Assembly: GCF_001487165.1 (NCBI RefSeq)
Contig: NZ_LN913006.1
Coordinates: 2,634,657-2,698,656, forward strand
DNA: 64,000 bases
Direction: 5' to 3'
Origin: Blautia massiliensis (ex Durand et al. 2017)
GTDB lineage: Bacteria; Bacillota; Clostridia; Lachnospirales; Lachnospiraceae
Below the pieces are notes generated by a model, which ran no database searches, had not been told where the DNA came from, and worked only from the letters and a program-made list of their open reading frames with translations. The translations under genes were made by a program, and so were the position numbers. Positions 1 to 64,000 of the stretch are shown here, one piece after another; the first letter of the stretch is position 1; every line of letters starts with the position of its first letter.

Positions 1-154
1 AAATCGTTTGTCAAGTACTTTTTTCAACTTTTTTCAAACTCTTTTTTGATGAATCTCTGTCTCGCTGACAGCTTGTTTACTTTATCACATCCACAAGCGT
101 TTGTCAACAAGTTTTTTCATTTTTTTGAAAAATTTATTTTTTTCAAAAAAATAA

Positions 155-242
155 CGGAGAAGGAGGGATTTGAACCCTCGCGCCGCGTTAGCGACCTATA
201 CCCTTAGCAGGGGCACCTCTTCGGCCTCTTGAGTACTTCTCC
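155..242 (-). tRNA. tRNA-Ser (anticodon GCT)
   Basis: On the minus strand an 88-nt cloverleaf can be drawn. The seven-base acceptor stem GGAGAAG pairs with CTTCTCC, followed by discriminator G. There is a long variable arm typical of serine tRNAs, a T-arm containing GGTTCAAATCC, and an anticodon loop CTGCTAA with anticodon GCT at 206-208. CCA is not encoded. It would read AGC and AGT codons. Confidence 0.96.
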
Positions 243-558
243 AGACTCCGAACTTATAATTTCTTATTAAATTGGAGTGCATTTCTTCTGTGTTTTCATC
301 CGAAACGCATGGTTAATTATATCCGAAAGATATAAGTTTTGTCAACACCTTTTTTTCATTTTTTTACATTAATTTTATTTTAGCGCGATTGACCAATCAT
401 ATTATCCCCTTAGACAGGTGGCTACGCACGACACGCTGTCCGTGTGGACAGCGCAGGGGAAGTCCATCTCAGAATTCCGAAGTCCGAGGGCTTCCCTGCC
501 CCCACCCTCTTGGGCACGGAACAAGCGCTACATCTTCGATATATAATGCGACTGACTT

Positions 559-635
559 TTATTATGGAATCTTATGCCAAGCTAATTACTGTCTGAGCCG
601 ATATTATTCCGGAACGTTGTGCCGAGCTGATTCTT
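559..635. repeat. Two imperfect direct repeats, period 45 bp
   Basis: Copies at about 559-590 and 604-635 share TTATT..GGAA..TT.TGCC.AGCT.ATT with scattered substitutions. They may be an eroded duplication; function unknown. Confidence 0.5.
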
Positions 636-740
636 AGATACAACATTCCTCCTGAACAATTTCTATATGACACTCTACTGCCATGCATCATTGAATACTA
701 TCTCGAACTGTTCACTTTCCGCAACCGGCCTGTGTGCACA

Positions 741-941
741 GCCGAGGAGCTGGCATATGGGCGGGGCGCTCTGCAGGAGGTGTGACAACTACTTAGGCTC
801 TGGAAGGTGGCGTTGTTTTTCAAAAGTTCGCTGTCTGAGCGCAGCGAGTTCGGACTTTTGGAAAACGCTTTTAGCCACCTTTCAGAGTCTTAGTAGTTTC
901 CACCGACGAAGCCTGTCCCGCCCATATGCCAGCTCCTCGGC
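741..941. repeat. Long near-perfect hairpin (about 200 bp)
   Basis: The outer arms 741-765 and 917-941 are perfect 25-bp inverted repeats. Inner arms 787-811 and 874-898 match with three differences. Further pairing (CAAAAGT against its complement) continues inward to an apical segment around 832-850 containing GAGCGCAGCGAGTT. No coding frame uses it. A second element of the same design lies at 48458-48639. It could be a MITE-like element or a structured RNA. Confidence 0.85.
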
Positions 942-972
942 GTCCGTCAAACCACGAAATCCGGCAACACCC

Positions 973-1003
973 AAAGAAAAGAGGCCGCACATGCAGCCTC
1001 TTA
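973..1003 (-). terminator. Terminator of the sulfur assimilation operon
   Basis: On the minus strand AGAGGCTGC-atgt-GCGGCCTCT forms a stem followed by TTTTCTTT, shortly after the cysN stop codon. Confidence 0.8.
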
Positions 1004-1038
1004 CACACATAACTATAGAAACTATAAGTAACCCAACA

Positions 1039-2724
1039 TCAGATCATCCAGAAATTATCCGTGCAGACAATCCTCCTGTAAGTCTCAAACTTAAACCACT
1101 TATTATGAAACTCCGACTTATTATCAGCAGCCTCAAACTCCCTCAAAAACATCTGATAATCATCATTACTGCGGATCTCCAGGGCAAAACCTCTCTCATC
1201 CACAACAGGAAGCCCCATAAACACATACTCATCCAGCGGAATAATATCCTGCACCCTCTTATCACGGATCAGAACAGCCGCGCTATCCTCCAGAGAAACA
1301 ATATCAAAATAGCCCGGATACTCAAAGCTGTCACCCTCAACAGGCACCACATCCCCTACATGATAAGTCTTAACCTCTTTATCCGCCTTGGAAAGCAGCG
1401 CATTCTCAAGGTTAAAATAAAACTCCTCAAAAACATAACCGCCAACCTTCACATCATCCTTCTGGAAATAAGGCTTCTCCCCCTCAGTATCAACCGATTC
1501 CACAACACCACATGCAGAAGTCATATGACTCACACGGTCAATCAGGATCAGCTCACCAAGAGTCTTATTCCTCTTAAACTCATCCAGCACAACCTTATCA
1601 GAAAGACCGATTTTGCAAAGAGCGATCTCATTCTTCTCGATCGTATCCGCATGCAGATGCTCCCCGGTATTTACATCCGTCTTAAACTCAATACTCTTAA
1701 CCACACCTGCGATCTTCTTGGTACCAAGCTTCACAAGATACTCCTTGCCCACTTCAAGCCTGGAATCATCCATCCATAGAAGCGTAGCCTCAAAGCCCTT
1801 TGCAACAGGGATCTCATTATTATTGGTAAGAACACATCCACGGCTTACATCCACCTCTTTATCCAGCTGAATCGTAACAGCCTGGCCGGCAACAGCCTCC
1901 TCACGATCGTCACTGCCCACCAGGATCGTCTTAACAGCCGCTGTCTCGTTGCTTGGGAGCGTTGTGATGATATCGCCTACATGAACCCGGCCACTCTCGA
2001 TCTGACCCTGGAAACCGCGAAATTCATGGTTTGGACGAGAAACACGCTGAACAGGCAGATAAAACTCGCTGACATTCTCAGCCTCTGAAACATCCACAGT
2101 CTCAAGATGCTCCAGAAGAGCTTTCCCCGTATACCAGGGCATATTCGGAGACTTCTTCGTTACGTTATCACCCTCTGTAGCACTGACAGGAATGATCACA
2201 ACATCCTGAAGCCCCAGAGTCTCAGAAAGCTCATTGATATCCTTTACGATTTCATTAAAACGGCTCTCACTGTAATCAACAAGATCCATCTTGTTAACAG
2301 CAAATACAAAATGATGGATACCCATCAGAGCGCAGATACGTGCATGACGCCTTGTCTGGACCAGAACCCCCTGCTTCGCATCCACAAGAATAATGGAAAG
2401 CTGAGCAAAGGAAGCTCCAACCGCCATGTTCCTTGTATACTCCTCATGTCCGGGAGTATCCGCAACGATAAAGCTTCTTTTATCGGTTGTAAAATAACGA
2501 TACGCAACATCAATGGTGATTCCCTGCTCACGTTCTGCCATCAGGCCATCCAGAAGAAGAGAATAATCAATGGCACCACCTCTGGAACCTACCTTGCTGT
2601 CCAGAAGAAGGGCTTTTTCCTGGTCCGCATATAAAAGCTTGGAATCATAAAGAATATGACCGATCAGTGTAGATTTTCCATCATCTACACTTCCGCAAGT
2701 GATAAATTTCAGTAATCCGCTCAT
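1039..2724 (-). CDS. cysN: Sulfate adenylyltransferase subunit 1 (GTPase, CysN)
   Basis: This is the GTP-hydrolysing subunit that drives ATP + sulfate to APS with CysD. The EF-Tu-like G domain shows GSVDDGKST (residues 11-19), DTPGHEEY (89-96) and NKMD (144-147), followed by the beta-barrel domains. The start at 2724 lies one base after the cysD stop and has GAGAGGGG upstream; an upstream in-frame start inside cysD is less likely. The protein is 561 residues, longer than the roughly 475 of E. coli CysN. The last 130 or so residues are not an APS kinase, because no second P-loop is present, and I do not recognise them. It is the last gene of the operon. Confidence 0.92.
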   Translation of the reverse strand: MSGLLKFITCGSVDDGKSTLIGHILYDSKLLYADQEKALLLDSKVGSRGGAIDYSLLLDGLMAEREQGITIDVAYRYFTTDKRSFIVADTPGHEEYTRNMAVGASFAQLSIILVDAKQGVLVQTRRHARICALMGIHHFVFAVNKMDLVDYSESRFNEIVKDINELSETLGLQDVVIIPVSATEGDNVTKKSPNMPWYTGKALLEHLETVDVSEAENVSEFYLPVQRVSRPNHEFRGFQGQIESGRVHVGDIITTLPSNETAAVKTILVGSDDREEAVAGQAVTIQLDKEVDVSRGCVLTNNNEIPVAKGFEATLLWMDDSRLEVGKEYLVKLGTKKIAGVVKSIEFKTDVNTGEHLHADTIEKNEIALCKIGLSDKVVLDEFKRNKTLGELILIDRVSHMTSACGVVESVDTEGEKPYFQKDDVKVGGYVFEEFYFNLENALLSKADKEVKTYHVGDVVPVEGDSFEYPGYFDIVSLEDSAAVLIRDKRVQDIIPLDEYVFMGLPVVDERGFALEIRSNDDYQMFLREFEAADNKSEFHNKWFKFETYRRIVCTDNFWMI

Positions 2725-2725
2725 C

Positions 2726-3628
2726 CTAGAAGTACCCCTCTCTCTTTCTTTTTTCCATACTTGCAGCTCCGCCGTCGGAATCAATAACACGTGTGGTTCT
2801 CTCAGATTCCACAGAGCTTAAGGTCTCGTCAATGATCTCGTCCAGTGTCTCCGCATCAGACTCGATACCGCCTGTCAGAGGATAGCATCCGAGAGTACGG
2901 AAACGGACCTTTTTCATCTGCGGCTCCTCCCCCGGGTTCAGGCGCATTCTGTCGTCATCCACCATGATAATGTTGCCGTCTCTGTATACAACCGGACGCT
3001 CTTTTGCAAAATAAAGAGGAACGATCGGGATATTTTCTCTCTTAATATACTGCCAGATATCCGTCTCAGTCCAGTTGGAAATCGGGAAAACACGGATGCT
3101 TTCGCCTTTATTGATCTCCGTATTATAAAGCTTCCACATCTCCGGACGCTGGTTCTTCGGATCCCAGGCCTGTTCTGCATTACGGAAGGAGAAGATACGC
3201 TCTTTTGCACGGCTTTTCTCCTCGTCACGACGACCGCCGCCAAAAGCAGCTGTGAAACCATATTTCTTAAGAGCCTGCTTCAGTGCTTGCGTTTTCATGA
3301 TATCTGTGTATGCGGAGCCGCTGTCAAAAGGATTGATACCCTGCTTCACACCATCCTGATTAATGTACTCAAGCATTTCGATTCCCAGATCCTTCGCGGT
3401 TTTGTCACGAAACTCGATCATCTCTTTAAATTTCCATGTTGTATTTACGTGAAGAAACGGAAATGGCGGTTTCTCCGGATAAAAAGCCTTCATTGCAAGA
3501 TGAAGCATTACAGAACTGTCTTTTCCTATAGAATAAAGCATTACCGGCTTCTCGCACTCTGCTGCAACTTCACGGATGATATAAATTGCCTCTGCTTCCA
3601 GCTCATCCAAATGTGATAATCCACTCAT
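2726..3628 (-). CDS. cysD: Sulfate adenylyltransferase subunit 2 (CysD)
   Basis: CysD is the catalytic subunit making adenosine 5'-phosphosulfate from ATP and sulfate. The PP-loop SIGKDSSV is at residues 33-40, and the length (300 aa) is normal for the family. AGGAGG sits directly against a first ATG at 3640, so the second ATG at 3628, about 12 nt away, is preferred. It is followed after one base by cysN. No cysC-type APS kinase or cysH-type reductase is next to it. The APS is therefore probably reduced directly by the upstream AprAB-type enzyme (inference). Confidence 0.93.
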
Positions 3629-3684
3629 ATCTGATCTCATCCTCCTGTTCCGGCCGCCAGAACCGGCAGCACTTATCTTCTGGT

Positions 3685-3996
3685 CTAATATTTATTCGAA
3701 TTCCGTCGATCCACATCGATCACGGATGTAGAACCGTCCGTTTTTGTAATGATCCAATGAAGGATATCCCCTTCGCTTTTTACATTCATGATACTTCCGT
3801 TCCCGCCGATATCCGCACCAAGGAAAAAGTCGATGGCACCGGCTTTACATTCCTTTACACAGGAAACACAGCCCCAGCAATTTTTCGGATATTTCATCAC
3901 GGCTTTTTTGTCTTCCATGACAATCAGGGTTCCCGGACATACTTCACTGCATTTTCTGCAGCCAACACATTTTTTCTGATCAATTCGTATGCTCAT
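3685..3996 (-). CDS. aprB: APS reductase beta subunit-like ferredoxin (AprB type)
   Basis: This small 103-aa protein has two 4Fe-4S binding sets: C10, C13, C16, C20 and C40, C43, C46, C50. In the AprB family the clusters carry electrons to the FAD of AprA for reduction of APS to sulfite and AMP. AGGAGG lies six bases before the start, and the gene overlaps the end of aprA by 17 nt, as expected for a coupled pair. The C-terminal 45 residues lack cysteines and resemble the AprB tail only loosely. No Qmo-type membrane partner is nearby, so the electron donor is unknown. Confidence 0.82.
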
Positions 3997-5692
3997 ATGT
4001 GTCCTCCTTTACAATGTCGCGAAAAATCATCCTGATCTCGCCGTTTTCCAGTTTCGAATTTACATATTTATAAAATTTCTCATCTGTTTCCGGATGATCC
4101 AGATTTTCGTTAAAAGAATGCCATCTGGTCTCTTTGCGGTTTTTCAGATGAGCGATCAGTGAACGGCACACAATGAGACGCTCACGAAGTTCGTATGCAA
4201 ACATCAGCTCATGCATATCTGCTGCCGCTGTTTTTTCGGCAAGAGCCTGAAGCTGAAGGATTTTTTCATCTGCAAGAGCAAGCTGCTTCTCATTAAACTG
4301 ATAATTAGAAGCAATTCCTCCCGCATATTCATCCATGACTTTCTGCATAGCCTCTTCCAGCTCTTCCACGGAAAATGCCGGTGCGTCTTCATTTCGGAAC
4401 TTTTCGTACTGAGAAAGAATTTCCCCTTCCTGAACCTTAATCTCTGTCTCAGTCTGAATATCTGCTTCCTTCAGAGTTCCGGCCTTAAACTGTTTCACCA
4501 TATCCAATGCTGCAAGCTTTCCTTCTGCAAGAGCTCCTGTTACATATTTCTGCGGACATCCACCTGCAACATCACCTGCTGCATACAGCCCCTTTACCGT
4601 GGTTTCACGGCCTGTATTTACCCAGTAGCCGCTGGCTGTATGACCGCCTACGATATACGGCTCTGTTCCCTGGATCTCCACATCCTGCTCGCTGGGACTC
4701 TTTCCGCTTTCGATCCATTTCAGAGTCTGGCTCGGTGCCATGTTGAGATAAGCCTTCAGAAGATCCTCATCCTGTTCCTTCGTAATCCCTGTAGTCTTCA
4801 GGTAACACGGGCCGTGGCCAAGCTGATTTTCCCGAACTGTTCCGTAAACTCTCTCGCTTGTGGTCAGTCCGTATTTTGTCTCATAGATCTCGCCAGCTGC
4901 ATTGATCTGTTTTGCGCCGACACCCTGTGCGATGGTTCCCGTAGGAGCAATGGTATCCTTGCAGCGAAGTGCGATAAAACGCATCTCAAAGGACGTCATC
5001 TCCGCACCTGCCAGGATTCCCATTGCATATCCGGCACCTGTGTTAAACGGCGGATACCACATCTTATGTCTGGAAAATCCCGGATTGTTCGGCTTATAAA
5101 GTCCGGCCGCTCCGCCTGTTGCAGCAAGAACTGCCTTTGCCCGGATAATGTATGCGGTTTCTTCCATAATAGAGAAACCAACCGCTCCGTAAACCTGTCC
5201 GTCTTTTACAAGAAGGTCTGTGATATTTACATAATTCAGAACGTCTACGTTCTCAGCTTTATGAACTGCATCAGCAAGAAGTGGTTTAAAATTTTCACCG
5301 TTGATCTTGATGTTACGGTTTCCTCTGGCTACATAATCGCCATTTTCATCCTTCAGGATCACAAGTCCAAGTTTTTCCATTTTTGCGGTAACTTCGTTGA
5401 AGTTCTCCGCTGCTGTAAGAAGAAGGTCCTGTCTTACGATCCCGGCGGCATCCTTTGTTGCATAATCTACATAATCCTGCGGCTTGCGGCCTTTTACAAT
5501 GTAGGCATTGATTGCATTAACACCTGCTGCCAGACAGCCGCTTCGTCTGATATTTGCTTTTTCTGCGATCAGTACCCTGCCGGCTTTCTGTTCTGAGAGA
5601 ACCAGCGCCGCATAGCAGCCTGCGGTACCTCCGCCTATGATCAGCACATCTGTTGTAATTTCCTTTGTGTTTAATCTGTTTTTCATACTCAT
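3980..5692 (-). CDS. aprA: APS reductase alpha subunit-like flavoprotein (AprA type)
   Basis: This is a flavoprotein of the fumarate reductase/AprA superfamily. An FAD-binding GGGTAG is at residues 20-25, preceded by hydrophobic VLII, and an AATGG motif follows in the middle region. Placed between aprB and the sulfur-carrier genes and upstream of cysDN, it is best read as the catalytic subunit reducing APS to sulfite. At 570 residues it is shorter than classical dissimilatory AprA. The ATG at 5692 overlaps the TGA of the upstream metalloprotease gene; a GTG one codon earlier is possible. An alternative is another FAD-dependent oxidoreductase, but the context argues for APS. Confidence 0.8.
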   Translation of the reverse strand: MSMKNRLNTKEITTDVLIIGGGTAGCYAALVLSEQKAGRVLIAEKANIRRSGCLAAGVNAINAYIVKGRKPQDYVDYATKDAAGIVRQDLLLTAAENFNEVTAKMEKLGLVILKDENGDYVARGNRNIKINGENFKPLLADAVHKAENVDVLNYVNITDLLVKDGQVYGAVGFSIMEETAYIIRAKAVLAATGGAAGLYKPNNPGFSRHKMWYPPFNTGAGYAMGILAGAEMTSFEMRFIALRCKDTIAPTGTIAQGVGAKQINAAGEIYETKYGLTTSERVYGTVRENQLGHGPCYLKTTGITKEQDEDLLKAYLNMAPSQTLKWIESGKSPSEQDVEIQGTEPYIVGGHTASGYWVNTGRETTVKGLYAAGDVAGGCPQKYVTGALAEGKLAALDMVKQFKAGTLKEADIQTETEIKVQEGEILSQYEKFRNEDAPAFSVEELEEAMQKVMDEYAGGIASNYQFNEKQLALADEKILQLQALAEKTAAADMHELMFAYELRERLIVCRSLIAHLKNRKETRWHSFNENLDHPETDEKFYKYVNSKLENGEIRMIFRDIVKEDTYEHTN

Positions 5693-6108
5693 CACTCTGT
5701 TATCTGAAGCTCATGTACAGTTACATTTTTCTCTTTATCTACGCCAAAAGCCTTCAACACCGGATTTTCTGCATCCATAAGGGAGAGGATCAGATATTCT
5801 ATGTTCGGGTCAAATGCAAGTCGTTTATCTTCTTCGGAAGGCCTTGACGGAGACTCCGGATGAGAATGAAAGTTTCCGATCATCTGATATCCGTTCTGAC
5901 GGATATCCTTGATCGCGCTCAGCTGTTCCTTCGGGTCCATGGAAAAGTGTTCGTTGCTTTCATCGATATTTGTCAGCAGATACACCTTCTCGATGGTTTT
6001 TACATCGTCCTCAATGGTCCCGCCCAGAAGGCCGCAGGACTCATTGGGAAGTCCCTTTCTGCAGTGGTCTAATATTTTTTCGTAATCTTCTTTTTTTAAT
6101 TTCAGCAT
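5692..6108 (-). CDS. hcyD: JAMM/MPN+ metalloprotease for sulfur carrier (HcyD/Mec type)
   Basis: This 138-aa zinc protease has the full JAMM signature: E23 in NESCGLLGG and H81, H83, S91, D94 in HSHPESPSRPSEED. In Mycobacterium (Mec) and Wolinella (HcyD) such enzymes trim residues from the end of a ubiquitin-like sulfur carrier or release the sulfurated product. Here the neighbouring carrier ends in GGG-Thr-Arg, which needs trimming to expose a terminal glycine. GGAGG is eight bases before the start. The gene lies between hcyF and aprA. Confidence 0.85.
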   Translation of the reverse strand: MLKLKKEDYEKILDHCRKGLPNESCGLLGGTIEDDVKTIEKVYLLTNIDESNEHFSMDPKEQLSAIKDIRQNGYQMIGNFHSHPESPSRPSEEDKRLAFDPNIEYLILSLMDAENPVLKAFGVDKEKNVTVHELQITE

Positions 6109-6190
6109 TTCGTGGCCTCCAATGGGTTTCTATACTTATTTACAGTATCTGCACCAGCAGACACCTTTTCGTTTCTGTGATCAGTGTTTA

Positions 6191-6997
6191 TTAATGCTTC
6201 AGCTCACACACAGCCTGCTCATAATCGATCAGTTCTGTGATCGTCGGATCATCGCCGCATACCGGGCAATGATGATTCTTCGGAAGCTTCACGGTACGGA
6301 ATGTCATCTTCAGCGCATCGTAGGTAAGAAGTCTTCCTGTAAGAAGATCACCCTGTCCGATGATGTACTTGATGGCTTCCATTGCCTGAAGGCTTCCGAT
6401 CACGCCGCCCATGGCTCCGATCACGCCAGCCTGCTTACAGGTCGGTACGGCGTCCTTTGGTGGCGGGCTCTGGAATGCACATCTGTAGCATGGTCCCTGT
6501 CCCGGGACGTAGGTCATCAGCTGTCCCTGGAAACGGATGATACCTGCATGTGAAAAAGGTTTCTCAGCCATTACACAGGCATCGTTGATCAGGAATTTTG
6601 CAGGGAAGTTGTCTGTTCCATCCAGAATGAAATCGTAATCTTTGATCAGATCCATGATATTGCTGGAATCCACAAACGTGTGATATGTATTTACGGTAAC
6701 GTCCGGGTTGATGGCTCTCATGGTCTCAGCCGCAGACTCTACTTTCAGTTTGCCAACATCTGCAGTTGTGTGGATGACCTGTCTCTGAAGATTGGAAAGA
6801 TCTACCTCATCTGCATCTACGATTCCGATGGTTCCCACACCTGCTGCTGCAAGGTAAAGGGCTGCCGGTGCTCCAAGTCCGCCGGCTCCGATGATAAGAA
6901 CCTTGGCATTCAGAAGCTTTTTCTGGCCTTTTACTCCAACCTCTTTCAGGATGATGTGGCGGGAGTAACGCTCAAGCTGCTCATTTGTAAAAGCCAT
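6191..6997 (-). CDS. hcyF: ThiF/MoeB/HcyF-type E1-like adenylyltransferase
   Basis: This enzyme activates the C-terminal glycine of a sulfur carrier with ATP so that it can be converted to a thiocarboxylate. The nucleotide-binding GAGGLGAP is at 37-44, DGTDN at 126-130, zinc cysteines at C170, C173, C244 and C247, and a candidate catalytic cysteine at C187 (PTCKQAG). The length (268 aa) fits the family. The start overlaps the hcyS stop (TAATG) and has GGAGG upstream. Since no other thiF is visible in this window, it might also activate ThiS (inference). Confidence 0.88.
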   Translation of the reverse strand: MAFTNEQLERYSRHIILKEVGVKGQKKLLNAKVLIIGAGGLGAPAALYLAAAGVGTIGIVDADEVDLSNLQRQVIHTTADVGKLKVESAAETMRAINPDVTVNTYHTFVDSSNIMDLIKDYDFILDGTDNFPAKFLINDACVMAEKPFSHAGIIRFQGQLMTYVPGQGPCYRCAFQSPPPKDAVPTCKQAGVIGAMGGVIGSLQAMEAIKYIIGQGDLLTGRLLTYDALKMTFRTVKLPKNHHCPVCGDDPTITELIDYEQAVCELKH

Positions 6998-7206
6998 TAT
7001 CTTGTGCCTCCTCCCATGTAGTACAGGAATTCAACAACGTCGCCGTCTTTTACAACTGTGTTCGGAACGTCTTCTTTGCTGATGAATTCATCGTTAATGG
7101 TTACGGTTACATACTCAGGACTTTCGATATCCTCTTTCTCAATAAGCTCTGTAAGCTTCAGTCCGTCTTCGTACTCTTTTTTATTTCCTGCAACTGTGAT
7201 TGTCAT
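6997..7206 (-). CDS. hcyS: Ubiquitin-like sulfur carrier protein (HcyS/ThiS family)
   Basis: This 69-residue beta-grasp protein is of the ThiS/MoaD/CysO family. The conserved tail is FLYYMGGG followed by Thr-Arg, so the diglycine is not terminal. That is the pro-form expected if the JAMM protease encoded two genes downstream removes the cap. As in the Wolinella HcyS pathway, the thiocarboxylate would carry sulfur to O-acetylhomoserine. An AGGAGA site precedes the start. It sits between a TusA-like gene and hcyF. Confidence 0.86.
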   Translation of the reverse strand: MTITVAGNKKEYEDGLKLTELIEKEDIESPEYVTVTINDEFISKEDVPNTVVKDGDVVEFLYYMGGGTR

Positions 7207-7218
7207 TTCTCTGTTCTC

Positions 7219-7464
7219 CTATTCTTCAACTTTTCTTACGATCAGTGTATAAGTTCCGTCTTCATTATCTTCAAGTTTCAGGATCTGATGTCCTTCTTCT
7301 TTTACGCTTCTCGGTACATTCTGTACCGGCTCGCCATCGTTCATTTTGATCGCCAGGATCTGTCCGTCGTCCAGTTCCTCAAGTGCTACTTTTGCTTTTA
7401 CAAAAGTTACCGGGCAAACTACATCGGTAATATCTACTGTATCATCAATCTTAATATCAGCCAT
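7219..7464 (-). CDS. TusA/SirA-like sulfur carrier protein
   Basis: This 81-aa protein has the TusA family active-site motif Cys-Pro (VVCPVTFVKAK, C17). TusA-like proteins carry persulfide sulfur between enzymes. It overlaps the end of the sulfite reductase gene by eight bases and precedes hcyS, so it may hand reduced sulfur from the reductase to the carrier (inference). AAGGAG is present upstream. The exact partner cannot be told from sequence. Confidence 0.85.
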   Translation of the reverse strand: MADIKIDDTVDITDVVCPVTFVKAKVALEELDDGQILAIKMNDGEPVQNVPRSVKEEGHQILKLEDNEDGTYTLIVRKVEE

Positions 7465-8320
7465 TGTATGCTCCTTTCAAAACTTCCTGAAGTTTTTCAG
7501 CGCCTACCCGGTCGATGGTAAATTTAAAACGCTCTCCCGGATTTGCATGATCATCAAAAAACTGGATCGCTGCATCGGTCACTCTGAAAAGCTGCTCCTC
7601 AGAGGTGATCAGCGGAAGGAATTCCTGTCCCTTGCTGATGTGATTTCCAAACGTTCCGCCAAAGGAAACGATATATGCTTCGTTTACATCCCATGCATCC
7701 ACCGGACAGGATTTCGCACATCTGCCGCAGTAGTTGCATTTCTCTGTGTCGATCACCAGCTTGTCCTCCTCAAAGGAGATGGCGTTTTCTCTGCAGGCCT
7801 TTTCGCAGACACCACAGTGGATACATGCGTCCTCTTTCCAGCTGACCTGAGCTGCTCCCTTGATTCCTACATCATTCTCCTCTGCCTTCAGACAGTTGTT
7901 CTGACATCCGGTAACACCGAATTTAAATTTATGAGGAAGCTCTCTTCCGAAATATCTTTCATTTAATTTCACTGCAATGTCATAGCTGTTGATATTTCCG
8001 CTTGGACAGACAGCGTTGCCCTGGCAGGCTGTAACTGTACGGACTCTCGGTCCGCAGACACCAGGCTTGCATCCGCCTTTTGCAAGATCATCCTTTACAT
8101 CATCAATATCATCTAATTTAATGAACGGGATCTCAACTCCCTGTCTGGAAGTAAGATGTACATATCCGTCACCGTATTTCTCAGCTACCTCTGCGATCTT
8201 CTTAAGGTTTTCTGCGGTAAGTGTACCGCCTACACAGGCAAGACGAAGAGAAAAATTATTTTTCTGCTTCTGTCTCATGAAACCACCTTTTTTTAATGTA
8301 GCGTAATCTACTTTTGCCAT
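7457..8320 (-). CDS. Small siroheme sulfite reductase with two ferredoxin clusters
   Basis: This 287-aa single-chain sulfite reductase has siroheme-4Fe4S ligand cysteines C99 and C105 (C-x5-C) and C139 and C143 (C-x3-C). An inserted ferredoxin domain carries C166, C169, C172, C176 and C195, C198, C201, C205. It corresponds to the compact anaerobic type seen in clostridia and methanogens, about half the size of E. coli CysI. It should reduce sulfite to sulfide by six electrons from ferredoxin-like donors. GGAGAG precedes the start. The operon context makes an assimilatory role likely. Confidence 0.87.
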   Translation of the reverse strand: MAKVDYATLKKGGFMRQKQKNNFSLRLACVGGTLTAENLKKIAEVAEKYGDGYVHLTSRQGVEIPFIKLDDIDDVKDDLAKGGCKPGVCGPRVRTVTACQGNAVCPSGNINSYDIAVKLNERYFGRELPHKFKFGVTGCQNNCLKAEENDVGIKGAAQVSWKEDACIHCGVCEKACRENAISFEEDKLVIDTEKCNYCGRCAKSCPVDAWDVNEAYIVSFGGTFGNHISKGQEFLPLITSEEQLFRVTDAAIQFFDDHANPGERFKFTIDRVGAEKLQEVLKGAYNG

Positions 8321-8360
8321 AACGAACTCTCCATTTCTCTGCTGGTGCAGCTCTTAGATT

Positions 8361-9599
8361 TTATCGGTTATTTTCTATCGCTTGTTTGAAATCTTCTTTT
8401 AAATCTTCAATATCTTCAATTCCCACACTGATACGGATCAGATCCTCGAATACTCCGGACTGCAGCTTCTCTTCGTCGGAGATGTGTGCCGCGATGGTGG
8501 ATTCCGGATGGATCACCAGTGTCTTCGTATCTCCGATATTGGAGATGATCAGCGGGATCTTCAATGAATTAATAATGGAAAAAGCCTTCTCCTTACTTCC
8601 GGTTCTTACGGTTACGATAGCTCCGTAGCCATTCCTGAACTGCTTTTCCGCAATTTCGTGATAAGGGCTTTCTTCCAGTCCCGGATAATTTACTTCAATG
8701 TCACCACCCAGGCCCTGTAAAAATCTCGCAAGCTCCAGTGCATTGTCACACTGTCTCTGCATTCGAAGTCCCAAGGTTTCCAGTCCCAGGTTATTAAGGA
8801 AAGCATTCTGCGGAGCAAGACACGCGCCAGTGTTCCGGAAAAGTCCGTTTCTAAGCTTGGCGATGTATGCAAATGGTCCGAATTTCCGGTATGGAGCAAG
8901 TCCCGGATATCGGTCAGGGTCCCATTTCAGACCCTTACCACAGACAAGAATACCGCTGATGGCATCACTGCTTCCATTGATATATTTGGAAGAGGAATGA
9001 ACCACAATGTCAGCTCCAAGCTTCAATGGCTGGATCAGATACGGGGTTGCCACCGTGTTGTCTACGATCAGCGGTACGTCATGCTTATGTGCCACTTCCG
9101 CAACTGCCTGGATATCGGTAACATCCAGCTTTGGGTTGCCAATGGTCTCTGCAAAAACAAGTCGCGTCTTCTCTGTGATCTCTGCCTCAAAAGCTTCCGG
9201 CTTATTCTCTTTCACATATTTTACGGAAATCCCGAAAGGCTTCAGATCATCGAACAGTTCCACGGTTCCGCCGTACAGTCCGCAGGCTGCCACGATCTCG
9301 TCTCCCGCCTGAAGAATGTTCAGAAACGCATTGGTCAGCGCTGCCATTCCGGAAGCACAGGCCACACTGCCGATCCCATCCTCCAGCATGGTCACTCTTT
9401 TCTCAAAGGACTCTACCGTAGGATTGTTGATCCTTGTATAGGAGAAGCCCATTTTTTTATTGTCAAAAATTTTCTCCAGGTCTTCCGCGCTGTCATGTCG
9501 GAATGCGCTGCTCTGATAGATTGGAACCTGTGTGGCTCCCTGCGGATATTTCTCGTTGGTGCCGTGGAGCAGTCCTGTATTAAAGCCGTATTCGTTCAT
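8361..9599 (-). CDS. metY: O-acetylhomoserine sulfhydrylase (MetY)
   Basis: This PLP enzyme of the Cys/Met metabolism family makes homocysteine from O-acetylhomoserine and a sulfur donor. The PLP lysine is K205 in HSSSKYINGSS. The length (412 aa) is near the usual 425. The ATG at 9599 has AAGGGA upstream and lies downstream of the promoter at 9629-9657; an in-frame GTG at 9626 would be at or before the transcript start. As first gene of the operon with HcyS/F/D, it probably takes sulfur from the HcyS thiocarboxylate, as shown for Wolinella (inference). Confidence 0.9.
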   Translation of the reverse strand: MNEYGFNTGLLHGTNEKYPQGATQVPIYQSSAFRHDSAEDLEKIFDNKKMGFSYTRINNPTVESFEKRVTMLEDGIGSVACASGMAALTNAFLNILQAGDEIVAACGLYGGTVELFDDLKPFGISVKYVKENKPEAFEAEITEKTRLVFAETIGNPKLDVTDIQAVAEVAHKHDVPLIVDNTVATPYLIQPLKLGADIVVHSSSKYINGSSDAISGILVCGKGLKWDPDRYPGLAPYRKFGPFAYIAKLRNGLFRNTGACLAPQNAFLNNLGLETLGLRMQRQCDNALELARFLQGLGGDIEVNYPGLEESPYHEIAEKQFRNGYGAIVTVRTGSKEKAFSIINSLKIPLIISNIGDTKTLVIHPESTIAAHISDEEKLQSGVFEDLIRISVGIEDIEDLKEDFKQAIENNR

Positions 9600-9628
9600 A
9601 GCCTCTTCCCTTTCTTTTGTTGACACTT

Positions 9629-9657
9629 ATATTAACCTACTATTCATAGTATGTCAA
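9629..9657 (-). promoter_or_regulatory. Promoter of the metY-to-cysN operon with internal dyad
   Basis: On the minus strand TTGACA (9657-9652) and TAATAT (9634-9629) are separated by exactly 17 bases. The spacer contains the dyad ACTAT-ga-ATAGT, a possible operator. Confidence 0.82.
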
Positions 9658-9684
9658 TAGGAAAACGGGATTAAATGTATTTTT

Positions 9685-9696
9685 TTGTGTACACAA
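9685..9696. promoter_or_regulatory. 12-bp perfect palindrome between divergent genes
   Basis: TTGTGTACACAA is self-complementary and lies between the metY promoter and the histidine kinase gene. It may be a regulator site for either; no factor can be named. Confidence 0.45.
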
Positions 9697-9792
9697 CTAT
9701 ACGACAGCATGATACAATTATAACAGTTGCGATAATTACAGCACCACAAGAAAGATGCCCGCAGGCATACAAACCTACATAAAGAACAGGAG

Positions 9793-11094
9793 GTGATCCC
9801 TATCAATATAAACCCGAAGCTCCGGAATATTTTTCACTCTTTATTCAGTCCCACCCTTGATTTCCGCGTCCGGCTGTTCAACATCCTCGCCTTGGGAGGT
9901 ACTGTGATCAGCCTGATCATGGCCTTTCTCAGTCTCGGGACCGGTTCCTGGGGAAATGTACTGATCAATTTTGCGCTGGTTGCAATCTCCGGAGGGCTTT
10001 TTCTTTATTCCTATTACAGTGGAAAATATCAGCGCTGCTACCTGATCACCATTGTCGTGATCTTTCTGCTCGTTTTTCCGGTGATGTTTTTTACCAGCGG
10101 CGGTTATCGTGGCGGCATGCCGGCATTCTTTGTGTTTGCTATTATTTTTACCGTGCTGATGCTGGAAAAAAGACGCGCTCTAATCGTTTCCCTGCTGGAG
10201 ATCCTCCTTTATATGGGACTGTGTCTGGTTGCATACCATTTCCCGGACACTGTAACTCCTTTTGCCACGGAAGCAGACCGGCTGGCAGATATCCTTCTGG
10301 CGTTTGTCTCTGTAAGTATTGTCTGCGGCAGTGTTCTCTATTTTCATCTGAAGGAATATAACCAGCAGCAGCTCCTTCTGGAGGAACAGAATCTGCGACT
10401 GCGCTCCCTTGATAATGCCAAGTCCACCTTCCTGACCACCGTTGCCCATGAGATTAAAAATCCTCTGAGTTCCATTTCCCTCCACGCGCGGGACACCTCC
10501 GAGCTCCTTGAGGAAGAGCCCCTGGATTTCTCTCTTATGCAGGAAAATCTCCGCACCATTGAACAGTCGGTAATGCGGATTGACCGGATCGTGCTGGATC
10601 TGATGGATACGGTTTCCATTGAGCAGGGACGGCTTGCCCTTTCCCTTGTCCCATCAGATCTGTCCGGTCTTTTGTATTCTGTAAAAAAAGACTACTGCAG
10701 TCATCCAAGCCCAAAGAACAATCAGCTGGTCCTTACGACACAATCCGGACTCCCGGAAATCTCTGCTGATCCGGAACGGCTGATCCAGGTTATCACCAAT
10801 CTGATCTCCAATGCAGAGCGTCACACCCAAAACGGAACCATCACCATTTCGCTTACCGGCGAACCGGGCTGGCAGACCATCTGCGTCTCCGACACCGGAA
10901 CCGGCATGTCAGAAGAAATGCGAAAAAACGCACTCAAGGGTTATGTTTCCGCTGATAAGGATTACTGGCGGCACGGCATAGGCCTCTATGTCTGTCATCA
11001 GATCATCACTGCCCATGGCGGCAAAATATGGCTGAAAAGTAAAGAAGGCGAGGGAACTCAGGTGTTCTTCTCACTTCCGGAGGAGGAATCATAA
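9793..11094 (+). CDS. Membrane sensor histidine kinase
   Basis: The N-terminal 185 residues hold about six membrane segments (roughly 30-49, 56-75, 82-101, 110-125, 130-150, 165-185). A HisKA domain follows with H219 in TTVAHEIKNPLSS, then an HATPase domain with an N-box (LISNAERH), DTGTGMS and a GIGL motif. It should phosphorylate the response regulator encoded directly downstream; its signal is unknown. The start is odd. The only canonical in-frame start (GTG 9793) lies inside AGGAGGTGATCC, a 12-base match to the 16S anti-Shine-Dalgarno. A non-standard start such as ATC at 9802 is possible. Confidence 0.9.
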   Translation: MIPININPKLRNIFHSLFSPTLDFRVRLFNILALGGTVISLIMAFLSLGTGSWGNVLINFALVAISGGLFLYSYYSGKYQRCYLITIVVIFLLVFPVMFFTSGGYRGGMPAFFVFAIIFTVLMLEKRRALIVSLLEILLYMGLCLVAYHFPDTVTPFATEADRLADILLAFVSVSIVCGSVLYFHLKEYNQQQLLLEEQNLRLRSLDNAKSTFLTTVAHEIKNPLSSISLHARDTSELLEEEPLDFSLMQENLRTIEQSVMRIDRIVLDLMDTVSIEQGRLALSLVPSDLSGLLYSVKKDYCSHPSPKNNQLVLTTQSGLPEISADPERLIQVITNLISNAERHTQNGTITISLTGEPGWQTICVSDTGTGMSEEMRKNALKGYVSADKDYWRHGIGLYVCHQIITAHGGKIWLKSKEGEGTQVFFSLPEEES

Positions 11095-11808
11095 ATGAAT
11101 GAAAAGAAATCACTTATCCTTATGGTCGAGGATGAAGAACAGGTGCTGAATACCAACTGCCGTATGCTGCGGCGCCGTGGCTACGATGTCCGCACTGCAC
11201 AGACAGCCGCCGAAGCCTGTCATCAGCTTGAAGAACAGCTTCCGGATCTTCTTATCCTGGACATTATGCTTCCGGACGGAAACGGTCTGGATCTCTGCCG
11301 CCGCTTCCGCGAAAAAACCATGAATCCGGTTCTTTTTCTCACCGGAAAAAGTGATATCCGGGATCGGGTAGAAGGACTTCAGCAGGGAGGCGACTATTAT
11401 CTCACCAAACCTTATAATTTCGATGAATTTCTGGCCGTGATCCAGATGCTTCTGGAACGCCAGAAACGAATGGAAGAAAAAATAAAAGAAAAATTTCAGT
11501 CCTCCCGTCAGATCACCATCGGCAGCCTGCGGCTGGATCTTTCGGACGGCCATGCATATCTCAATAATGCCGACACAGGCCTTACCCGGACCGAATTCTC
11601 TCTGCTGCGTCTCCTTGCAGAAAACCAGGAGAAGATTTTTTCTGCAAAGGAGCTCTACGAAGCGGTATGGGGTAGCTGTGCAGGAACAGATACCAGCACG
11701 GTACGGCGGCATATCTTTAACCTCCGGACCAAGATCGGTGCCGAAGATACCGATGAGTATGACATTGTCTCGGTTTATGGGAAGGGATATCTTTTTACCT
11801 GCCGGTAA
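11095..11808 (+). CDS. OmpR/PhoB-family response regulator
   Basis: The receiver domain has acidic residues near 11-13 (VEDEE), phospho-acceptor D56 in DLLILDIMLP and the conserved lysine in LTKPYN. A C-terminal winged helix (about 140-235) ends in SVYGKGYLFT. The length of 237 aa is typical. The gene starts directly after the kinase stop, with GGAGG eight bases upstream, so the two are cotranscribed. Targets are not evident. Confidence 0.93.
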   Translation: MNEKKSLILMVEDEEQVLNTNCRMLRRRGYDVRTAQTAAEACHQLEEQLPDLLILDIMLPDGNGLDLCRRFREKTMNPVLFLTGKSDIRDRVEGLQQGGDYYLTKPYNFDEFLAVIQMLLERQKRMEEKIKEKFQSSRQITIGSLRLDLSDGHAYLNNADTGLTRTEFSLLRLLAENQEKIFSAKELYEAVWGSCAGTDTSTVRRHIFNLRTKIGAEDTDEYDIVSVYGKGYLFTCR

Positions 11809-11901
11809 GCCGGCCTTTTCACGATCGGATAACATATTTCCAGACCTGTAAGCAGCTTTCCGTAAATGTCTCTTTTTCTTCACATTTCCAGATATCGGAA
11901 T

Positions 11902-11939
11902 CTGTCTGTTACAATGTACTTAACAGACAGATCTTTTTT
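11902..11939 (+). terminator. Terminator after the two-component system
   Basis: CTGTCTGTT and AACAGACAG form a nine-pair stem followed by ATCTTTTTTATTT. Confidence 0.85.
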
Positions 11940-12007
11940 ATTTGTAAAAATTTATGATCAAAGAATAGTAAGCAGCTAACTGCTGCGCAATTTATCAGGA
12001 GGTGCCT

Positions 12008-13323
12008 ATGCATAAAAAAATCTTAGTTCTTTTAACAGGCGCGATTGCTCTTTCCATATCTGCAGTCCCGGTCCTCGCTTCTGACCCTCCAACCGATGAC
12101 GGTCAGTACATCTGGCAGGATGAAAACGGAGATTACTGGTACCGCAATGGTTCCGAGGATGAATATATCGGGGAAGGTAATTATGCCCCTGACCCGGATT
12201 CCGGTGAACTGATGGAAGGCAATGATGCCGGCTGGACCGAACAGGACGGTTATTTTGAGCCTCATTATTATTATGAGGACGGCAGTGTGTGGCTGGAAGA
12301 TGCCACCGGAACCACATATATTGGCTCCAGAGATAAATATTATATTGATGACTACGGCAATCTTCAGGAATATTCCGATTCTGAAACTGATTCCTCCTCC
12401 GGAAATTCTTCAGAAGAATCCTCCGATACCAGTGGAAACTCCTCCTCGCAGGATTCCGATTCTTCATACCCAAATTCCTCTTCCGATACAAACACGGAAG
12501 ATTCCTCTGAATCGGAAAAGCGCGGCGAGCTTCATATGCGGGTTGGATTCCCTGCCGATGATACGATCAGAGAATCCATGCCCGAAAAAGAAGGTTATTT
12601 CGAGCAGCGTTCCGTAAATGGCGGAAAAAGCACTGCCTTTGTTTTAAAAGTACCGAATTCCTCTCTGGAGGATTCTTCCCTGAAGGGTTTTCTGGCAGAA
12701 TACTATCCGGTAAAGGGTGAGATCATCACCAAAAAGGATCTTACCTTTGAATCTTATCCTGCCACGAAATATCAATACTTAACCGAAGTCAACGAAGAAG
12801 AAAAAAATGTAGATGCTCTTGTATGCCAGACTGACGATTATACATTCGGACTTTTTGTCCTGACTCCGTCAGACACCTATGATAAGGCCGCCGAAAAGGA
12901 AGCCACAGAGCTGATCAAATCCATAGATTTCGTTTACGCAGAGCGCGTGGATATGGCCATGACGGATTACTTCCAGGTCCTCACGCCGGAGCGCTGGAAA
13001 TATCTCTGCCATTATGAAACAACCGAAACCGAAAATGGTGGATATAAACTGACTTATTACAATGAGGATGTTCCTGTACTGACTCTGGAAGCCAGATATT
13101 ACGATGGCGAAGACCAGCCTCTGGACAGTGTAGTGTATGGCAGGGCTATCTCGGCCGTATCGAAACCGTCGACGGCAAAAAATACGATCTTCTGTCCACC
13201 ATCAGCCAGTACTCCAAGGACGCCTCTGATGAATGGAAGGAAATGTATGACACTTATCTGGATGTCATAAACGGGATCCGTATAATGGATGGCTGTTCCC
13301 TGACCGAAGGAAACCATGCCTGA
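12008..13323 (+). pseudogene. Secreted serine-rich linker protein, frameshifted near its end
   Basis: A signal peptide (MHKKILVLLTGAIALSISAV) is followed by a region rich in Trp/Tyr/Asp (YIWQDENGDYWYRNG), a Ser/Asp/Glu linker of about 50 residues and a globular C-terminal domain I do not recognise. AGGAGG lies five bases before the ATG. Around 13115-13150 the frame is lost; it ends at 13270 in one frame. The +2 frame continues with plausible protein (GYLGRIETVDGKKYDLLSTI) to a TGA at 13323. One missing base would explain this, as a real mutation or an assembly error. Confidence 0.7.
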
Positions 13324-13350
13324 TCCCTTGTGATTCACAATATTTACATA

Positions 13351-13396
13351 AAAGAAGCTGCAGACTCTGTTTTTTCACTGTTCTGCAGCTTCTTTG
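13351..13396. terminator. Bidirectional terminator between convergent genes
   Basis: AAAGAAGCTGCAG pairs with CTGCAGCTTCTTT around a T-rich loop. It serves the secreted-protein gene on the plus strand and the sulfate-binding protein gene on the minus strand. Confidence 0.8.
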
Positions 13397-13427
13397 TGTT
13401 ATTGTGTCCAACTATATCTTCTGCTGT

Positions 13428-14444
13428 CTATCCTTCGTAAATCTGATCAAAAATCCCTCCATCTGAGAAATGTGTTTCCTGTGCCTTTTTCCATCCGCCG
13501 AAATCATCAATGGTGACAAGATTGATGTCCAGGTCAAACACATCGGAGTATTCCTTCAGAATATCCTGGTTTGACGGACGGTAATAATTATCACCGGCGA
13601 TCCGCTGTGCTTCATCGGAATAGAGATAATTCAGATATTCCTCTGCCACATCTCTGGTGCCTCTTTTGTCTACGACTTTATCAACTACTGCTACAGATGG
13701 CTGTGCAAGGATGCTGATGCTTGGTGTTACGATCTCGTAGTCGTCCGGATAATCCTTTACGGAAAGATAGGCTTCATTTTCCCAGGCGATCAGTACATCA
13801 CCCTGTCCGTTTTCCACGAAAGAGGTCGTTGCGCCTCTGGCTCCGGTGTCCAGGACAAGTACGTTTTTGTAAAGATCTCCGATGAATTCTTTAATTTTGT
13901 CCTCGTCTCCGTTATATTTATCTTTTGCATAGGCCCAGGCTGCCAGATAGTTCCATCTTGCTCCGCCGGAGGTTTTCGGATTTGGTGTGATCACACCTAC
14001 GTCTTTCTTTACCAGATCGTCCCAGTCTTTGATGTTCTTCGGATTTCCTTTTCTCACAAGAAATACAATCGTCGAAGTATAGGGAGCGCTGTCCTCCGGA
14101 AATTCGTCCACCCATCCGTCATCGATGAGTCCTGCATCCTGGATCGCATCCACATCATACTCCAGTGCCAGTGTTACCACATCTGCTTCCAGTCCGTTGG
14201 CAACCTCAAGTGCCTGCTTGCCGGAACCACCATGGGACTGTGTGATCTCCACATCCTGGCCTGTTTTTTCCTTCCAGTGTTCCTGGAAGCTCTTGTTGTA
14301 CTGCTCGTAAAGCTCTCTGGTCGGATCATAAGATACATTGGTGATGCTGACACTGTCCGCCGCATAGGTGGTTACGCCTGTAAGGCTTCCAATTGTTGCT
14401 ATTGCTGCAAGAGCTGCTACTGCTGATTTCCATCTTCTTTTCAT
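13428..14444 (-). CDS. sbp: Sulfate-binding periplasmic-type protein (orphan copy)
   Basis: This extracellular solute-binding protein of the sulfate/thiosulfate ABC family has the signatures [15 protein letters not shown] and [10 protein letters not shown] signal peptide covers about residues 1-29. It is 338 aa and close in sequence to the copy at 28640-29665, but it is alone, with no permease or ATPase beside it. It presumably feeds the CysTWA transporter encoded at 25.9-28.6 kb (inference). AGGAGG precedes the start. A -10 box TATAAT (14495-14490) lies upstream. Confidence 0.92.
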
Positions 14445-14489
14445 AATACTTACCTCCTGTGTTTTGCCTCGTGTTTTGTTGTTGGGGCT

Positions 14490-14495
14490 ATTATA
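14490..14495 (-). promoter_or_regulatory. -10 box of orphan sbp
   Basis: TATAAT on the minus strand lies about 45 bases before the start codon. The -35 region (TTTCAT, 17 bases away) is weak. Confidence 0.55.
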
Positions 14496-14530
14496 AACAT
14501 GAGTAAGTACATATGAAAACTATTAGATTG

Positions 14531-14542
14531 GAAACCGTTTTC
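14531..14542. promoter_or_regulatory. LacI-type operator-like site upstream of orphan sbp
   Basis: GAAACCGTTTTC differs by one base from the perfect palindrome GAAAACGTTTTC found at 29845-29856 beside the LacI-type regulator and the sbp2-cys operon. Shared control is an inference. Confidence 0.45.
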
Positions 14543-14708
14543 AGACTATACAAAATTTCCGGGATCTCTGCCCTAAAAAGCAGCAGAAAATCCCCGGAAA
14601 ACGTTAAATCAATACAGGATTCCGTGGAAAAATTTCCGTTTTGGAATATTTCGAGAAAACGTGATCAGCCTTGTATTACGCGGGATCCTGGGCGATTTTT
14701 CATCACAC

Positions 14709-14770
14709 TTATCCACAACCGCCCCGGAAAAATGCTCTCCGGAGTGGTTGGTTTTCCACATATTCCACAG
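14709..14770 (+). other. Cluster of DnaA-box-like sequences
   Basis: A perfect TTATCCACA at 14709-14717 is followed within 55 bases by TTTTCCACA and TATTCCACA, each one mismatch from the box. The gap between sbp and thiH (14445-14793) holds no gene. No dnaA is visible, so this is not proposed as the chromosomal origin. Confidence 0.4.
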
Positions 14771-14793
14771 AAGTTATCCCATGATCTATGTTT

Positions 14794-16035
14794 TTACAGA
14801 TAGATATAATCGTTCATTACAGGCTGCAGGCCGTTCTTTTTCAAATCATTGAAGACCTCATCTACAGATCTTCCGTCAGAGATCTCAAACTGGTCATCAC
14901 CCTTATCTTCGATATCTTCCACATGGCTTCCGATTCCTGTGCTGACACCTGCGGAGATCTTGGTCGCCGCAATATTTACCAGATTATCCCTCACGCGGGC
15001 ACACTCTCTGGTGGATACCGTAATGCTTGCAAAAGGCATAAACAGACGATACGCGCATACCACCTGAAGAAGCTGCGGTTCGTGTACATCCTTCGGGTTG
15101 ATCCTGTCGTTGTTGATGATCGGACGAAGTCTCGGGCAGGAAAAAGCGATCTCTGCGTGTGGATATTTTCTCTGCAGAAGATATGCATGATATCCCGTTG
15201 CAAAAGCATCCTTGCGGAAATCATCCAATCCCAGAAGTGCCGCAAAACCAACACCTCGCATGCCGCCTTTTAACGCACGCTCCTGTGTATTTAACCTGTA
15301 TGGGAAAATCCTCTTGTGGCCTGCCAGATGCAGAGTTTCGTATTTATCAGAATTATAAGTCTCCTGGAAAACCGTTACATAATCTGCACCGCATTTGTGA
15401 AGATATGCGTACTCATCAGAATTCATCGGATACACCTCAAGACCGACTACCTTGAAATATTTCCGGGCGATCTCACAAGCCTTTCCGATATATTCCACAT
15501 TAGATTTCGTTTTGCTCTCTCCGGTAAGGATCAAAATCTCCTGGAGTCCGGTTTCTGCAATAGCTGCCATCTCTTTCTCGATCTCATCTGCATTCAGCTG
15601 TGCGCGGCGGATCTTGTTGTGGCAGTTAAATCCACAGTAAATACAGTAGTTCTCACAGTAGTTTGCAATGTAGATCGGTGTAAACATGCAGATACTGTTT
15701 CCAAAATGTTTCCTTGTTTCGATCCGTGCAGCCTGTGCGATTTCTTCCAAAAGAGGCAGCGCTGCCGGTGAAAGCAGTGCTTTAAAATCCTCCGGTGTAC
15801 GGTTGTCATGAGCAAGCGCTCTCCGTACATCCGCTTCTGTGTACTTATCATAATCATATGCGTTCATTGCGGAAATAACCTGATCCATTACATCAGATTC
15901 TTCCAGTTGTTCCATATCCGGAAGGTACTTCATGTGATCGATACGGTTCTTTTTCATATCTTCCAGAATTTCTTCATTTACGATACTTTCATTAAAATGG
16001 CCGTCCTGCTGACTGGCCTGTACTGTCTCTGCCAT
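14794..16035 (-). CDS. thiH: 2-iminoacetate synthase (ThiH), radical SAM tyrosine lyase
   Basis: ThiH cleaves tyrosine to dehydroglycine for the thiazole ring of thiamin, an oxygen-independent route. The radical SAM cluster motif is C127, C131, C134 in NYCENYCIYCGF. The related hydrogenase maturase HydG is less likely because its C-terminal cysteine motif is absent and thiG and thiS lie upstream. The start at 16035 is chosen for family fit, with GAGAGGAG about 13 bases upstream; an upstream TTG at 16107 has no ribosome binding site. At 413 aa it is longer than E. coli ThiH (377), because of an N-terminal extension. Confidence 0.88.
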   Translation of the reverse strand: MAETVQASQQDGHFNESIVNEEILEDMKKNRIDHMKYLPDMEQLEESDVMDQVISAMNAYDYDKYTEADVRRALAHDNRTPEDFKALLSPAALPLLEEIAQAARIETRKHFGNSICMFTPIYIANYCENYCIYCGFNCHNKIRRAQLNADEIEKEMAAIAETGLQEILILTGESKTKSNVEYIGKACEIARKYFKVVGLEVYPMNSDEYAYLHKCGADYVTVFQETYNSDKYETLHLAGHKRIFPYRLNTQERALKGGMRGVGFAALLGLDDFRKDAFATGYHAYLLQRKYPHAEIAFSCPRLRPIINNDRINPKDVHEPQLLQVVCAYRLFMPFASITVSTRECARVRDNLVNIAATKISAGVSTGIGSHVEDIEDKGDDQFEISDGRSVDEVFNDLKKNGLQPVMNDYIYL

Positions 16036-16201
16036 TACTCTTATGTCGCTCCTCTCATATATTGCAGCAATACTCTGGTCCTCACTGCTGCATATCTGTA
16101 AACTCAATTTTGATTGAAACCAGACAATACCTGTGTTTCACTACACAGGCAGCGCCTGTCCCCCGCTTAGTGTTCTGCGTTCAATCATTCATTTATCAAT
16201 T

Positions 16202-16987
16202 TTACTCATGAAGAAATCCGGTCAGTGGTGAAGATGCACTTGCACCTCTCTCCAGAGTTCTTCCCATACCGGAAAGATATGCACTTCTTCCTGCCTCAAT
16301 AGCTTTCTTAAAGGCTTCCGCCATAACACGGACGTCTCCTGCAGTTGCAATGGCTGTATTTGCCATAACTGCTGCAGCACCCATTTCCATAGCCTCACAT
16401 GCCTGTGACGGGCGGCCGATTCCTGCGTCCACGATGATCGGAAGGTCGATCTCGTCGATAAGGATCTGGATGAATTCTTTTGTACAGATTCCTTTGTTGG
16501 AACCGATCGGAGAGCCAAGTGGCATTACACAGGCAGCTCCTGCATTCACCAGATCTCTGGCTGCATTCAGATCCGGATACATGTATGGCATAACTACAAA
16601 GCCCTCTTTTGCAAGGATCTCTGTTGCCTTGATGGTCTCATAGTTATCCGGAAGAAGATATTTGGAATCATGGATAACTTCGATCTTTACAAAATCTCCA
16701 CAGCCAAGCTCGCGGGAAAGTCTTGCAATACGGACTGCTTCCTCTGCATTTCTGGCTCCTGATGTATTCGGAAGAAGAGTAACATCCTTCGGCACATAGT
16801 CAAGAATATTGGCAAGCCCACCCTCATTTGCACGGCGCAGGGCAAGTGTTACGATCTGAGTTCCTGCTTTTTCAATACATGCTTTTACAAGCTCCAGGGA
16901 AAATTTTCCGGAACCAAGGATAAAACGGGAAGTAAACTCATGGCCTCCCAGGATCAGTTTGTCTTCATTTGTGTTTGCTGTTGTCAT
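16202..16987 (-). CDS. thiG: Thiazole synthase (ThiG)
   Basis: ThiG joins deoxyxylulose phosphate, dehydroglycine and sulfur from the ThiS thiocarboxylate into the thiazole phosphate. The Schiff-base lysine is K101 in DFVKIEVI. The glycine-rich phosphate-binding segments [12 protein letters not shown] and [10 protein letters not shown] are present. The length of 261 aa is normal. It lies between thiS and thiH on one transcript. The 166-base gap before thiH contains a small hairpin (CCTGTGT/ACACAGG) but no terminator. Confidence 0.95.
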
Positions 16988-17150
16988 TTTTTATGTCCAC
17001 CTTTCTTTATGTCTGTTTGCAGAAAATATTTCCACCGATTTATAACCAGCGCCTTCTTCTGCCAGATCATTCTTCATCTGCATTTTTTCAGTAACTTATC
17101 TGTCAGTTACTGCCGTGGTATATATACCTAATTTTATCTCTATAGCGACA

Positions 17151-17354
17151 TCAGCAGCTTCCGCCGCCCATAAACTGCAGAATCTCCACAACATCGCCAT
17201 CTTTCAGTACTGTTGTATCGTAAGTATCTCTCTTAATGATTTCTTCATTCAGCTCTACTACAACCTGCACCGGAACATAGTTACATGCTTCCAGATATTC
17301 TGTTACTGTCACCGACTTTTCCAATGTTCTGCTTTCACCATTTACTGTGATCAT
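17151..17354 (-). CDS. thiS: Thiamin sulfur carrier ThiS with capped C-terminus
   Basis: This 67-aa beta-grasp carrier donates sulfur to ThiG as a thiocarboxylate. Its tail is EILQFMGGG followed by Ser-Cys; active ThiS must end in Gly-Gly, so two residues must be removed or the protein is unusual. The paralogue HcyS in this window likewise ends GGG plus two residues, and a JAMM protease gene is next to it. GGAAAGGAG precedes the start. It is the first gene behind the TPP riboswitch and second attenuator. No thiF lies in this operon. Confidence 0.9.
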   Translation of the reverse strand: MITVNGESRTLEKSVTVTEYLEACNYVPVQVVVELNEEIIKRDTYDTTVLKDGDVVEILQFMGGGSC

Positions 17355-17394
17355 GATCTCTCCTTTCCGGAAACTTCAAAAGCTATTCGTCAAT

Positions 17395-17448
17395 AAAAAA
17401 GAGTTCACAAAGAAATACACCCGCGGTGGTGCACCCCTTCATGAACTC
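17395..17448 (-). terminator. Attenuator terminator directly upstream of thiS
   Basis: On the minus strand GAGTTCA pairs with TGAACTC, with inner pairing TGCACC/GGTGTA and a run of six T. An alternative hairpin TGAAC-tga-GTTCA just upstream would block it, the layout of a regulated terminator. The sequence AAGGGGTGCACCACCGCGG resembles the T-box conserved element but does not match its UGGN core. Confidence 0.7.
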
Positions 17449-17567
17449 AGTTCACTCTCAAATTTCCCAATATTCAATTGTCGATACCGGGGTTAAAAGC
17501 ATTCGCTCTTGATCCCTTCCCTGTAAATCCTGATCTTACGTATTCAATCGGATAAAAACATCCGCAT
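17449..17567 (-). ncRNA. Leader segment between TPP riboswitch and thiS, possible T-box-like element
   Basis: This leader segment lies between two terminators. It can form CGGAT-gttttt-ATCCG, AAGAGC-gaat-GCTTTT and CAAT-tgaat-ATTG hairpins. GAATAC near 17540 has the GAA-plus-codon look of a specifier loop with a Tyr codon, which would fit ThiH using tyrosine. The match to known T-boxes is weak, so this is only a hypothesis. Confidence 0.3.
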
Positions 17568-17572
17568 CCAAT

Positions 17573-17600
17573 AAAAAAGGAGATACACCAAAGTATCTCC
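17573..17600 (-). terminator. Terminator of the TPP riboswitch
   Basis: GGAGATAC-tttg-GTATCTCC followed by six T lies immediately after the aptamer on the minus strand. It is the off-state expression platform. Confidence 0.88.
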
Positions 17601-17607
17601 CGTAAAT

Positions 17608-17706
17608 TCATCTTATACGTTCCTACGTTGGCATTATCCAAATCAGGTATAAGGGTCGAAGTTGAAGACTTCCTCTCAGCCTGCCATCACAAGCTCCCCT
17701 GTTATT
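17608..17706 (-). ncRNA. TPP (thiamin pyrophosphate) riboswitch
   Basis: The minus strand carries the THI-box landmarks in order: ACAGGGGAGC, GGCTGAGAGG, ACCCTTATACCTGATTTGG and ATAATGCCAACGTAGGAA. It precedes thiS-thiG-thiH and should shut the operon off when thiamin pyrophosphate is bound. Confidence 0.96.
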
Positions 17707-17840
17707 TACATGGTTTAGTATAAGGCGAATTATGATCAATGTCAAGAGCATTAAATTTTCTCACAATAGTTCCAATTTGTTCTAAAATATAGTACACTAT
17801 AATTGCTGCCAACCCTCCAGCAGAAAGGAGGTGAAGTCCA

Positions 17841-17936
17841 GTGTGCGAATTAATCATCACATTTTTTGTTTCTGTTACGGCGGATATAGTTAGCTACTAT
17901 ATTCGCAAATGGCTGGACAGAAATGACAGGCAGTAA
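17841..17936 (+). CDS. 31-aa hydrophobic peptide (possible type I toxin-like)
   Basis: A GTG start eight bases after AGGAGG (AGGAGGTGAAGTCCA) opens a 31-residue frame: one membrane segment (LIITFFVSVTADIVSYYI) followed by a basic tail, RKWLDRNDRQ. A TATAAT box lies about 45-50 bases upstream and a strong terminator at 17975-18011, so it is its own small transcript. Hydrophobic peptides of this size with basic tails are known as type I toxins, but no antisense RNA is demonstrated here. It could equally be a small membrane regulator. Confidence 0.7.
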   Translation: MCELIITFFVSVTADIVSYYIRKWLDRNDRQ

Positions 17937-17974
17937 CAGTCTGAAAGGCTTAAGCCCCCTTACATAACGGCATA

Positions 17975-18011
17975 GAAAACCCCGGAAGTGTGCGAGACTT
18001 CCGGGGTTTTC
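17975..18011 (+). terminator. Terminator of the small peptide gene
   Basis: GAAAACCCCGGAAG pairs perfectly with CTTCCGGGGTTTTC around a nine-base loop. Confidence 0.88.
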
Positions 18012-18123
18012 GTTTTTGCCAATGTTTGAATTTCATCACATTTCTTAGCTACTATCATCTTATGCTTTCTATACTAATTTGTCAACCGGAATTTATTAAC
18101 GGCATCATCATAGGATATTACTG

Positions 18124-19242
18124 TTATTTATAAGCAGTGAATCCCAGATCCTTCATTGTCAGATTTAAATTCTTTTTCAGATAATCATTTGCTACTTTCA
18201 TTGTCGCTTTCATCATAATATTGGAAGAATCCTGCAGATCTGTCATCGCTTTTTTTCCGTTTGTATACAAGAAAGTCAGATTCTGACCTTTATAAGCAGA
18301 TGCTTTTGTAGAAGAAGTCACCAGCAGAAAGACTTCATTTGTAGACAGGGTGGACTTCACACTGACCGTATCAGATTTCACACAGTTTCCGATAATATCC
18401 AGTCCGGCAAGGATTCCATCTGAAGGCATAGAGAGCATCATCCCAATATCTATCTTATCTTCTTTCTTCAGATAACCGATCATCAGAGTACTTTCTTTAT
18501 CTACTTTGACATTTATAAACTGATTTCCGTCTTCAGTATATTTACCTTTCTGACTGATGTATTTTTTCAATTTGCTATAATTCTGCGTCAATCTGGTATT
18601 AGCCGAAGTCGGATTCTTTACAGTAACCTTGCAGGTGAATTTTCTGCCGCCAAGAGTCGCTGTGATAACCGCTATTCCTGTTTTTACCGCGGTGATCTTT
18701 CCGGCAGAAGTTATCTTGACAACATTTGTGTTGCTGCTCTTCCATGACGGTTTCAGACTGGTGCCTTTGATCTTCAGTGTATAAGTTTTTTTCGGTGCCA
18801 GTGTCAGGCTGGTCTTATTCAGGGTGAGATAATTCAGACCTGCGATCGCTGTCAGACCTTTTTCATTATATCTACTCCAGATCGTATTTTTTCCGGATTT
18901 CCGGTAAGCTCTCACTGTGTAAGTATAGCTTACTCCGGTACTTACTTTTGTATCGGTAAGCGTAACATTTTTGCTTCCTGTGATGTTTTTTACTGTTTTC
19001 CATCCGCTGTTTCCGGTCTTGCGGTATACCCGGTATCCGGTAACTCCTTTTACCTGTTTCCAGCTGAAAATAATCTTATTCCTGCCGGAGATCTTAATAG
19101 AAGACATAGCCGGCGTTGCTACGTTTATCGCCGCCTGTACTTCTGTCGCACTGATCAACTCCGGAACCGCAGCTGGTGCCGCCGTTGCAATCATAAAACC
19201 TGTCAAAATGCCACATAAAGCTTTTTTCCAATTTCTTCTCAT
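18124..19242 (-). CDS. Secreted protein with fibronectin-III-like and Big2 Ig-like domains
   Basis: A signal peptide (about residues 1-37, RRNWKKALCGILTGFMIATA) is followed by a region that looks fibronectin type III-like (IKISGRNKIIFSWKQVKGVTGYRVYRK). A bacterial Ig-like Big2 repeat follows (SWKSSNTNVVKITSAGKITA). The C-terminal 150 residues are not recognised. No sorting motif or membrane anchor is seen, so it may be released or bind the wall by another route. The ATG at 19242 has AAGGAA upstream; longer in-frame readings have no site. It stands alone next to the IS element. Confidence 0.82.
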   Translation of the reverse strand: MRRNWKKALCGILTGFMIATAAPAAVPELISATEVQAAINVATPAMSSIKISGRNKIIFSWKQVKGVTGYRVYRKTGNSGWKTVKNITGSKNVTLTDTKVSTGVSYTYTVRAYRKSGKNTIWSRYNEKGLTAIAGLNYLTLNKTSLTLAPKKTYTLKIKGTSLKPSWKSSNTNVVKITSAGKITAVKTGIAVITATLGGRKFTCKVTVKNPTSANTRLTQNYSKLKKYISQKGKYTEDGNQFINVKVDKESTLMIGYLKKEDKIDIGMMLSMPSDGILAGLDIIGNCVKSDTVSVKSTLSTNEVFLLVTSSTKASAYKGQNLTFLYTNGKKAMTDLQDSSNIMMKATMKVANDYLKKNLNLTMKDLGFTAYK

Positions 19243-19378
19243 ACGCTTTTTTCCTTTCTGCTTTGTGGTATATCTGGATTCCCTAACAAATATAGTATAC
19301 ATTACAAAAAATATTCCTGCTATGATATTTTTCACCGAATCGGGGCTTTCGGTGAAATTCGGCAGTTTCTACAATGGC

Positions 19379-19525
19379 TTGACACTCCCCTCAACTAAAG
19401 CAGGGGGATTCTTGCTTCTCCCACTACTGCATTGGCAAACACCTTACGGTACTGCAATGTCTTACACAGTGTCCACAAGCTATATTTATACTGTTCCCGT
19501 ATGCCCTACGGTACAGTTTTTATCT
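19379..19525 (-). ncRNA. Candidate TnpB guide RNA (omega/reRNA) at the element's right end
   Basis: The region after the tnpB stop, ending in the right-end hairpin, is where TnpB guide RNAs are made in this family. The guide would be the 16-20 bases just outside the end, beginning CCATTGTAGAAACTGC on the minus strand. This is inferred from family knowledge; no transcript is shown. Confidence 0.5.
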
Positions 19526-20623
19526 TTATGCAGACTGCATCTGCAGTCCTTTTTTCAGAATATTGATACTTGCATTCGTATCCCGGTCATGAACCGCATG
19601 GCATTTGGGACACTCCCAGATACGAATGCCCAGATTTTTTATCCGTGGATCTCTGTAGCCACAACAGCTGCAGGTCTGACTGCTCGGATACATCGTTGGT
19701 ACTCTGTGAATTTCATTTCCATACCAGCCAGCTTTATATTCCAGCATTTCAAAAAATTTTGCCCAGGAAACACTCGCTATCGATTTTGACAGTTTATGAT
19801 TCCGGATCATCCCCTTAACATTCAGATCTTCAATACAGATGGTTTGGTTTTCACGCACCAGCATCGTTGACTGTTTCTGCAGGAAATCATTCCGCTGATT
19901 GGTTACTTTCTCATACACTCTTGCCACCCTGATCCGCTGCTTCTCGCGGTTATGGGAATCTTTTTGTTTTCGGGAAAGCCTGCGCTGTTCTCTTATGAGT
20001 TTTCGCATTGAGCGTTCCAGATATCTGGGATTTGATACCGTATTTCCATTACTGTCGGAGTAGAACGCTTTGATTCCGACATCAATCCCTATCGTTCCCC
20101 CAGCATTTGAGCGTGGTTCCGGTTCAAAATCAACATTTAAAACCGCAAAATATTTTCCAGCCGGTGTGTGCTCAATGATCACGTGATTAATCTTTTCCAC
20201 TTCCATCGACTGCCGTATTTTAACAAATCCAAGTTTCGGAAGTTTGATATATCTTCCCACAATACGAATATTATCTTTTTGATTTACCGTTCTGTATGAC
20301 TGGAACCGGTTATGTTTACTTTTGAAGGTTGGATAGGAAGCCCGTTTCTGAAAGAAATTCACAAATCCCCGGTCGAGATCCCGCAAAGACTGCTGTAATG
20401 CAATGGAATCTGCTGCTTTCAGAAAGGCAAACTCCTCTTGCTTTTTCAGTTCAGTCAGCATGGCGGAAGTCTGGGAATAGCCGATCTTTTCCCCATTTTC
20501 ATAGCCTTCCTTACGCATGGCAAGTCCCCGGTTGTAGATGAACCGGCAACATCCCAGGGTCTGATGGATGAAGTTTTTCTGTTCTCTGTTCGGGTAGATC
20601 CTGAATTTAATTCCTTTTTGCAT
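19526..20623 (-). CDS. tnpB: TnpB RNA-guided nuclease (IS605 OrfB)
   Basis: This 365-aa intact TnpB is an RNA-guided DNA nuclease that helps keep the element. The RuvC acidic residues are D181 (GIDVGIKAF), E265 (CIEDLNV) and D348 (DRDTNAS). The zinc finger has C318, C321, C338 and C341, and an N-terminal helix-turn-helix domain is present. The start overlaps the original tnpA stop (TAATG). All catalytic residues are present, in contrast to tnpA. Confidence 0.93.
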   Translation of the reverse strand: MQKGIKFRIYPNREQKNFIHQTLGCCRFIYNRGLAMRKEGYENGEKIGYSQTSAMLTELKKQEEFAFLKAADSIALQQSLRDLDRGFVNFFQKRASYPTFKSKHNRFQSYRTVNQKDNIRIVGRYIKLPKLGFVKIRQSMEVEKINHVIIEHTPAGKYFAVLNVDFEPEPRSNAGGTIGIDVGIKAFYSDSNGNTVSNPRYLERSMRKLIREQRRLSRKQKDSHNREKQRIRVARVYEKVTNQRNDFLQKQSTMLVRENQTICIEDLNVKGMIRNHKLSKSIASVSWAKFFEMLEYKAGWYGNEIHRVPTMYPSSQTCSCCGYRDPRIKNLGIRIWECPKCHAVHDRDTNASINILKKGLQMQSA

Positions 20624-21044
20624 TATCCCATCTTATCCTTTTGTCTCTGCGATGTTTTCTGGTTTTCAATATACTGTTTTACTGCTTCCATCGGGGCACC
20701 GCCCACCGTCGATACAAAATAGCTGTTGTCCAGAGAGTCGGCATTTTCGTTTTAAGATAGGGAAATTCCTGTCTTAAAACTCTGGACGTATAGCCTTTAA
20801 ATGACTTTACAGCTTTGTGGATGCCAAACTGAGGATCTACTTCCAAAAGCATATGAACATGGTCTGGCATGATCTCCATTTCCAGAATGTCTACAGAAAA
20901 ATTTGCAGCATACTCTGTGAGCAGCTCCTTCAGCCGGACGTCCACACCGTTAATTAATACTTTTCGTCTATACTTTGGACACCATACTACATGGTATTTA
21001 CAGGAATAGACGACATTGTTGTTTGATTTATATGTTGTGTTCAT
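20623..21044 (-). pseudogene. tnpA: IS200-type Y1 transposase TnpA, frameshifted
   Basis: This is the HUH single-strand transposase, with the histidine pair H62 and H64 in PDHVHML. After KTKMPTLWT the reading frame is lost at about 20733 and ends at 20679. Restoring one base gives NSYFVSTVGGAPMEAVKQY and the stop at 20623 that overlaps tnpB. In this family the catalytic tyrosine lies in that C-terminal helix (KQYIENQ), so the protein made now should be inactive. Confidence 0.87.
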
Positions 21045-21199
21045 ATTTGTATTATATTATGGTTTATTAGTTAATACAATTACTATTTTGTCCCTCTTCA
21101 ATTACTTGCATAAATTCGATGGACGCGTCTTATATCCCCATAGTTGAAGCAGGGGGTTTTACGACGCATTGGATAAAATACTATATTCCAAAACGACAC

Positions 21200-21249
21200 A
21201 AAAAAATCGCCGAACCCCAGTAAAATCAAAAGGTACAGCGATTTTTTTG
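21200..21249. terminator. Terminator-like hairpin between IS element and hydrolase gene
   Basis: AAAAAAATCGC pairs with GCGATTTTTTT around a loop of about 29 bases. It is usable in both directions. Confidence 0.6.
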
Positions 21250-21351
21250 TTTAGCAACTGTCAAAGACAGGAGTATAAAACGGTTTCTGACCAATGTCAA
21301 GCCAGAAAGATTTAAGCCCTCTTACACTGTCTGATTTGCCAGACAGAATTC

Positions 21352-22290
21352 TTATAATTCCGGAACCACTGTAGTCCATAGATGATTTCCTATTTTCTGG
21401 AAATCCCCCTCCAGAGACATTACAGTTACTACTGCATCCTTGTCAGGAAACGCCAGACAGAACTGACCATAATTTCCATCGGATCGATAGGAACCGGCTT
21501 CCGGATTCATGACAAACTGATATCCATATCCAAAACCGGAATAAAGATTTCCCGGGCTTCCTGCCGCTGAATTATCCACCAGATTGGACGTTGCCATCTT
21601 CATGTATGACTCTGGCACCAGCTGTTTTCCATTATAATTTCCCTTGTGAAGAATCATCTGTCCATACCGGGTAAACTCATCAATATTCACATAAAGTCCA
21701 TTAGCCGCATGCACATGCCCTTTCGGACACAAAGTCCAGTCTGGATTTCCAATTCCCAGCGGCTCAAAAAAGCGATTTCTCAAATATTCCAGAAGATTAA
21801 CTCCCGCACGTTTTTCAATCGCGCAGCTGATCATATAAGTATTAAAATTGCTGTACAGCCATTCTGTTCCCGGTTTTTTTATCACTTTCGCATTCTCGAA
21901 GAAATATCGGATCCAGTCCGGAGTTGTGTAACGCTCCGGCCAGTCACAGAAAAACAGAGAGCTTTCCAAACCTGTAGTCATTGTCAGCATATTTTCCAGC
22001 GTTACATCCCCCAGATATCCTTCCGGATTCTCCGGTGCATACTCTGGAAAAATATCCACAATCTTCTCATCAAGTCGAATCAGCCCTTCATCAAGTGCGA
22101 TTCCTGCCGCACAGGACACAACACCCTTGCAGGCAGACCAGGTGTTAAGGCGTGTCTTGACAGGCATTCTTTTATATTCTGCCGTTAACTGTCCTTCACG
22201 CCATATCTGCGCATACATAACATTGAGATTTTCTTTTAAAGTTTTGATAGCAAATTCATTGATCAGGTTCTGGTCTTTATTCATAAACAT
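21352..22290 (-). CDS. Serine hydrolase, class C beta-lactamase/DD-peptidase-like (copy A)
   Basis: The fold is that of class C beta-lactamases, esterases and amide hydrolases. The nucleophile is S52 with K55 (SACK), followed by Y146-S147-N148 (YSN). No signal peptide is seen, so it acts in the cytoplasm. It is clearly paralogous to the gene at 24754-25701 (both share TLCP.GH.AANGLY). The start overlaps the permease stop (TAATG), with GGGAGG just upstream, so it is coupled to an amino-acid-type permease. A role in cleaving an imported amide or peptide-like compound is inferred. Confidence 0.83.
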   Translation of the reverse strand: MFMNKDQNLINEFAIKTLKENLNVMYAQIWREGQLTAEYKRMPVKTRLNTWSACKGVVSCAAGIALDEGLIRLDEKIVDIFPEYAPENPEGYLGDVTLENMLTMTTGLESSLFFCDWPERYTTPDWIRYFFENAKVIKKPGTEWLYSNFNTYMISCAIEKRAGVNLLEYLRNRFFEPLGIGNPDWTLCPKGHVHAANGLYVNIDEFTRYGQMILHKGNYNGKQLVPESYMKMATSNLVDNSAAGSPGNLYSGFGYGYQFVMNPEAGSYRSDGNYGQFCLAFPDKDAVVTVMSLEGDFQKIGNHLWTTVVPEL

Positions 22291-23636
22291 TAATCCTCCC
22301 ACACACTTGTTTCCATCTTTACATCAGGACTTACACTTCTAAACCATCCGTAAGCCATGCATACTACAATGGCTATCAGACTGATGATTACTACCGGAAG
22401 TTTCAGGCTTCTGCAAGAATTGATAAAAATGCAGATATATGCAAACAGGCTCAAACAGCAGAGGAAATAATATTTTCCGTTAGAAATATGCATTGGTGAT
22501 TTTTCCCATGCTTCTGCATGTTTTTTCGGAAGCTGGAAATACGCATAAATCTGCAGAAATGCCAATGCTGATGCCAGAAGCATAATATTATTTACAACAT
22601 CACTGATAGAAAAGTCCAGTAACACAGGTAATATTCCCATAAGATAAGTAAATGTCATCAGTTTCCAGTAAGCCCCTCTTCTGTTCTGAGCTGCCCATGA
22701 TTTCGGAAGCCATCCATCTTTACAGGACTGTGCAACCGGAATACAGTTATTGGAAATTGTTGAATTAATGGATGAAGACAGTGCAAGTACCGGACCACCA
22801 ATCATAAATACTGTGAAAAGTGCCGGATTTAAAATATTTTTTGCAACCAGGGTAAGCGGCTGTCCGGCTACCTGATCCAGAGGAAGCACACCACTTGCTA
22901 CAATTGCAACACCGCCATATACAACCATCAGTGTCGGAATACAGTACAGAAGTGCCTTTGGAATATCTTTATGCGCTTCTTTTGCCTGTTTACCATAATT
23001 CATAATGCAGGAATATCCGTTTGTTGAATATACATACAGCATGATTGCGGAAAAGAATCCGGATGGACCATTGTAGAAAAAGTCTGGTGCTGTAAACTCA
23101 AACACCGGATTTTTCAGCTGGAGGCATCCCAGAACAATAAACAGACCAAGTGCAACAAACAGCAGGATAACCAGAATTTTCTGTACCTTCGCCATTACAT
23201 CCACACCACACAGATTGATGGCAAAGAACACACTCAGGGCTGCAATTCCAAACCATTTCGCATTAATCTGCGGCCACAGGGAATTTGCATACATACCAAT
23301 TGCCACACCATAAGTCGCCAGATTGATCGTCTGTGGCAAAAATCCTACTGCATACATACCGGCAACTCGTTTGCCGGCCATATCTCCTACCAGAGAATAA
23401 AATCCTCCTCCAAGTTTCAGTGTAGATGTGATCCATGGAATTGGTGCAATCATCATAAATCCCCAGATACATGCAGCTACATATGCCAACCATGCTGACT
23501 GACCAGTCAAAAGAATTGCCGGTCCGATCAGTGTCAGAACACCCGATCCAATCGCCTGTCCTACACCGATTGTATAAAGATCACTTCGTTTCAGGTAACC
23601 TGTTTTTTCTTTTATTTCCTTTACTGTTGACGACAT
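22290..23636 (-). CDS. APC-family amino acid permease
   Basis: This 448-residue protein has about 12 membrane segments and an N-terminal APC signature with GVGQAIGSGVLTLIGPA. It probably imports an amino acid or small amine/amide. AAGGGGGG precedes the start. It forms an operon with serine hydrolase A and is divergent from an RpiR-type regulator gene. The substrate cannot be told from sequence; the hydrolases beside it suggest an amide-containing compound. Confidence 0.87.
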   Translation of the reverse strand: MSSTVKEIKEKTGYLKRSDLYTIGVGQAIGSGVLTLIGPAILLTGQSAWLAYVAACIWGFMMIAPIPWITSTLKLGGGFYSLVGDMAGKRVAGMYAVGFLPQTINLATYGVAIGMYANSLWPQINAKWFGIAALSVFFAINLCGVDVMAKVQKILVILLFVALGLFIVLGCLQLKNPVFEFTAPDFFYNGPSGFFSAIMLYVYSTNGYSCIMNYGKQAKEAHKDIPKALLYCIPTLMVVYGGVAIVASGVLPLDQVAGQPLTLVAKNILNPALFTVFMIGGPVLALSSSINSTISNNCIPVAQSCKDGWLPKSWAAQNRRGAYWKLMTFTYLMGILPVLLDFSISDVVNNIMLLASALAFLQIYAYFQLPKKHAEAWEKSPMHISNGKYYFLCCLSLFAYICIFINSCRSLKLPVVIISLIAIVVCMAYGWFRSVSPDVKMETSVWED

Positions 23637-23832
23637 AAAAGCCCCCCTTTTTTATTGACTTTAATATTAATAGTGCAATTAATTCTTTTTCTGACGTCAT
23701 ATGAATTATTTAATGCTATATTAACATCTAGGTTTCAAGATTTCTATTGACAATATTATTAAAAATACACACTTTAATTTGTGCATTATTTACATCTTTT
23801 TTATGTTAAGAAGAATTTTTTACTCCATTATA

Positions 23833-23861
23833 TTGTAATCAAACTTTACACCTGTTATAAT
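23833..23861 (+). promoter_or_regulatory. Promoter of the RpiR-family regulator gene
   Basis: TTGTAA (23833-23838) and TATAAT (23856-23861) are separated by 17 bases, about 35 bases before the start codon. Confidence 0.75.
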
Positions 23862-23895
23862 TTATTATACTAATCGTACAGTACAGGAGGTTTTC

Positions 23896-24732
23896 ATGAA
23901 AATAGAACAGTTGATCCGTGAAAAAGTATCTTTCCTTTCTGCCGGTCAGAAGAAAGTTGCCGAATATATATTACAACACCTTGATTCATTCAGTTATTCC
24001 ACCCTTGCGAAACTCAGCAAGGAAATTTCCGTAAGCGAAACCACTATCATACGCCTTGCCTATTCCCTGGGATTTGAAAGTTTTTCTGAAATGCAGCGTA
24101 CTGTACAGAATGATATTCTTTCCGTTCCTACGGTTATAAAAGACGATTCACTGCTGGATAGCGGAAATTTTTATCAAAACATCATTGCCAATGAACTCCA
24201 TTCCATGGAAAGCTGGGCATCTCATCTGAATCAGGAAGATATGGATCAGATTGTTACCCATCTGAGCAATGCCAAAAAACGCCTCATTGTTGGTGCACGC
24301 TCTTCCTACAGTGCCGCTCTCTGGATGGGAACTCTGTTGAATCAGCTTCTTGGAAATACCAAGGTGGTTCACGAATTTTACGATTCCAATTTCGAATATC
24401 TCACAGAAGCATCCGAGGATACAGTTGTTCTTCTGATCTCTTTTGCCCGCTATACCAAATGGTCTCTGAAATATGCACAGATTGCCAAAAATCATGGTGC
24501 AAAGATACTCGCCATCACAGACAGCATTTCATCACCGGCATGGGCGCTGGCAGACCACGCTATCATTATAGAGATCAATCTCAATGAAATGGGATTTAAC
24601 TCCTTCTCATGCCTCTATTGTCTGTTTGACAGTATTGTTGCAAAAATCCGCAAAACCAGGTGCAAATCCATCAGTACACGACTTCATGACCTAGAAGAAC
24701 TTTATTCAGACTTTGATCTTTTTTACGAATAA
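23896..24732 (+). CDS. RpiR/MurR-family transcriptional regulator
   Basis: The N-terminal helix-turn-helix domain (about 1-75, SETTIIRLAYSLGFESFSE) is followed by a SIS sugar/ligand-binding domain (about 120-250, IVGARSSYSAALWMGT). The length of 278 aa is typical. AGGAGG is seven bases before the ATG. The gene is divergent from the permease/hydrolase A pair and 21 bases upstream of hydrolase B. It is therefore the likely local regulator of both transcripts, sensing an unknown phosphorylated or amino ligand. Confidence 0.9.
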   Translation: MKIEQLIREKVSFLSAGQKKVAEYILQHLDSFSYSTLAKLSKEISVSETTIIRLAYSLGFESFSEMQRTVQNDILSVPTVIKDDSLLDSGNFYQNIIANELHSMESWASHLNQEDMDQIVTHLSNAKKRLIVGARSSYSAALWMGTLLNQLLGNTKVVHEFYDSNFEYLTEASEDTVVLLISFARYTKWSLKYAQIAKNHGAKILAITDSISSPAWALADHAIIIEINLNEMGFNSFSCLYCLFDSIVAKIRKTRCKSISTRLHDLEELYSDFDLFYE

Positions 24733-24753
24733 TAATTTCAGGGGGGGATTATC

Positions 24754-25701
24754 ATGCAGGAAATTTTAGATATTTTTCTTGAGAAATCAAAGCAACATCA
24801 TTCCAATATCATCTACGCACAGATATATAAAAATGATCTTCTAAAAGAAGAATTTAGACTTTTTCCGGTCAAAACCCGTTTAAATATATGGTCTATCAGC
24901 AAGCCTTTTGTTGCAATGGCCGCAGGTATCGCAGAACGTGAAGGACTGATCACTCTTGATGAATACATTTATCCTTGGTTTGAAAAATATTTCCCTTCCG
25001 ACCCTTCTGAAAATCTGTACAAGATAAAGATCCGTGATCTTCTTACCATGTCATCCGGTCAGAAAGATCCGCTCTTTTTCTGCGATGGACCAGAGCGATA
25101 CAGAGAAAAGGACTGGGTGAGATATTTCTTTCAGAATGATTCTTTTCCATATACACCCGGTACACATTTCGTATACAGCAACTTCTGTTCTTATATTTTG
25201 TCCGTCCTTATAGAAGAAAAATCCGGTACCGATTTGCTGAACTATCTGCGATATCGTCTACTTGAACCGATTGGAATTCCAAATCCGGACTGGACCCTTT
25301 GTCCTCAAGGACACTGTATGGCAGCCAATGGATTATACCTGACAATTGACGAGTTGGCGCGTTTTGGACATTTGCTTCTGCATGAGGGAGAATGTAACGG
25401 AAAACAGATCGTCCCAAAAAAATTCGTGATTGATGCCTGTCAGAAACATATCGATTCTTACAATCCACTGACGGAGCATCCGGATTACCAGAGCTATGGT
25501 TATGGTTATTTCATATATATGGGACCTATGGAAGATACACTGATCCTGTCCGGCAATTACGGCCAATACTGCGTCGTTGATAAAAAACGTCAGATGGTAT
25601 CCTGTGTCATGTCCCTAGATGGCAATGACCACAAAAAAATCCGTGATGATCTGGTAGATTCCCTTGCAGAATATTACGGTGTGAAAATTTCACATATATA
25701 A
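24754..25701 (+). CDS. Serine hydrolase, class C beta-lactamase-like (copy B)
   Basis: This paralogue of the hydrolase at 21352-22290 has nucleophile S47 with K50 (SISK), YSN near 144-146 and the shared WTLCPQGHCMAANGLYL segment. It is 315 aa, without a signal peptide. It has a GGGGGG ribosome site and follows the RpiR regulator gene. Two related hydrolases on opposite sides of one regulator suggest two substrates or two steps of the same catabolic route (inference). Confidence 0.83.
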   Translation: MQEILDIFLEKSKQHHSNIIYAQIYKNDLLKEEFRLFPVKTRLNIWSISKPFVAMAAGIAEREGLITLDEYIYPWFEKYFPSDPSENLYKIKIRDLLTMSSGQKDPLFFCDGPERYREKDWVRYFFQNDSFPYTPGTHFVYSNFCSYILSVLIEEKSGTDLLNYLRYRLLEPIGIPNPDWTLCPQGHCMAANGLYLTIDELARFGHLLLHEGECNGKQIVPKKFVIDACQKHIDSYNPLTEHPDYQSYGYGYFIYMGPMEDTLILSGNYGQYCVVDKKRQMVSCVMSLDGNDHKKIRDDLVDSLAEYYGVKISHI

Positions 25702-25855
25702 AAAAATGCCACTCCCTCGGCAAATCATATGATATTCGCAATCCGCTAACGCTACTTGCTCATAAAAAAATGCCGCTTCCGCGGCCATATCATATGATAT
25801 TCGCAATCCGCTAACGCTACTTGCTCATAAAAAAATGCCGCTCCCGCGGCATTTT
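25700..25855. repeat. Tandem 65-bp repeat carrying terminator hairpins
   Basis: The unit ATCATATGATATTCGCAATC, continuing through a GCTAACGCTAC block, TTGCTCATA and AAAAAATGCC, occurs at 25724 and 25789 (65-bp period). Three copies of the AAAAAATGCC.CT.CC.CGG block frame it. A diverged copy lies at 32272-32306 on the other strand. Confidence 0.85.
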
Positions 25856-25858
25856 TTT
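25830..25858. terminator. Bidirectional terminator between hydrolase B and cysA
   Basis: AAAAAATGCCGC-tccc-GCGGCATTTTTTT is a strong hairpin formed by the last copy of the local repeat. Confidence 0.85.
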
Positions 25859-26915
25859 ATATCACTAACCAATCCTCAACCATAGCTGTATTATGTAGCA
25901 GTACTGCCTCATTTCCCTTCGTTACAAAAATCCTCTGCACAAACACATCCACAACTTCGCCTTCCCGGACGGGTTCTTCGTCAAGGCTTCTTCTGGCGCT
26001 GAGTGTGGTGTTTCCTACACGGACTTTCAGTTCCAGGCTGCTGCCGCGGAATGCGACTCGTTCTACGATGCCCTCTGTTGCGGAGCTTTTATATTTCTGT
26101 TCCTCGTTCTTCTTAGTCACTTTTACAAACTCCGGACGGACAATGGCTTTTTCGCCTCCCGGAACTTCCTCGAAGTGATTGAACACCTGGTAATCATCGA
26201 TCACAGAAGTCTGCCCGAAAAATCCCGCCGTAAACGCAGTATCCGGATTCTGATAAACCTCCAGTGGAGTTCCCTTCTGCTCGATCCGTCCACGGTTGGT
26301 AATAATAATTTCATCCGCCACCTCAATAGCCTCATCCTGGTCATGGGTAACAAAAATACTGGTGATCCCCAGCTTCTCGATCATATCCTTCAACCAACTT
26401 CGAAGCTCCGTACGAATCTTTGCATCGATCGCCGCAAAAGGCTCATCCAGAAGGAGAAGCTGCGGATTCGGAGCCAGAGCCCGGGCAAAAGCAACTCGCT
26501 GTCTCTGACCACCGGACATCTGACTCGGATATCTTTTCTCCAGGCCCTTCAGCCCGATCAGCTCTACCAGTTCCATAACCCTCTGCTTAATATACTTCTT
26601 GTCCGCCTTCTGCACCTTCAGGCCAAATGCAATATTATCATACACCGTCATATACCGGAAGAGAGCATAATTCTGGAACACAAATCCAATGCCTCGCTCG
26701 CTGGCAGGCACATCATTGACCACTCTTCCGTCGATGATGATCTCCCCGCTGTCTGGCTGCTCCAGACCGGCGATCATACGGAGAATCGTAGTTTTTCCGC
26801 TTCCGCTGGGCCCCAGAAGACCAATCAGCTTCCCCTTTTCGATACCAAAGCTTACGTTATCAGATGCCTTGTAATCCCCATATGTTTTATTGATATTTTT
26901 TAACTCAACGTACAT
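25857..26915 (-). CDS. cysA: Sulfate ABC transporter ATP-binding protein (CysA)
   Basis: This ATPase energises sulfate/thiosulfate import. Walker A is GPSGSGKT (35-42). The signature MSGGQRQRVAFARAL, Walker B LLLLDEPFAAID and the switch histidine in FVTHDQDEA are present. A C-terminal regulatory domain follows, and the total of 352 aa is normal. The start at 26915 (MYVELKNINK) overlaps the end of cysW by 11 bases. It is the last gene of sbp-cysT-cysW-cysA. Confidence 0.94.
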   Translation of the reverse strand: MYVELKNINKTYGDYKASDNVSFGIEKGKLIGLLGPSGSGKTTILRMIAGLEQPDSGEIIIDGRVVNDVPASERGIGFVFQNYALFRYMTVYDNIAFGLKVQKADKKYIKQRVMELVELIGLKGLEKRYPSQMSGGQRQRVAFARALAPNPQLLLLDEPFAAIDAKIRTELRSWLKDMIEKLGITSIFVTHDQDEAIEVADEIIITNRGRIEQKGTPLEVYQNPDTAFTAGFFGQTSVIDDYQVFNHFEEVPGGEKAIVRPEFVKVTKKNEEQKYKSSATEGIVERVAFRGSSLELKVRVGNTTLSARRSLDEEPVREGEVVDVFVQRIFVTKGNEAVLLHNTAMVEDWLVI

Positions 26916-27741
26916 CGCCTTTTTCCCCCTTTCCTTTATGCTCCAGAACATTTCTTGCGATCAGAAGGATCACCGCCAGGATCACCAGAATCGAAGAAAC
27001 CGCAAATGCCGGAACATACTGGAATTCGTTATAAAGAATTTCCACATGCAGCGGAAGTGTATTTGTTTTTCCACGGAGATGTCCGGACAGTACGGACACA
27101 GCTCCAAACTCTCCCATGGCTCTGGCTGTACACAGCACAACACCATAGAGAAATGCCCACTTGATATGCGGAAATGTCACCTTGGTAAAAATCGTCCAGC
27201 CTTTTGCTCCCATCAGTGCTGCCGCCTCTTCCTCATCGGACCCTATGGATTCCAGAACCGGTATGATCTCTCTGGACACAAATGGAAACGTGACAAAGAT
27301 CGTCGCTAGGATAATTCCCGGAACTGCAAACACGATCTGTATCCCTGCACTTTCAAGAACAGAATAAAGAGGACTCTGCTTTCCAAAAACCAGGATATAG
27401 ATAAGACCTGCGATAACCGGTGATACTGTAACCGGAACATCGATCAAAGTGGTAAGGAGCTTTTTTCCCCGAAAATGAAATCTGGTCATTGCCCATGCCG
27501 CACACAGACCAAAGATCGTGTTACATACAACAGCCGCAGCCGTCGCCCCAATGGTCAGCTTCAGCGCTTTCAGCGTGTACTCATCTGTCACCGCCTGCAC
27601 ATAGCACTGCCAGCCCTTGCTCAGTGCCTGGGTTACAACAACCACCAGAGGCAGTACCAGCATCACAAAAAGAAAGATCACGGAAATCCCGATAAGGATC
27701 CATTTCACCGGCCCGGAAGCCTGCTTCTTTTTTTCATCCAT
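26905..27741 (-). CDS. cysW: Sulfate ABC transporter permease (CysW)
   Basis: This 278-residue inner-membrane permease has about six membrane segments and the binding-protein-dependent transport motif (EEEAAALMGAKGWTIFTKVT) that docks to CysA. It forms the channel with CysT. The start overlaps the cysT stop (TAATG). Confidence 0.93.
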   Translation of the reverse strand: MDEKKKQASGPVKWILIGISVIFLFVMLVLPLVVVVTQALSKGWQCYVQAVTDEYTLKALKLTIGATAAAVVCNTIFGLCAAWAMTRFHFRGKKLLTTLIDVPVTVSPVIAGLIYILVFGKQSPLYSVLESAGIQIVFAVPGIILATIFVTFPFVSREIIPVLESIGSDEEEAAALMGAKGWTIFTKVTFPHIKWAFLYGVVLCTARAMGEFGAVSVLSGHLRGKTNTLPLHVEILYNEFQYVPAFAVSSILVILAVILLIARNVLEHKGKGEKGDVR

Positions 27742-28580
27742 TATGCATCCCTCCCTCTGATACGTTTCGTATTTCTTGCCTGCACCAGATTCACACCAAA
27801 CAGGATCAGAAATGATACTGCCAGTGTAACCAGTGCGATAGCTGTTGCGCTTTCATAGTCAAACTCCTGAAGCTTTGACATGATGATCAGCGGCGTGATC
27901 TCTGTATAGTAAGGCTTGTTTCCTGCGATAAAAACAACGCTTCCGTATTCTCCCAGGCAACGTCCGAAGGCAAGTCCCGCCCCGGAAAGCATTGCCGGCA
28001 GAAGCTCAGGAAGAATAACTCTGCGAAAAACGGTGAATGGCTTTGCACCCATGACACGAGCCGCCTCCTCATAGGAACCGTCCAGCTTCTCCAGAACCGG
28101 CTGAATGGCCCTGACCACAAAAGGGATTCCCACAAAGATCAATGCCACCGTGATACCGATTCTGGTATATGCGATCTTAATACCGAAATTTGCAAAAAAG
28201 CTTCCCACCAGACCTTTATCGGATGTCAGGGATGTCAGTGAGATACCGGCAACTGCAGTCGGCAGTGCGAAAGGCAGCTCGATCATTCCATCCATGATCC
28301 TTTTTCCCGGAAAATCATATCTTACCAGCACCCACGCAAGGACCAGGCCCATAATAGCATTGATCACTGTGGCCGCAAATGCGGTAATAAAGCTTACATA
28401 GAATCCGGACAAAACCCTCGGCCGTGTGATCACCTCAATAAATTCCCGAAAACCCAGCCGCGCCGAATATACTGCCAAAGACGCAAGAGGGATCAGAACT
28501 ACGATACTCAGCATCGCCAAAGTCACTCCCATTGTCAGTCCAAAGCCTGGTATCACACGTTTACTCTGTTGTTTCTTCAT
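27741..28580 (-). CDS. cysT: Sulfate ABC transporter permease (CysT/CysU)
   Basis: This 279-residue permease has about six membrane segments. Its EAA docking loop is YEEAARVMGAKPFTVFRRVI, and it carries the GRCLGEYGSVVFI motif of the sulfate/molybdate permease group. It pairs with CysW. It lies 59 bases after the binding-protein gene on the same transcript, and its stop overlaps the cysW start. Confidence 0.93.
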   Translation of the reverse strand: MKKQQSKRVIPGFGLTMGVTLAMLSIVVLIPLASLAVYSARLGFREFIEVITRPRVLSGFYVSFITAFAATVINAIMGLVLAWVLVRYDFPGKRIMDGMIELPFALPTAVAGISLTSLTSDKGLVGSFFANFGIKIAYTRIGITVALIFVGIPFVVRAIQPVLEKLDGSYEEAARVMGAKPFTVFRRVILPELLPAMLSGAGLAFGRCLGEYGSVVFIAGNKPYYTEITPLIIMSKLQEFDYESATAIALVTLAVSFLILFGVNLVQARNTKRIRGRDA

Positions 28581-28639
28581 TTCTGTCTCCCCTCTTTTCT
28601 ATTCTAAGTTTCTGATCTGTTACAAAATCTCAGGCTCTT

Positions 28640-29665
28640 CTACTCTTCATAGATCTCATCAAACACTCCGCCGTCTGCGAAATGCTTTTTCTGAACTGCA
28701 TCCCAGCCGCCGAAATCTTTGATCGTTGTCAGCTTCACCTTCAGGTTAAAAGTATCTACATGCTTTTTCAGGATCGTCTGATCAACCGGCCTATAGTAAT
28801 TCTCCGCGATCAGCTCCTGAGCTTCATCGGAATACAGATATTTCAGATATGCTTTCGCTGCTTCTGCATTATCATGCTTTTTCACATTTTCATCTACAAC
28901 AGCAACGGATGGCTGTGCCAGGATACTGATGCCCGGCGTTACGATCTCGTAATCATCCGGATTGTCCCTTACAGAAAGAAACGCTTCATTTTCCCAGGCG
29001 ATCAGCACATCCCCCTGCCCGTTTTCCACGAAAGAGGTTGTGGCACCTCTTGCTCCGGAATCCAGAACCAGGACATTTTTGTAAAGCTTCTTGATAAAGG
29101 CTTTCATCTCTGTCTCGTTGCCGTTATATTTCTCATTGGCATAAGCCCAGGCTGCCATGTAATTCCAGCGGGCACCACCGGAGGTTTTCGGATTGGGAGT
29201 GATCACCCCCACACCATCCTTTGTCAGATCATCCCAGTCGTGGATATTCTTCGGATTTCCCTTCCGAACAAGAAATACAATGGTGGAAGTATAAGGAGCA
29301 CTGTCATCCGGATATTCATCGATCCAGCCCTTGTCGATCAGACCGGCATTCCGGATCGCATCGATATCATATTCCAGTGCAAGTGTCGCCACATCTGCAG
29401 GAAGTCCGTTGGAAATCTCAAGGGCTTGCTTTCCGGAACCGCCATGAGACTGAATCACATCCACACTCTGACCTGTTTCCTCTTTCCAATATTTTGAAAA
29501 AATCTTATTATATGCTTCATAAAATTCTCTGGTCGGATCATAGGACACATTGATGATCTCCACATGATTTTTATCCTTTGTATTGTTTCCCGATACTGCA
29601 AAAGTTCCTGCCAGTACCACTGCTGCCAGTGTGATACAGACACCTGCAATGCGTTTTCTTTTCAT
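28640..29665 (-). CDS. sbp: Sulfate-binding protein of the cysTWA operon
   Basis: This 341-aa extracellular solute-binding protein has a signal-type hydrophobic N-terminus (IAGVCITLAAVVLAGTFAVS) and the signatures [15 protein letters not shown] and SHGGSGKQA. It is strongly similar along its length to the orphan copy at 13428-14444. It is first in the transporter operon and lies downstream of the LacI-type regulator gene on the same strand. AAAGGAG precedes the start. Confidence 0.94.
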   Translation of the reverse strand: MKRKRIAGVCITLAAVVLAGTFAVSGNNTKDKNHVEIINVSYDPTREFYEAYNKIFSKYWKEETGQSVDVIQSHGGSGKQALEISNGLPADVATLALEYDIDAIRNAGLIDKGWIDEYPDDSAPYTSTIVFLVRKGNPKNIHDWDDLTKDGVGVITPNPKTSGGARWNYMAAWAYANEKYNGNETEMKAFIKKLYKNVLVLDSGARGATTSFVENGQGDVLIAWENEAFLSVRDNPDDYEIVTPGISILAQPSVAVVDENVKKHDNAEAAKAYLKYLYSDEAQELIAENYYRPVDQTILKKHVDTFNLKVKLTTIKDFGGWDAVQKKHFADGGVFDEIYEE

Positions 29666-29844
29666 GATCTGTGTACTCCTTTACAACCACATTTTTATTT
29701 AGAAATCTTTTTCCCAACAATGTAACTGCTTCATTTCGCTGTCAAATCATACCTGTTCTTTCCGTTTACTGTGGTTCTGTAATTTTTTTATTTGAATTGA
29801 ATACATTAAACCATATTATTCCCATTAATTAAATAGGAATATTT

Positions 29845-29856
29845 GAAAACGTTTTC
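29845..29856. promoter_or_regulatory. LacI-type operator-like palindrome upstream of sbp-cysTWA
   Basis: GAAAACGTTTTC is a perfect 12-bp palindrome inside TTTGAAAACGTTTTCACG, matching the general LacI/CcpA-type operator form. It lies between the LacI-type regulator gene and sbp. Confidence 0.6.
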
Positions 29857-29921
29857 ACGAAATACTCTGGTCATAGCGCAACCGCATCCTGTCTGTCACT
29901 ATATCTGCGCATCCGCAACAC

Positions 29922-30998
29922 TCAGATACAATAATCGCTCCACATACTGTCCTCCACACTGCTGCAGCTGTTCCGTATCATCAGTCTGCCTTCCAGCTCC
30001 ATTCGCACAATACCGGAATGCCCGCCCTTCAGCCGGTCCAGCAGCAGGTATAATGCAAATTTTCCCATATCCTCCTTGGGCAGACTCACCGTTGTCAGCA
30101 TCGGTCTGGTAAACTGTGCCTCCTGTATATCATCGCTGGATATGATCGAAGGCATATAATACCTGTTCCGAAATTTATTCAGGCACTTCAGCATTCCGAT
30201 CGCTGAAATATCATTGGCACAGTAGATTCCGGTTGGCATGTCGTCCGACTGAAAGAACTTTTCCATGGCCTCGTAGCCCTCGGCCTCAGTCTGCTTTGTT
30301 TCGATAACATACTCCGGTATCACATCCAGATCATGCTTCTTCAGTGTTTCCAGATACCCGTTATACCGGTCCTCGCTGTGACACTGGCCAATATAACCGA
30401 TATTTTTGTGCCCCAGGGAGATCAGATATTCCACTGCCGCTGCTGCGATCTTTTTCCCATCGCAAAGGACCTCATCCACTTCATAATTGGTAGAATTCCG
30501 GTTCACCGATACCACACTCTTATACTTCTTATTCAGCTTCTTCAAAGCCTCTTTATTACATCTGCCGATGATGATCAGTCCGTCCCTTTTCCCTTCCACC
30601 TCATCATACATTCCGTCGATCAGCCGGTCCAGATTCTCCCTTCGGCACTTCCGGTCATCGGAAAACACAGACATATACCATACTTTGGAAAGAATGCAGT
30701 TTTTATCATGGATCTCACTTTCGATCACCCGAAGAAGCTCCGCAAAAAACGGATCCGTTGTGGAAGAATCGGTTCTTGTCATCAGGATATTGATGTACCA
30801 GGTTTTCTCCTGCTTTGCGGAAACGCCTTTTTTCAGATTCCGGGCCGCCTCGTTGGGCACATAATTCATCTCGATAGCTGTTTTCCATATCTTATCCCTG
30901 AGTCCGGAAACAGAACATTTATAATTGGGATTATTCAAAACTCTGGAAACCGTCGCCGGTGAAACCCCTGCCTTTTCTGCGATCTTCTTGATGGACAT
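29922..30998 (-). CDS. LacI-family transcriptional regulator
   Basis: The N-terminal LacI helix-turn-helix (MSIKKIAEKAGVSPATVSRV) is followed by a periplasmic-binding-type sensor domain. The length of 358 aa is slightly long. Operator-like palindromes lie on both sides (29845-29856 and 31179-31190), suggesting self-regulation. The next gene on the same strand is the sulfate-binding protein, so control of sulfate uptake is possible, though LacI-type proteins usually sense sugars. The start at 30998 has GGAGGGG upstream. Confidence 0.88.
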   Translation of the reverse strand: MSIKKIAEKAGVSPATVSRVLNNPNYKCSVSGLRDKIWKTAIEMNYVPNEAARNLKKGVSAKQEKTWYINILMTRTDSSTTDPFFAELLRVIESEIHDKNCILSKVWYMSVFSDDRKCRRENLDRLIDGMYDEVEGKRDGLIIIGRCNKEALKKLNKKYKSVVSVNRNSTNYEVDEVLCDGKKIAAAAVEYLISLGHKNIGYIGQCHSEDRYNGYLETLKKHDLDVIPEYVIETKQTEAEGYEAMEKFFQSDDMPTGIYCANDISAIGMLKCLNKFRNRYYMPSIISSDDIQEAQFTRPMLTTVSLPKEDMGKFALYLLLDRLKGGHSGIVRMELEGRLMIRNSCSSVEDSMWSDYCI

Positions 30999-31178
30999 GT
31001 ACCCGTCCCCTCCCTCTGAAAAAAGTCTACCCGCTACCAGTCCTGTAAGCTGCTCAACGTCATCTATGTAACTCAGCATCATCAGTGTAACAGAACTTTT
31101 TATCATTCCTTATTTCATAGTAATTAAATATGTTTTATATGATAATAAGAGTTTTAAAAAAAGTCAATCTTATTTTGT

Positions 31179-31190
31179 GAAAACGTGTTC
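31179..31190. promoter_or_regulatory. LacI-type operator-like site upstream of the LacI-family gene
   Basis: GAAAACGTGTTC differs by one base from the palindrome at 29845 and lies about 180 bases upstream of the regulator start. Confidence 0.45.
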
Positions 31191-31277
31191 TTTTTTGCTG
31201 CATCTTCCAGTAGACCACCCGGATTCTGCGCCTTGCCCATCTCATTTAGCATTACATTACCAAGCAAGGCGCACTAC

Positions 31278-31319
31278 AAAAAAATACCTTACACAGAGTT
31301 ACTGTGGAAGGTATTTTTT
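31278..31319 (-). terminator. Terminator after the MNT-HEPN pair
   Basis: AAAAAATACCTT pairs with AAGGTATTTTTT. A second inverted repeat, GCGCCTTG (31228) with CAAGGCGC (31265), lies next to it. Confidence 0.8.
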
Positions 31320-31326
31320 GCGATCA

Positions 31327-31749
31327 TCACTTATTATTATCCTTTAATTTTCTTTTGATATATTCTTCTATCAATTCCAATAATTGTTTACCCGTTTCTA
31401 TCTGTTCTTCTGCTTCTTCTCTTGTTGCAATATAAAAATCATCATAATCGCTGGCATGTCTGATTTCTTCTGCTTCTACGATTTTTCGTCCAAGTTTTCT
31501 GGGAAAAATCTCTGTTTTAATATAATTCTTATTGAAATTTGCTAATGCATCTTTATGACGTTTATATGCATTTCCATCTAGTGCATGTATTGCTGAAATT
31601 GCATGATAAATACCATAATATGCCCGATTATTAGCACCTCGAAATTCTTTTGCATTCAAAAGAATTTCCGCAGCTTTAATATCACTTTGGGCAGTTTCAA
31701 TCCGATAAAAAATAAGATCTTTCTGCGTTCCTTTTTCATCAAGCTGCAT
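31327..31749 (-). CDS. HEPN-domain protein (putative toxin partner of MNT)
   Basis: This 140-aa helical HEPN protein carries the family motif R-x6-H in NNRAYYGIYHAISA. In type VII toxin-antitoxin systems such a protein is an RNase toxin silenced by AMP transfer from the MNT partner. The start overlaps the end of the nucleotidyltransferase gene, so the two are coupled. Some HEPN/MNT pairs have other roles, so toxicity is an inference. Confidence 0.8.
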   Translation of the reverse strand: MQLDEKGTQKDLIFYRIETAQSDIKAAEILLNAKEFRGANNRAYYGIYHAISAIHALDGNAYKRHKDALANFNKNYIKTEIFPRKLGRKIVEAEEIRHASDYDDFYIATREEAEEQIETGKQLLELIEEYIKRKLKDNNK

Positions 31750-32080
31750 CAAATAATTTTACCCCCTCTTTCTTTACATTTGCATAAAATGGATAAACAT
31801 CAACCCAATTCAGAAAATGTTTTTCACTTTTTGCAATTGGCTTAATATCAAGATCATGATCCATATTAAAATCAAAAGTTTCTCCTGCCAATTCATGACG
31901 ATACTGCTTAATATCTATATCAGACAGATCAAGGAGAATCATAATATCGATATCAGAATCTTCTCTATAATCTCCTCTGGCATATGAGCCGTATAAAATA
32001 ACACTTTTCAAATGTTTCCCATATATTTTCTGTAATATTTTTGTGTATTGTTCCAACAATGTCTTCATCGATACCGGCAT
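31739..32080 (-). CDS. MNT-type nucleotidyltransferase (putative antitoxin)
   Basis: This minimal nucleotidyltransferase of 113 aa has the pol-beta motif GSYARGDYREDSDIDIM, that is GS followed by the D-x-D metal-binding pair. In MntA/HepT-like modules it adds AMP to the HEPN partner. The start at 32080 has GGGGGCGGG upstream. It is followed by the HEPN gene with overlap. Confidence 0.84.
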   Translation of the reverse strand: MPVSMKTLLEQYTKILQKIYGKHLKSVILYGSYARGDYREDSDIDIMILLDLSDIDIKQYRHELAGETFDFNMDHDLDIKPIAKSEKHFLNWVDVYPFYANVKKEGVKLFDAA

Positions 32081-32205
32081 AATCCCGCCCCCTTCTATCT
32101 GATAAAACATCTTTATTCGATAACCACTATTTCTTCCATTTAATTATACGCTTTTATATCATTATTCCGCAATGAAATTTTTTCGACATAATTCTCCAGA
32201 CATAC

Positions 32206-32257
32206 AAAAACAGACTGAGAACCTAATATATATTCTTATCAAGCTCCAGTCTGTTTT
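32206..32257 (-). terminator. Terminator of the large LRR protein gene
   Basis: AAAACAGACTG pairs with CAGTCTGTTTTTG around an A/T-rich loop on the minus strand. Confidence 0.72.
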
Positions 32258-32271
32258 GCGTGCTCAAATAT

Positions 32272-32306
32272 ATAAGATATAACTATGAGCAAATAACAAA
32301 TGCGGA
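32272..32306 (-). repeat. Diverged copy of the 25.7-kb terminator-linked repeat
   Basis: The minus strand carries GATATTaGCAATCCGC, six variable bases, then TAtTTGCTCATA. This matches most of the unit at 25730-25763. Confidence 0.7.
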
Positions 32307-32324
32307 TTGCTAATATCCCTTGAA

Positions 32325-35300
32325 TTATTTAACCGTTACCTTACAGGTCAGTTTTTTAGAACCACTCTGAACGGTGATAGTTGCAGTTCCTTTTCTGATG
32401 CCTTTTACAACTCCTTTGGATGTGACAGTTGCGATTTTTTTGTTGGATGATCTATAAGTGACCTTCTCATCAGTATTTCTTGGTGTTGCAACGGCTTTGA
32501 TGGTGAAGGTTTTTCCTCTGTTCACGGTCTTTGTTTTTGGTACACCGGTGAGTTTTGTTGTTTTGACTTTTGGCATTACCTTGATAGTAACAACTGATTT
32601 TTTGCTTCCGGCTTTTACTGTAATCTTTGCAGTTCCTACCTGTTTTCCTGTGACAACACCTTTGGAATTTACAGTTGCGATGTTCTTGTTTGAAGTGCTG
32701 TATGTAACCTTATCCTGACTTGTAATCGGGTCAAGAACTGGTTTCAGAGTTACTGTTTTTCCTTTGTAGATGCGGGTGGATTTCAGGTTTGTGATGTAGC
32801 GGGTGGATACCTTGCCTTTCTGAACAGTTATCATTACAGCAACTGATACTCCACTTTTTAAATTAATATCCACATACGTTTTTCCGGATCTGTTTTTTGC
32901 AGTAAGTTTGAATGTACCATTTTTGCTAACATTGGACACTGTTACAAGATTCTTATTTCTTGCTGTTACACTCTTTACATAATCTCCTTTTGTAAAACCA
33001 GAAGCACGGACTGCAGTTGTGGACTGACCATATTTCAGGGTGATCTGATCTACATTAACATGGACCGTATAAGTCAGAATTTCTCCAAATTCTATCTGTC
33101 CGCACCGCTTACAAGTTCTCTCATTCTGATAAGCCTCTGATGCATCTATCGGGTAGCTTTTTCCAATCTGGTATCCATGAGCACCTGTTGCAATCTCCCG
33201 CAATTTCCATTCTGACCATTCATGCCCCAGTATAGGAGTAATCAACTCATCATTCGGATCAGAAATCTCCTTTTTTGCCTCTTTGTCCAGAAAACACTTT
33301 CCGCATTTCATGCACTGATAGTATTCACGTCTGCCTGAGTTCCAGCAATTGGCAGCTAATCCCGGAACTAATTCCAGTTCATGGCCTGTTGCAGGATATA
33401 CTACAGATTCTAATTCATTACCATCGTATGGATCATCATAATTTTTTCCACAAGATTCACAGTGCCAGTACTCCCTGTTTCCATCTTCAGTACAGGTTGC
33501 TTTTTTCCAGTCAACCCAGGTAAATTTATGTTCAAGCTTCTCGATTTTTGTCTCACCGGAAACTACAGTTCCTGCCTCATTGCCGAAATCTTTTCCGCAT
33601 ACATTGCAATGCCAGTATTCGATATTTCCCTCGTTTATACAAGTCGGCTCAACACTTACATAATGTGTTAACGGATCTGCGACATTATGGAATGCGAAGT
33701 TTTCTCCTGCTGCGTAGGTTTCGACTGTGGAACCTTTATGGCCTATGATCACAAGTGTACTGTTCTTCTCAGTATCTGAATTGTAGCCGATCGCACGTTT
33801 CTCGATTTTTACAGAATTTCCTGGAATATAAACACTTCTGAGCGCCTGACAGTCTTTAAATGCATCGGTGTCAATCTTGGTTACATTTTCTGGGATGGTG
33901 ATGTCTGTAAGTTTTTCGCAGGATAAAAGTGTACCATATGCAACACTTGTCAGTTCTTTTGGTAACTGAATTGCTTCAAGACTGTAACAGCGTGAAAATG
34001 CATATTCACCAATTTCTGTTACACTGTTTGGAATTTCCAGGGTTTTTATTCTCTGACAATAATAAAACGCATTATTACCTATTTTTTTCAGGTTTTTAGG
34101 TAATTTTATACTTTCAATATAGTCATCATCATCAAATGTATTTGCCTTTATTTCGGTGATACTATCCGGAAGTTTAACAGTTTTTAGATTGTCATTACTT
34201 GCAAATGCATATTTTCCTATATCTGTTACGGATTCCGGAACTATCATCGTACTGTATTGACCACTTGAAAATGCACTGTCTCCGATCGTTTTCAGACCAT
34301 TTGGTAATTTGAACTCTGTTACACCAGTATTATTAAATGCGCCAGTTTCAATCGTTGTCACTCCAGCTGGCAGATTAATTTCCGTCAGTCTTCCACAGCC
34401 TGAAAAAGCCGCTTCTCCAATTTCTGTGACACCGTCTGGAATTACAATACTGTTCAATCTTCCGCACCCTAAAAACATAGAATTATTTATACGTTTAAGT
34501 CCGGATGGAAGTATAACACTTCTCAAGTCTGAACAGTCGGAAAATACTCCTGTTCCTATATCTGTCAGACTATCCGGAAGTGAAACTTCCTTTATTCCAG
34601 TGTTATAAAACGCTGAATCCCCTATACTTTCAAGACTGTTTTGAAATGTAACGCTACCCAAAGCTGTGCAATCATAAAACGCTCCAGCTCCCACACTTGT
34701 TACACCTTCCGGAATTTCAATAGCTGTTAGGCTACTGCAATTATAAAAAGTATTCGCTTCTATACTTTTCAGATTTTTGGAAAGTGTTACATTGCTGAGC
34801 TTCTCACAATTTCCAAATGCGTTCTCTCCTAAAGTTGTCAGGCTATCCGGCAAAACAATATTGCTTAAGCTGCTGCAGTTCTCAAACGCAGCCTTTCCAA
34901 TTGATGTCACACTGTTGGGAATATTAATACTGCTCAGACTATTGCAATTATAGAACGTACTTTCTTCAATAGTTGTAAGTCCCTCCGGTAATACAATATT
35001 ATTCAGCTTTCCACATTGGCTAAATGCTCTCTGTTTTATTGATGTTACACTTTTAGGAATATTAATATTGCTCAGACTGCTGCAATACTGAAATGCACCT
35101 TCACCTATAGTCGTTACTCCATCCTTTAATACAACATCTTTCAGATTGCTGCATCCATAAAATGTCTCTCTTTCTATTGTTGACACACTCTTAGGAATAT
35201 TAATACTGCTTAAACTATCGCAATTGCTGAATGCGCATTCTCCAATACTTGTCAGGTTTTCCGACAATATAATTGTACTTAAATTACTACAACCTGAAAA

Positions 35301-36005
35301 TGTATAATTTCCCAAACTTGTTAAACTTTTTGGTAATGTAACACTGGTTAAATTCTTACAATCCTGAAATATACCATCCCATGACCCACAATTAAGAGAA
35401 GTAATTCCTTCTCCAATTTCTATGCTTTTAATCCTTTCATCATTTCTAAACTGCCAGGAAAATGCCACACCACTACCTTCAATCACAAGCCGTCCATCCC
35501 CATACAGCTTATAAGTAGCATTACTTCCACAGCTTCCACTGTCAACAACTTCCGAACTGTCGCCCGCACCAGCTATCACAGCTTCTCCATCTGAAAAACC
35601 ATTTTCCACTTCTGCTTCCAGTTCTACATTCTCAGAGCTGTCTGCTTCTGTCTCTACATTCAGTTCCTCTGCACTGTCGTCAAACATCTCCAGATTACTG
35701 GCATCGTCAGCCTGCGCATTCTCCTCGGATCCTTCACTTTCAGTTTCTTCCTCGCCTTCTGCGTCTGACGCTGCAGCGACAGTTTCCTCACTTTCATCCG
35801 CTCCTGCAGTTTCATTTTCCGCTGCATCTACTGCAATTTCCGCTGTTGTCTCTGTCGCTGTATCTCCGTTTTCTGCTCCTGCTATTTTTGTTTCATCCGC
35901 CTGAAATTCCTCAGCCGCATACACAGACACTGTCTCCACCGGAGCCACCGCTGTTGTCAGGATCATAGCCGCAGACAGCAGCCATGCAATGTTCTTTTTC
36001 TTCAT
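32325..36005 (-). CDS. Large BspA-like leucine-rich-repeat surface protein with Big2 domains
   Basis: This is a 1226-aa secreted protein. A signal peptide (about 1-31) is followed by an acidic Glu/Ala/Asp-rich stretch (about 35-150). A long array of BspA/TpLRR (LRR_5) repeats, of the form GVTSIGEGAFSNCSSLSSI and variants, follows (about 160-760). Next come four Cys-x-x-Cys segments (YWHCNVCGK, YWHCESCGK, YYQCMKCGK, CKRCGQ) and, at the C-terminus, two Big2-like Ig domains (YSTSNKNIATVNSKGVVTG and YRSSNKKIATVTSKGVVKG). Such proteins bind host or bacterial surfaces. No LPxTG motif is present, so the anchoring mechanism is not evident. Confidence 0.9.
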   Translation of the reverse strand: MKKKNIAWLLSAAMILTTAVAPVETVSVYAAEEFQADETKIAGAENGDTATETTAEIAVDAAENETAGADESEETVAAASDAEGEEETESEGSEENAQADDASNLEMFDDSAEELNVETEADSSENVELEAEVENGFSDGEAVIAGAGDSSEVVDSGSCGSNATYKLYGDGRLVIEGSGVAFSWQFRNDERIKSIEIGEGITSLNCGSWDGIFQDCKNLTSVTLPKSLTSLGNYTFSGCSNLSTIILSENLTSIGECAFSNCDSLSSINIPKSVSTIERETFYGCSNLKDVVLKDGVTTIGEGAFQYCSSLSNINIPKSVTSIKQRAFSQCGKLNNIVLPEGLTTIEESTFYNCNSLSSINIPNSVTSIGKAAFENCSSLSNIVLPDSLTTLGENAFGNCEKLSNVTLSKNLKSIEANTFYNCSSLTAIEIPEGVTSVGAGAFYDCTALGSVTFQNSLESIGDSAFYNTGIKEVSLPDSLTDIGTGVFSDCSDLRSVILPSGLKRINNSMFLGCGRLNSIVIPDGVTEIGEAAFSGCGRLTEINLPAGVTTIETGAFNNTGVTEFKLPNGLKTIGDSAFSSGQYSTMIVPESVTDIGKYAFASNDNLKTVKLPDSITEIKANTFDDDDYIESIKLPKNLKKIGNNAFYYCQRIKTLEIPNSVTEIGEYAFSRCYSLEAIQLPKELTSVAYGTLLSCEKLTDITIPENVTKIDTDAFKDCQALRSVYIPGNSVKIEKRAIGYNSDTEKNSTLVIIGHKGSTVETYAAGENFAFHNVADPLTHYVSVEPTCINEGNIEYWHCNVCGKDFGNEAGTVVSGETKIEKLEHKFTWVDWKKATCTEDGNREYWHCESCGKNYDDPYDGNELESVVYPATGHELELVPGLAANCWNSGRREYYQCMKCGKCFLDKEAKKEISDPNDELITPILGHEWSEWKLREIATGAHGYQIGKSYPIDASEAYQNERTCKRCGQIEFGEILTYTVHVNVDQITLKYGQSTTAVRASGFTKGDYVKSVTARNKNLVTVSNVSKNGTFKLTAKNRSGKTYVDINLKSGVSVAVMITVQKGKVSTRYITNLKSTRIYKGKTVTLKPVLDPITSQDKVTYSTSNKNIATVNSKGVVTGKQVGTAKITVKAGSKKSVVTIKVMPKVKTTKLTGVPKTKTVNRGKTFTIKAVATPRNTDEKVTYRSSNKKIATVTSKGVVKGIRKGTATITVQSGSKKLTCKVTVK

Positions 36006-36140
36006 AGATTTCCCCCATTTTCCAATTCACATTTATAATAAAATTATAAATTTCCCATCACATTTAATCAAGCTTTGTTTAGAATATTTTTGTCATATTT
36101 TGTCTGTTTACAGACATTTTTTAACATTTTTTCTACTATA

Positions 36141-36200
36141 AAAACCCGGCAGCTGCACATGTGAAAACTCTCCATGTTTCATCTGCCGGGCTTCTGTTTT
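36141..36200. terminator. Bidirectional terminator between the two LRR genes
   Basis: AAAACCCGGCAG pairs with CTGCCGGGCTTCTGTTTTT across a loop of about 30 bases. It ends the gene at 36258-37556. Confidence 0.75.
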
Positions 36201-36257
36201 TATTTTCTTTTGTATTCTTTCACTGTTATGGCGATTTTACGTACGCCTGCTTCATCG

Positions 36258-37556
36258 TTACTTCACCGTTATCTTACAGTTCAGTTTTTTCGCTCCGCTC
36301 TGCACAGTGATCAAGGCCGTCCCTTTTCGGATTCCCTTTACAACACCTTTGGAATTTACCGTAGCGATCCTGCGATCCGAGGAACGGAAAAGAATCTTTT
36401 CGTCGCTGTAATACGGCACGGTCACTGCCTGGATCGTATATGTTTTTCCACGAAGTATGGTTTTTGTTTTGGGCACGCCGGTCATCTTTGCGGTCCTTAC
36501 TGCGGCAGTATTGTTCAAAAAACGGAACCCATTTTTCTTTGCGTAAGTCTGAGCAGTAGAACCCTTTTTTCCGGCAATGACAAAAGTTTTATTTTTTCCA
36601 CTATTGAAATTATAGCCGATCGCTTCTTTTTCTATCACTGTTTTACTGTTGAGGATCGTAATCTTTTTCATTGCCAGGCAATCATAAAAAGCATGGCTTC
36701 TGATCTTTTTCACACTGGCAGGTACTGTAATATTCCCCAGTTTTCGACAATTACTGAATACACCGTTCCCGATCTCTGTAAGCTTCTTCGGCAACGACAC
36801 CTTTCTGAGATCTGTACAAAAAGAAAACGCACCTTCCCCAATAACCGTAACACTGTCTGGAAAGCTTACTCCTGTCAAACCGCAATGCCGAAAGGCCGCT
36901 CTTTCTATCCTGGAAACGCCCTGTCCAAGCGTAACCTTTTTCAGCTTCATATCCGCCTCAAATAACGATTCCGGTAATATTTTCACACTTCCCGGAATGC
37001 TGACAGATTCCAGATTGTTACAGTAACTGAAAGCATATTCATCAATTTTTGTCACAGTTTTCGGTACATCCAGGCTCATAAGCTTACTCTGGTAAAAAGC
37101 ATATGCACCAATACTTTTCATTCCATCAGGAAGCTTGATCCTGGTGATCGCAGTATCTCCAAATGCTCTTACTCCAATACTCCGCAGAGTTCCCGGCAAC
37201 GAAATCCTCTTCATATTTCTGCAGCCTGAAAAGGTTCTGTCACCGATTCCCGTGATCCCAGATGCAACGGTTACTGTTTTTATCATTGCTGATCTGTATG
37301 AAAAATCATCGGTAACCTTAACCTCCCCTTTTCCCTGTATCTGCAGGTTTCCATTGGAGTACAACCGGTAAACAGCTTTGCTTCCACAGGAGCCCTTCGC
37401 AACAAGCTTTGCAGTGCTCTGCGCACCTGCTGTCGATGCTTCCTGTGCATATTCAGCCGCATAACCAGTCTGTGCATGTACAGCCACAGAAGATACACAG
37501 GACCCTGTCAGGATCATTGCCGTTGATAACAGTATTGCGATTTTTTTCCCAAACAT
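36258..37556 (-). CDS. BspA-like leucine-rich-repeat surface protein with Big2 domain
   Basis: This 432-aa shorter relative of the preceding protein has a signal peptide (MFGKKIAILLSTAMILTGSC). A conserved segment, KGSCGSKAVYRLYSNGNLQI, also occurs in the larger protein as SGSCGSNATYKLYGDGRLVI. About nine LRR_5 repeats and one terminal Big2-like domain (FRSSDRRIATVNSKGVVKG) follow. The cysteine-rich middle part is missing. GGGAGGGAGC precedes the start. The pair probably arose by duplication. Confidence 0.88.
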   Translation of the reverse strand: MFGKKIAILLSTAMILTGSCVSSVAVHAQTGYAAEYAQEASTAGAQSTAKLVAKGSCGSKAVYRLYSNGNLQIQGKGEVKVTDDFSYRSAMIKTVTVASGITGIGDRTFSGCRNMKRISLPGTLRSIGVRAFGDTAITRIKLPDGMKSIGAYAFYQSKLMSLDVPKTVTKIDEYAFSYCNNLESVSIPGSVKILPESLFEADMKLKKVTLGQGVSRIERAAFRHCGLTGVSFPDSVTVIGEGAFSFCTDLRKVSLPKKLTEIGNGVFSNCRKLGNITVPASVKKIRSHAFYDCLAMKKITILNSKTVIEKEAIGYNFNSGKNKTFVIAGKKGSTAQTYAKKNGFRFLNNTAAVRTAKMTGVPKTKTILRGKTYTIQAVTVPYYSDEKILFRSSDRRIATVNSKGVVKGIRKGTALITVQSGAKKLNCKITVK

Positions 37557-37613
37557 AAAAGCTCCCTCCCTGAGAATCGATCGGATATCCACGATCTTCT
37601 CTCATGCAGCACC

Positions 37614-37640
37614 AAAAGGACCGGCATACATCCGGTCCTC
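37614..37640 (-). terminator. Terminator of the fucosidase genes
   Basis: AGGACCGG-atgtatg-CCGGTCCT followed by TTTT on the minus strand, just after the stop codon. Confidence 0.8.
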
Positions 37641-37651
37641 ATGTTCATCAT

Positions 37652-38974
37652 TTAGAATCTGTTGGTTAATCCAACCACATACATATCTTCTTTATATTCC
37701 GGAATCTTCACAAGAAGTCCCTCTGCAGTATCTTCAGTTTCTACCTTCACTGCCGGATCAAATGGTCTCAGCGCTCCGTGATAGCCCTTGATCAGGAATT
37801 CATTGGCACCTTCCTTCAGATGATCTGCAAACACATTCAGATTTCCGTCTTTCTGTGTATAATGGAGCTCGATTCCACTCTCAAGCAACTCAGATTCACG
37901 GTCACTGCAGCGTGTTCCGTAAATACCGTCATGGTTTACCTTCAGCCATGCACCCAGGATCTTCAGTCTTCTTACCTGCTCCTCCGGGATAGTTCCGTCT
38001 GCCTTCGGGCCGATGTTCAGGAGAAGATTTCCGTTATTTGCCACTGTTCCGACAAGAAGTGAGATCAGATCCGGAACAGAGATCAGCTTGTCATCGCCTT
38101 CGTTGGCATTATAACCGAAAGATAAGCCCATTCCACGGCACATCTCCCATTTCTCATTTCTGTTTACAGAACCGGATTTATATTCCTTAGTAAGGAAATC
38201 GTGATAACGTCCGTTGAAACGGTCATTTACCACACCCTCCGGAACCTTATTGTAATAATGTGCAAAGAAATACGGCATCATCTCTTCACTCTGTGTCGGC
38301 CATCCGATATCATTCCAGAACACACTCGGTGCATAATCATCAACAAGCTCTTTCATCTGATTATAGGAATAATCTGCATATGCAAATGTCGGGCTGGCTG
38401 TTCCAAACAGATCATCATCCTCAAAAATAGGATCGTTTGCATACTGCCAGTCGATCAGTCCGGAATAATACAGACCCATGCGGATTCCTGCGTCACGGAC
38501 AGCTTCTGTCAGCTCACCGGTGATATTTCTCTTCGGTCCCATTTCTACGGAATTGAAATGTGTATATTTACTTGGGAACAGGCAGAATCCGTCATGATGC
38601 TTGGTTGTCAGAACAACATACTCCGCACCTGCTTCTTTGAAGATCTCTGCCCACTGCTTCGGATCCCAGTTTTCAGCTTTCCACATAGGAATAAAATCTT
38701 CGTATTTGAAATCTTTTCCGTATTTTTCTATATGATGCTTATATGTAGGGCCTTTTCCAATGTTCAGAGAATTGTAATACCATTCTGCATACGGATTATC
38801 CGCAAACCATTCCTTGGAATCAACCTCTCCCAGCTCCCATGTATGCGGTGCAAATGCCGGCACGGAATAAATTCCCCAATGGATAAAAATTCCAAATTTA
38901 CAATCCTCATACCATTTTGGAACTGTGTGTGCATTTACAGAGTTCCAGTTTCCTGTGAATCTTACATCTCCCAT
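37652..38974 (-). CDS. Alpha-L-fucosidase, GH29 family (1)
   Basis: This GH29 retaining enzyme releases terminal L-fucose from glycans. It shows GIFIHWGIYSVPAF, TKHHDGF (124-130) and a candidate nucleophile D222 in VFWNDIGW. The protein is 440 aa and has no signal peptide, so it should act on imported oligosaccharides in the cytoplasm. AAGGATAAGG is present upstream. It follows the second fucosidase gene by 67 bases, probably as one operon. No transporter or fucose catabolic gene is next to it. Confidence 0.92.
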   Translation of the reverse strand: MGDVRFTGNWNSVNAHTVPKWYEDCKFGIFIHWGIYSVPAFAPHTWELGEVDSKEWFADNPYAEWYYNSLNIGKGPTYKHHIEKYGKDFKYEDFIPMWKAENWDPKQWAEIFKEAGAEYVVLTTKHHDGFCLFPSKYTHFNSVEMGPKRNITGELTEAVRDAGIRMGLYYSGLIDWQYANDPIFEDDDLFGTASPTFAYADYSYNQMKELVDDYAPSVFWNDIGWPTQSEEMMPYFFAHYYNKVPEGVVNDRFNGRYHDFLTKEYKSGSVNRNEKWEMCRGMGLSFGYNANEGDDKLISVPDLISLLVGTVANNGNLLLNIGPKADGTIPEEQVRRLKILGAWLKVNHDGIYGTRCSDRESELLESGIELHYTQKDGNLNVFADHLKEGANEFLIKGYHGALRPFDPAVKVETEDTAEGLLVKIPEYKEDMYVVGLTNRF

Positions 38975-39041
38975 AATTAAAATACCTTATCCTTTCTGTC
39001 CTTTCAAAAAGACATTATAATTTACTCGCTTCCCCCAACAG

Positions 39042-40508
39042 CTATTCTACTGTGATCTTCAATACCACCGGCATATCTCCCGCCTCAATAACCCCTCTTC
39101 CGCAGGAAATATCCAGTTCTTTATTTCTCGCAAATGCCGGATGCAGATCTGTTCCGAGGATCTCAATATCCCGGATCGTGGATTTCAAAAGCTTCATATC
39201 ATTGCCAAGAGCTTTGATATGGATCTCTCCATCCTCCGGCCAGTGCAGAACAGTCGCATAAATATGATTGCTCTTACTTGTAAAACGGATATCCTCAGAA
39301 GTAAAGTGCTTATCATAGGTATCCGTGAAATGTCCTTCCGGAACCACCGTCGGTCCCTCTCCGAATATCTTCCAGTATCTGGTTCCGTATATCGCCTCTC
39401 CGTTTACCTTCAGCCATTTTCCCATTTCTCTCAGGCTATGTGCATCCTCTTCCGGAATTGTTCCATCCGGCTTCGGTCCGATATTAAGAAGAAGTGCACC
39501 ATTTTTGCTGACTACATCGATCAGATCCAGCACTACATCGGAAGGCTTCTTATAATCATTTCCAATGGTATAGCCCCAGGAATTCTTAGCTACAGACGTA
39601 TCATTCTGCCACAGATCCGGTGTGATATGGTCTAACTGACCTCTTTCCAGATCATTGACTGCGCTGCCGTAAACATATGCGTCAAATTTGGCATCAATGG
39701 CTGTTTCTTTTCCCCACTGTGCAGAACGGTTGTAATAATATGCTGCAAATTTACGAAGATACGGTTTCCATGCATACTGCTGGATCCACCAGTCAAAATA
39801 CACGATGGATGGCTGATATTTATCCACGATCTCGCAGGTGCGGACAAGCCAGTCCTGCATATGCTCCTCTGTCGGAGGATTGTCATAAATATCACTCATA
39901 TCTCTGGTGATTCCTGCTGCCGGCCCATAAAGATCCGCATATTCCGGATCATTGACATCAGCCTCCGGGATCTGACGACCTCCATTAAAGAACCAGTAAT
40001 GCTCTGCTCTGTGAGAAGAAGCACCGAGAACCATTCCCTCTTTCTCAACCTCTGTCTTCAGCTCTCCGAGAATATCTCTTTTCGGTCCCATCTCAGCAGC
40101 GTTCCAGCGACAAAGGTCACTTGCATACATCTGAAATCCATCGTGATGCTCCGCTACCGGAACTACGAATTTCGCCCCCGCCTCTTTAAATAAGGCCGCC
40201 CATTCCTTCGGATCAAACTTCTCAGCCTTAAACTGAGGAATAAAATCCTTGTAGCCGAATTTATCCAGAGTTCCGTATTTCTCTGTATGATGCAGGTTCT
40301 CCTTAGAGCCTTTCACATACATATTTCTGGGATACCATTCATTTCCGAAAGCCGGAACACTGTAAACACCCCAGTGGATAAAAATTCCGAATTTATCTCT
40401 TGCATACCACTTCGGCGTAGGATGCTCACAGAGAGAATCCCAGGTATCCGTGTACGGTCCCTGTGCGATCACCTCATCGATCAGAGAAAGGTATTCTTCT
40501 TTTTTCAT
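39042..40508 (-). CDS. Alpha-L-fucosidase, GH29 family (2)
   Basis: This 488-aa GH29 protein has GIFIHWGVYSVPAF, AEHHDGF (119-125) and candidate nucleophile D239 in SIVYFDWW. Its sequence differs clearly from the neighbouring fucosidase, so the two may prefer different linkages (inference). There is no signal peptide. GAGG lies before the start. It is first of the two-gene unit. Confidence 0.92.
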   Translation of the reverse strand: MKKEEYLSLIDEVIAQGPYTDTWDSLCEHPTPKWYARDKFGIFIHWGVYSVPAFGNEWYPRNMYVKGSKENLHHTEKYGTLDKFGYKDFIPQFKAEKFDPKEWAALFKEAGAKFVVPVAEHHDGFQMYASDLCRWNAAEMGPKRDILGELKTEVEKEGMVLGASSHRAEHYWFFNGGRQIPEADVNDPEYADLYGPAAGITRDMSDIYDNPPTEEHMQDWLVRTCEIVDKYQPSIVYFDWWIQQYAWKPYLRKFAAYYYNRSAQWGKETAIDAKFDAYVYGSAVNDLERGQLDHITPDLWQNDTSVAKNSWGYTIGNDYKKPSDVVLDLIDVVSKNGALLLNIGPKPDGTIPEEDAHSLREMGKWLKVNGEAIYGTRYWKIFGEGPTVVPEGHFTDTYDKHFTSEDIRFTSKSNHIYATVLHWPEDGEIHIKALGNDMKLLKSTIRDIEILGTDLHPAFARNKELDISCGRGVIEAGDMPVVLKITVE

Positions 40509-40635
40509 CTGTTCGTCCTCTTTACATCTTTTATTTATATTGTATGGATGTCTCTATGTTATCATCAAACCTTTTGGTTGTATATGCCCAACAATCCACA
40601 AATAAAACGTTTCGTTTTTATACAAAACATACAAC

Positions 40636-40691
40636 AAAAAAAGACCTTGATGATGTTTTTGTTCCAACTTCATCAAAGTCTTTTCTTTTTT
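40636..40691. terminator. Terminator-like hairpin between plsC and the fucosidase operon
   Basis: AAAAGACCTTGATGA pairs with TCATCAAAGTCTTTT, with T-runs on both strands. It overlaps the plsC stop codon. Confidence 0.75.
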
Positions 40692-41403
40692 ACATAATAT
40701 TCTCTTCGATCACCTTTTCGATCCGTCTCTTCACTTCTTCTGCGAGCTCTGTGGTATGCATATCTTTGTATTCCTCATAATACATCGGAGGAAGGATATG
40801 CACCTGTACGGTGATCCTCTCTGTAGAACCGGTATCAAAAGCCTTAAAGGAATCGATCAGTGCAACCGGAACGATCGGGCATTTCGTCTTGGTGGCAGTC
40901 TTGAAGCTGCCGCCCTTGAACGGTCCCGGATGATTTCCGTTTTTACTTCTGGTTCCCTCCGGAAAGATCAGATAATTACGACCAGCCTTCACTTCCCGTA
41001 TTACATTGACAATGACCTGCATGGACTGCTTCAGGTCTTCCCTGTCAATGATAAAGGCCTTCATACAGGCAAAAACCTGCTTCAGAAAAGGAATCTCTCC
41101 AACTTCCTTCTTGGCAACTACCGAAAAAGGAACCGGGCATGCCCGGATGATCGCCAGCACATCAAACAGTCCCTGGTGATTCGGAAAAAACATAAATCCC
41201 TTTTCTTTTGGGATATTTTCAGCTCCATGCACATCAATATGGATATTTCCGCCTTCGATGGCATGCTCATCTACCAGTCTCAGGAATGCGTATTTCTTCT
41301 CTTCCGGATAATCATCTGTATGCGCTGCATACCAGCAAAGCTTGATCCACCAGTAAGGAACAAAGACTATATTTCTGAGCACCATCAGCAAAATCCGCTT
41401 CAT
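40690..41403 (-). CDS. plsC: 1-acyl-glycerol-3-phosphate acyltransferase (PlsC family)
   Basis: This enzyme adds the second acyl chain to lysophosphatidic acid in membrane lipid synthesis. The catalytic H-x4-D is H76 to D81 (NHQGLFD), and the substrate motif FPEGTRSK is near 149-156. An N-terminal hydrophobic segment gives membrane association. The protein is 237 aa with GGGAGG upstream. It is downstream of gyrBA and a small membrane protein on the same strand. Confidence 0.9.
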   Translation of the reverse strand: MKRILLMVLRNIVFVPYWWIKLCWYAAHTDDYPEEKKYAFLRLVDEHAIEGGNIHIDVHGAENIPKEKGFMFFPNHQGLFDVLAIIRACPVPFSVVAKKEVGEIPFLKQVFACMKAFIIDREDLKQSMQVIVNVIREVKAGRNYLIFPEGTRSKNGNHPGPFKGGSFKTATKTKCPIVPVALIDSFKAFDTGSTERITVQVHILPPMYYEEYKDMHTTELAEEVKRRIEKVIEENIM

Positions 41404-41426
41404 TCTTACATCCTCCCGCCTCTGCT

Positions 41427-42056
41427 TTATCCGTTCAGTTTCCCTGCGATCTTATCCTCGTATCCCGGATTCTTTTTCAGAAAAACCTCATAAGCCTTTG
41501 TATAATCTGTATAGGTTTTCGTAGTCATAAATTTCTGATAATCCTTGGCAGCCTGCTGGCTGATCTTATCTGAAATCTCAGAAGGCGCATACAGATAATA
41601 CTTTTTGTCCTGGACCTTTACAAGATAGGTACTGATACATGGATATTCCTGCTCGTTCTCCAGAACAAGATTATAGCGGATATAAACATAAGAATAATTT
41701 TTGTTTTCAGAAATGGAGCCACAGCTGTCGATATTTACATCCTTTACTCCATGGGCCTGAAAATATTTTATCGTGGAGGAAATCTCTGTTTTCGCCTCAT
41801 CCGATAACTTATCCGCACTGTAACAGCTCTGCATCTTTTTATTCTTGCCTGCTGCTGCCGCTTTGATGTAGCCTTCCACAACCCCCTCCGGAGTTCTGTG
41901 GCTGATCTTTCCGCAACCTCTGGCCGCCAGAACGATCACCAGCAGGATCAGAATGATCCCCGCCAGTGTCGCAATGTGGACAAAATTCAGTTTTTTATTA
42001 GAGTATTTCAGCTTCTTTACTGATTTTTTTCTGCGTTTTTTCTTTGTCGTCGTCAT
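41427..42056 (-). CDS. Membrane-anchored protein of unknown function (DUF4878-like)
   Basis: A very basic N-terminus (TTTKKKRRKKSVKKLKYSNK) and one membrane segment (about 27-45) are followed by an extracytoplasmic domain of about 160 residues. The domain starts TPEGVVEGYIKAAAAGKNKK, a pattern seen in small NTF2-like/DUF4878 lipoprotein-type domains. GAGGATAAG precedes the start. It sits 15 bases after gyrA and may be cotranscribed. No function is assigned. Confidence 0.75.
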   Translation of the reverse strand: MTTTKKKRRKKSVKKLKYSNKKLNFVHIATLAGIILILLVIVLAARGCGKISHRTPEGVVEGYIKAAAAGKNKKMQSCYSADKLSDEAKTEISSTIKYFQAHGVKDVNIDSCGSISENKNYSYVYIRYNLVLENEQEYPCISTYLVKVQDKKYYLYAPSEISDKISQQAAKDYQKFMTTKTYTDYTKAYEVFLKKNPGYEDKIAGKLNG

Positions 42057-42071
42057 GACTTATCCTCGACC

Positions 42072-44624
42072 TTATTCCTCTTCACTGCCTGTGACAGCTT
42101 CCTCTGCAGAGCCTTCTTCGTTATCGCCGGTTTCTCCGTCAGCTTTTTCGGTAGTTGTATCTGCTTCCGGATCTTTATCTCTTACCTTGGCGATACTTGC
42201 AACGGTTACACCCTCTGTAAGATTGATCATCTTCACACCGGAGGTGATCCTTCCAAGAACAGAGATATCCGCACACTGCAGACGGATAATGATACCCTCT
42301 GTAGTGATCATCATGATCTCGTTCTCTTCGTTGACAGCCTTGGCGCCAACAACATTTCCGGTCTTCTCGGTGATCTTGTAGCACTTCACACCCTTACCGC
42401 CACGGTTCTGGACAACGAACTCACTCATAGCTGTACGTTTGCCCATTCCGTTCTCGGAAACTACAAGCAGATAATCTCCCTGAGTGTTCAGCTGCATGGC
42501 AACAACTTCATCACCGTCAGTAAGATTCATACCTCTTACTCCCATGGACGCACGGCCTGTGCTGCGGACATCCGTTTCCTTAAAGCGGATACACTGTCCG
42601 TCCCTGGTCACAAGAATAATATCTTTATTATTATCAGTAGCCTTAACCTCGATCAGCTCGTCATCATCACGAAGAACGATTGCTGTAAGACCTGTCTTAC
42701 GGACATTCTCGTAATCCTTGATCGGAGTTTTCTTCACAAGGCCTTTCTTGGTGGCCATCATCAGATAATGCCCCTCTTCATATTTACGAAGCGGGATCAC
42801 AGCTGTGATCTTTTCTCCCGGTGCAAGCTGCAGAAGATTGATGATCGCAGTTCCTCTGGCTGTACGACCAGCCTCCGGGATCTCATATACCTTCAGTCTG
42901 TATACACGTCCTGTATTAGTAAAGAACATGAGATAATGGTGCGTTGTCGTCATCAGAAGCTCTTCGATATAGTCATCCTCAATCGTCTGCATACCCTTGA
43001 TTCCTCTGCCGCCACGGTTCTGGCTGCGGAAGTTGTCAACGGTCATACGCTTGATATAACCAAGCTTTGTCATTGCGATCACTGTATTTTCTCTCGGGAT
43101 CAGATCCTCTGTAGAGATATCATATACATCGTATCCGATGGAAGTCTTTCTGTCATCGCCGTATTTCTCTGCAATGGCAAGGATCTCCTCTCGGATCACC
43201 CGGAGAAGGAGCTTGCGGTCAGCAAGGATTGCCTGGAACTTGCGGATCTTCTCCATAAGCTCTGCATACTCAGCCTCCAGCTTCTCTCTTTCCAGACCTG
43301 TCAGTGCACGGAGACGCATATCCACGATCGCCTGTGCCTGCACATCTGTCAACTCAAAACGGTCGATCAGCTCCTGCTTGGCGATCTGTACGTTGCGGGA
43401 ACCACGGATGATGCGGATCACTTCGTCAATATTATCAAGTGCCTTCAGAAGGCCCTCCAAAATATGGGCTCTCTCCTGTGCCTTATTAAGATCATACTGT
43501 GTTCTTCTGCGAACTACATTCTCCTGATGCTCCAGATAGTACTCCAGCATCTCTTTCAGGTTCAGAACCTTCGGTTCCATACTTCCATGATTTGGAACAA
43601 GAGAAAGCATGATCACACCAAAAGTATCCTGCAGCTGTGTATGCTTGTAAAGCAGATTCAGGATCACGTTGGCATTGGCATCCTTACGAAGATCAATACA
43701 GATTCGCATACCCTCACGGCTGGAATGGTCGTTCAGGTCTGTGATCCCGTCGATCTTTTTGTCACGGACAAGCTCTGCGATCTTCTCGATCAGACGTGCC
43801 TTGTTTACAAGGTACGGGAGCTCGGTAACCACGATACGGGATTTACCGTTTGGCAAAGTCTCGATATTCGTCACCGCACGGACACGGATCTTGCCACGTC
43901 CGGTACGGTAAGCTTCCTCGATCCCTCTCGTTCCGAGGATGGTCGCTCCTGTAGGGAAATCCGGTCCCTTTACGATCTCAAGAAGCTCCTCCATAGCTGT
44001 TTCTCTGTCTTCTTCTACAATGTTATCAATGATCTTAACAACTGCATTGATAGTTTCACGAAGGTTATGCGGCGGAATATTGGTTGCCATACCTACCGCA
44101 ATACCTGTAGTACCGTTTACTAAAAGGTTCGGAAAACGTGCCGGAAGTACAACCGGCTCACGCTCTGTTTCATCAAAGTTCGGCTGAAAATCAACCGTAT
44201 CCTTGTTGATGTCAGCAAGCATCTCCATGGATATCTTGCTGAGACGTGCCTCTGTATATCGCATGGCAGCCGCACCGTCACCATCCACGGAACCAAAGTT
44301 TCCATGCCCGTCAACCAGCGGATATCTTGTGGACCATTCCTGAGCCATATTGACCAGCGCACCATAGATGGAGCTGTCACCGTGCGGATGATATTTACCC
44401 ATGGTATCACCGACAATACGCGCACATTTTCTGTGTGGCTTGTCAGGACCATTATTCAGCTCGATCATAGAGTACAGAACTCGACGCTGTACCGGCTTCA
44501 GACCGTCTCTTACATCAGGCAAAGCTCGTGAGGCGATAACACTCATGGCATAGTCGATGTAAGATTCCTTCATCGTTTTTTCCAGATCCACTTCGTGGAC
44601 TTTGTCAAAAATATTATCTTCCAT
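42072..44624 (-). CDS. gyrA: DNA gyrase subunit A
   Basis: GyrA is the DNA-cleaving subunit that introduces negative supercoils with GyrB. The active tyrosine is Y123 ([11 protein letters not shown]), preceded by QRRVLY. The GyrA box is QNRGGKG, and six beta-pinwheel blades follow. The protein is 850 aa with an acidic C-terminal tail. In the quinolone region, [13 protein letters not shown] carries Ser at the E. coli 83 position and Gly at the position of D87. AGGAGA lies upstream. It follows gyrB after 14 bases. Confidence 0.97.
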
Positions 44625-44638
44625 TCTTCTTTATTCTC

Positions 44639-46630
<1,992 letters not shown>

Positions 46631-46788
46631 TCAGAAATCATTACATCAAATCCTGAGCAAGATAAACTGATCTGTTAATTTCAGGAAATACTGTATTTTC
46701 ATTTTGCAGAAAGCAATTCTCAAACCCGCTCCGGAAGTGTCATTTATACCTGTAAAATAAATATTTTTTACATACGAATACAGAGTTT

Positions 46789-46839
46789 ATTATAGCACAA
46801 AAAAGCCTGTATTTCCACGCAAAATCATAGGAAATACAG
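46789..46839 (-). promoter_or_regulatory. gyrB promoter with a 10-bp inverted repeat over the -35 region
   Basis: TATAAT (46794-46789) and TGGAAA (46817-46812) are 17 bases apart on the minus strand. The perfect inverted repeat CTGTATTTCC (46807-46816) and GGAAATACAG (46830-46839) covers the -35 region and may be an operator. Confidence 0.6.
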
Positions 46840-46946
46840 TCAAAAAAGTATCTTATTAAATGCAATCCCAAAACACAGCACAATATGGTCTATACTGCAA
46901 GCAAATCATTTCGACAAAATCCGCACAGTACTTTTTATTACCACAA

Positions 46947-46996
46947 TAAAAAAAGCCACATACGTTCCCAAAAATCCTTGGTCACAGTATGCAGCT
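46947..46996 (-). terminator. Terminator of rsmI
   Basis: An imperfect stem GCTGCATAC against GTATGTGGC is followed by TTTTTTTATTG on the minus strand. Confidence 0.65.
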
Positions 46997-47050
46997 TATT
47001 CAATCATCCACGATCACGTTACCTACGATCCGTACCACAATTACACCTGA

Positions 47051-47914
47051 TCATTCAGCAGAACCTTCTCCATCCAGAAGCGCCTTATAAATATCCCGCT
47101 TGGAAACACCACGATCCTTGGCAGCAAGCTTCATGGCATCCTTCCTGGAATTCCCCTGCTGCTCATACATCGCCACATGCTCCGCAATGGAAATCTCCTC
47201 CCAGGAAGCACGCTTCTCCGCCTCCATCTCACTGCGGCTCCTGCCCTCGATCACAAGAACACACTCACCCAGCGGCTTCTCATCTTTATAAAAATCCATC
47301 AGATCATCGATCGTAGTCCGGAATGCCGTCTCATGCTTCTTGGTCAGCTCTCTACAAAGAGTCATCCGGCGGTTGCCAAGCGCCTCTCTGAGCTCACCAA
47401 GAGTCCGTACAAGCCTGTGAGGTGCCTCATACAGGATAATAGTCCTGGTTTCACAGGAAAGCTCCTCCAGGATCGTTTTTCGTTCTTTCTTATCCGCCGG
47501 AAGAAAAGCCTCGAAAGCAAAACGCCTGGTATGCAGGCCTGACAAAGTCAGAGCAGTGATACAGGCAGCAGGACCCGGAAGTGAAGTCACTTCAATTCCG
47601 GCTTCATAGCACATGGCGGCAAGCTCCTCCCCGGGGTCTGAGATACCCGGAGTACCTGCATCTGTGATCAACGCAATGTTTGTACCCGCCAGCAGCTTTT
47701 CCACGAGGACATGGCCCTTATCGATCTTATTGTATTCGTGGTAGCTGGTCATGGGGGTTTTTATATCAAAATGATTCAGAAGTTTTATGCTGTTGCGGGT
47801 ATCCTCCGCAGCGATTAAGTCCACTTCCCGAAGGGTTCTTAGTACTCGAAGGGTGATGTCTTCGAGGTTTCCTATGGGGGTGGCGCATAAGTATAGTTTT
47901 CCATTTTGTTTCAT
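47051..47914 (-). CDS. rsmI: 16S rRNA 2'-O-ribose C1402 methyltransferase (RsmI)
   Basis: This SAM-dependent tetrapyrrole-methylase-fold enzyme modifies C1402 of 16S rRNA. The N-terminal LYLCATPIGNLEDIT, ITDAGTPGISDPG and SLPGPAACITAL motifs are standard. The start at 47914 (MKQNGKLYL) is chosen from family alignment; an upstream in-frame ATG would translate repeat sequence. The protein is 287 aa. It is separated from the trmN6-like gene by an 880-base repeat region, although rsmI follows that gene closely in Bacillus. Confidence 0.95.
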   Translation of the reverse strand: MKQNGKLYLCATPIGNLEDITLRVLRTLREVDLIAAEDTRNSIKLLNHFDIKTPMTSYHEYNKIDKGHVLVEKLLAGTNIALITDAGTPGISDPGEELAAMCYEAGIEVTSLPGPAACITALTLSGLHTRRFAFEAFLPADKKERKTILEELSCETRTIILYEAPHRLVRTLGELREALGNRRMTLCRELTKKHETAFRTTIDDLMDFYKDEKPLGECVLVIEGRSRSEMEAEKRASWEEISIAEHVAMYEQQGNSRKDAMKLAAKDRGVSKRDIYKALLDGEGSAE

Positions 47915-47930
47915 AATTTGCCTCTTTTCT

Positions 47931-48021
47931 CGCTTGACCGCGGGGAGTTGTTTTCCACTTGGCCGTGGGGGAGTTGTTTCGCTTGACCGCGGGGGATATT
48001 CCGCTTGACCGCGGGGTTTGT
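47931..48021 (-). repeat. Four copies of a 22-25-bp hairpin repeat in the rsmI leader
   Basis: Units start at 47931, 47956, 47980 and 48002. On the minus strand each reads CCCCGCGGTCAAGCG or a variant, forming a small stem (CCGC/GCGG) around GGTCAA. Unit 2 is CCACGGCCAAGTGG, where both sides of the stem changed together. Confidence 0.75.
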
Positions 48022-48137
48022 TTAAGTTTGGGAACTTTGAAAACCGCAAAGGGGCCGCAAAGCCGCGCCCCCTCTGCACACCCCTTGGGCTTTTTTTAAG
48101 TAGTGCAAGGGATTCGTTGTTCTTATTTGTTGACTTG

Positions 48138-48437
48138 TGTCTGTATGCTTCGGTATTCAGCGCACTACGCTGTGCCGATGTTGTTTTATTTCTTCACTTT
48201 CTCTGTGGTTCTCTTCTGGCAAGGTGTCTGTATTCTTCGGTACTCAGCGCACTACGCTGTGCCGATGTTGTTTTATTTCTTCACTTTCTCTGTGGATCTC
48301 TTCTGGCAAGGTGTCTGTATTCTTCGATACTCAGCGCGCCATGCTATGCCGATATTATTTCATTTCTTCACTTTCTCTGTGGTTCACTTCCGGCAAGGTG
48401 TCTGTATTCTTCGGTACTCAGCGCACTACGCGTTGCG
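48138..48437. repeat. 87-bp tandem repeat, three and a half copies
   Basis: Copies start at 48138, 48225, 48312 and 48399 (last one partial), each beginning TGTCTGTATTCTTCGGTACT with few substitutions. Each contains the partly palindromic AGCGCACTACGCTGTGC. Confidence 0.93.
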
Positions 48438-48457
48438 ATCTCTCGCTTTGGATCTCA

Positions 48458-48639
48458 GGCGAGGGGAGGCAGGCTGCTGGTGGTGACGTTAGCGGAGCCC
48501 CCGTCAGCGAGGTGAGGATAGCTGCTGCCACCGAGCGCACTGTTTGAGCGAAGCGAGTTTGCGCGAATGGCAGCAAACCGGCGCCGCAGCCGAGCAGGGG
48601 GCGCAGCGTGTCACCACCAGCAGCCTGCCTCCCCTCGCC
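48458..48639. repeat. Long hairpin element (182 bp), relative of 741-941
   Basis: The outer arms 48458-48487 and 48610-48639 are perfect 30-bp inverted repeats. Inner pairing includes GCTGCCA/TGGCAGC and GCGCAC.../...TTGCGC. The apical part around 48545-48560 reads TTGAGCGAAGCGAGTT, nearly the same as CTGAGCGCAGCGAGTT in the element at 741-941. Confidence 0.85.
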
Positions 48640-48798
48640 GTCCCTTCACCAACCGAAGTACCACAGCCACCACTACCTCCCAGCCATCCAGCGCAGCGCC
48701 GATGGCCCAAAACCTCCCGAGCAGCCTCCCAATCTCTCACAACCAAACAACCAACCAGGCAGTCACCCTAAGCCACAACATCACAACATTCACAACAT

Positions 48799-49539
48799 TC
48801 ACACCATCCGATACAACTCCAAAACATCCTCCGTATAAACCCCAGGCCGCTCATAAACCACCAGCGGCCGCTCAACCCGGATCCTGGAATTCCCACCCTT
48901 ACAAGCCTCGATCAACACCATATTCGGCTCCTTATCAATAAAAGGATACACCAGCTGCATCCTCTTAGGCTCCAGCTTATACTTCGTCAAAGTCGCCATC
49001 AGCTCCACCAGCCGAAACGGCCTGTGCACCAGAAAAAACCGCCCCCGATCCTTCAGGACCCGGGCAGCCTGACAAGCCACATCATCAAACGAACACAAAA
49101 TCTCATGCCTCGCGATCGCCTTCGGAAGATGCGGATTCGTCAACCCATGCTGCCCGATCATATACGGCGGATTACACGTCACCACATCAAAAGAAGCCGC
49201 CCCAAAAATCCCGGCAGCCTCCCTGATATCACCCTCAACGATCCGAACCCTGTCCTCAAGACCATTATACCTCACACTACGGTCAGCCATCTCCGCACAC
49301 TCATGCTGAATCTCCAGCCCCGTGAAATGCTCCCCATCCGTACGATCAGAAAGCAAGATCGGAATGATCCCCGTACCGGTCCCCATATCCAGAGCAACCT
49401 CACCCCTCTTCACCCGGGCAAAGCCAGACAACAGAACCGCATCCATCCCAAAGCAAAACTTCTTCGGATCCTGGATCACAAACAACCCATTCTGAAGATC
49501 ATCCACACGCTCACCGCAATAAACCAGATCACTTCTCAT
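48799..49539 (-). CDS. tRNA1(Val) A37 N6-methyltransferase-like (TrmN6/YabB family)
   Basis: This class I SAM methyltransferase has motif I DMGTGTG (51-57) and the amino-methylation motif NPPY (123-126). It fits the TrmN6/YfiC group, called YabB in Bacillus, where it also follows the ricT and holB genes. The protein is 246 aa. The start at 49539 overlaps the end of ricT by 11 bases and has GGGAG upstream. The exact tRNA target is inferred from the family. Confidence 0.85.
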   Translation of the reverse strand: MRSDLVYCGERVDDLQNGLFVIQDPKKFCFGMDAVLLSGFARVKRGEVALDMGTGTGIIPILLSDRTDGEHFTGLEIQHECAEMADRSVRYNGLEDRVRIVEGDIREAAGIFGAASFDVVTCNPPYMIGQHGLTNPHLPKAIARHEILCSFDDVACQAARVLKDRGRFFLVHRPFRLVELMATLTKYKLEPKRMQLVYPFIDKEPNMVLIEACKGGNSRIRVERPLVVYERPGVYTEDVLELYRMV

Positions 49540-50422
49540 TCGGCTTCGAATCTCCCTTTTTAACCTCTTTCTCCTCGTGGTCAGCAGAACCACCCTTACC
49601 CTTTTTTCTCTTAGGGCGGAACCTCAGATCACGGACCGGAAACTCCTGGATCTCCTTCTCGTCATTCACCTCAACCACGATCTTAACCATCTGCCGGAGA
49701 ACATTCACACTCTGGACCGTACCCGAAACACCCTGCGGCGTCGTTACCATATCACCGATACCCGGAAGATTCCGGTTCAGCTCCTCATAAGTCTCCTGCT
49801 CATTCTTCAGACAGCACATCAGACGACCACAGACACCAGAAATCTTCGTCTGGTTCAGAGAAAGATTCTGCTCCTTCGCCATCTTGATGGAAACCGGCGC
49901 AAACTCCGAAAGATACGTATGACAGCAAAGCGTCCTTCCACAGATACCAATACCGCCAAGGATCTTCGTCTCATCACGGACACCGATCTGACGAAGCTCA
50001 ATCCTGGTCTTAAACACAGACGCCAGATCCTTAACCAGCTGCCGGAAATCAATACGGCCATCCGCTGTAAAATAAAACAGCACCTTGTTATTATCAAAGG
50101 TATACTCCGCATCGATCAGCTTCATATCAAGCTCATGCTCACGGATCTTCTTCTTACAGATCTTAAAAGCCTCTTTCTCCTTCTGGCGGTTCTCAGCCTC
50201 ATGGTCCTCGTCCTCCTTCGTTGCAACACGGAGAACCTCCTTCAGCGGATGGACCACCTCGTCCTCCTTCACGCTGCGCGGCTCCAGGACAACACGGCCA
50301 TACTCCACACCACGGGCAGTCTCCACGATCACATGATCGCCGACCTTCACCTTATAATTCTTAGGATTAAAATAATAAATCTTACCAACGTTACGAAATC
50401 TGACTCCAACTACCTTTTCCAT
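49529..50422 (-). CDS. ricT: PSP1-domain regulatory iron-sulfur protein (RicT/YaaT)
   Basis: RicT is a member of the RicAFT complex that carries Fe-S clusters and affects RNA processing by RNase Y in Bacillus. Conserved cysteines are C161, C166, C167 and C198, C203, C204 (GICGRTLCC, GVCGRLMCC). A basic C-terminal tail follows. The protein is 297 aa, near the usual 275. It starts one base after the holB stop, in the conserved holB-yaaT order. Confidence 0.92.
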   Translation of the reverse strand: MEKVVGVRFRNVGKIYYFNPKNYKVKVGDHVIVETARGVEYGRVVLEPRSVKEDEVVHPLKEVLRVATKEDEDHEAENRQKEKEAFKICKKKIREHELDMKLIDAEYTFDNNKVLFYFTADGRIDFRQLVKDLASVFKTRIELRQIGVRDETKILGGIGICGRTLCCHTYLSEFAPVSIKMAKEQNLSLNQTKISGVCGRLMCCLKNEQETYEELNRNLPGIGDMVTTPQGVSGTVQSVNVLRQMVKIVVEVNDEKEIQEFPVRDLRFRPKRKKGKGGSADHEEKEVKKGDSKPNEK

Positions 50423-50423
50423 T

Positions 50424-51413
50424 CTATTTCTCCCTAATTGTCAGGAACAGGAGCTCCAGGGCAAGTTCGAGATTAACATTGGCACGGAGACGCACCTTCG
50501 TCTTCTCCAGTGCCTCAAGGATTTTTTCGATATTCTCATAAGAACGCTCGCTGGCCTGCTCTCTGATAAAATTAATCTCCTGTTTAAAAACCAGGTTGTC
50601 AATTTCCCTTGTTGCCTTAAACATCAGAACATCGCGGAACCAGAACTGGAAAATATCCAGATAATCATTGATATTATTCTTATCAGCAGTCAAAGTCTTG
50701 ATCGCCTCTGTCAGCTCATAAACCTCCATGGAATTGGCATATTTCAAAATCTTCAGGGCATTGGCAGTCATATCCGCAAACTCCTGAGAAGTCGCAGCCT
50801 CCTTCGCCTTGCCGATACTGCCCTGCGCATAAGACGCATCGATCTCAGCCTGATAATCCGGCACCTGAAGATGCTCCATCAGATATTCCTTCACAAGACT
50901 GTCATCCACCACCTTCAGATCCAGACGCACACATCTGGAACGGATCGTAGGAAGAAGACTGTCGATATTGCTTGTCAGCAGCATGATCACCGCATATTCC
51001 GGCGGTTCCTCGATAGTTTTCAAAATGGCATTCTGCGCCTGTACCGTCATCATCTCCGCATCCGGAATGATATAGATCTTATACGGACTGCAGTACGGCT
51101 TGATATCCACATCACGCACAACCTGGTCACGCACCTCGTCAATGCTGATGCTTCCAGGTTTCTCATGAGTTACTGTAATGATATCCGGATGATTCTTGCC
51201 GATCACCTTCTTACAGGAATCACAAGTCATACACGGTTCAGACTCTCCCGATTCACACTGCAGCGCTGCCGCAAAAGTTCCCGCAAGAAGCTTCTTGCCG
51301 GATCCCGGTTCCCCTGTAAAAATATAAGAGTGGGATACCTTCCCTGTCTCTATCGCATTCTTCAAATGCCTGATTATATCGTCATGGCCGATGATGTCAT
51401 GAAATCCTGCCAT
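50424..51413 (-). CDS. holB: DNA polymerase III delta' subunit (HolB)
   Basis: HolB is a clamp-loader subunit of the replicative polymerase. The AAA+ fold has a P-loop-like GEPGSGKK (34-41), missing the usual Thr/Ser after the lysine as in other delta' subunits. Zinc cysteines are in CMTCDSCKK (C61, C64, C67). The protein is 329 aa. The ATG at 51413 has GAGGTGAT upstream. Confidence 0.92.
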   Translation of the reverse strand: MAGFHDIIGHDDIIRHLKNAIETGKVSHSYIFTGEPGSGKKLLAGTFAAALQCESGESEPCMTCDSCKKVIGKNHPDIITVTHEKPGSISIDEVRDQVVRDVDIKPYCSPYKIYIIPDAEMMTVQAQNAILKTIEEPPEYAVIMLLTSNIDSLLPTIRSRCVRLDLKVVDDSLVKEYLMEHLQVPDYQAEIDASYAQGSIGKAKEAATSQEFADMTANALKILKYANSMEVYELTEAIKTLTADKNNINDYLDIFQFWFRDVLMFKATREIDNLVFKQEINFIREQASERSYENIEKILEALEKTKVRLRANVNLELALELLFLTIREK

Positions 51414-51514
51414 AAGAATCACCTCTTTCTGCCTTTTGTGCCCTCCGTTATACCCGGCGGACATCTTTCAACTAATTATAACATAATCTTCTGTATAAAA
51501 AAAACTATTTTTCC

Positions 51515-52102
51515 TTATTGTACAGATTTTATATAATTTACGATCTCCTTCACACATTCATCCAGATTATGATTCTCAAAACGCTTCCATATACCTGCTT
51601 TAAGAATATTTTCCTCGGAAAAATCATTCTGGTCTGCAAGAAAACGCCTGCACATCTCCTCGTACTTCGGCACCTCCTGGGTCTTCTCCCTGGCAAGCGC
51701 ACGCTCCAGACGCTCTCCGTCTTCCACCTCTATATAAATAGGCCACATCACTTCATTGCCGTAATACTCCCGGAGCCTCACAAAAGACTCCAGTGTACCG
51801 ATCCCCAGATAGCTGTCATTACCCACAGACACCTGCCCGTCATCCGCAGTAAAATATGTCCACGGCCCGTAAACCGTCTGATAAGTACGCGCCTCGATCA
51901 GCTTCCCGTTTCTTCGGAACTCCTTCAGTTTATTCTCATCTGCAAAAAAATATTCTCTTCCGTTCTCCTCTCCATCCCGGATCGGACGGGTAGTATAGAT
52001 CACAAGCCGCTTAAGCCCCAGCTCCTGATTCCCCTCCAGCTGTCTGTAAATACTGTCCTTACCGGAAGAGCTTTTTCCCATAATGTAAAAAATCTTTCCC
52101 AT
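51515..52102 (-). CDS. Guanylate kinase-like nucleotide kinase
   Basis: The P-loop GKSSSGKDS (9-17) is followed by YTTRPIRDGEENGREYFF, the GMP-binding segment of guanylate kinases. The protein is 195 aa. It occupies the position held by tmk in the Bacillus yaaO-tmk-holB block, but the motifs are of the guanylate kinase type. It may be a second guanylate kinase or a kinase of altered specificity. AGAGGAGAC precedes the start. Confidence 0.8.
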   Translation of the reverse strand: MGKIFYIMGKSSSGKDSIYRQLEGNQELGLKRLVIYTTRPIRDGEENGREYFFADENKLKEFRRNGKLIEARTYQTVYGPWTYFTADDGQVSVGNDSYLGIGTLESFVRLREYYGNEVMWPIYIEVEDGERLERALAREKTQEVPKYEEMCRRFLADQNDFSEENILKAGIWKRFENHNLDECVKEIVNYIKSVQ

Positions 52103-52178
52103 ATGTCTCCTCTGCTGCATATGCGTTACTATACACGCTCTGATCCGTAATACACAGAGCCGTCTGCTGCCACGCACC

Positions 52179-53618
52179 TCACATCTCATTTCTCACAACA
52201 CACACCGTCTCACTGGTCTGGTCGCTCAGGCCCTGGACCTCAAAGCCCTGTTCCAGGTATCTTCTCACATTTTTTACGAAATGTCCAGAAATCTGTTCAC
52301 CCGGAACGATCAGCGGGATTCCCGGCGGATAAAGATACGCAAACTCCCCGGACGTACGTCCGATACACTCATCCAGCGGACACCGCTCACTCTCCGCATC
52401 CATAGCCTGGGAGATCCGCATGATCTGCTTCATTTTTCCGTTTTTCAAAGGTTCCTTCTCCACAGCCTCTTCTCTGTATTTTAACGATTCACGGCGGTCG
52501 ATCTCTTCAATAGCATCACAAAGCCGCTCAAAGCCCTCCGCCGTATCACCCACAGCCGCCAGCGCCAGCACATAATTCTCCGCCTCCATCTCCATTTCCA
52601 GATGAAACTCCCTCCGGAGGATCTGGTGCAGCTCCCGGCCGTTCAGCGAACTGTTCACAGTAGAAAGCAATATCTTGGATCTGTCAAAATCAAAAACTCT
52701 CTGGCACTCACAGGCCTGCGGCGTTACCAGCCGGATATACTTACACTCGGAAAGACGCCTGCGTGCTTTTTCCAGATTCTCCGTAAACACACGGAACATC
52801 TCATCCCCCTCACGCTCCAGCTTATCCATGCACGCATCAATGCTGCTCATAAGAATATAAGAAGGACTGCTGCTCTGATAGATTCCCAGAAAACGCTTCA
52901 GTTTTTCCTGGCTCACACGATCACTGCACAGGTGGATCACCCCCGTTTGGGTCAGACAGGGCAGCGTCTTATGCACACTGTTGATCACCACATCCGCACC
53001 AAGCTGCGCCGCAGACACCGGAAAATAATCCGAAAACCGAAAATGCGCCCCGTGAGCCTCATCCACGATCAGCGGCACACCATAGCGATGCGCGATCTCC
53101 GCGATCCTAGCCACATCCGACACGATGCCGTCATAAGTCGGTGAAGTGATCAGCACCGCCTGGATCTCCGGATTTTCCGCCAGATACATTTCCACACGGC
53201 CGGGTGAAATCCCTCCGTTTATCCCCAATTTCGGATCCTCTTGTGGATAAATATACGTGGCACTCAGCTCCCGCAGATAAATCGCATGGTAAACCGCCTT
53301 ATGGCAGTTCCTTGCCACCAGGATCTGTCCCCCCTTATCCACAGCCGCAGACACCGCCGCCAGGATCGCCCCGGAGCTTCCATTAATACTGTAAAAACTC
53401 TCCGGCACACCATAAAGCCGTGCAACATCCTCCTGGGCCCTTTTCAAAATATCCTCAGCATGATGCAGGTTATCAAACCCGTCAATCTCCGTAATATCCC
53501 TCTCCACCGGAAAATCCCCATCCACAGCCAGCGGATTCCTCTTATGCCCCGGCATATGAAACGGATAAAAATCACTCTTACCGTACGCTTCCAGTTTCTT
53601 GTATAATCTGTCTTCCAT
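52179..53618 (-). CDS. Orn/Lys/Arg decarboxylase family protein (YaaO/SpeA type)
   Basis: This PLP-dependent fold type I decarboxylase has the signature FYPFHMPGHKRNP near residues 17-29, D186 in VDEAHGAH and PLP lysine K217 in INSVHKTLP. The protein is 479 aa. Members decarboxylate arginine, lysine or ornithine to polyamines; the substrate cannot be fixed here. It is first in the block leading to holB, as yaaO is in Bacillus. AAAGGA lies before the ATG at 53618. Confidence 0.87.
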   Translation of the reverse strand: MEDRLYKKLEAYGKSDFYPFHMPGHKRNPLAVDGDFPVERDITEIDGFDNLHHAEDILKRAQEDVARLYGVPESFYSINGSSGAILAAVSAAVDKGGQILVARNCHKAVYHAIYLRELSATYIYPQEDPKLGINGGISPGRVEMYLAENPEIQAVLITSPTYDGIVSDVARIAEIAHRYGVPLIVDEAHGAHFRFSDYFPVSAAQLGADVVINSVHKTLPCLTQTGVIHLCSDRVSQEKLKRFLGIYQSSSPSYILMSSIDACMDKLEREGDEMFRVFTENLEKARRRLSECKYIRLVTPQACECQRVFDFDRSKILLSTVNSSLNGRELHQILRREFHLEMEMEAENYVLALAAVGDTAEGFERLCDAIEEIDRRESLKYREEAVEKEPLKNGKMKQIMRISQAMDAESERCPLDECIGRTSGEFAYLYPPGIPLIVPGEQISGHFVKNVRRYLEQGFEVQGLSDQTSETVCVVRNEM

Positions 53619-53931
53619 AGTTCGTCCTTTCAAAAAATCCACCTCTGTTACTTTCCTCATATCAATATCACAGTTAGTTTCATTATACCTGAAACGAATT
53701 TTTCTGTCACTGACGATTATCCATATTTCAGATTTTTGCATCTAAGTCGGATGTATACCGTGGTAAATTTTCGCAGTAAACAGGTTGACAAAATATCATC
53801 TCGCACATATAATAATTTCAGAATCAAAAAACACTTTGTGTTTTTGTAAGGACGGCGTTGCGACGGCGTTCTATTTTTTTGTCAAAAAACAAGGAGGGGC
53901 TATCACCAGACGATATTCCCCTCCATTTTTA

Positions 53932-54468
53932 TCACATCTCAGCAAAATCGATCCTCAGCTCCTCATAGATCCCCACTTTGATCGAATCCTGAAATGTATA
54001 CTGCTCCGTATCCTCATTTTCAAAATCATACACCACTACCAGCTTCTTCACAGGATCCACGATCCAGTACTCTCTCACACCGGCAGTCCTGTATTTAAAC
54101 AGCTTGGTATAATAATCCATACGCCTGCTCGCCGGAGAAACGATCTCGATGATCCAGTCCGGAGCCCCCTTACATCCCCTGTCATCCAGCTTATCCGGAT
54201 CACAGATAACAGAAACATCCGGTTCCACATAAGTATTCGTCTTCTCATCCAGATACACCGCAAACGGTGCGGCAAACACCTCACATTTGCCCTTGTTAGA
54301 ATCTATATAGTTACCTATCTTTCTGGACAAAATACTTGAAATCCTCTGATGCATCGTATTCGGCGGCGCCATATAATAAATATGTCCATCGATCAGTTCC
54401 GCTCTTTCACCCTCCGGCAAAGCATAAATATCCTCTATCGTATAAATTCTTTCCCTCAACAGCGGCAT
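53932..54468 (-). CDS. Uma2-family (DUF820) restriction-endonuclease-like protein
   Basis: This 178-aa protein of the PD-(D/E)xK nuclease fold has EPDVSVICDP and PDWIIEIVSPASRRMDYYTK, supplying D, E and K of the active site. Proteins of this family are common in multiple copies and their role is not settled. The ATG at 54468 has GGAGTGGAG upstream. It stands alone between the decarboxylase gene and a two-component system. Confidence 0.87.
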   Translation of the reverse strand: MPLLRERIYTIEDIYALPEGERAELIDGHIYYMAPPNTMHQRISSILSRKIGNYIDSNKGKCEVFAAPFAVYLDEKTNTYVEPDVSVICDPDKLDDRGCKGAPDWIIEIVSPASRRMDYYTKLFKYRTAGVREYWIVDPVKKLVVVYDFENEDTEQYTFQDSIKVGIYEELRIDFAEM

Positions 54469-54568
54469 ATCTCCACTCCTCTCAAAAGCACCCGACAGAT
54501 CATACACCATCATTCCGATCTGCACTCATACACCTGCAACAGCTCCATCCGAAGCCTTCCCCGCAGGC

Positions 54569-55258
54569 TCACACCTTAAACCGGTACCCCACACCCCAGA
54601 TCGTCTCAATATACTGAGGCTTGGCCGTATTAAACTCGATCTTTTCACGGATCTTCTTGATATGCACCGTAACCGTAGCGATATCACCCACAGACTCCAT
54701 ATCCCAAATCTCCCGGAAAAGCTCCTCCTTTGTAAAAACCCTGTTCGGATTCTCAGCCAGAAAAGTCAAAAGATCAAACTCCTTGGTAGTAAACGTCGTC
54801 TCCTCACCATTGACCCACACACGCCTGGCCGTCTTATCGATCTTAATACCACGGATCTCAATCACATCATTCTTATGCACATTGGAACCAACCAGCCGGT
54901 TATAACGCTCCATATGCGCCTTCACACGTGCAACCAGCTCACTTGGGCTGAACGGCTTGGTCATATAATCATCCGCGCCAAGACCCAGTCCCCGGATCTT
55001 ATCGATATCATCCTTCTTGGCCGAAACCATAATGATCGGCGTATTCTTCTCCTCACGGACCTGCCGGCAGATATCAAAGCCATCCACCTCCGGAAGCATC
55101 AGATCCAGGATGATCAGATCAAACTCCTCCTTCATAGCACGTACAAGCCCCGTATCACCACGGTTCTCGATCTCCACTTCAAAACCCGAAAGCTCCAGAT
55201 AATCCTTCTCCAGATCCGCGATCGCTTCCTCATCCTCTATGATCAAAATCCTACTCAT
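54569..55258 (-). CDS. OmpR-family response regulator
   Basis: The receiver domain has D9-E10 (IIEDEE), phospho-acceptor D52 (LIILDLMLPEVDG) and a lysine in MTKPFSPSEL. A winged-helix DNA-binding domain ends in TIWGVGYRFKV. The protein is 229 aa and resembles VanR/PhoB-type regulators. The start overlaps the kinase gene by eight bases in reverse order of many pairs (kinase upstream, regulator downstream). Confidence 0.93.
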   Translation of the reverse strand: MSRILIIEDEEAIADLEKDYLELSGFEVEIENRGDTGLVRAMKEEFDLIILDLMLPEVDGFDICRQVREEKNTPIIMVSAKKDDIDKIRGLGLGADDYMTKPFSPSELVARVKAHMERYNRLVGSNVHKNDVIEIRGIKIDKTARRVWVNGEETTFTTKEFDLLTFLAENPNRVFTKEELFREIWDMESVGDIATVTVHIKKIREKIEFNTAKPQYIETIWGVGYRFKV

Positions 55259-56408
55259 TCATCGGTACCTCCTGATATTTTCTGAGAACAAAATACATGA
55301 TCGTTCCGATCCCCAGCCGGCTTGTGGCCCAGACCTTTCCACCATGATCCTCCATGATCTTCTTTACGATGGAAAGTCCAATACCGCTTCCTCCCTTGGA
55401 AGAATTTCTGGAAACATCGGTACGGTAAAAACGGTCAAAAATATACGGCAGATCCTTGGCGGCAATACCCTTGCCGTTATCCTCGATCTCCACCTGGATA
55501 AAATCACCCACATCCTTCACCCGAAGCTGGATGATCCCCCTTGGCTTCTCCATATACTTAATGGCATTACTCACGATATTATGGATCACACGGCGGATCT
55601 GCTCACCATCCGCAATAACCTGCACACCCTTCTCCACATAATTGGCATACACAAGCTCGATCCCCCTGGTCTCCATCTCAAGCCCAAGCTCCTCCGCACA
55701 ATCCGAAAAATAATCCTCCACATTCAGCTTGCTGAACGTATACGGAATACGGTTGGTATCGATCTTGGAATAAAAGGTCAGCTCATTGATCAGATGATCC
55801 ATCTCATTGGTCTTATTATAAATGGTACGCACATACCGGTCCATCTTCTCCGGCGTATCCGCCACACCATCCATGATTCCCTCCACATAACCCTTCACCG
55901 CAGTGATCGGCGTCTTCAGATCATGGGAAATATTGCTGATCAGCTCCTTATTCTCCTTATCCATCAGGATCTTCTCTTCCGTGGACTCCTTCAGACGCTT
56001 ACGCATCTCCTCAAAATCCTGGCAAAGCTGGGAAAATTCATCATTCCCCTCAACCTCCAGCACAAAATCCAGATTCCCCTCCTTGATGTTCTTGGTAGCC
56101 TTCTTAAGCTTCACCAGCGGAACCGCAATGCTCCGATAGATCCACAGCCCTACGGACAACGCAGTAAAAACAAGGATGATCGTTGCGGTCAGGATCATAT
56201 CCTTGGCCATCAGCTTCACCTGGCTGCTGGAAGACTGCGGCAGCGAAATATCATAGACCATCTGGCTGGAATCCGAAGCCTGGCTGCTGCTCTCCTGCAC
56301 ATGCTTCGCCTGCGTCTGGCTGAACCCGTACAGACTTGCGGAAAAAAGAAGCAGCGGCAGCAGGATGATCGCAACGAAGCCCACAATAATACGTGTTTTT
56401 AACTTCAT
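55251..56408 (-). CDS. Sensor histidine kinase with HAMP domain
   Basis: Two membrane segments (about 6-28 and 71-91) flank a short Ser/Gln-rich outer loop of about 40 residues. A HAMP domain follows (about 92-145), then HisKA with H162 (ISNISHDLKTPITAVKG) and an HATPase domain with NAIKYM, DNGKGI and GSGIGLSIV. The very small sensor loop suggests sensing in or near the membrane, as for some cell-envelope kinases (inference). It is 385 aa and partners the adjacent regulator. Confidence 0.93.
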   Translation of the reverse strand: MKLKTRIIVGFVAIILLPLLLFSASLYGFSQTQAKHVQESSSQASDSSQMVYDISLPQSSSSQVKLMAKDMILTATIILVFTALSVGLWIYRSIAVPLVKLKKATKNIKEGNLDFVLEVEGNDEFSQLCQDFEEMRKRLKESTEEKILMDKENKELISNISHDLKTPITAVKGYVEGIMDGVADTPEKMDRYVRTIYNKTNEMDHLINELTFYSKIDTNRIPYTFSKLNVEDYFSDCAEELGLEMETRGIELVYANYVEKGVQVIADGEQIRRVIHNIVSNAIKYMEKPRGIIQLRVKDVGDFIQVEIEDNGKGIAAKDLPYIFDRFYRTDVSRNSSKGGSGIGLSIVKKIMEDHGGKVWATSRLGIGTIMYFVLRKYQEVPMNE

Positions 56409-56516
56409 CTGTATCTCCGTCCTTTATAAATTCACACATTCACATACACGTATTATAACATAAACTATATTCCCTATCTCTAAATTTTCTATAAAAAACC
56501 CCATCTCACCATGCAA

Positions 56517-56550
56517 GAAGCCCCCGGTACTGGCACTACCGGGGGCTTCA
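56517..56550. terminator. Terminator after metK
   Basis: AAGCCCCCGGTA-ctggcac-TACCGGGGGCTT is a perfect 12-bp stem close to the metK stop codon. It could work in both directions. Confidence 0.85.
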
Positions 56551-56571
56551 CTCTTTATTCTTCTGAAACGA

Positions 56572-57774
56572 TTATTCGTAGCTGTTGCAAAGATACTTCT
56601 TCAGAGTCTCAACCTTGTCCAGATGCTCCCATGGAAGATCAACATCTGTACGGCCGAAATGACCATAAGCAGCAGTCTGCTTGTAGATCGGACGGCGAAG
56701 GTCAAGCATCTTGATGATACCAGCCGGACGAAGATCAAAATTCTCACGAACGATCTCAACAAGCTTAGTCTCAGAAAGCTTACCTGTTCCGAAGGTATTC
56801 ACACTGACAGAAGTCGGATGCGCAACACCGATCGCATAGGAAAGCTGGATCTCACACTTGTCAGCAAGACCGGCTGCAACAATGTTCTTTGCAACATAAC
56901 GTGCAGCATAAGCAGCAGAACGGTCAACCTTTGTGCAATCCTTACCGGAAAAAGCACCGCCGCCGTGACGTCCTGTTCCGCCGTAGGTATCAACGATGAT
57001 CTTACGACCTGTCAGACCACTGTCACCGTGAGGTCCGCCGATAACAAAACGACCTGTCGGATTGATGAAATACTTCGTATCCGCATCAACCATATCAGCC
57101 GGAATGATCGCATCAAAAACATACTTCTTAATATCCTCATGGATCTGCTCCTGAGTAACATCCGGATCATGCTGTGTAGAGCATACAACAGCATCGATTC
57201 TCTTCGGCTTGCCGGCCTCATCATACTCAACAGTAACCTGAGTCTTTCCATCCGGTCTTAAATATTTCAGAGTGCCGTCCTTACGAACCTTTGTCAGCTG
57301 CTGAGCAAGCTTGTGAGCCATGTTGATGGCATATGGCATATACTCCTCAGTCTCATTGGAAGCATAACCAAACTGAAGACCCTGGTCACCGGCACCGATG
57401 GAATCCAGCTCGTCCTCATTCATATCGTCCTCTTTCTGCTCAAGAGCCTTGTCAACACCCATAGCGATATCTGTGGACTGCTTGTCAAGTGATGTGATAA
57501 CCGCACAGGTATCTGCATCAAAGCCATAATCCGCATTGTCATATCCGATCTCACGGATCGTATCGCGAACGATCTTCTGGATATCAACATTAGCCTTGGT
57601 TGTGATCTCGCCCATAACAAGTACAAGACCTGTTGTAGTAGCAGTCTCACATGCAACACGGCTCATCGGATCCTGTGCCATCATAGCATCAAGGATCGCA
57701 TCGGAAATAGAGTCGCAGACCTTGTCAGGATGACCCTCAGTTACAGATTCAGATGTAAATAAAATTTTCTCCAT
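56572..57774 (-). CDS. metK: S-adenosylmethionine synthetase (MetK)
   Basis: MetK makes SAM from ATP and methionine. Its signatures are [15 protein letters not shown] at the N-terminus, [11 protein letters not shown] in the middle and [16 protein letters not shown]. The length of 400 aa is normal. The ATG at 57774 (MEKILFTSE) has AGGAG eight bases upstream. A longer in-frame reading would run into the riboswitch terminator. It links to the methionine route encoded at 1-9.6 kb. Confidence 0.97.
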
Positions 57775-57812
57775 GATCTTCTCCTTTTGTAATAAAACAA
57801 TGGTTATATACA

Positions 57813-57843
57813 TAAAAAACAGCCCGTACAATCCGGACTGTTT
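57813..57843 (-). terminator. Terminator of the SAM riboswitch
   Basis: AAACAGTCCGG-attgta-CGGGCTGTTT followed by a T run on the minus strand, between aptamer and metK. Confidence 0.85.
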
Positions 57844-57857
57844 AAATTCTGTAAACA

Positions 57858-57970
57858 ATCCTCTTATTGTTCGATTGCTCGCTCAGGTTGGCACCTTCCT
57901 GGATTCTCCGGGGTTGCCGTGGCTTCACAGATCCTTTGTATCTCCACCACTCTGAATAAAAGGCTATCTT
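57858..57970 (-). ncRNA. SAM-I (S-box) riboswitch
   Basis: The minus strand carries AGAGTGGTGGAG, CTGTGAAGCCACGGCAACC and AAGGTGCCAACCTG in order, closed by a P1 stem (CTTTTATT/AATAAGAG). Bound SAM should favour the terminator and lower metK expression. Confidence 0.95.
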
Positions 57971-58082
57971 TTATGAAATTTGCTGCAACACATACAATAT
58001 ACTTATCATACCAAAATGTCAAGAGCAATTTTCGATAAAAAATATCACCCGCTGCTTTTTCATCCCCAATACGTAAATATTC

Positions 58083-58118
58083 AAAAAAAGAACCGGGCAT
58101 CCACATCGCCCGGTTCTT
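58083..58118 (-). terminator. Terminator of the pilus locus
   Basis: GAAGAACCGGGC-gatgtggat-GCCCGGTTCTT followed by TTTTTG on the minus strand. Confidence 0.9.
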
Positions 58119-58149
58119 CCATCGATCATCCTTCAGAATGATCCATTAT

Positions 58150-59736
58150 TTATTTTTTCTTCTTTCTCTTAACTCCATAAGCTGCACCACCGCCAACAAT
58201 GATCGCTGCTGCAAGGATTCCAACCCATACGCCGATCGGTGTATCATCGCCGGTCTTTACAGAACGTCTTGCTGTACCACTGGTATCGTTCGGAGCAGTT
58301 CCGCCCGCTGTACCGTTATTCGGGATCGGAGTGATCCGATCATTTCCACCATGATTTGTTCCAGGTGTAGCAGTCGGAATTGGTGTCGGCTCGGAAGAAA
58401 GACTGTTGGTGATCTCCTTTGTTACAGTATATCGGTTATCATTATTCAGTGTAACCTCACCCTGACCGGTAACTGTATACTTAAAGGTATCATCATCAAC
58501 CGGATTTCCATCCTTATCCGTCTCCAGAACAGTATAAGTAACACTGTTGATCTCCTGATCCTTTGGAAGATCCAACATTACCTGAACACTATCATTCTGT
58601 TTCAGAGTCACTACCTTCTCAAGCGTCAGCTCACCGTTACTCTCAGTGGAGAACACACCTGCATAGAACGTATCATCCACAGTAGAAGCAACACCATCGA
58701 TCATCACATTCTTCTTAATGTTGATATATCCGTTACGGCTGAATATATCGGAAATCTTTGTATAATAGTTATTTACATAAGCCGCTGCCTCAGTAGCACC
58801 ACTATCTCCACCGATCACAACCTGATTGGACTTCTCTTCACTCTCACCATTCGGCTTCGTTACATTGTAGTAGTAAAGATTCTCATCATCCACCTTGATC
58901 TCCGTATTCTGCTGAAGAAGCTTTCCATCCTCATCCAGCTCAAATACATAATAGGTGCCATCCGGAACATCCGTCCATGTAGCTGTACCACTGGAAGCAC
59001 CATTGATATGGATATCCTGTAAATAATCATCACGGAACGGGATCGTACCTTCCTGATCCGAAAAAACGCCAACCTTATAAGTTACATCCTCTTTCGTTTC
59101 CAGAGGAATCACATTCCCGTTATCATCAACATTATAGATCCTCTTCGTAACCTGGATCTGTGTATGCTTCGGCGGATTACTTACAGACTTCGGATAAGCC
59201 TGTACATCGTACATCCAGCCCTGCTCCTGATCTGCAAAAGGAACGGAGATCAGCATCGGTGAAACCATAACACTGCTGTTTCCATCTGTCTGCACCACCA
59301 GGTACATACCCTCAGCCAGATCAGCGAAAGTCATATTCCCCTCTGCATCAGAGGACTTGGACATACCCCACACATCCACGCTTCCGCTGACGATCATAGC
59401 CGCCAGCTTCTCTGCCGCTTCATACCAGCCATCAGCCGTCGTGATGGAATCAAAATCGATTGCTGCGGCAGCCAGTGCCTCATCCAACACGAAATGCACA
59501 TTGCCATCAAAATTCACACTGCCAACCTTGTAGATCGTCAGCCCTACATCCGGCAGCGGAGTCTGGTTTCCCTCCTCATCCGCCTGCTGAACCGTCAACG
59601 TCAGATTACCTGTTTTTCCAGCTTCATAATCCCCGGCGAAAACCGGCTGCAAAACACTTGTGACCAGCATAGCCGTCAGCATCAGAACAGCCAGAAGGCT
59701 CCGGAATATTTTCCCTTGCTTTCTTCTATTTTTCAT
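58150..59736 (-). CDS. LPxTG-type pilin subunit (SpaA/isopeptide-forming)
   Basis: This 528-aa surface pilin has a signal peptide (about 1-35) and Cna-B/SpaA-type beta domains containing DVGLTIYKVGSVNF and VNPPKHTQIQVTKRIYN-like segments. A Pro/Thr/Gly linker follows, then a sorting signal in which VKTGD stands in place of LPxTG, a membrane helix and KRKKKK. Sortase C enzymes encoded just upstream would join it covalently into a pilus; an anchor or minor role is possible. GGAGG is upstream, and the start overlaps the sortase stop. Confidence 0.88.
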   Translation of the reverse strand: MKNRRKQGKIFRSLLAVLMLTAMLVTSVLQPVFAGDYEAGKTGNLTLTVQQADEEGNQTPLPDVGLTIYKVGSVNFDGNVHFVLDEALAAAAIDFDSITTADGWYEAAEKLAAMIVSGSVDVWGMSKSSDAEGNMTFADLAEGMYLVVQTDGNSSVMVSPMLISVPFADQEQGWMYDVQAYPKSVSNPPKHTQIQVTKRIYNVDDNGNVIPLETKEDVTYKVGVFSDQEGTIPFRDDYLQDIHINGASSGTATWTDVPDGTYYVFELDEDGKLLQQNTEIKVDDENLYYYNVTKPNGESEEKSNQVVIGGDSGATEAAAYVNNYYTKISDIFSRNGYINIKKNVMIDGVASTVDDTFYAGVFSTESNGELTLEKVVTLKQNDSVQVMLDLPKDQEINSVTYTVLETDKDGNPVDDDTFKYTVTGQGEVTLNNDNRYTVTKEITNSLSSEPTPIPTATPGTNHGGNDRITPIPNNGTAGGTAPNDTSGTARRSVKTGDDTPIGVWVGILAAAIIVGGGAAYGVKRKKKK

Positions 59737-60643
59737 CGCTCTCTGCCTCCTCTTTCCTTTCTGAAAGCTGCTTCTTTTTCCGTTTTTTGTCCCTATGACG
59801 GACGATCAGATAAATCAGCAGGATCAGAACAACAAGCACTGCAGCGCCGCCGGCCAGAACCCTCTTCGGATCCACAACAGCAAGCTTCTGCGGTATCGTT
59901 TCGTCATTCTTTGTATCTTCCACCACATATTTCGTCCGCACTCCCCGGACAAGAAGCCTGTGGGTGTTAACTCCATAAGGGGTACACGTGATCAGAGTCA
60001 CATGATCTTCACCCTCGATAATATCCAGGTCACTGGTCTCATCCGGAAGCACCGTCTTGATCTGATCCACCTTGTAGGCCAGATGCTTGCCAAGAATGTG
60101 CAGGATAAAAATATCTCCCTTTTCCATCTGATCCAGATCTGTAAAAAGCTTCGCATTCGGAAGACCTCGATGCGCCGCCAGAACCGCATGGGTGCTCTTG
60201 CCTCCGATCGGAAGGCTGGTACCCTCCACGTGGCCCACACCCTTTTCCAGCACGGTCTTGCTCAGTCCGTGATAGATAGCCAGCTTCGCTTTGATCTTCG
60301 GGATCTCGATACTGCCCATCAGTCCGTCACCGTTCGGATCCAGAACCCTGTCATAGGGATGACTCAGCTCATAAGTATCCTCTTCCTCAAAAGCATCTAC
60401 AATGGCATTCACCGGATGCTCGGCATTATACTCCTTCGCCTCTTTCCACAGCCTGTCATAGTCATTGTCCGAAAGCTCCGTTACCGCTTCCTCGTACTTA
60501 CTGACCAGCTGGGCATTTCGATACTGGTTCCACATATCACTGATCGTGGGATAAAGGAACACACCCGCCCCCACCAGAAACACCAGGGCAATAATGATGT
60601 TCAGGACAACATTACTCTTTTTCTTTTTTTTCTTTTTAGCCAT
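59726..60643 (-). CDS. Class C sortase (pilus polymerase, 1)
   Basis: This membrane transpeptidase links pilin subunits. The N-terminal helix is about 12-32, and catalytic residues are H158 (LAAHRGLP), C220 (VTLITCTPYGVNTHR) and R229. A C-terminal membrane helix with a basic tail is typical of class C. The protein is 305 aa. It lies four bases after the second sortase and overlaps the pilin gene by 11 bases. Confidence 0.94.
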   Translation of the reverse strand: MAKKKKKKKSNVVLNIIIALVFLVGAGVFLYPTISDMWNQYRNAQLVSKYEEAVTELSDNDYDRLWKEAKEYNAEHPVNAIVDAFEEEDTYELSHPYDRVLDPNGDGLMGSIEIPKIKAKLAIYHGLSKTVLEKGVGHVEGTSLPIGGKSTHAVLAAHRGLPNAKLFTDLDQMEKGDIFILHILGKHLAYKVDQIKTVLPDETSDLDIIEGEDHVTLITCTPYGVNTHRLLVRGVRTKYVVEDTKNDETIPQKLAVVDPKRVLAGGAAVLVVLILLIYLIVRHRDKKRKKKQLSERKEEAESDEK

Positions 60644-60646
60644 AAA

Positions 60647-61507
60647 CTATTTCCTGCGTCGTTTTTTGTTCTGAACAGAATTGATACCGGCAACCAGGAT
60701 CACCGCGATCACAATTCCGATCACAACACAGAGAGCAAGCATCGGAAGCGTCGGATTGGTGATTCCGGTAACCTTCTTCTCTGCTTTCTGAACCGCCTTC
60801 GCAGCCTTCATCGGAACTCTGTGTCCCCTCACCAGAAGTCTGTGCGTATTCACCGCATAAGGCGTACACGTAACCAGCGTTACATGATCATCCCCATCCG
60901 TGATACCCAGAGACTCTGTCTGCTCCGGAAGAACGGTAAGAATCTGATCCACCTCGTAGGCAAGCGTCTTACCCAGCACATGCAGGTAAAAAACATCTCC
61001 CTCTTCCACAAGATTCAGATCTGTAAAAAGTTTCGCACTTGGAAGTCCTCTGTGTGCCGACAAAATACAATGGGTACTCTTGCCGCCAACCGGAAGACTG
61101 CTGCCGAACAAATGACCGGCACCCTTCTCCAGAGACTCATCTGTCGTGTAATGATAGATTGGAATGCTCACATCGATCACAGGAATCTCCACATACCCCA
61201 TCATTCCATCACCATTCAGGTTCAGAAGAGACTCGTATGTACTGTCCGTCTGGCCATCCCTCACGGAAAAAGCATCCGGAACACTTTCCTGCTTGATCTG
61301 TTCGTTATACTCCTGAGCTGCCTTCCACATACTGTCAATCTTCTCCGAATTATCATCCGAAGAAACACTGCTGCTATAATTACTGATCAGCAGGCTGTCC
61401 CTGTACCGGTTCCAGGCATCACTGACCATTGGATACAGCAGTATGGACAACCCTATCAGAAACAGCAAACCAAGTCCAATATAATTTTTCTTCTTATTCT
61501 TTCTCAT
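60647..61507 (-). CDS. Class C sortase (pilus polymerase, 2)
   Basis: This second class C sortase is clearly paralogous to the first. Catalytic residues are H152 (LSAHRGLP), C214 (VTLVTCTPYAVNTHR) and R223, with membrane helices at both ends. The ATG at 61507 (MRKNKKKNY) has GGAG six bases upstream; an ATG four codons earlier is possible. Two polymerising sortases beside three pilins suggest different subunit specificities. Confidence 0.93.
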   Translation of the reverse strand: MRKNKKKNYIGLGLLFLIGLSILLYPMVSDAWNRYRDSLLISNYSSSVSSDDNSEKIDSMWKAAQEYNEQIKQESVPDAFSVRDGQTDSTYESLLNLNGDGMMGYVEIPVIDVSIPIYHYTTDESLEKGAGHLFGSSLPVGGKSTHCILSAHRGLPSAKLFTDLNLVEEGDVFYLHVLGKTLAYEVDQILTVLPEQTESLGITDGDDHVTLVTCTPYAVNTHRLLVRGHRVPMKAAKAVQKAEKKVTGITNPTLPMLALCVVIGIVIAVILVAGINSVQNKKRRRK

Positions 61508-61530
61508 AGGTTTCTCCATACTGTTGTATT

Positions 61531-61562
61531 ACCATTCCGGCCCCCGAAGGGGCCGGGCGGTA
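61531..61562 (-). promoter_or_regulatory. GC-rich hairpin between pilin and sortase genes
   Basis: ACCGCCCGGCCCC-ttcg-GGGGCCGGaaTGGT is a very stable stem without a T run. It may lower downstream sortase expression or protect the pilin transcript end. Confidence 0.65.
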
Positions 61563-61646
61563 AAAGCTTTACTACCTTGTTTTAATACTTGCTTTGTCGT
61601 TGCTTATAAATAATTTTTGAATTGAATCGATCCGGCAATCAAACGA

Positions 61647-63098
61647 TTACTCCTCAGATCCTTTTCTGCGGCTGATGAAGAAAGCACCAGCAGCGCCAGC
61701 CATAACTACAACACCGATGATAGTGAAGAGGTATGTTCCCATGCCACCTGTGGATGGAAGGGAGTTGAGTTTTGTATCATTTAAACCACCTTCATTATAC
61801 AATTTAGCAGTAGCAACTTCTCCGTCTACAGTAAGTGTAAGTGTCTTACCATCTGTATTAATAGAATATCCTTTTGGTGCTTTTGTTTCTTCAAAGTGAT
61901 AAGAACCAACATCTAAACCTTCTACGTCAATATAACCATTTGCATCTGTCACAAGTTTTGAATCAGCACCTTCTGTATCTGGAGCATATTTATATTTTCC
62001 AGTTTTTTCTTCCTTTACGAACGTTAACGGTACTTCTTCTCCATCTTTATACAATACAAACTCAGCACCTTCCAATGCCTTATTCACATCACCATCGCCA
62101 TATTTCATCAGAACTAATTCTCCAGTAAATAACTTAACCGGAACATTATTTCCGCCGTAATCTACACCTGCTGCATGGCTACCTGCTTTATTTTCTACTG
62201 TTGTTTCATTTACTTTTACGGTATAAGTAACTGTAATTTTCTTTCCAGCATTCGGATTAGCTGTATCTGCAACTAATTCACCTAAATCAACAATAAATCC
62301 ATTGCCTTTATCATTTACTACGATTTCACCAACCTGGCCATCTTTGCCTTCCATTGTTACACTATTAACAGCATTTGGTCCTGTTAAATAGTAATCAGCA
62401 CCAGTAATTTTATCAGTGATTGTAAATGTTCTGTTCTCTGCATTTGCTGCATCAATAAAAGGTACGTATGCTTCGATTTTATAAGTTACAATATCTCCAA
62501 TTGCTACTACATGATCGGCATCTTCTGTTGTTTTATCTACAGATGTTGAAGATTTTTTAGCAATTACTTCTGTACCTGATAACGCTGGATATGGCTCGCC
62601 AAATCCTACATAAGCAGTTGCTGTTTTATAAGTATAACCTTCCTCTTCTGCTTTAATTGCATAAATACCAGCTTCACTTACTTCAATTTTTGTCTTATCT
62701 GTTAATGCTTTGAATCCAGTAAGTGCTGCAACTTTACTTAATGCTAAGTCAATATTTGCTGCTGTTACCTGTTTTGCTGTTACACCAGTCGGTAAAACAA
62801 CTTTAGGATCTTGAAACTTAATTAATCCTCAGATAACTTCCTGCTGTGCATCAGCGGAATCTTGCATTCCTAATGCTTCTATGAAGCATGCTCCTGCTCC
62901 ATTCGTAAATGCCCAACCAGAAGTTGTGCTCTCATCCTTTTGAATGATCTGCATATACTCAACTTTTTCTGCATTGTCAAAATTTTTAAGTTTAATTTCA
63001 ACATTTGCATTTCCATCTGCAAATACCGCTGTGCACATAGACAGTACCATAATCGCTGCCACTAATAATGCACCAATCTTTTTAAATAAATTTTTCAT
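61647..63098 (-). pseudogene. Major pilin gene interrupted by in-frame TGA
   Basis: The frame opens with AAAGGAGC and a signal peptide (MKNLFKKIGALLVAAIMVLS). It runs 89 codons, then meets TGA at 62831-62829 and continues without shift for about 390 codons of good pilin sequence. That includes an isopeptide D2-type domain (IGDIVTYKIEAYVPF), SpaA-like domain (GAEFVLYKDGEEV), sorting signal LPSTGG and a membrane anchor. A single TGG (Trp) to TGA change would explain it. The downstream part alone (from 62354) has no signal peptide. A sequencing error or a recent loss are both possible. Confidence 0.85.
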
Positions 63099-63169
63099 AA
63101 GGTTTGCTCCTTTCTTTCTCTGCAATTTTTCTTTTTCTTGCCCTTCATCGGCCATTTACAATTAATGTG

Positions 63170-64000
63170 TTACGATCTCTTTGCTTCTTCCTCCCTCCGT
63201 TTATTATTTATAAACAACAGGAGTGCAGTTGCAAGAATCGCTACACCACTGATTGTAAATCCATAGGTTCCCGGTCCACCGGATTCTGGTAAGGAATATA
63301 CCTTAGTGTTTGTAATCTGATATATAGTCTTATTATTATCTGGCTTTGATGCTACATCCTTACCATCATATTTTACTGTTATTGTTCTGTCATTTGCTAC
63401 CGTAATATTCCATGGTTCAGCAGATTTCACATAACCTGTTGGCGCTTTCGTTTCACGCAGTACATACTGACCAATTGGAAGATTCTTTATAGAAATCTTT
63501 CCTCTCTGTTCTGATGTATAAGAATTAACTTGAATTTCATTTCCACTTGTATCTACCTTATATAACGCAAATTCAGCACCGGACAATTTGGTATCAGTTG
63601 TCTGACTATCAACCTTTTCAAGTTCAATATCCACAACTATTTTCTTGTTGGTAAATTTAGCAATTCCAATCTGTCCATTAGTTACGTCATTATTTCCGTC
63701 TCTGAGAACTACTTTATTATCAGTATCTGTTCCCATGGTAAACGTAATATCTGTAGCCTTCTGCTGTTGATCTCTTGCAATTACACTGTGGCAGTTTGTT
63801 CCATCAACTGTTGCAATCTCCTGCAATTCATAATGAACATCTGCGCCAAGAGATTCTACAACCTTATAATCACCTCTGGACAACTCACTTAATTTTGTAT
63901 TATCAGATTCAAGTTTTGCATCGATTCCCTCTGCAAGCGTAAATACCGCTGTTGCTGTTGGTTCGTCTTTTTTAATCGTTGCAGTTGCAGTTGCAACTGT
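63170..64000 (-). CDS. LPxTG pilin subunit, partial (continues past window end)
   Basis: The reading frame is open to the last base of the window, so the N-terminus lies beyond 64000. The visible 276 residues show a SpaA/Cna-B domain (DTKLSGAEFALYKVDTSG, RETKAPTGYVKS), sorting signal LPESGG followed by PGTYGF, a membrane helix and an RREEEAKRS tail. It is the first visible pilin of the locus and may be a tip or adhesive subunit. The next gene starts 71 bases after its stop. Confidence 0.9.
   Translation of the reverse strand, partial: TVATATATIKKDEPTATAVFTLAEGIDAKLESDNTKLSELSRGDYKVVESLGADVHYELQEIATVDGTNCHSVIARDQQQKATDITFTMGTDTDNKVVLRDGNNDVTNGQIGIAKFTNKKIVVDIELEKVDSQTTDTKLSGAEFALYKVDTSGNEIQVNSYTSEQRGKISIKNLPIGQYVLRETKAPTGYVKSAEPWNITVANDRTITVKYDGKDVASKPDNNKTIYQITNTKVYSLPESGGPGTYGFTISGVAILATALLLFINNKRREEEAKRS

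Follow-up and report, generated by a model that had tools for sequence, protein, structure and literature searches.

A candidate AprAB-containing operon for the assimilation of sulfate into homocysteine in Blautia massiliensis

The aprA gene is used as a marker for dissimilatory sulfate reduction. For the later steps of sulfur assimilation, Krishnamoorthy and Begley reportedly described in 2011 an HcyS/HcyD/HcyF/MetY pathway in Wolinella succinogenes, which is said to involve a tailed ThiS-like carrier, a JAB peptidase, an E1-like enzyme, MetY, a sulfite reductase and sulfate activation genes, with an HcyS tail that is reportedly a single Ala after Gly-Gly. That paper is cited in PMC6225789 and PMC5764234. 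Operons of this class have been in print since 2006, when Iyer, Burroughs and Aravind listed a PAPS reductase and an adenylylsulfate kinase in their class 4e of gene neighbourhoods (PMC1779556). Among AprAB enzymes, the paper on the PAPS reductase MtPAPSR states that Gln145 of the dissimilatory enzyme (Archaeoglobus fulgidus) would clash with the 3'-phosphate, and Jespersen and Wagner propose there an exchange of residues 120–122 as a test of substrate choice (PMC10322725).

The window analysed here, a stretch of 64,000 nucleotides from Blautia massiliensis (ex Durand et al. 2017), has in its ORF map ten minus-strand open reading frames at 1039–9599, in the order MetY, Sir, TusA, HcyS, HcyF, HcyD, AprA, AprB, CysD, CysN. 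Family scans establish the identity of all ten at the family level, in agreement with the names given from the sequence in the original prediction. The features are as follows:

9629–9657, minus strand: promoter-like site upstream of metY, sigma-70-like TTGACA-17-TAATAT, 10/12 consensus match
8361–9599, minus strand: MetY, O-acetylhomoserine sulfhydrylase type PLP enzyme, 412 aa (PF01053, 394 bits)
7457–8320, minus strand: Sir, small sulfite reductase (siroheme/4Fe-4S) that carries a two-cluster ferredoxin insert, 287 aa (PF01077, PF03460, Fer4)
7219–7464, minus strand: TusA-like sulfur carrier with Cys-Pro motif, 81 aa (PF01206, 74.6 bits)
6997–7206, minus strand: HcyS, ThiS-like sulfur carrier, 69 aa, C-terminus GGGTR (PF02597 and TIGR01683 above cut-off)
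6191–6997, minus strand: HcyF, E1-like adenylyltransferase (ThiF/MoeB type) without rhodanese domain, 268 aa (PF00899, 295 bits, sole Pfam domain)
5692–6108, minus strand: HcyD, JAB/JAMM metalloprotease, 138 aa (PF14464, Prok-JAB)
3980–5692, minus strand: AprA, FAD subunit of an APS reductase from the assimilatory branch, about 570 aa, with R-G-N-R-N loop (NF005331, PRK06854.1-2, 915 bits)
3685–3996, minus strand: AprB, ferredoxin subunit with two [4Fe-4S], 103 aa (closest solved chain 8a8o_C)
2726–3640, minus strand: CysD, ATP sulfurylase small subunit, 304 aa (TIGR02039, 486.8 bits, cut-off 396.6)
1039–2724, minus strand: CysN, ATP sulfurylase GTPase subunit, 561 aa from ATG (TIGR02034, 550 bits, cut-off 336)
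979–1002, minus strand: terminator-like hairpin after cysN, 10-pair stem, 4-base loop
25857–29665, minus strand: sulfate ABC transporter, CysA, CysW, CysT and sulfate-binding protein (TIGR00968, TIGR02140, TIGR02139, TIGR00971, all above cut-off)

The tightly spaced operon that had been predicted is real: the genes are separated by overlaps or short gaps, with overlaps at Sir/TusA, HcyS/HcyF, AprA/AprB and HcyD/AprA (the last counted from the AprA ATG at 5692) and the largest gap, of 82 bases, before HcyD. The start of metY is taken as the ATG at 9599, a longer GTG start at 9626 being less likely. As for the predicted promoter, the sigma-70-like site before metY scores highest in the region; it is suggestive only, because the 18 sites found are close to the 13.1 expected by chance, and 10 terminator-like hairpins of such kind were found against 7.5 expected. 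A comparative search, as suggested with the original prediction, found the ten-gene order in 22 of 80 related named loci and a module-swapped order in 8 of 80, counts that skip intervening other genes; with gaps counted separately, only 2 of the 22 (both Blautia) are free of gaps of 300 bases or more. AprA, AprB, CysD and CysN are consecutive in 75 of the 80 loci, 73 of them with gaps below 300 bases. Because the order recurs elsewhere, it is more than chance.

We read this operon as an assimilatory line from sulfate to homocysteine, in which an APS-reducing AprAB feeds a Wolinella-type thiocarboxylate route, and give this reading a probability of roughly three in four. From gene content we infer the following chemistry. 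Sulfate would enter through the ABC transporter and be converted to APS by CysDN; AprAB, carrying FAD and two [4Fe-4S] clusters, would reduce APS itself, not PAPS, to sulfite, with reduced ferredoxin as a guessed electron donor, and Sir would take sulfite to sulfide. HcyD would trim the HcyS residues beyond the glycines, HcyF would adenylate the C-terminus thus exposed, and sulfide, possibly delivered by TusA, would yield the HcyS thiocarboxylate, which MetY would use together with O-acetylhomoserine from MetA, homocysteine then being released by HcyD.

The predicted HcyS/HcyD/HcyF/MetY set is found in one operon, with families and motifs in agreement: a tailed ThiS-like carrier, a JAMM peptidase, a rhodanese-free E1 and a MetY, the last at 449.6 bits under the TIGR01326 cut-off of 495.1. 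Motif conservation extends to relatives, with the Sir motif C-x5-C...C-x3-C in the window protein and 58 of 60 relatives and, among relatives at 40% identity or more, the TusA CP motif in 59 of 59 and the HcyD HxHx7SxxD motif in 57 of 57, as in the window proteins. It is unlikely that this module makes another product (thiamine or cysteine) and that MetY draws on free sulfide for homocysteine. HcyS does exceed the ThiS-like cut-off (55 bits, cut-off 37), a TPP riboswitch occurs in the window at 17603, and a CysK is encoded in the genome and adjoins the cluster in locus L051; yet 55 of 57 HcyS relatives also carry 1–6 residues after the glycines that would need removal by a protease, and HcyS shares its operon with both a JAB protein and MetY, whereas JAB genes are noted to be missing from thiamine and molybdopterin operons (Iyer et al., 2006; PMC1779556).

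The sulfate-to-homocysteine line draws on genes beyond the operon, so that the predicted complete line holds as an assimilation operon with AprAB replacing CysH, but not as a self-contained one: transporter, MetA and CysK lie outside. The transporter is 16 kb away; in locus L049 a sulfate transporter lies upstream of the cluster, and in the L163 type the adjoining transporter comes with a binding protein of the SsuA (sulfonate) family in place of the sulfate-binding one. A MetA-acetyl gene is found elsewhere in the genome (482 bits, cut-off 460.5). The absence of cysK noted in the original prediction applies to the operon only, and because both CysK and a second sulfite-reductase-like protein (scanned as a whole ORF) exist in the genome, other routes may run beside the operon enzymes; nor, given CysK, is homocysteine the sole possible sulfide sink. 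No CysH was detected, as CysD itself accounts for the single PF01507 match of the genome, and QmoABC is absent within the ten-gene operon. No PF01583 (APS kinase) match was found in the genome, which is rated 100% complete, although 11 of 14 control genomes gave matches when searched in the same way. A role of AprAB in assimilation, as originally proposed, fits with the transporter, the MetA-acetyl, the reappearance of this set of genes in other loci and the non-detection of CysH and APS kinase.

AprA passes the NF005331 cut-off of 557 bits, and AprB has 8 Cys in two clusters and a CWGC motif. The closest solved chain to AprA is 8a8o_A, from the Methanothermococcus enzyme, an assimilatory PAPS reductase (597 bits, versus 299 for Archaeoglobus APS reductase), and two trees group AprA with the MtPAPSR-like assimilatory branch, outside the dissimilatory clade. 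The first tree was built from two references and 144 of the 174 AprA rows, 30 named loci being left out because they were without APS-kinase status; the second went without near-identical rows and six further ones, five of them on long branches and one truncated. How the deepest branches are ordered is uncertain, since the first tree carries a warning of long branches meeting at the outgroup. By these comparisons AprAB belongs with an assimilatory sister branch of the dissimilatory enzymes, not with the dissimilatory type named in the original prediction. All 176 aligned AprA rows keep the residues equivalent to A. fulgidus Asn74, Trp234 and Arg265, and 175 keep that of His398. At positions 120–122 the window AprA has Asn-Arg-Asn versus Lys120-Arg121-Ser122 in MtPAPSR, such that Asn occupies the position of MtPAPSR Ser122 and A. 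fulgidus Gln145; Gln occurs there only in the 13-row dissimilatory clade of the tree.

Might AprAB instead work on PAPS, as MtPAPSR does, with the PAPS coming from an APS kinase so divergent that PF01583 misses it? We consider this improbable. MtPAPSR is the nearest solved relative, Arg121 is retained, and two Asn-type relatives, L183 and L189, directly adjoin an APS kinase gene; against this stand the empty PF01583 search, the replacement of both Lys120 and Ser122, and the distribution of the kinase, which is absent from 73 of 80 genomes with a single, Asn122 AprA type (present in 7) and present in 26 of 27 with a single, Ser122 type (Fisher p 2e-17, phylogeny ignored). This table covers 124 of 131 genomes, identical sequences being counted once and 7 genomes with mixed AprA types excluded. 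Kinase status was known for the Blautia genome itself, for 50 of the 80 named loci and for 10 genomes of the class sample and 73 of the phylum sample; one among all these, G457, contributed no AprA locus. Genomes were carried under handles, so that one may count under two, and the kinase was counted at 100 bits, which excludes G528 (41.7 bits), a listed match. In a scan of 556 columns (132 rows) for association with the kinase, column 122 ranks second, below column 376, which has Lys where the kinase is present and Gln where it is absent. Columns 120 and 121, which complete the three positions proposed for PAPS, come only at ranks 48 and 385; column 122 falls to rank 7 when the scan is limited to Arg121 rows. 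Independent changes are few, and independent-pair tests (3 to 6 pairs) gave no significance: on the first tree, 0.8 of 4 pairs joined the kinase to Ser and 0.4 ran the other way, and on the second the values were 1.8 and 0.0 of 3 pairs. Asn alone is no proof of APS use, since eight Asn-type rows come from genomes with APS kinase, six of them with the kinase elsewhere in the genome; a strict rule that Asn122 means APS was thus weakened by L183, L189, these six and the non-significant pair tests.

CysN also has a C-terminal extension (about 1042–1482). The TIGR02034 match spans residues 27–430 of the 583-aa ORF, and the extension has a predicted structure at pLDDT 94, for which the best match among PDB sequences reached only E 0.09, Foldseek gave no match at E 0.001 or better, and the best VIA-align Z was 3.2, over 40 residues. 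The domain is absent from all 8 tested CysN adjoining Ser122-type AprA and has no match in 12 CysN adjoining Asn-type AprA, at least 3 of which are fragments; it is present in most, but not all, Asn-type systems. We tentatively suggest, as a possibility on which we would not wager even odds, that the large clostridial branch with Asn122 became specific for APS after starting among PAPS-using enzymes, by a Ser122-to-Asn change and loss of APS kinase, with Arg121 kept and no Gln gained, so that there was no return to a dissimilatory active site, and that the CysN C-terminal domain may pass APS directly to AprAB.

A part for AprAB in energy-yielding sulfate reduction or, reversed, in sulfite oxidation is highly improbable, and the dissimilatory reading was dropped on model scores, nearest solved chains and tree placement: family and conserved residues are common to the dissimilatory enzymes, but AprA and AprB fall below the dissimilatory models (332 bits versus the TIGR02061 cut-off of 642, and 49 versus the TIGR02060 cut-off of 136), the genes are linked to CysDN and amino-acid genes, and the genome encodes two NIR_SIR proteins, which score far under the DsrA and DsrB cut-offs.

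If the assimilatory reading is true, common gut commensals would make methionine from sulfate without PAPS or its toxic by-product PAP. Because 65 of 398 phylum-sample genomes, that of the window included, carry NF005331-type proteins above cut-off, tallies of aprA from gut or sediment data can take ordinary sulfate assimilators for dissimilatory reducers. The substrate-choice question left open in PMC10322725 also becomes testable, as nature seems to offer both forms, with and without APS kinase. In the open-licence literature we found no description of an AprAB–HcyS operon without APS kinase or of the link between residue 122 and the kinase, which is no proof of absence.

Set against the known systems, the window AprAB shares with MtPAPSR (Methanothermococcus thermolithotrophicus, PDB 8a8o; PMC10322725) its architecture, assimilatory role and R-G-x-R loop, but differs in having N-R-N in place of K-R-S at 120–122 and in its linkage to CysDN and HcyS genes in a genome where no APS kinase was found. 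With dissimilatory AprAB (A. fulgidus 1jnr/2fja, D. gigas 3gyx) it shares the family and the Asn74, Trp234, Arg265 and His398 positions; however, both subunits are shorter, Gln145 is replaced and the scores lie under the family cut-offs. Unlike class 4e, the operon has AprAB and no kinase. Unlike in the Wolinella route, activated sulfate would here be reduced by AprAB, and the HcyS tail is GTR/TR in place of the single Ala reported there.

The original prediction that MetY, Sir, TusA, HcyS, HcyF, HcyD, AprA, AprB, CysD and CysN are encoded in that order and tightly spaced was confirmed by the ORFs and by NCBIfam and Pfam scans, which back all ten names at family level; AprA scores 915 bits against NF005331 (PRK06854.1-2), above the cut-off, and MetY lies under the TIGR01326 cut-off in the NCBIfam scan.

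1039-9599, minus strand: ten-ORF operon, neighbours overlapping or separated by short gaps

The clear promoter also proposed has a candidate: of the promoter-like sites in the region, the one preceding metY ranks highest, but such sites are about as numerous as chance would give. A terminator-like hairpin lies 3′ of cysN, and the region upstream of metY gave no Rfam match at gathering score. We read the operon as assimilatory, with AprAB reducing APS rather than PAPS and feeding the HcyS thiocarboxylate route, at a probability of roughly three in four. The earlier interpretation was right in outline but wrong as to the type of AprAB: AprA fails the dissimilatory AprA model and AprB the dissimilatory AprB cut-off.

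For both proteins the closest solved chain instead comes from the M. thermolithotrophicus PAPS reductase (597 bits for AprA, 88 for AprB), the A. fulgidus APS reductase scoring lower (299 and 40 bits). Excerpts of Jespersen and Wagner (PMC10322725) report a measured PAPS preference for the former enzyme, ascribe it to loop 104-123, naming Ser122, Lys120 and Arg121, and say that Gln145 of A. fulgidus would clash with the 3′-phosphate. Where that enzyme has Lys120-Arg121-Ser122, the window's AprA differs in having Asn-Arg-Asn, and the substrate switch predicted from this residue difference is directly testable. The positions of A. fulgidus Asn74, Trp234 and Arg265 are invariant in 176 AprA rows, and that of His398 is conserved in 175; some of these four residues are catalytic.

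The source genome (3.7 Mb, completeness rated 100%) belongs to Blautia or near it, judged by AprA (98% to B. schinkii, 97% to B. luti). In the whole genome, too, cysH and cysC escaped detection: CysD is the sole PF01507 match, so CysH was not detected, and APS kinase was not found by a PF01583 search that was positive in 11 of 14 control genomes. CysK and an acetyl-type MetA are encoded, as is a second NIR_SIR protein of ~310 residues, which reaches the curated cut-off of none of its matching models, AsrC, DsrA and DsrB included. The window also holds a complete transporter gene set.

25857-29665, minus strand: sulfate ABC transporter, complete gene set

Elsewhere in the window are a TPP riboswitch (17603-17710, minus strand) and a SAM riboswitch (57861-57962, minus strand), the latter immediately 5′ of an ORF (56572-57858) for a putative SAM synthetase MetK, named by eye.

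AprA loop and kinase status were both available for 131 genomes, and the 124 with a single AprA type were tabulated by residue 122 (M. thermolithotrophicus numbering). Genomes with and without kinase numbered 26 and 1 for Ser (the lone exception being 63% complete), 7 and 73 for Asn, 1 and 7 for Asp, 2 and 4 for Gln, 2 and 0 for Ala, and 1 and 0 for Gly; a kinase lies within 3 kb of aprA in 22 of 32 Ser-type rows and 2 of 113 Asn-type rows. Among 556 columns ranked by kinase association in 132 non-dissimilatory rows, column 376 came first, 122 second, 120 48th and 121 385th; column 122 was second again when thinning at 75% identity left 63 rows, and seventh among Arg121 rows only. AprA trees were built with the loop columns excluded and took the Gln rows as root. 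In them, rows that pair Trp121 with Asn or Asp diverge earlier than those with Arg121, and the Asn branch that includes the window's AprA (72 rows in one tree) is a single branch, with support of 98 (FastTree) and 91 (IQ-TREE, SH-aLRT). Because it is nested within an otherwise Ser/Gly-type set, the tree suggests that a PAPS enzyme may have returned to APS use in this branch. Independent changes of residue 122 and kinase number only a handful in these data, pair tests are not significant, and two loci (L183, L189) run counter to the pairing of Asn with no kinase; the APS reading for the window therefore depends chiefly on the missing kinase, and the residue lends it support. Thirteen AprA-like proteins with Trp121-Asp122 (loci L211, L215, L217, L220-L229) form a separate clade, 10 of them in genomes without APS kinase, and coexist with dissimilatory AprA in some genomes. 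Those of loci L214, L218 and L219 are short (528-535 aa), very divergent and on a long branch; HcyS, HcyF, Sir and MetY are encoded close by, and their genomes have an APS kinase.

CysN extends well beyond its family-model match.

1042-1482, minus strand: CysN C-terminal extension, roughly 135-150 residues beyond the match

The extension contains no Pfam or NCBIfam domain and has no clear relative among PDB structures, and its fold is predicted at pLDDT 94. Of 104 CysN proteins encoded near AprA, 84 match a profile of the extension; the other 20 comprise all 8 beside Ser122-type AprA and 12 beside Asn-type, some of the latter being fragments. That it hands APS to AprAB is speculation, and a return to APS use in the Asn branch, with this domain possibly passing APS on, is a tentative reading that we hold at somewhat under even odds.

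Relatives were sought in genome contigs with a ten-sequence AprA alignment, and the best 80 of at least 580 were kept, some of these loci being interrupted by contig ends in the gene-order counts. Within these 80, AprA, AprB, CysD and CysN are consecutive in 75 (gaps under 300 bases throughout in 73), the full ten-gene order recurs in 22, and the two modules are exchanged in 8. Only two of the 22, both Blautia (L046, L047), have no gap of 300 bases or more; in the remaining loci extra sequence precedes HcyS (300-700 bases), surrounds HcyD and AprA (0.5-6.7 kb), or occurs at both places. The TusA-HcyS gap of L063 contains a thioredoxin gene. As only Blautia has the uninterrupted order in this set and 12 Asn-side proteins lack the CysN domain, our confidence in both the assimilatory reading and the return to APS was slightly lowered. 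Upstream genes include a sulfate ABC transporter and Rrf2-family regulator (L049) and CysK (L051), with similar genes, judged from N-termini only, in L036, L042, L063 and L110; the transporter binding protein of L163 belongs to the sulfonate (SsuA) family. In the L110 locus (Megasphaera, 16574-19379), which lacks an HcyS module, genes for AsrA and for a further sulfite-reductase-like protein lie close to the AprAB-CysDN cluster. Counting the source genome, AprA exceeds the NF005331 cut-off in 11 of 291 genomes of the class sample and 65 of 398 of the phylum sample.

In the HcyS module, the JAMM motif HxHx7SxxD occurs in the window's HcyD and 57 of 57 relatives, and Cys-Pro in its TusA and 59 of 59. 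In 55 of 57 HcyS relatives 1-6 residues follow the last glycine, as would be expected if the carrier is matured by a JAB peptidase. The chemistry of this module was reportedly established in Wolinella in a 2011 paper. Such neighbourhoods are described, and sulfate assimilation predicted, in passages of Iyer et al. (2006; PMC1779556), and an excerpt of a 2024 Microbiome paper lists AprAB among assimilatory options (PMC11328384). Since these two sources and the Wolinella work cover the general idea, which is already in print, the present form is a variant of it.
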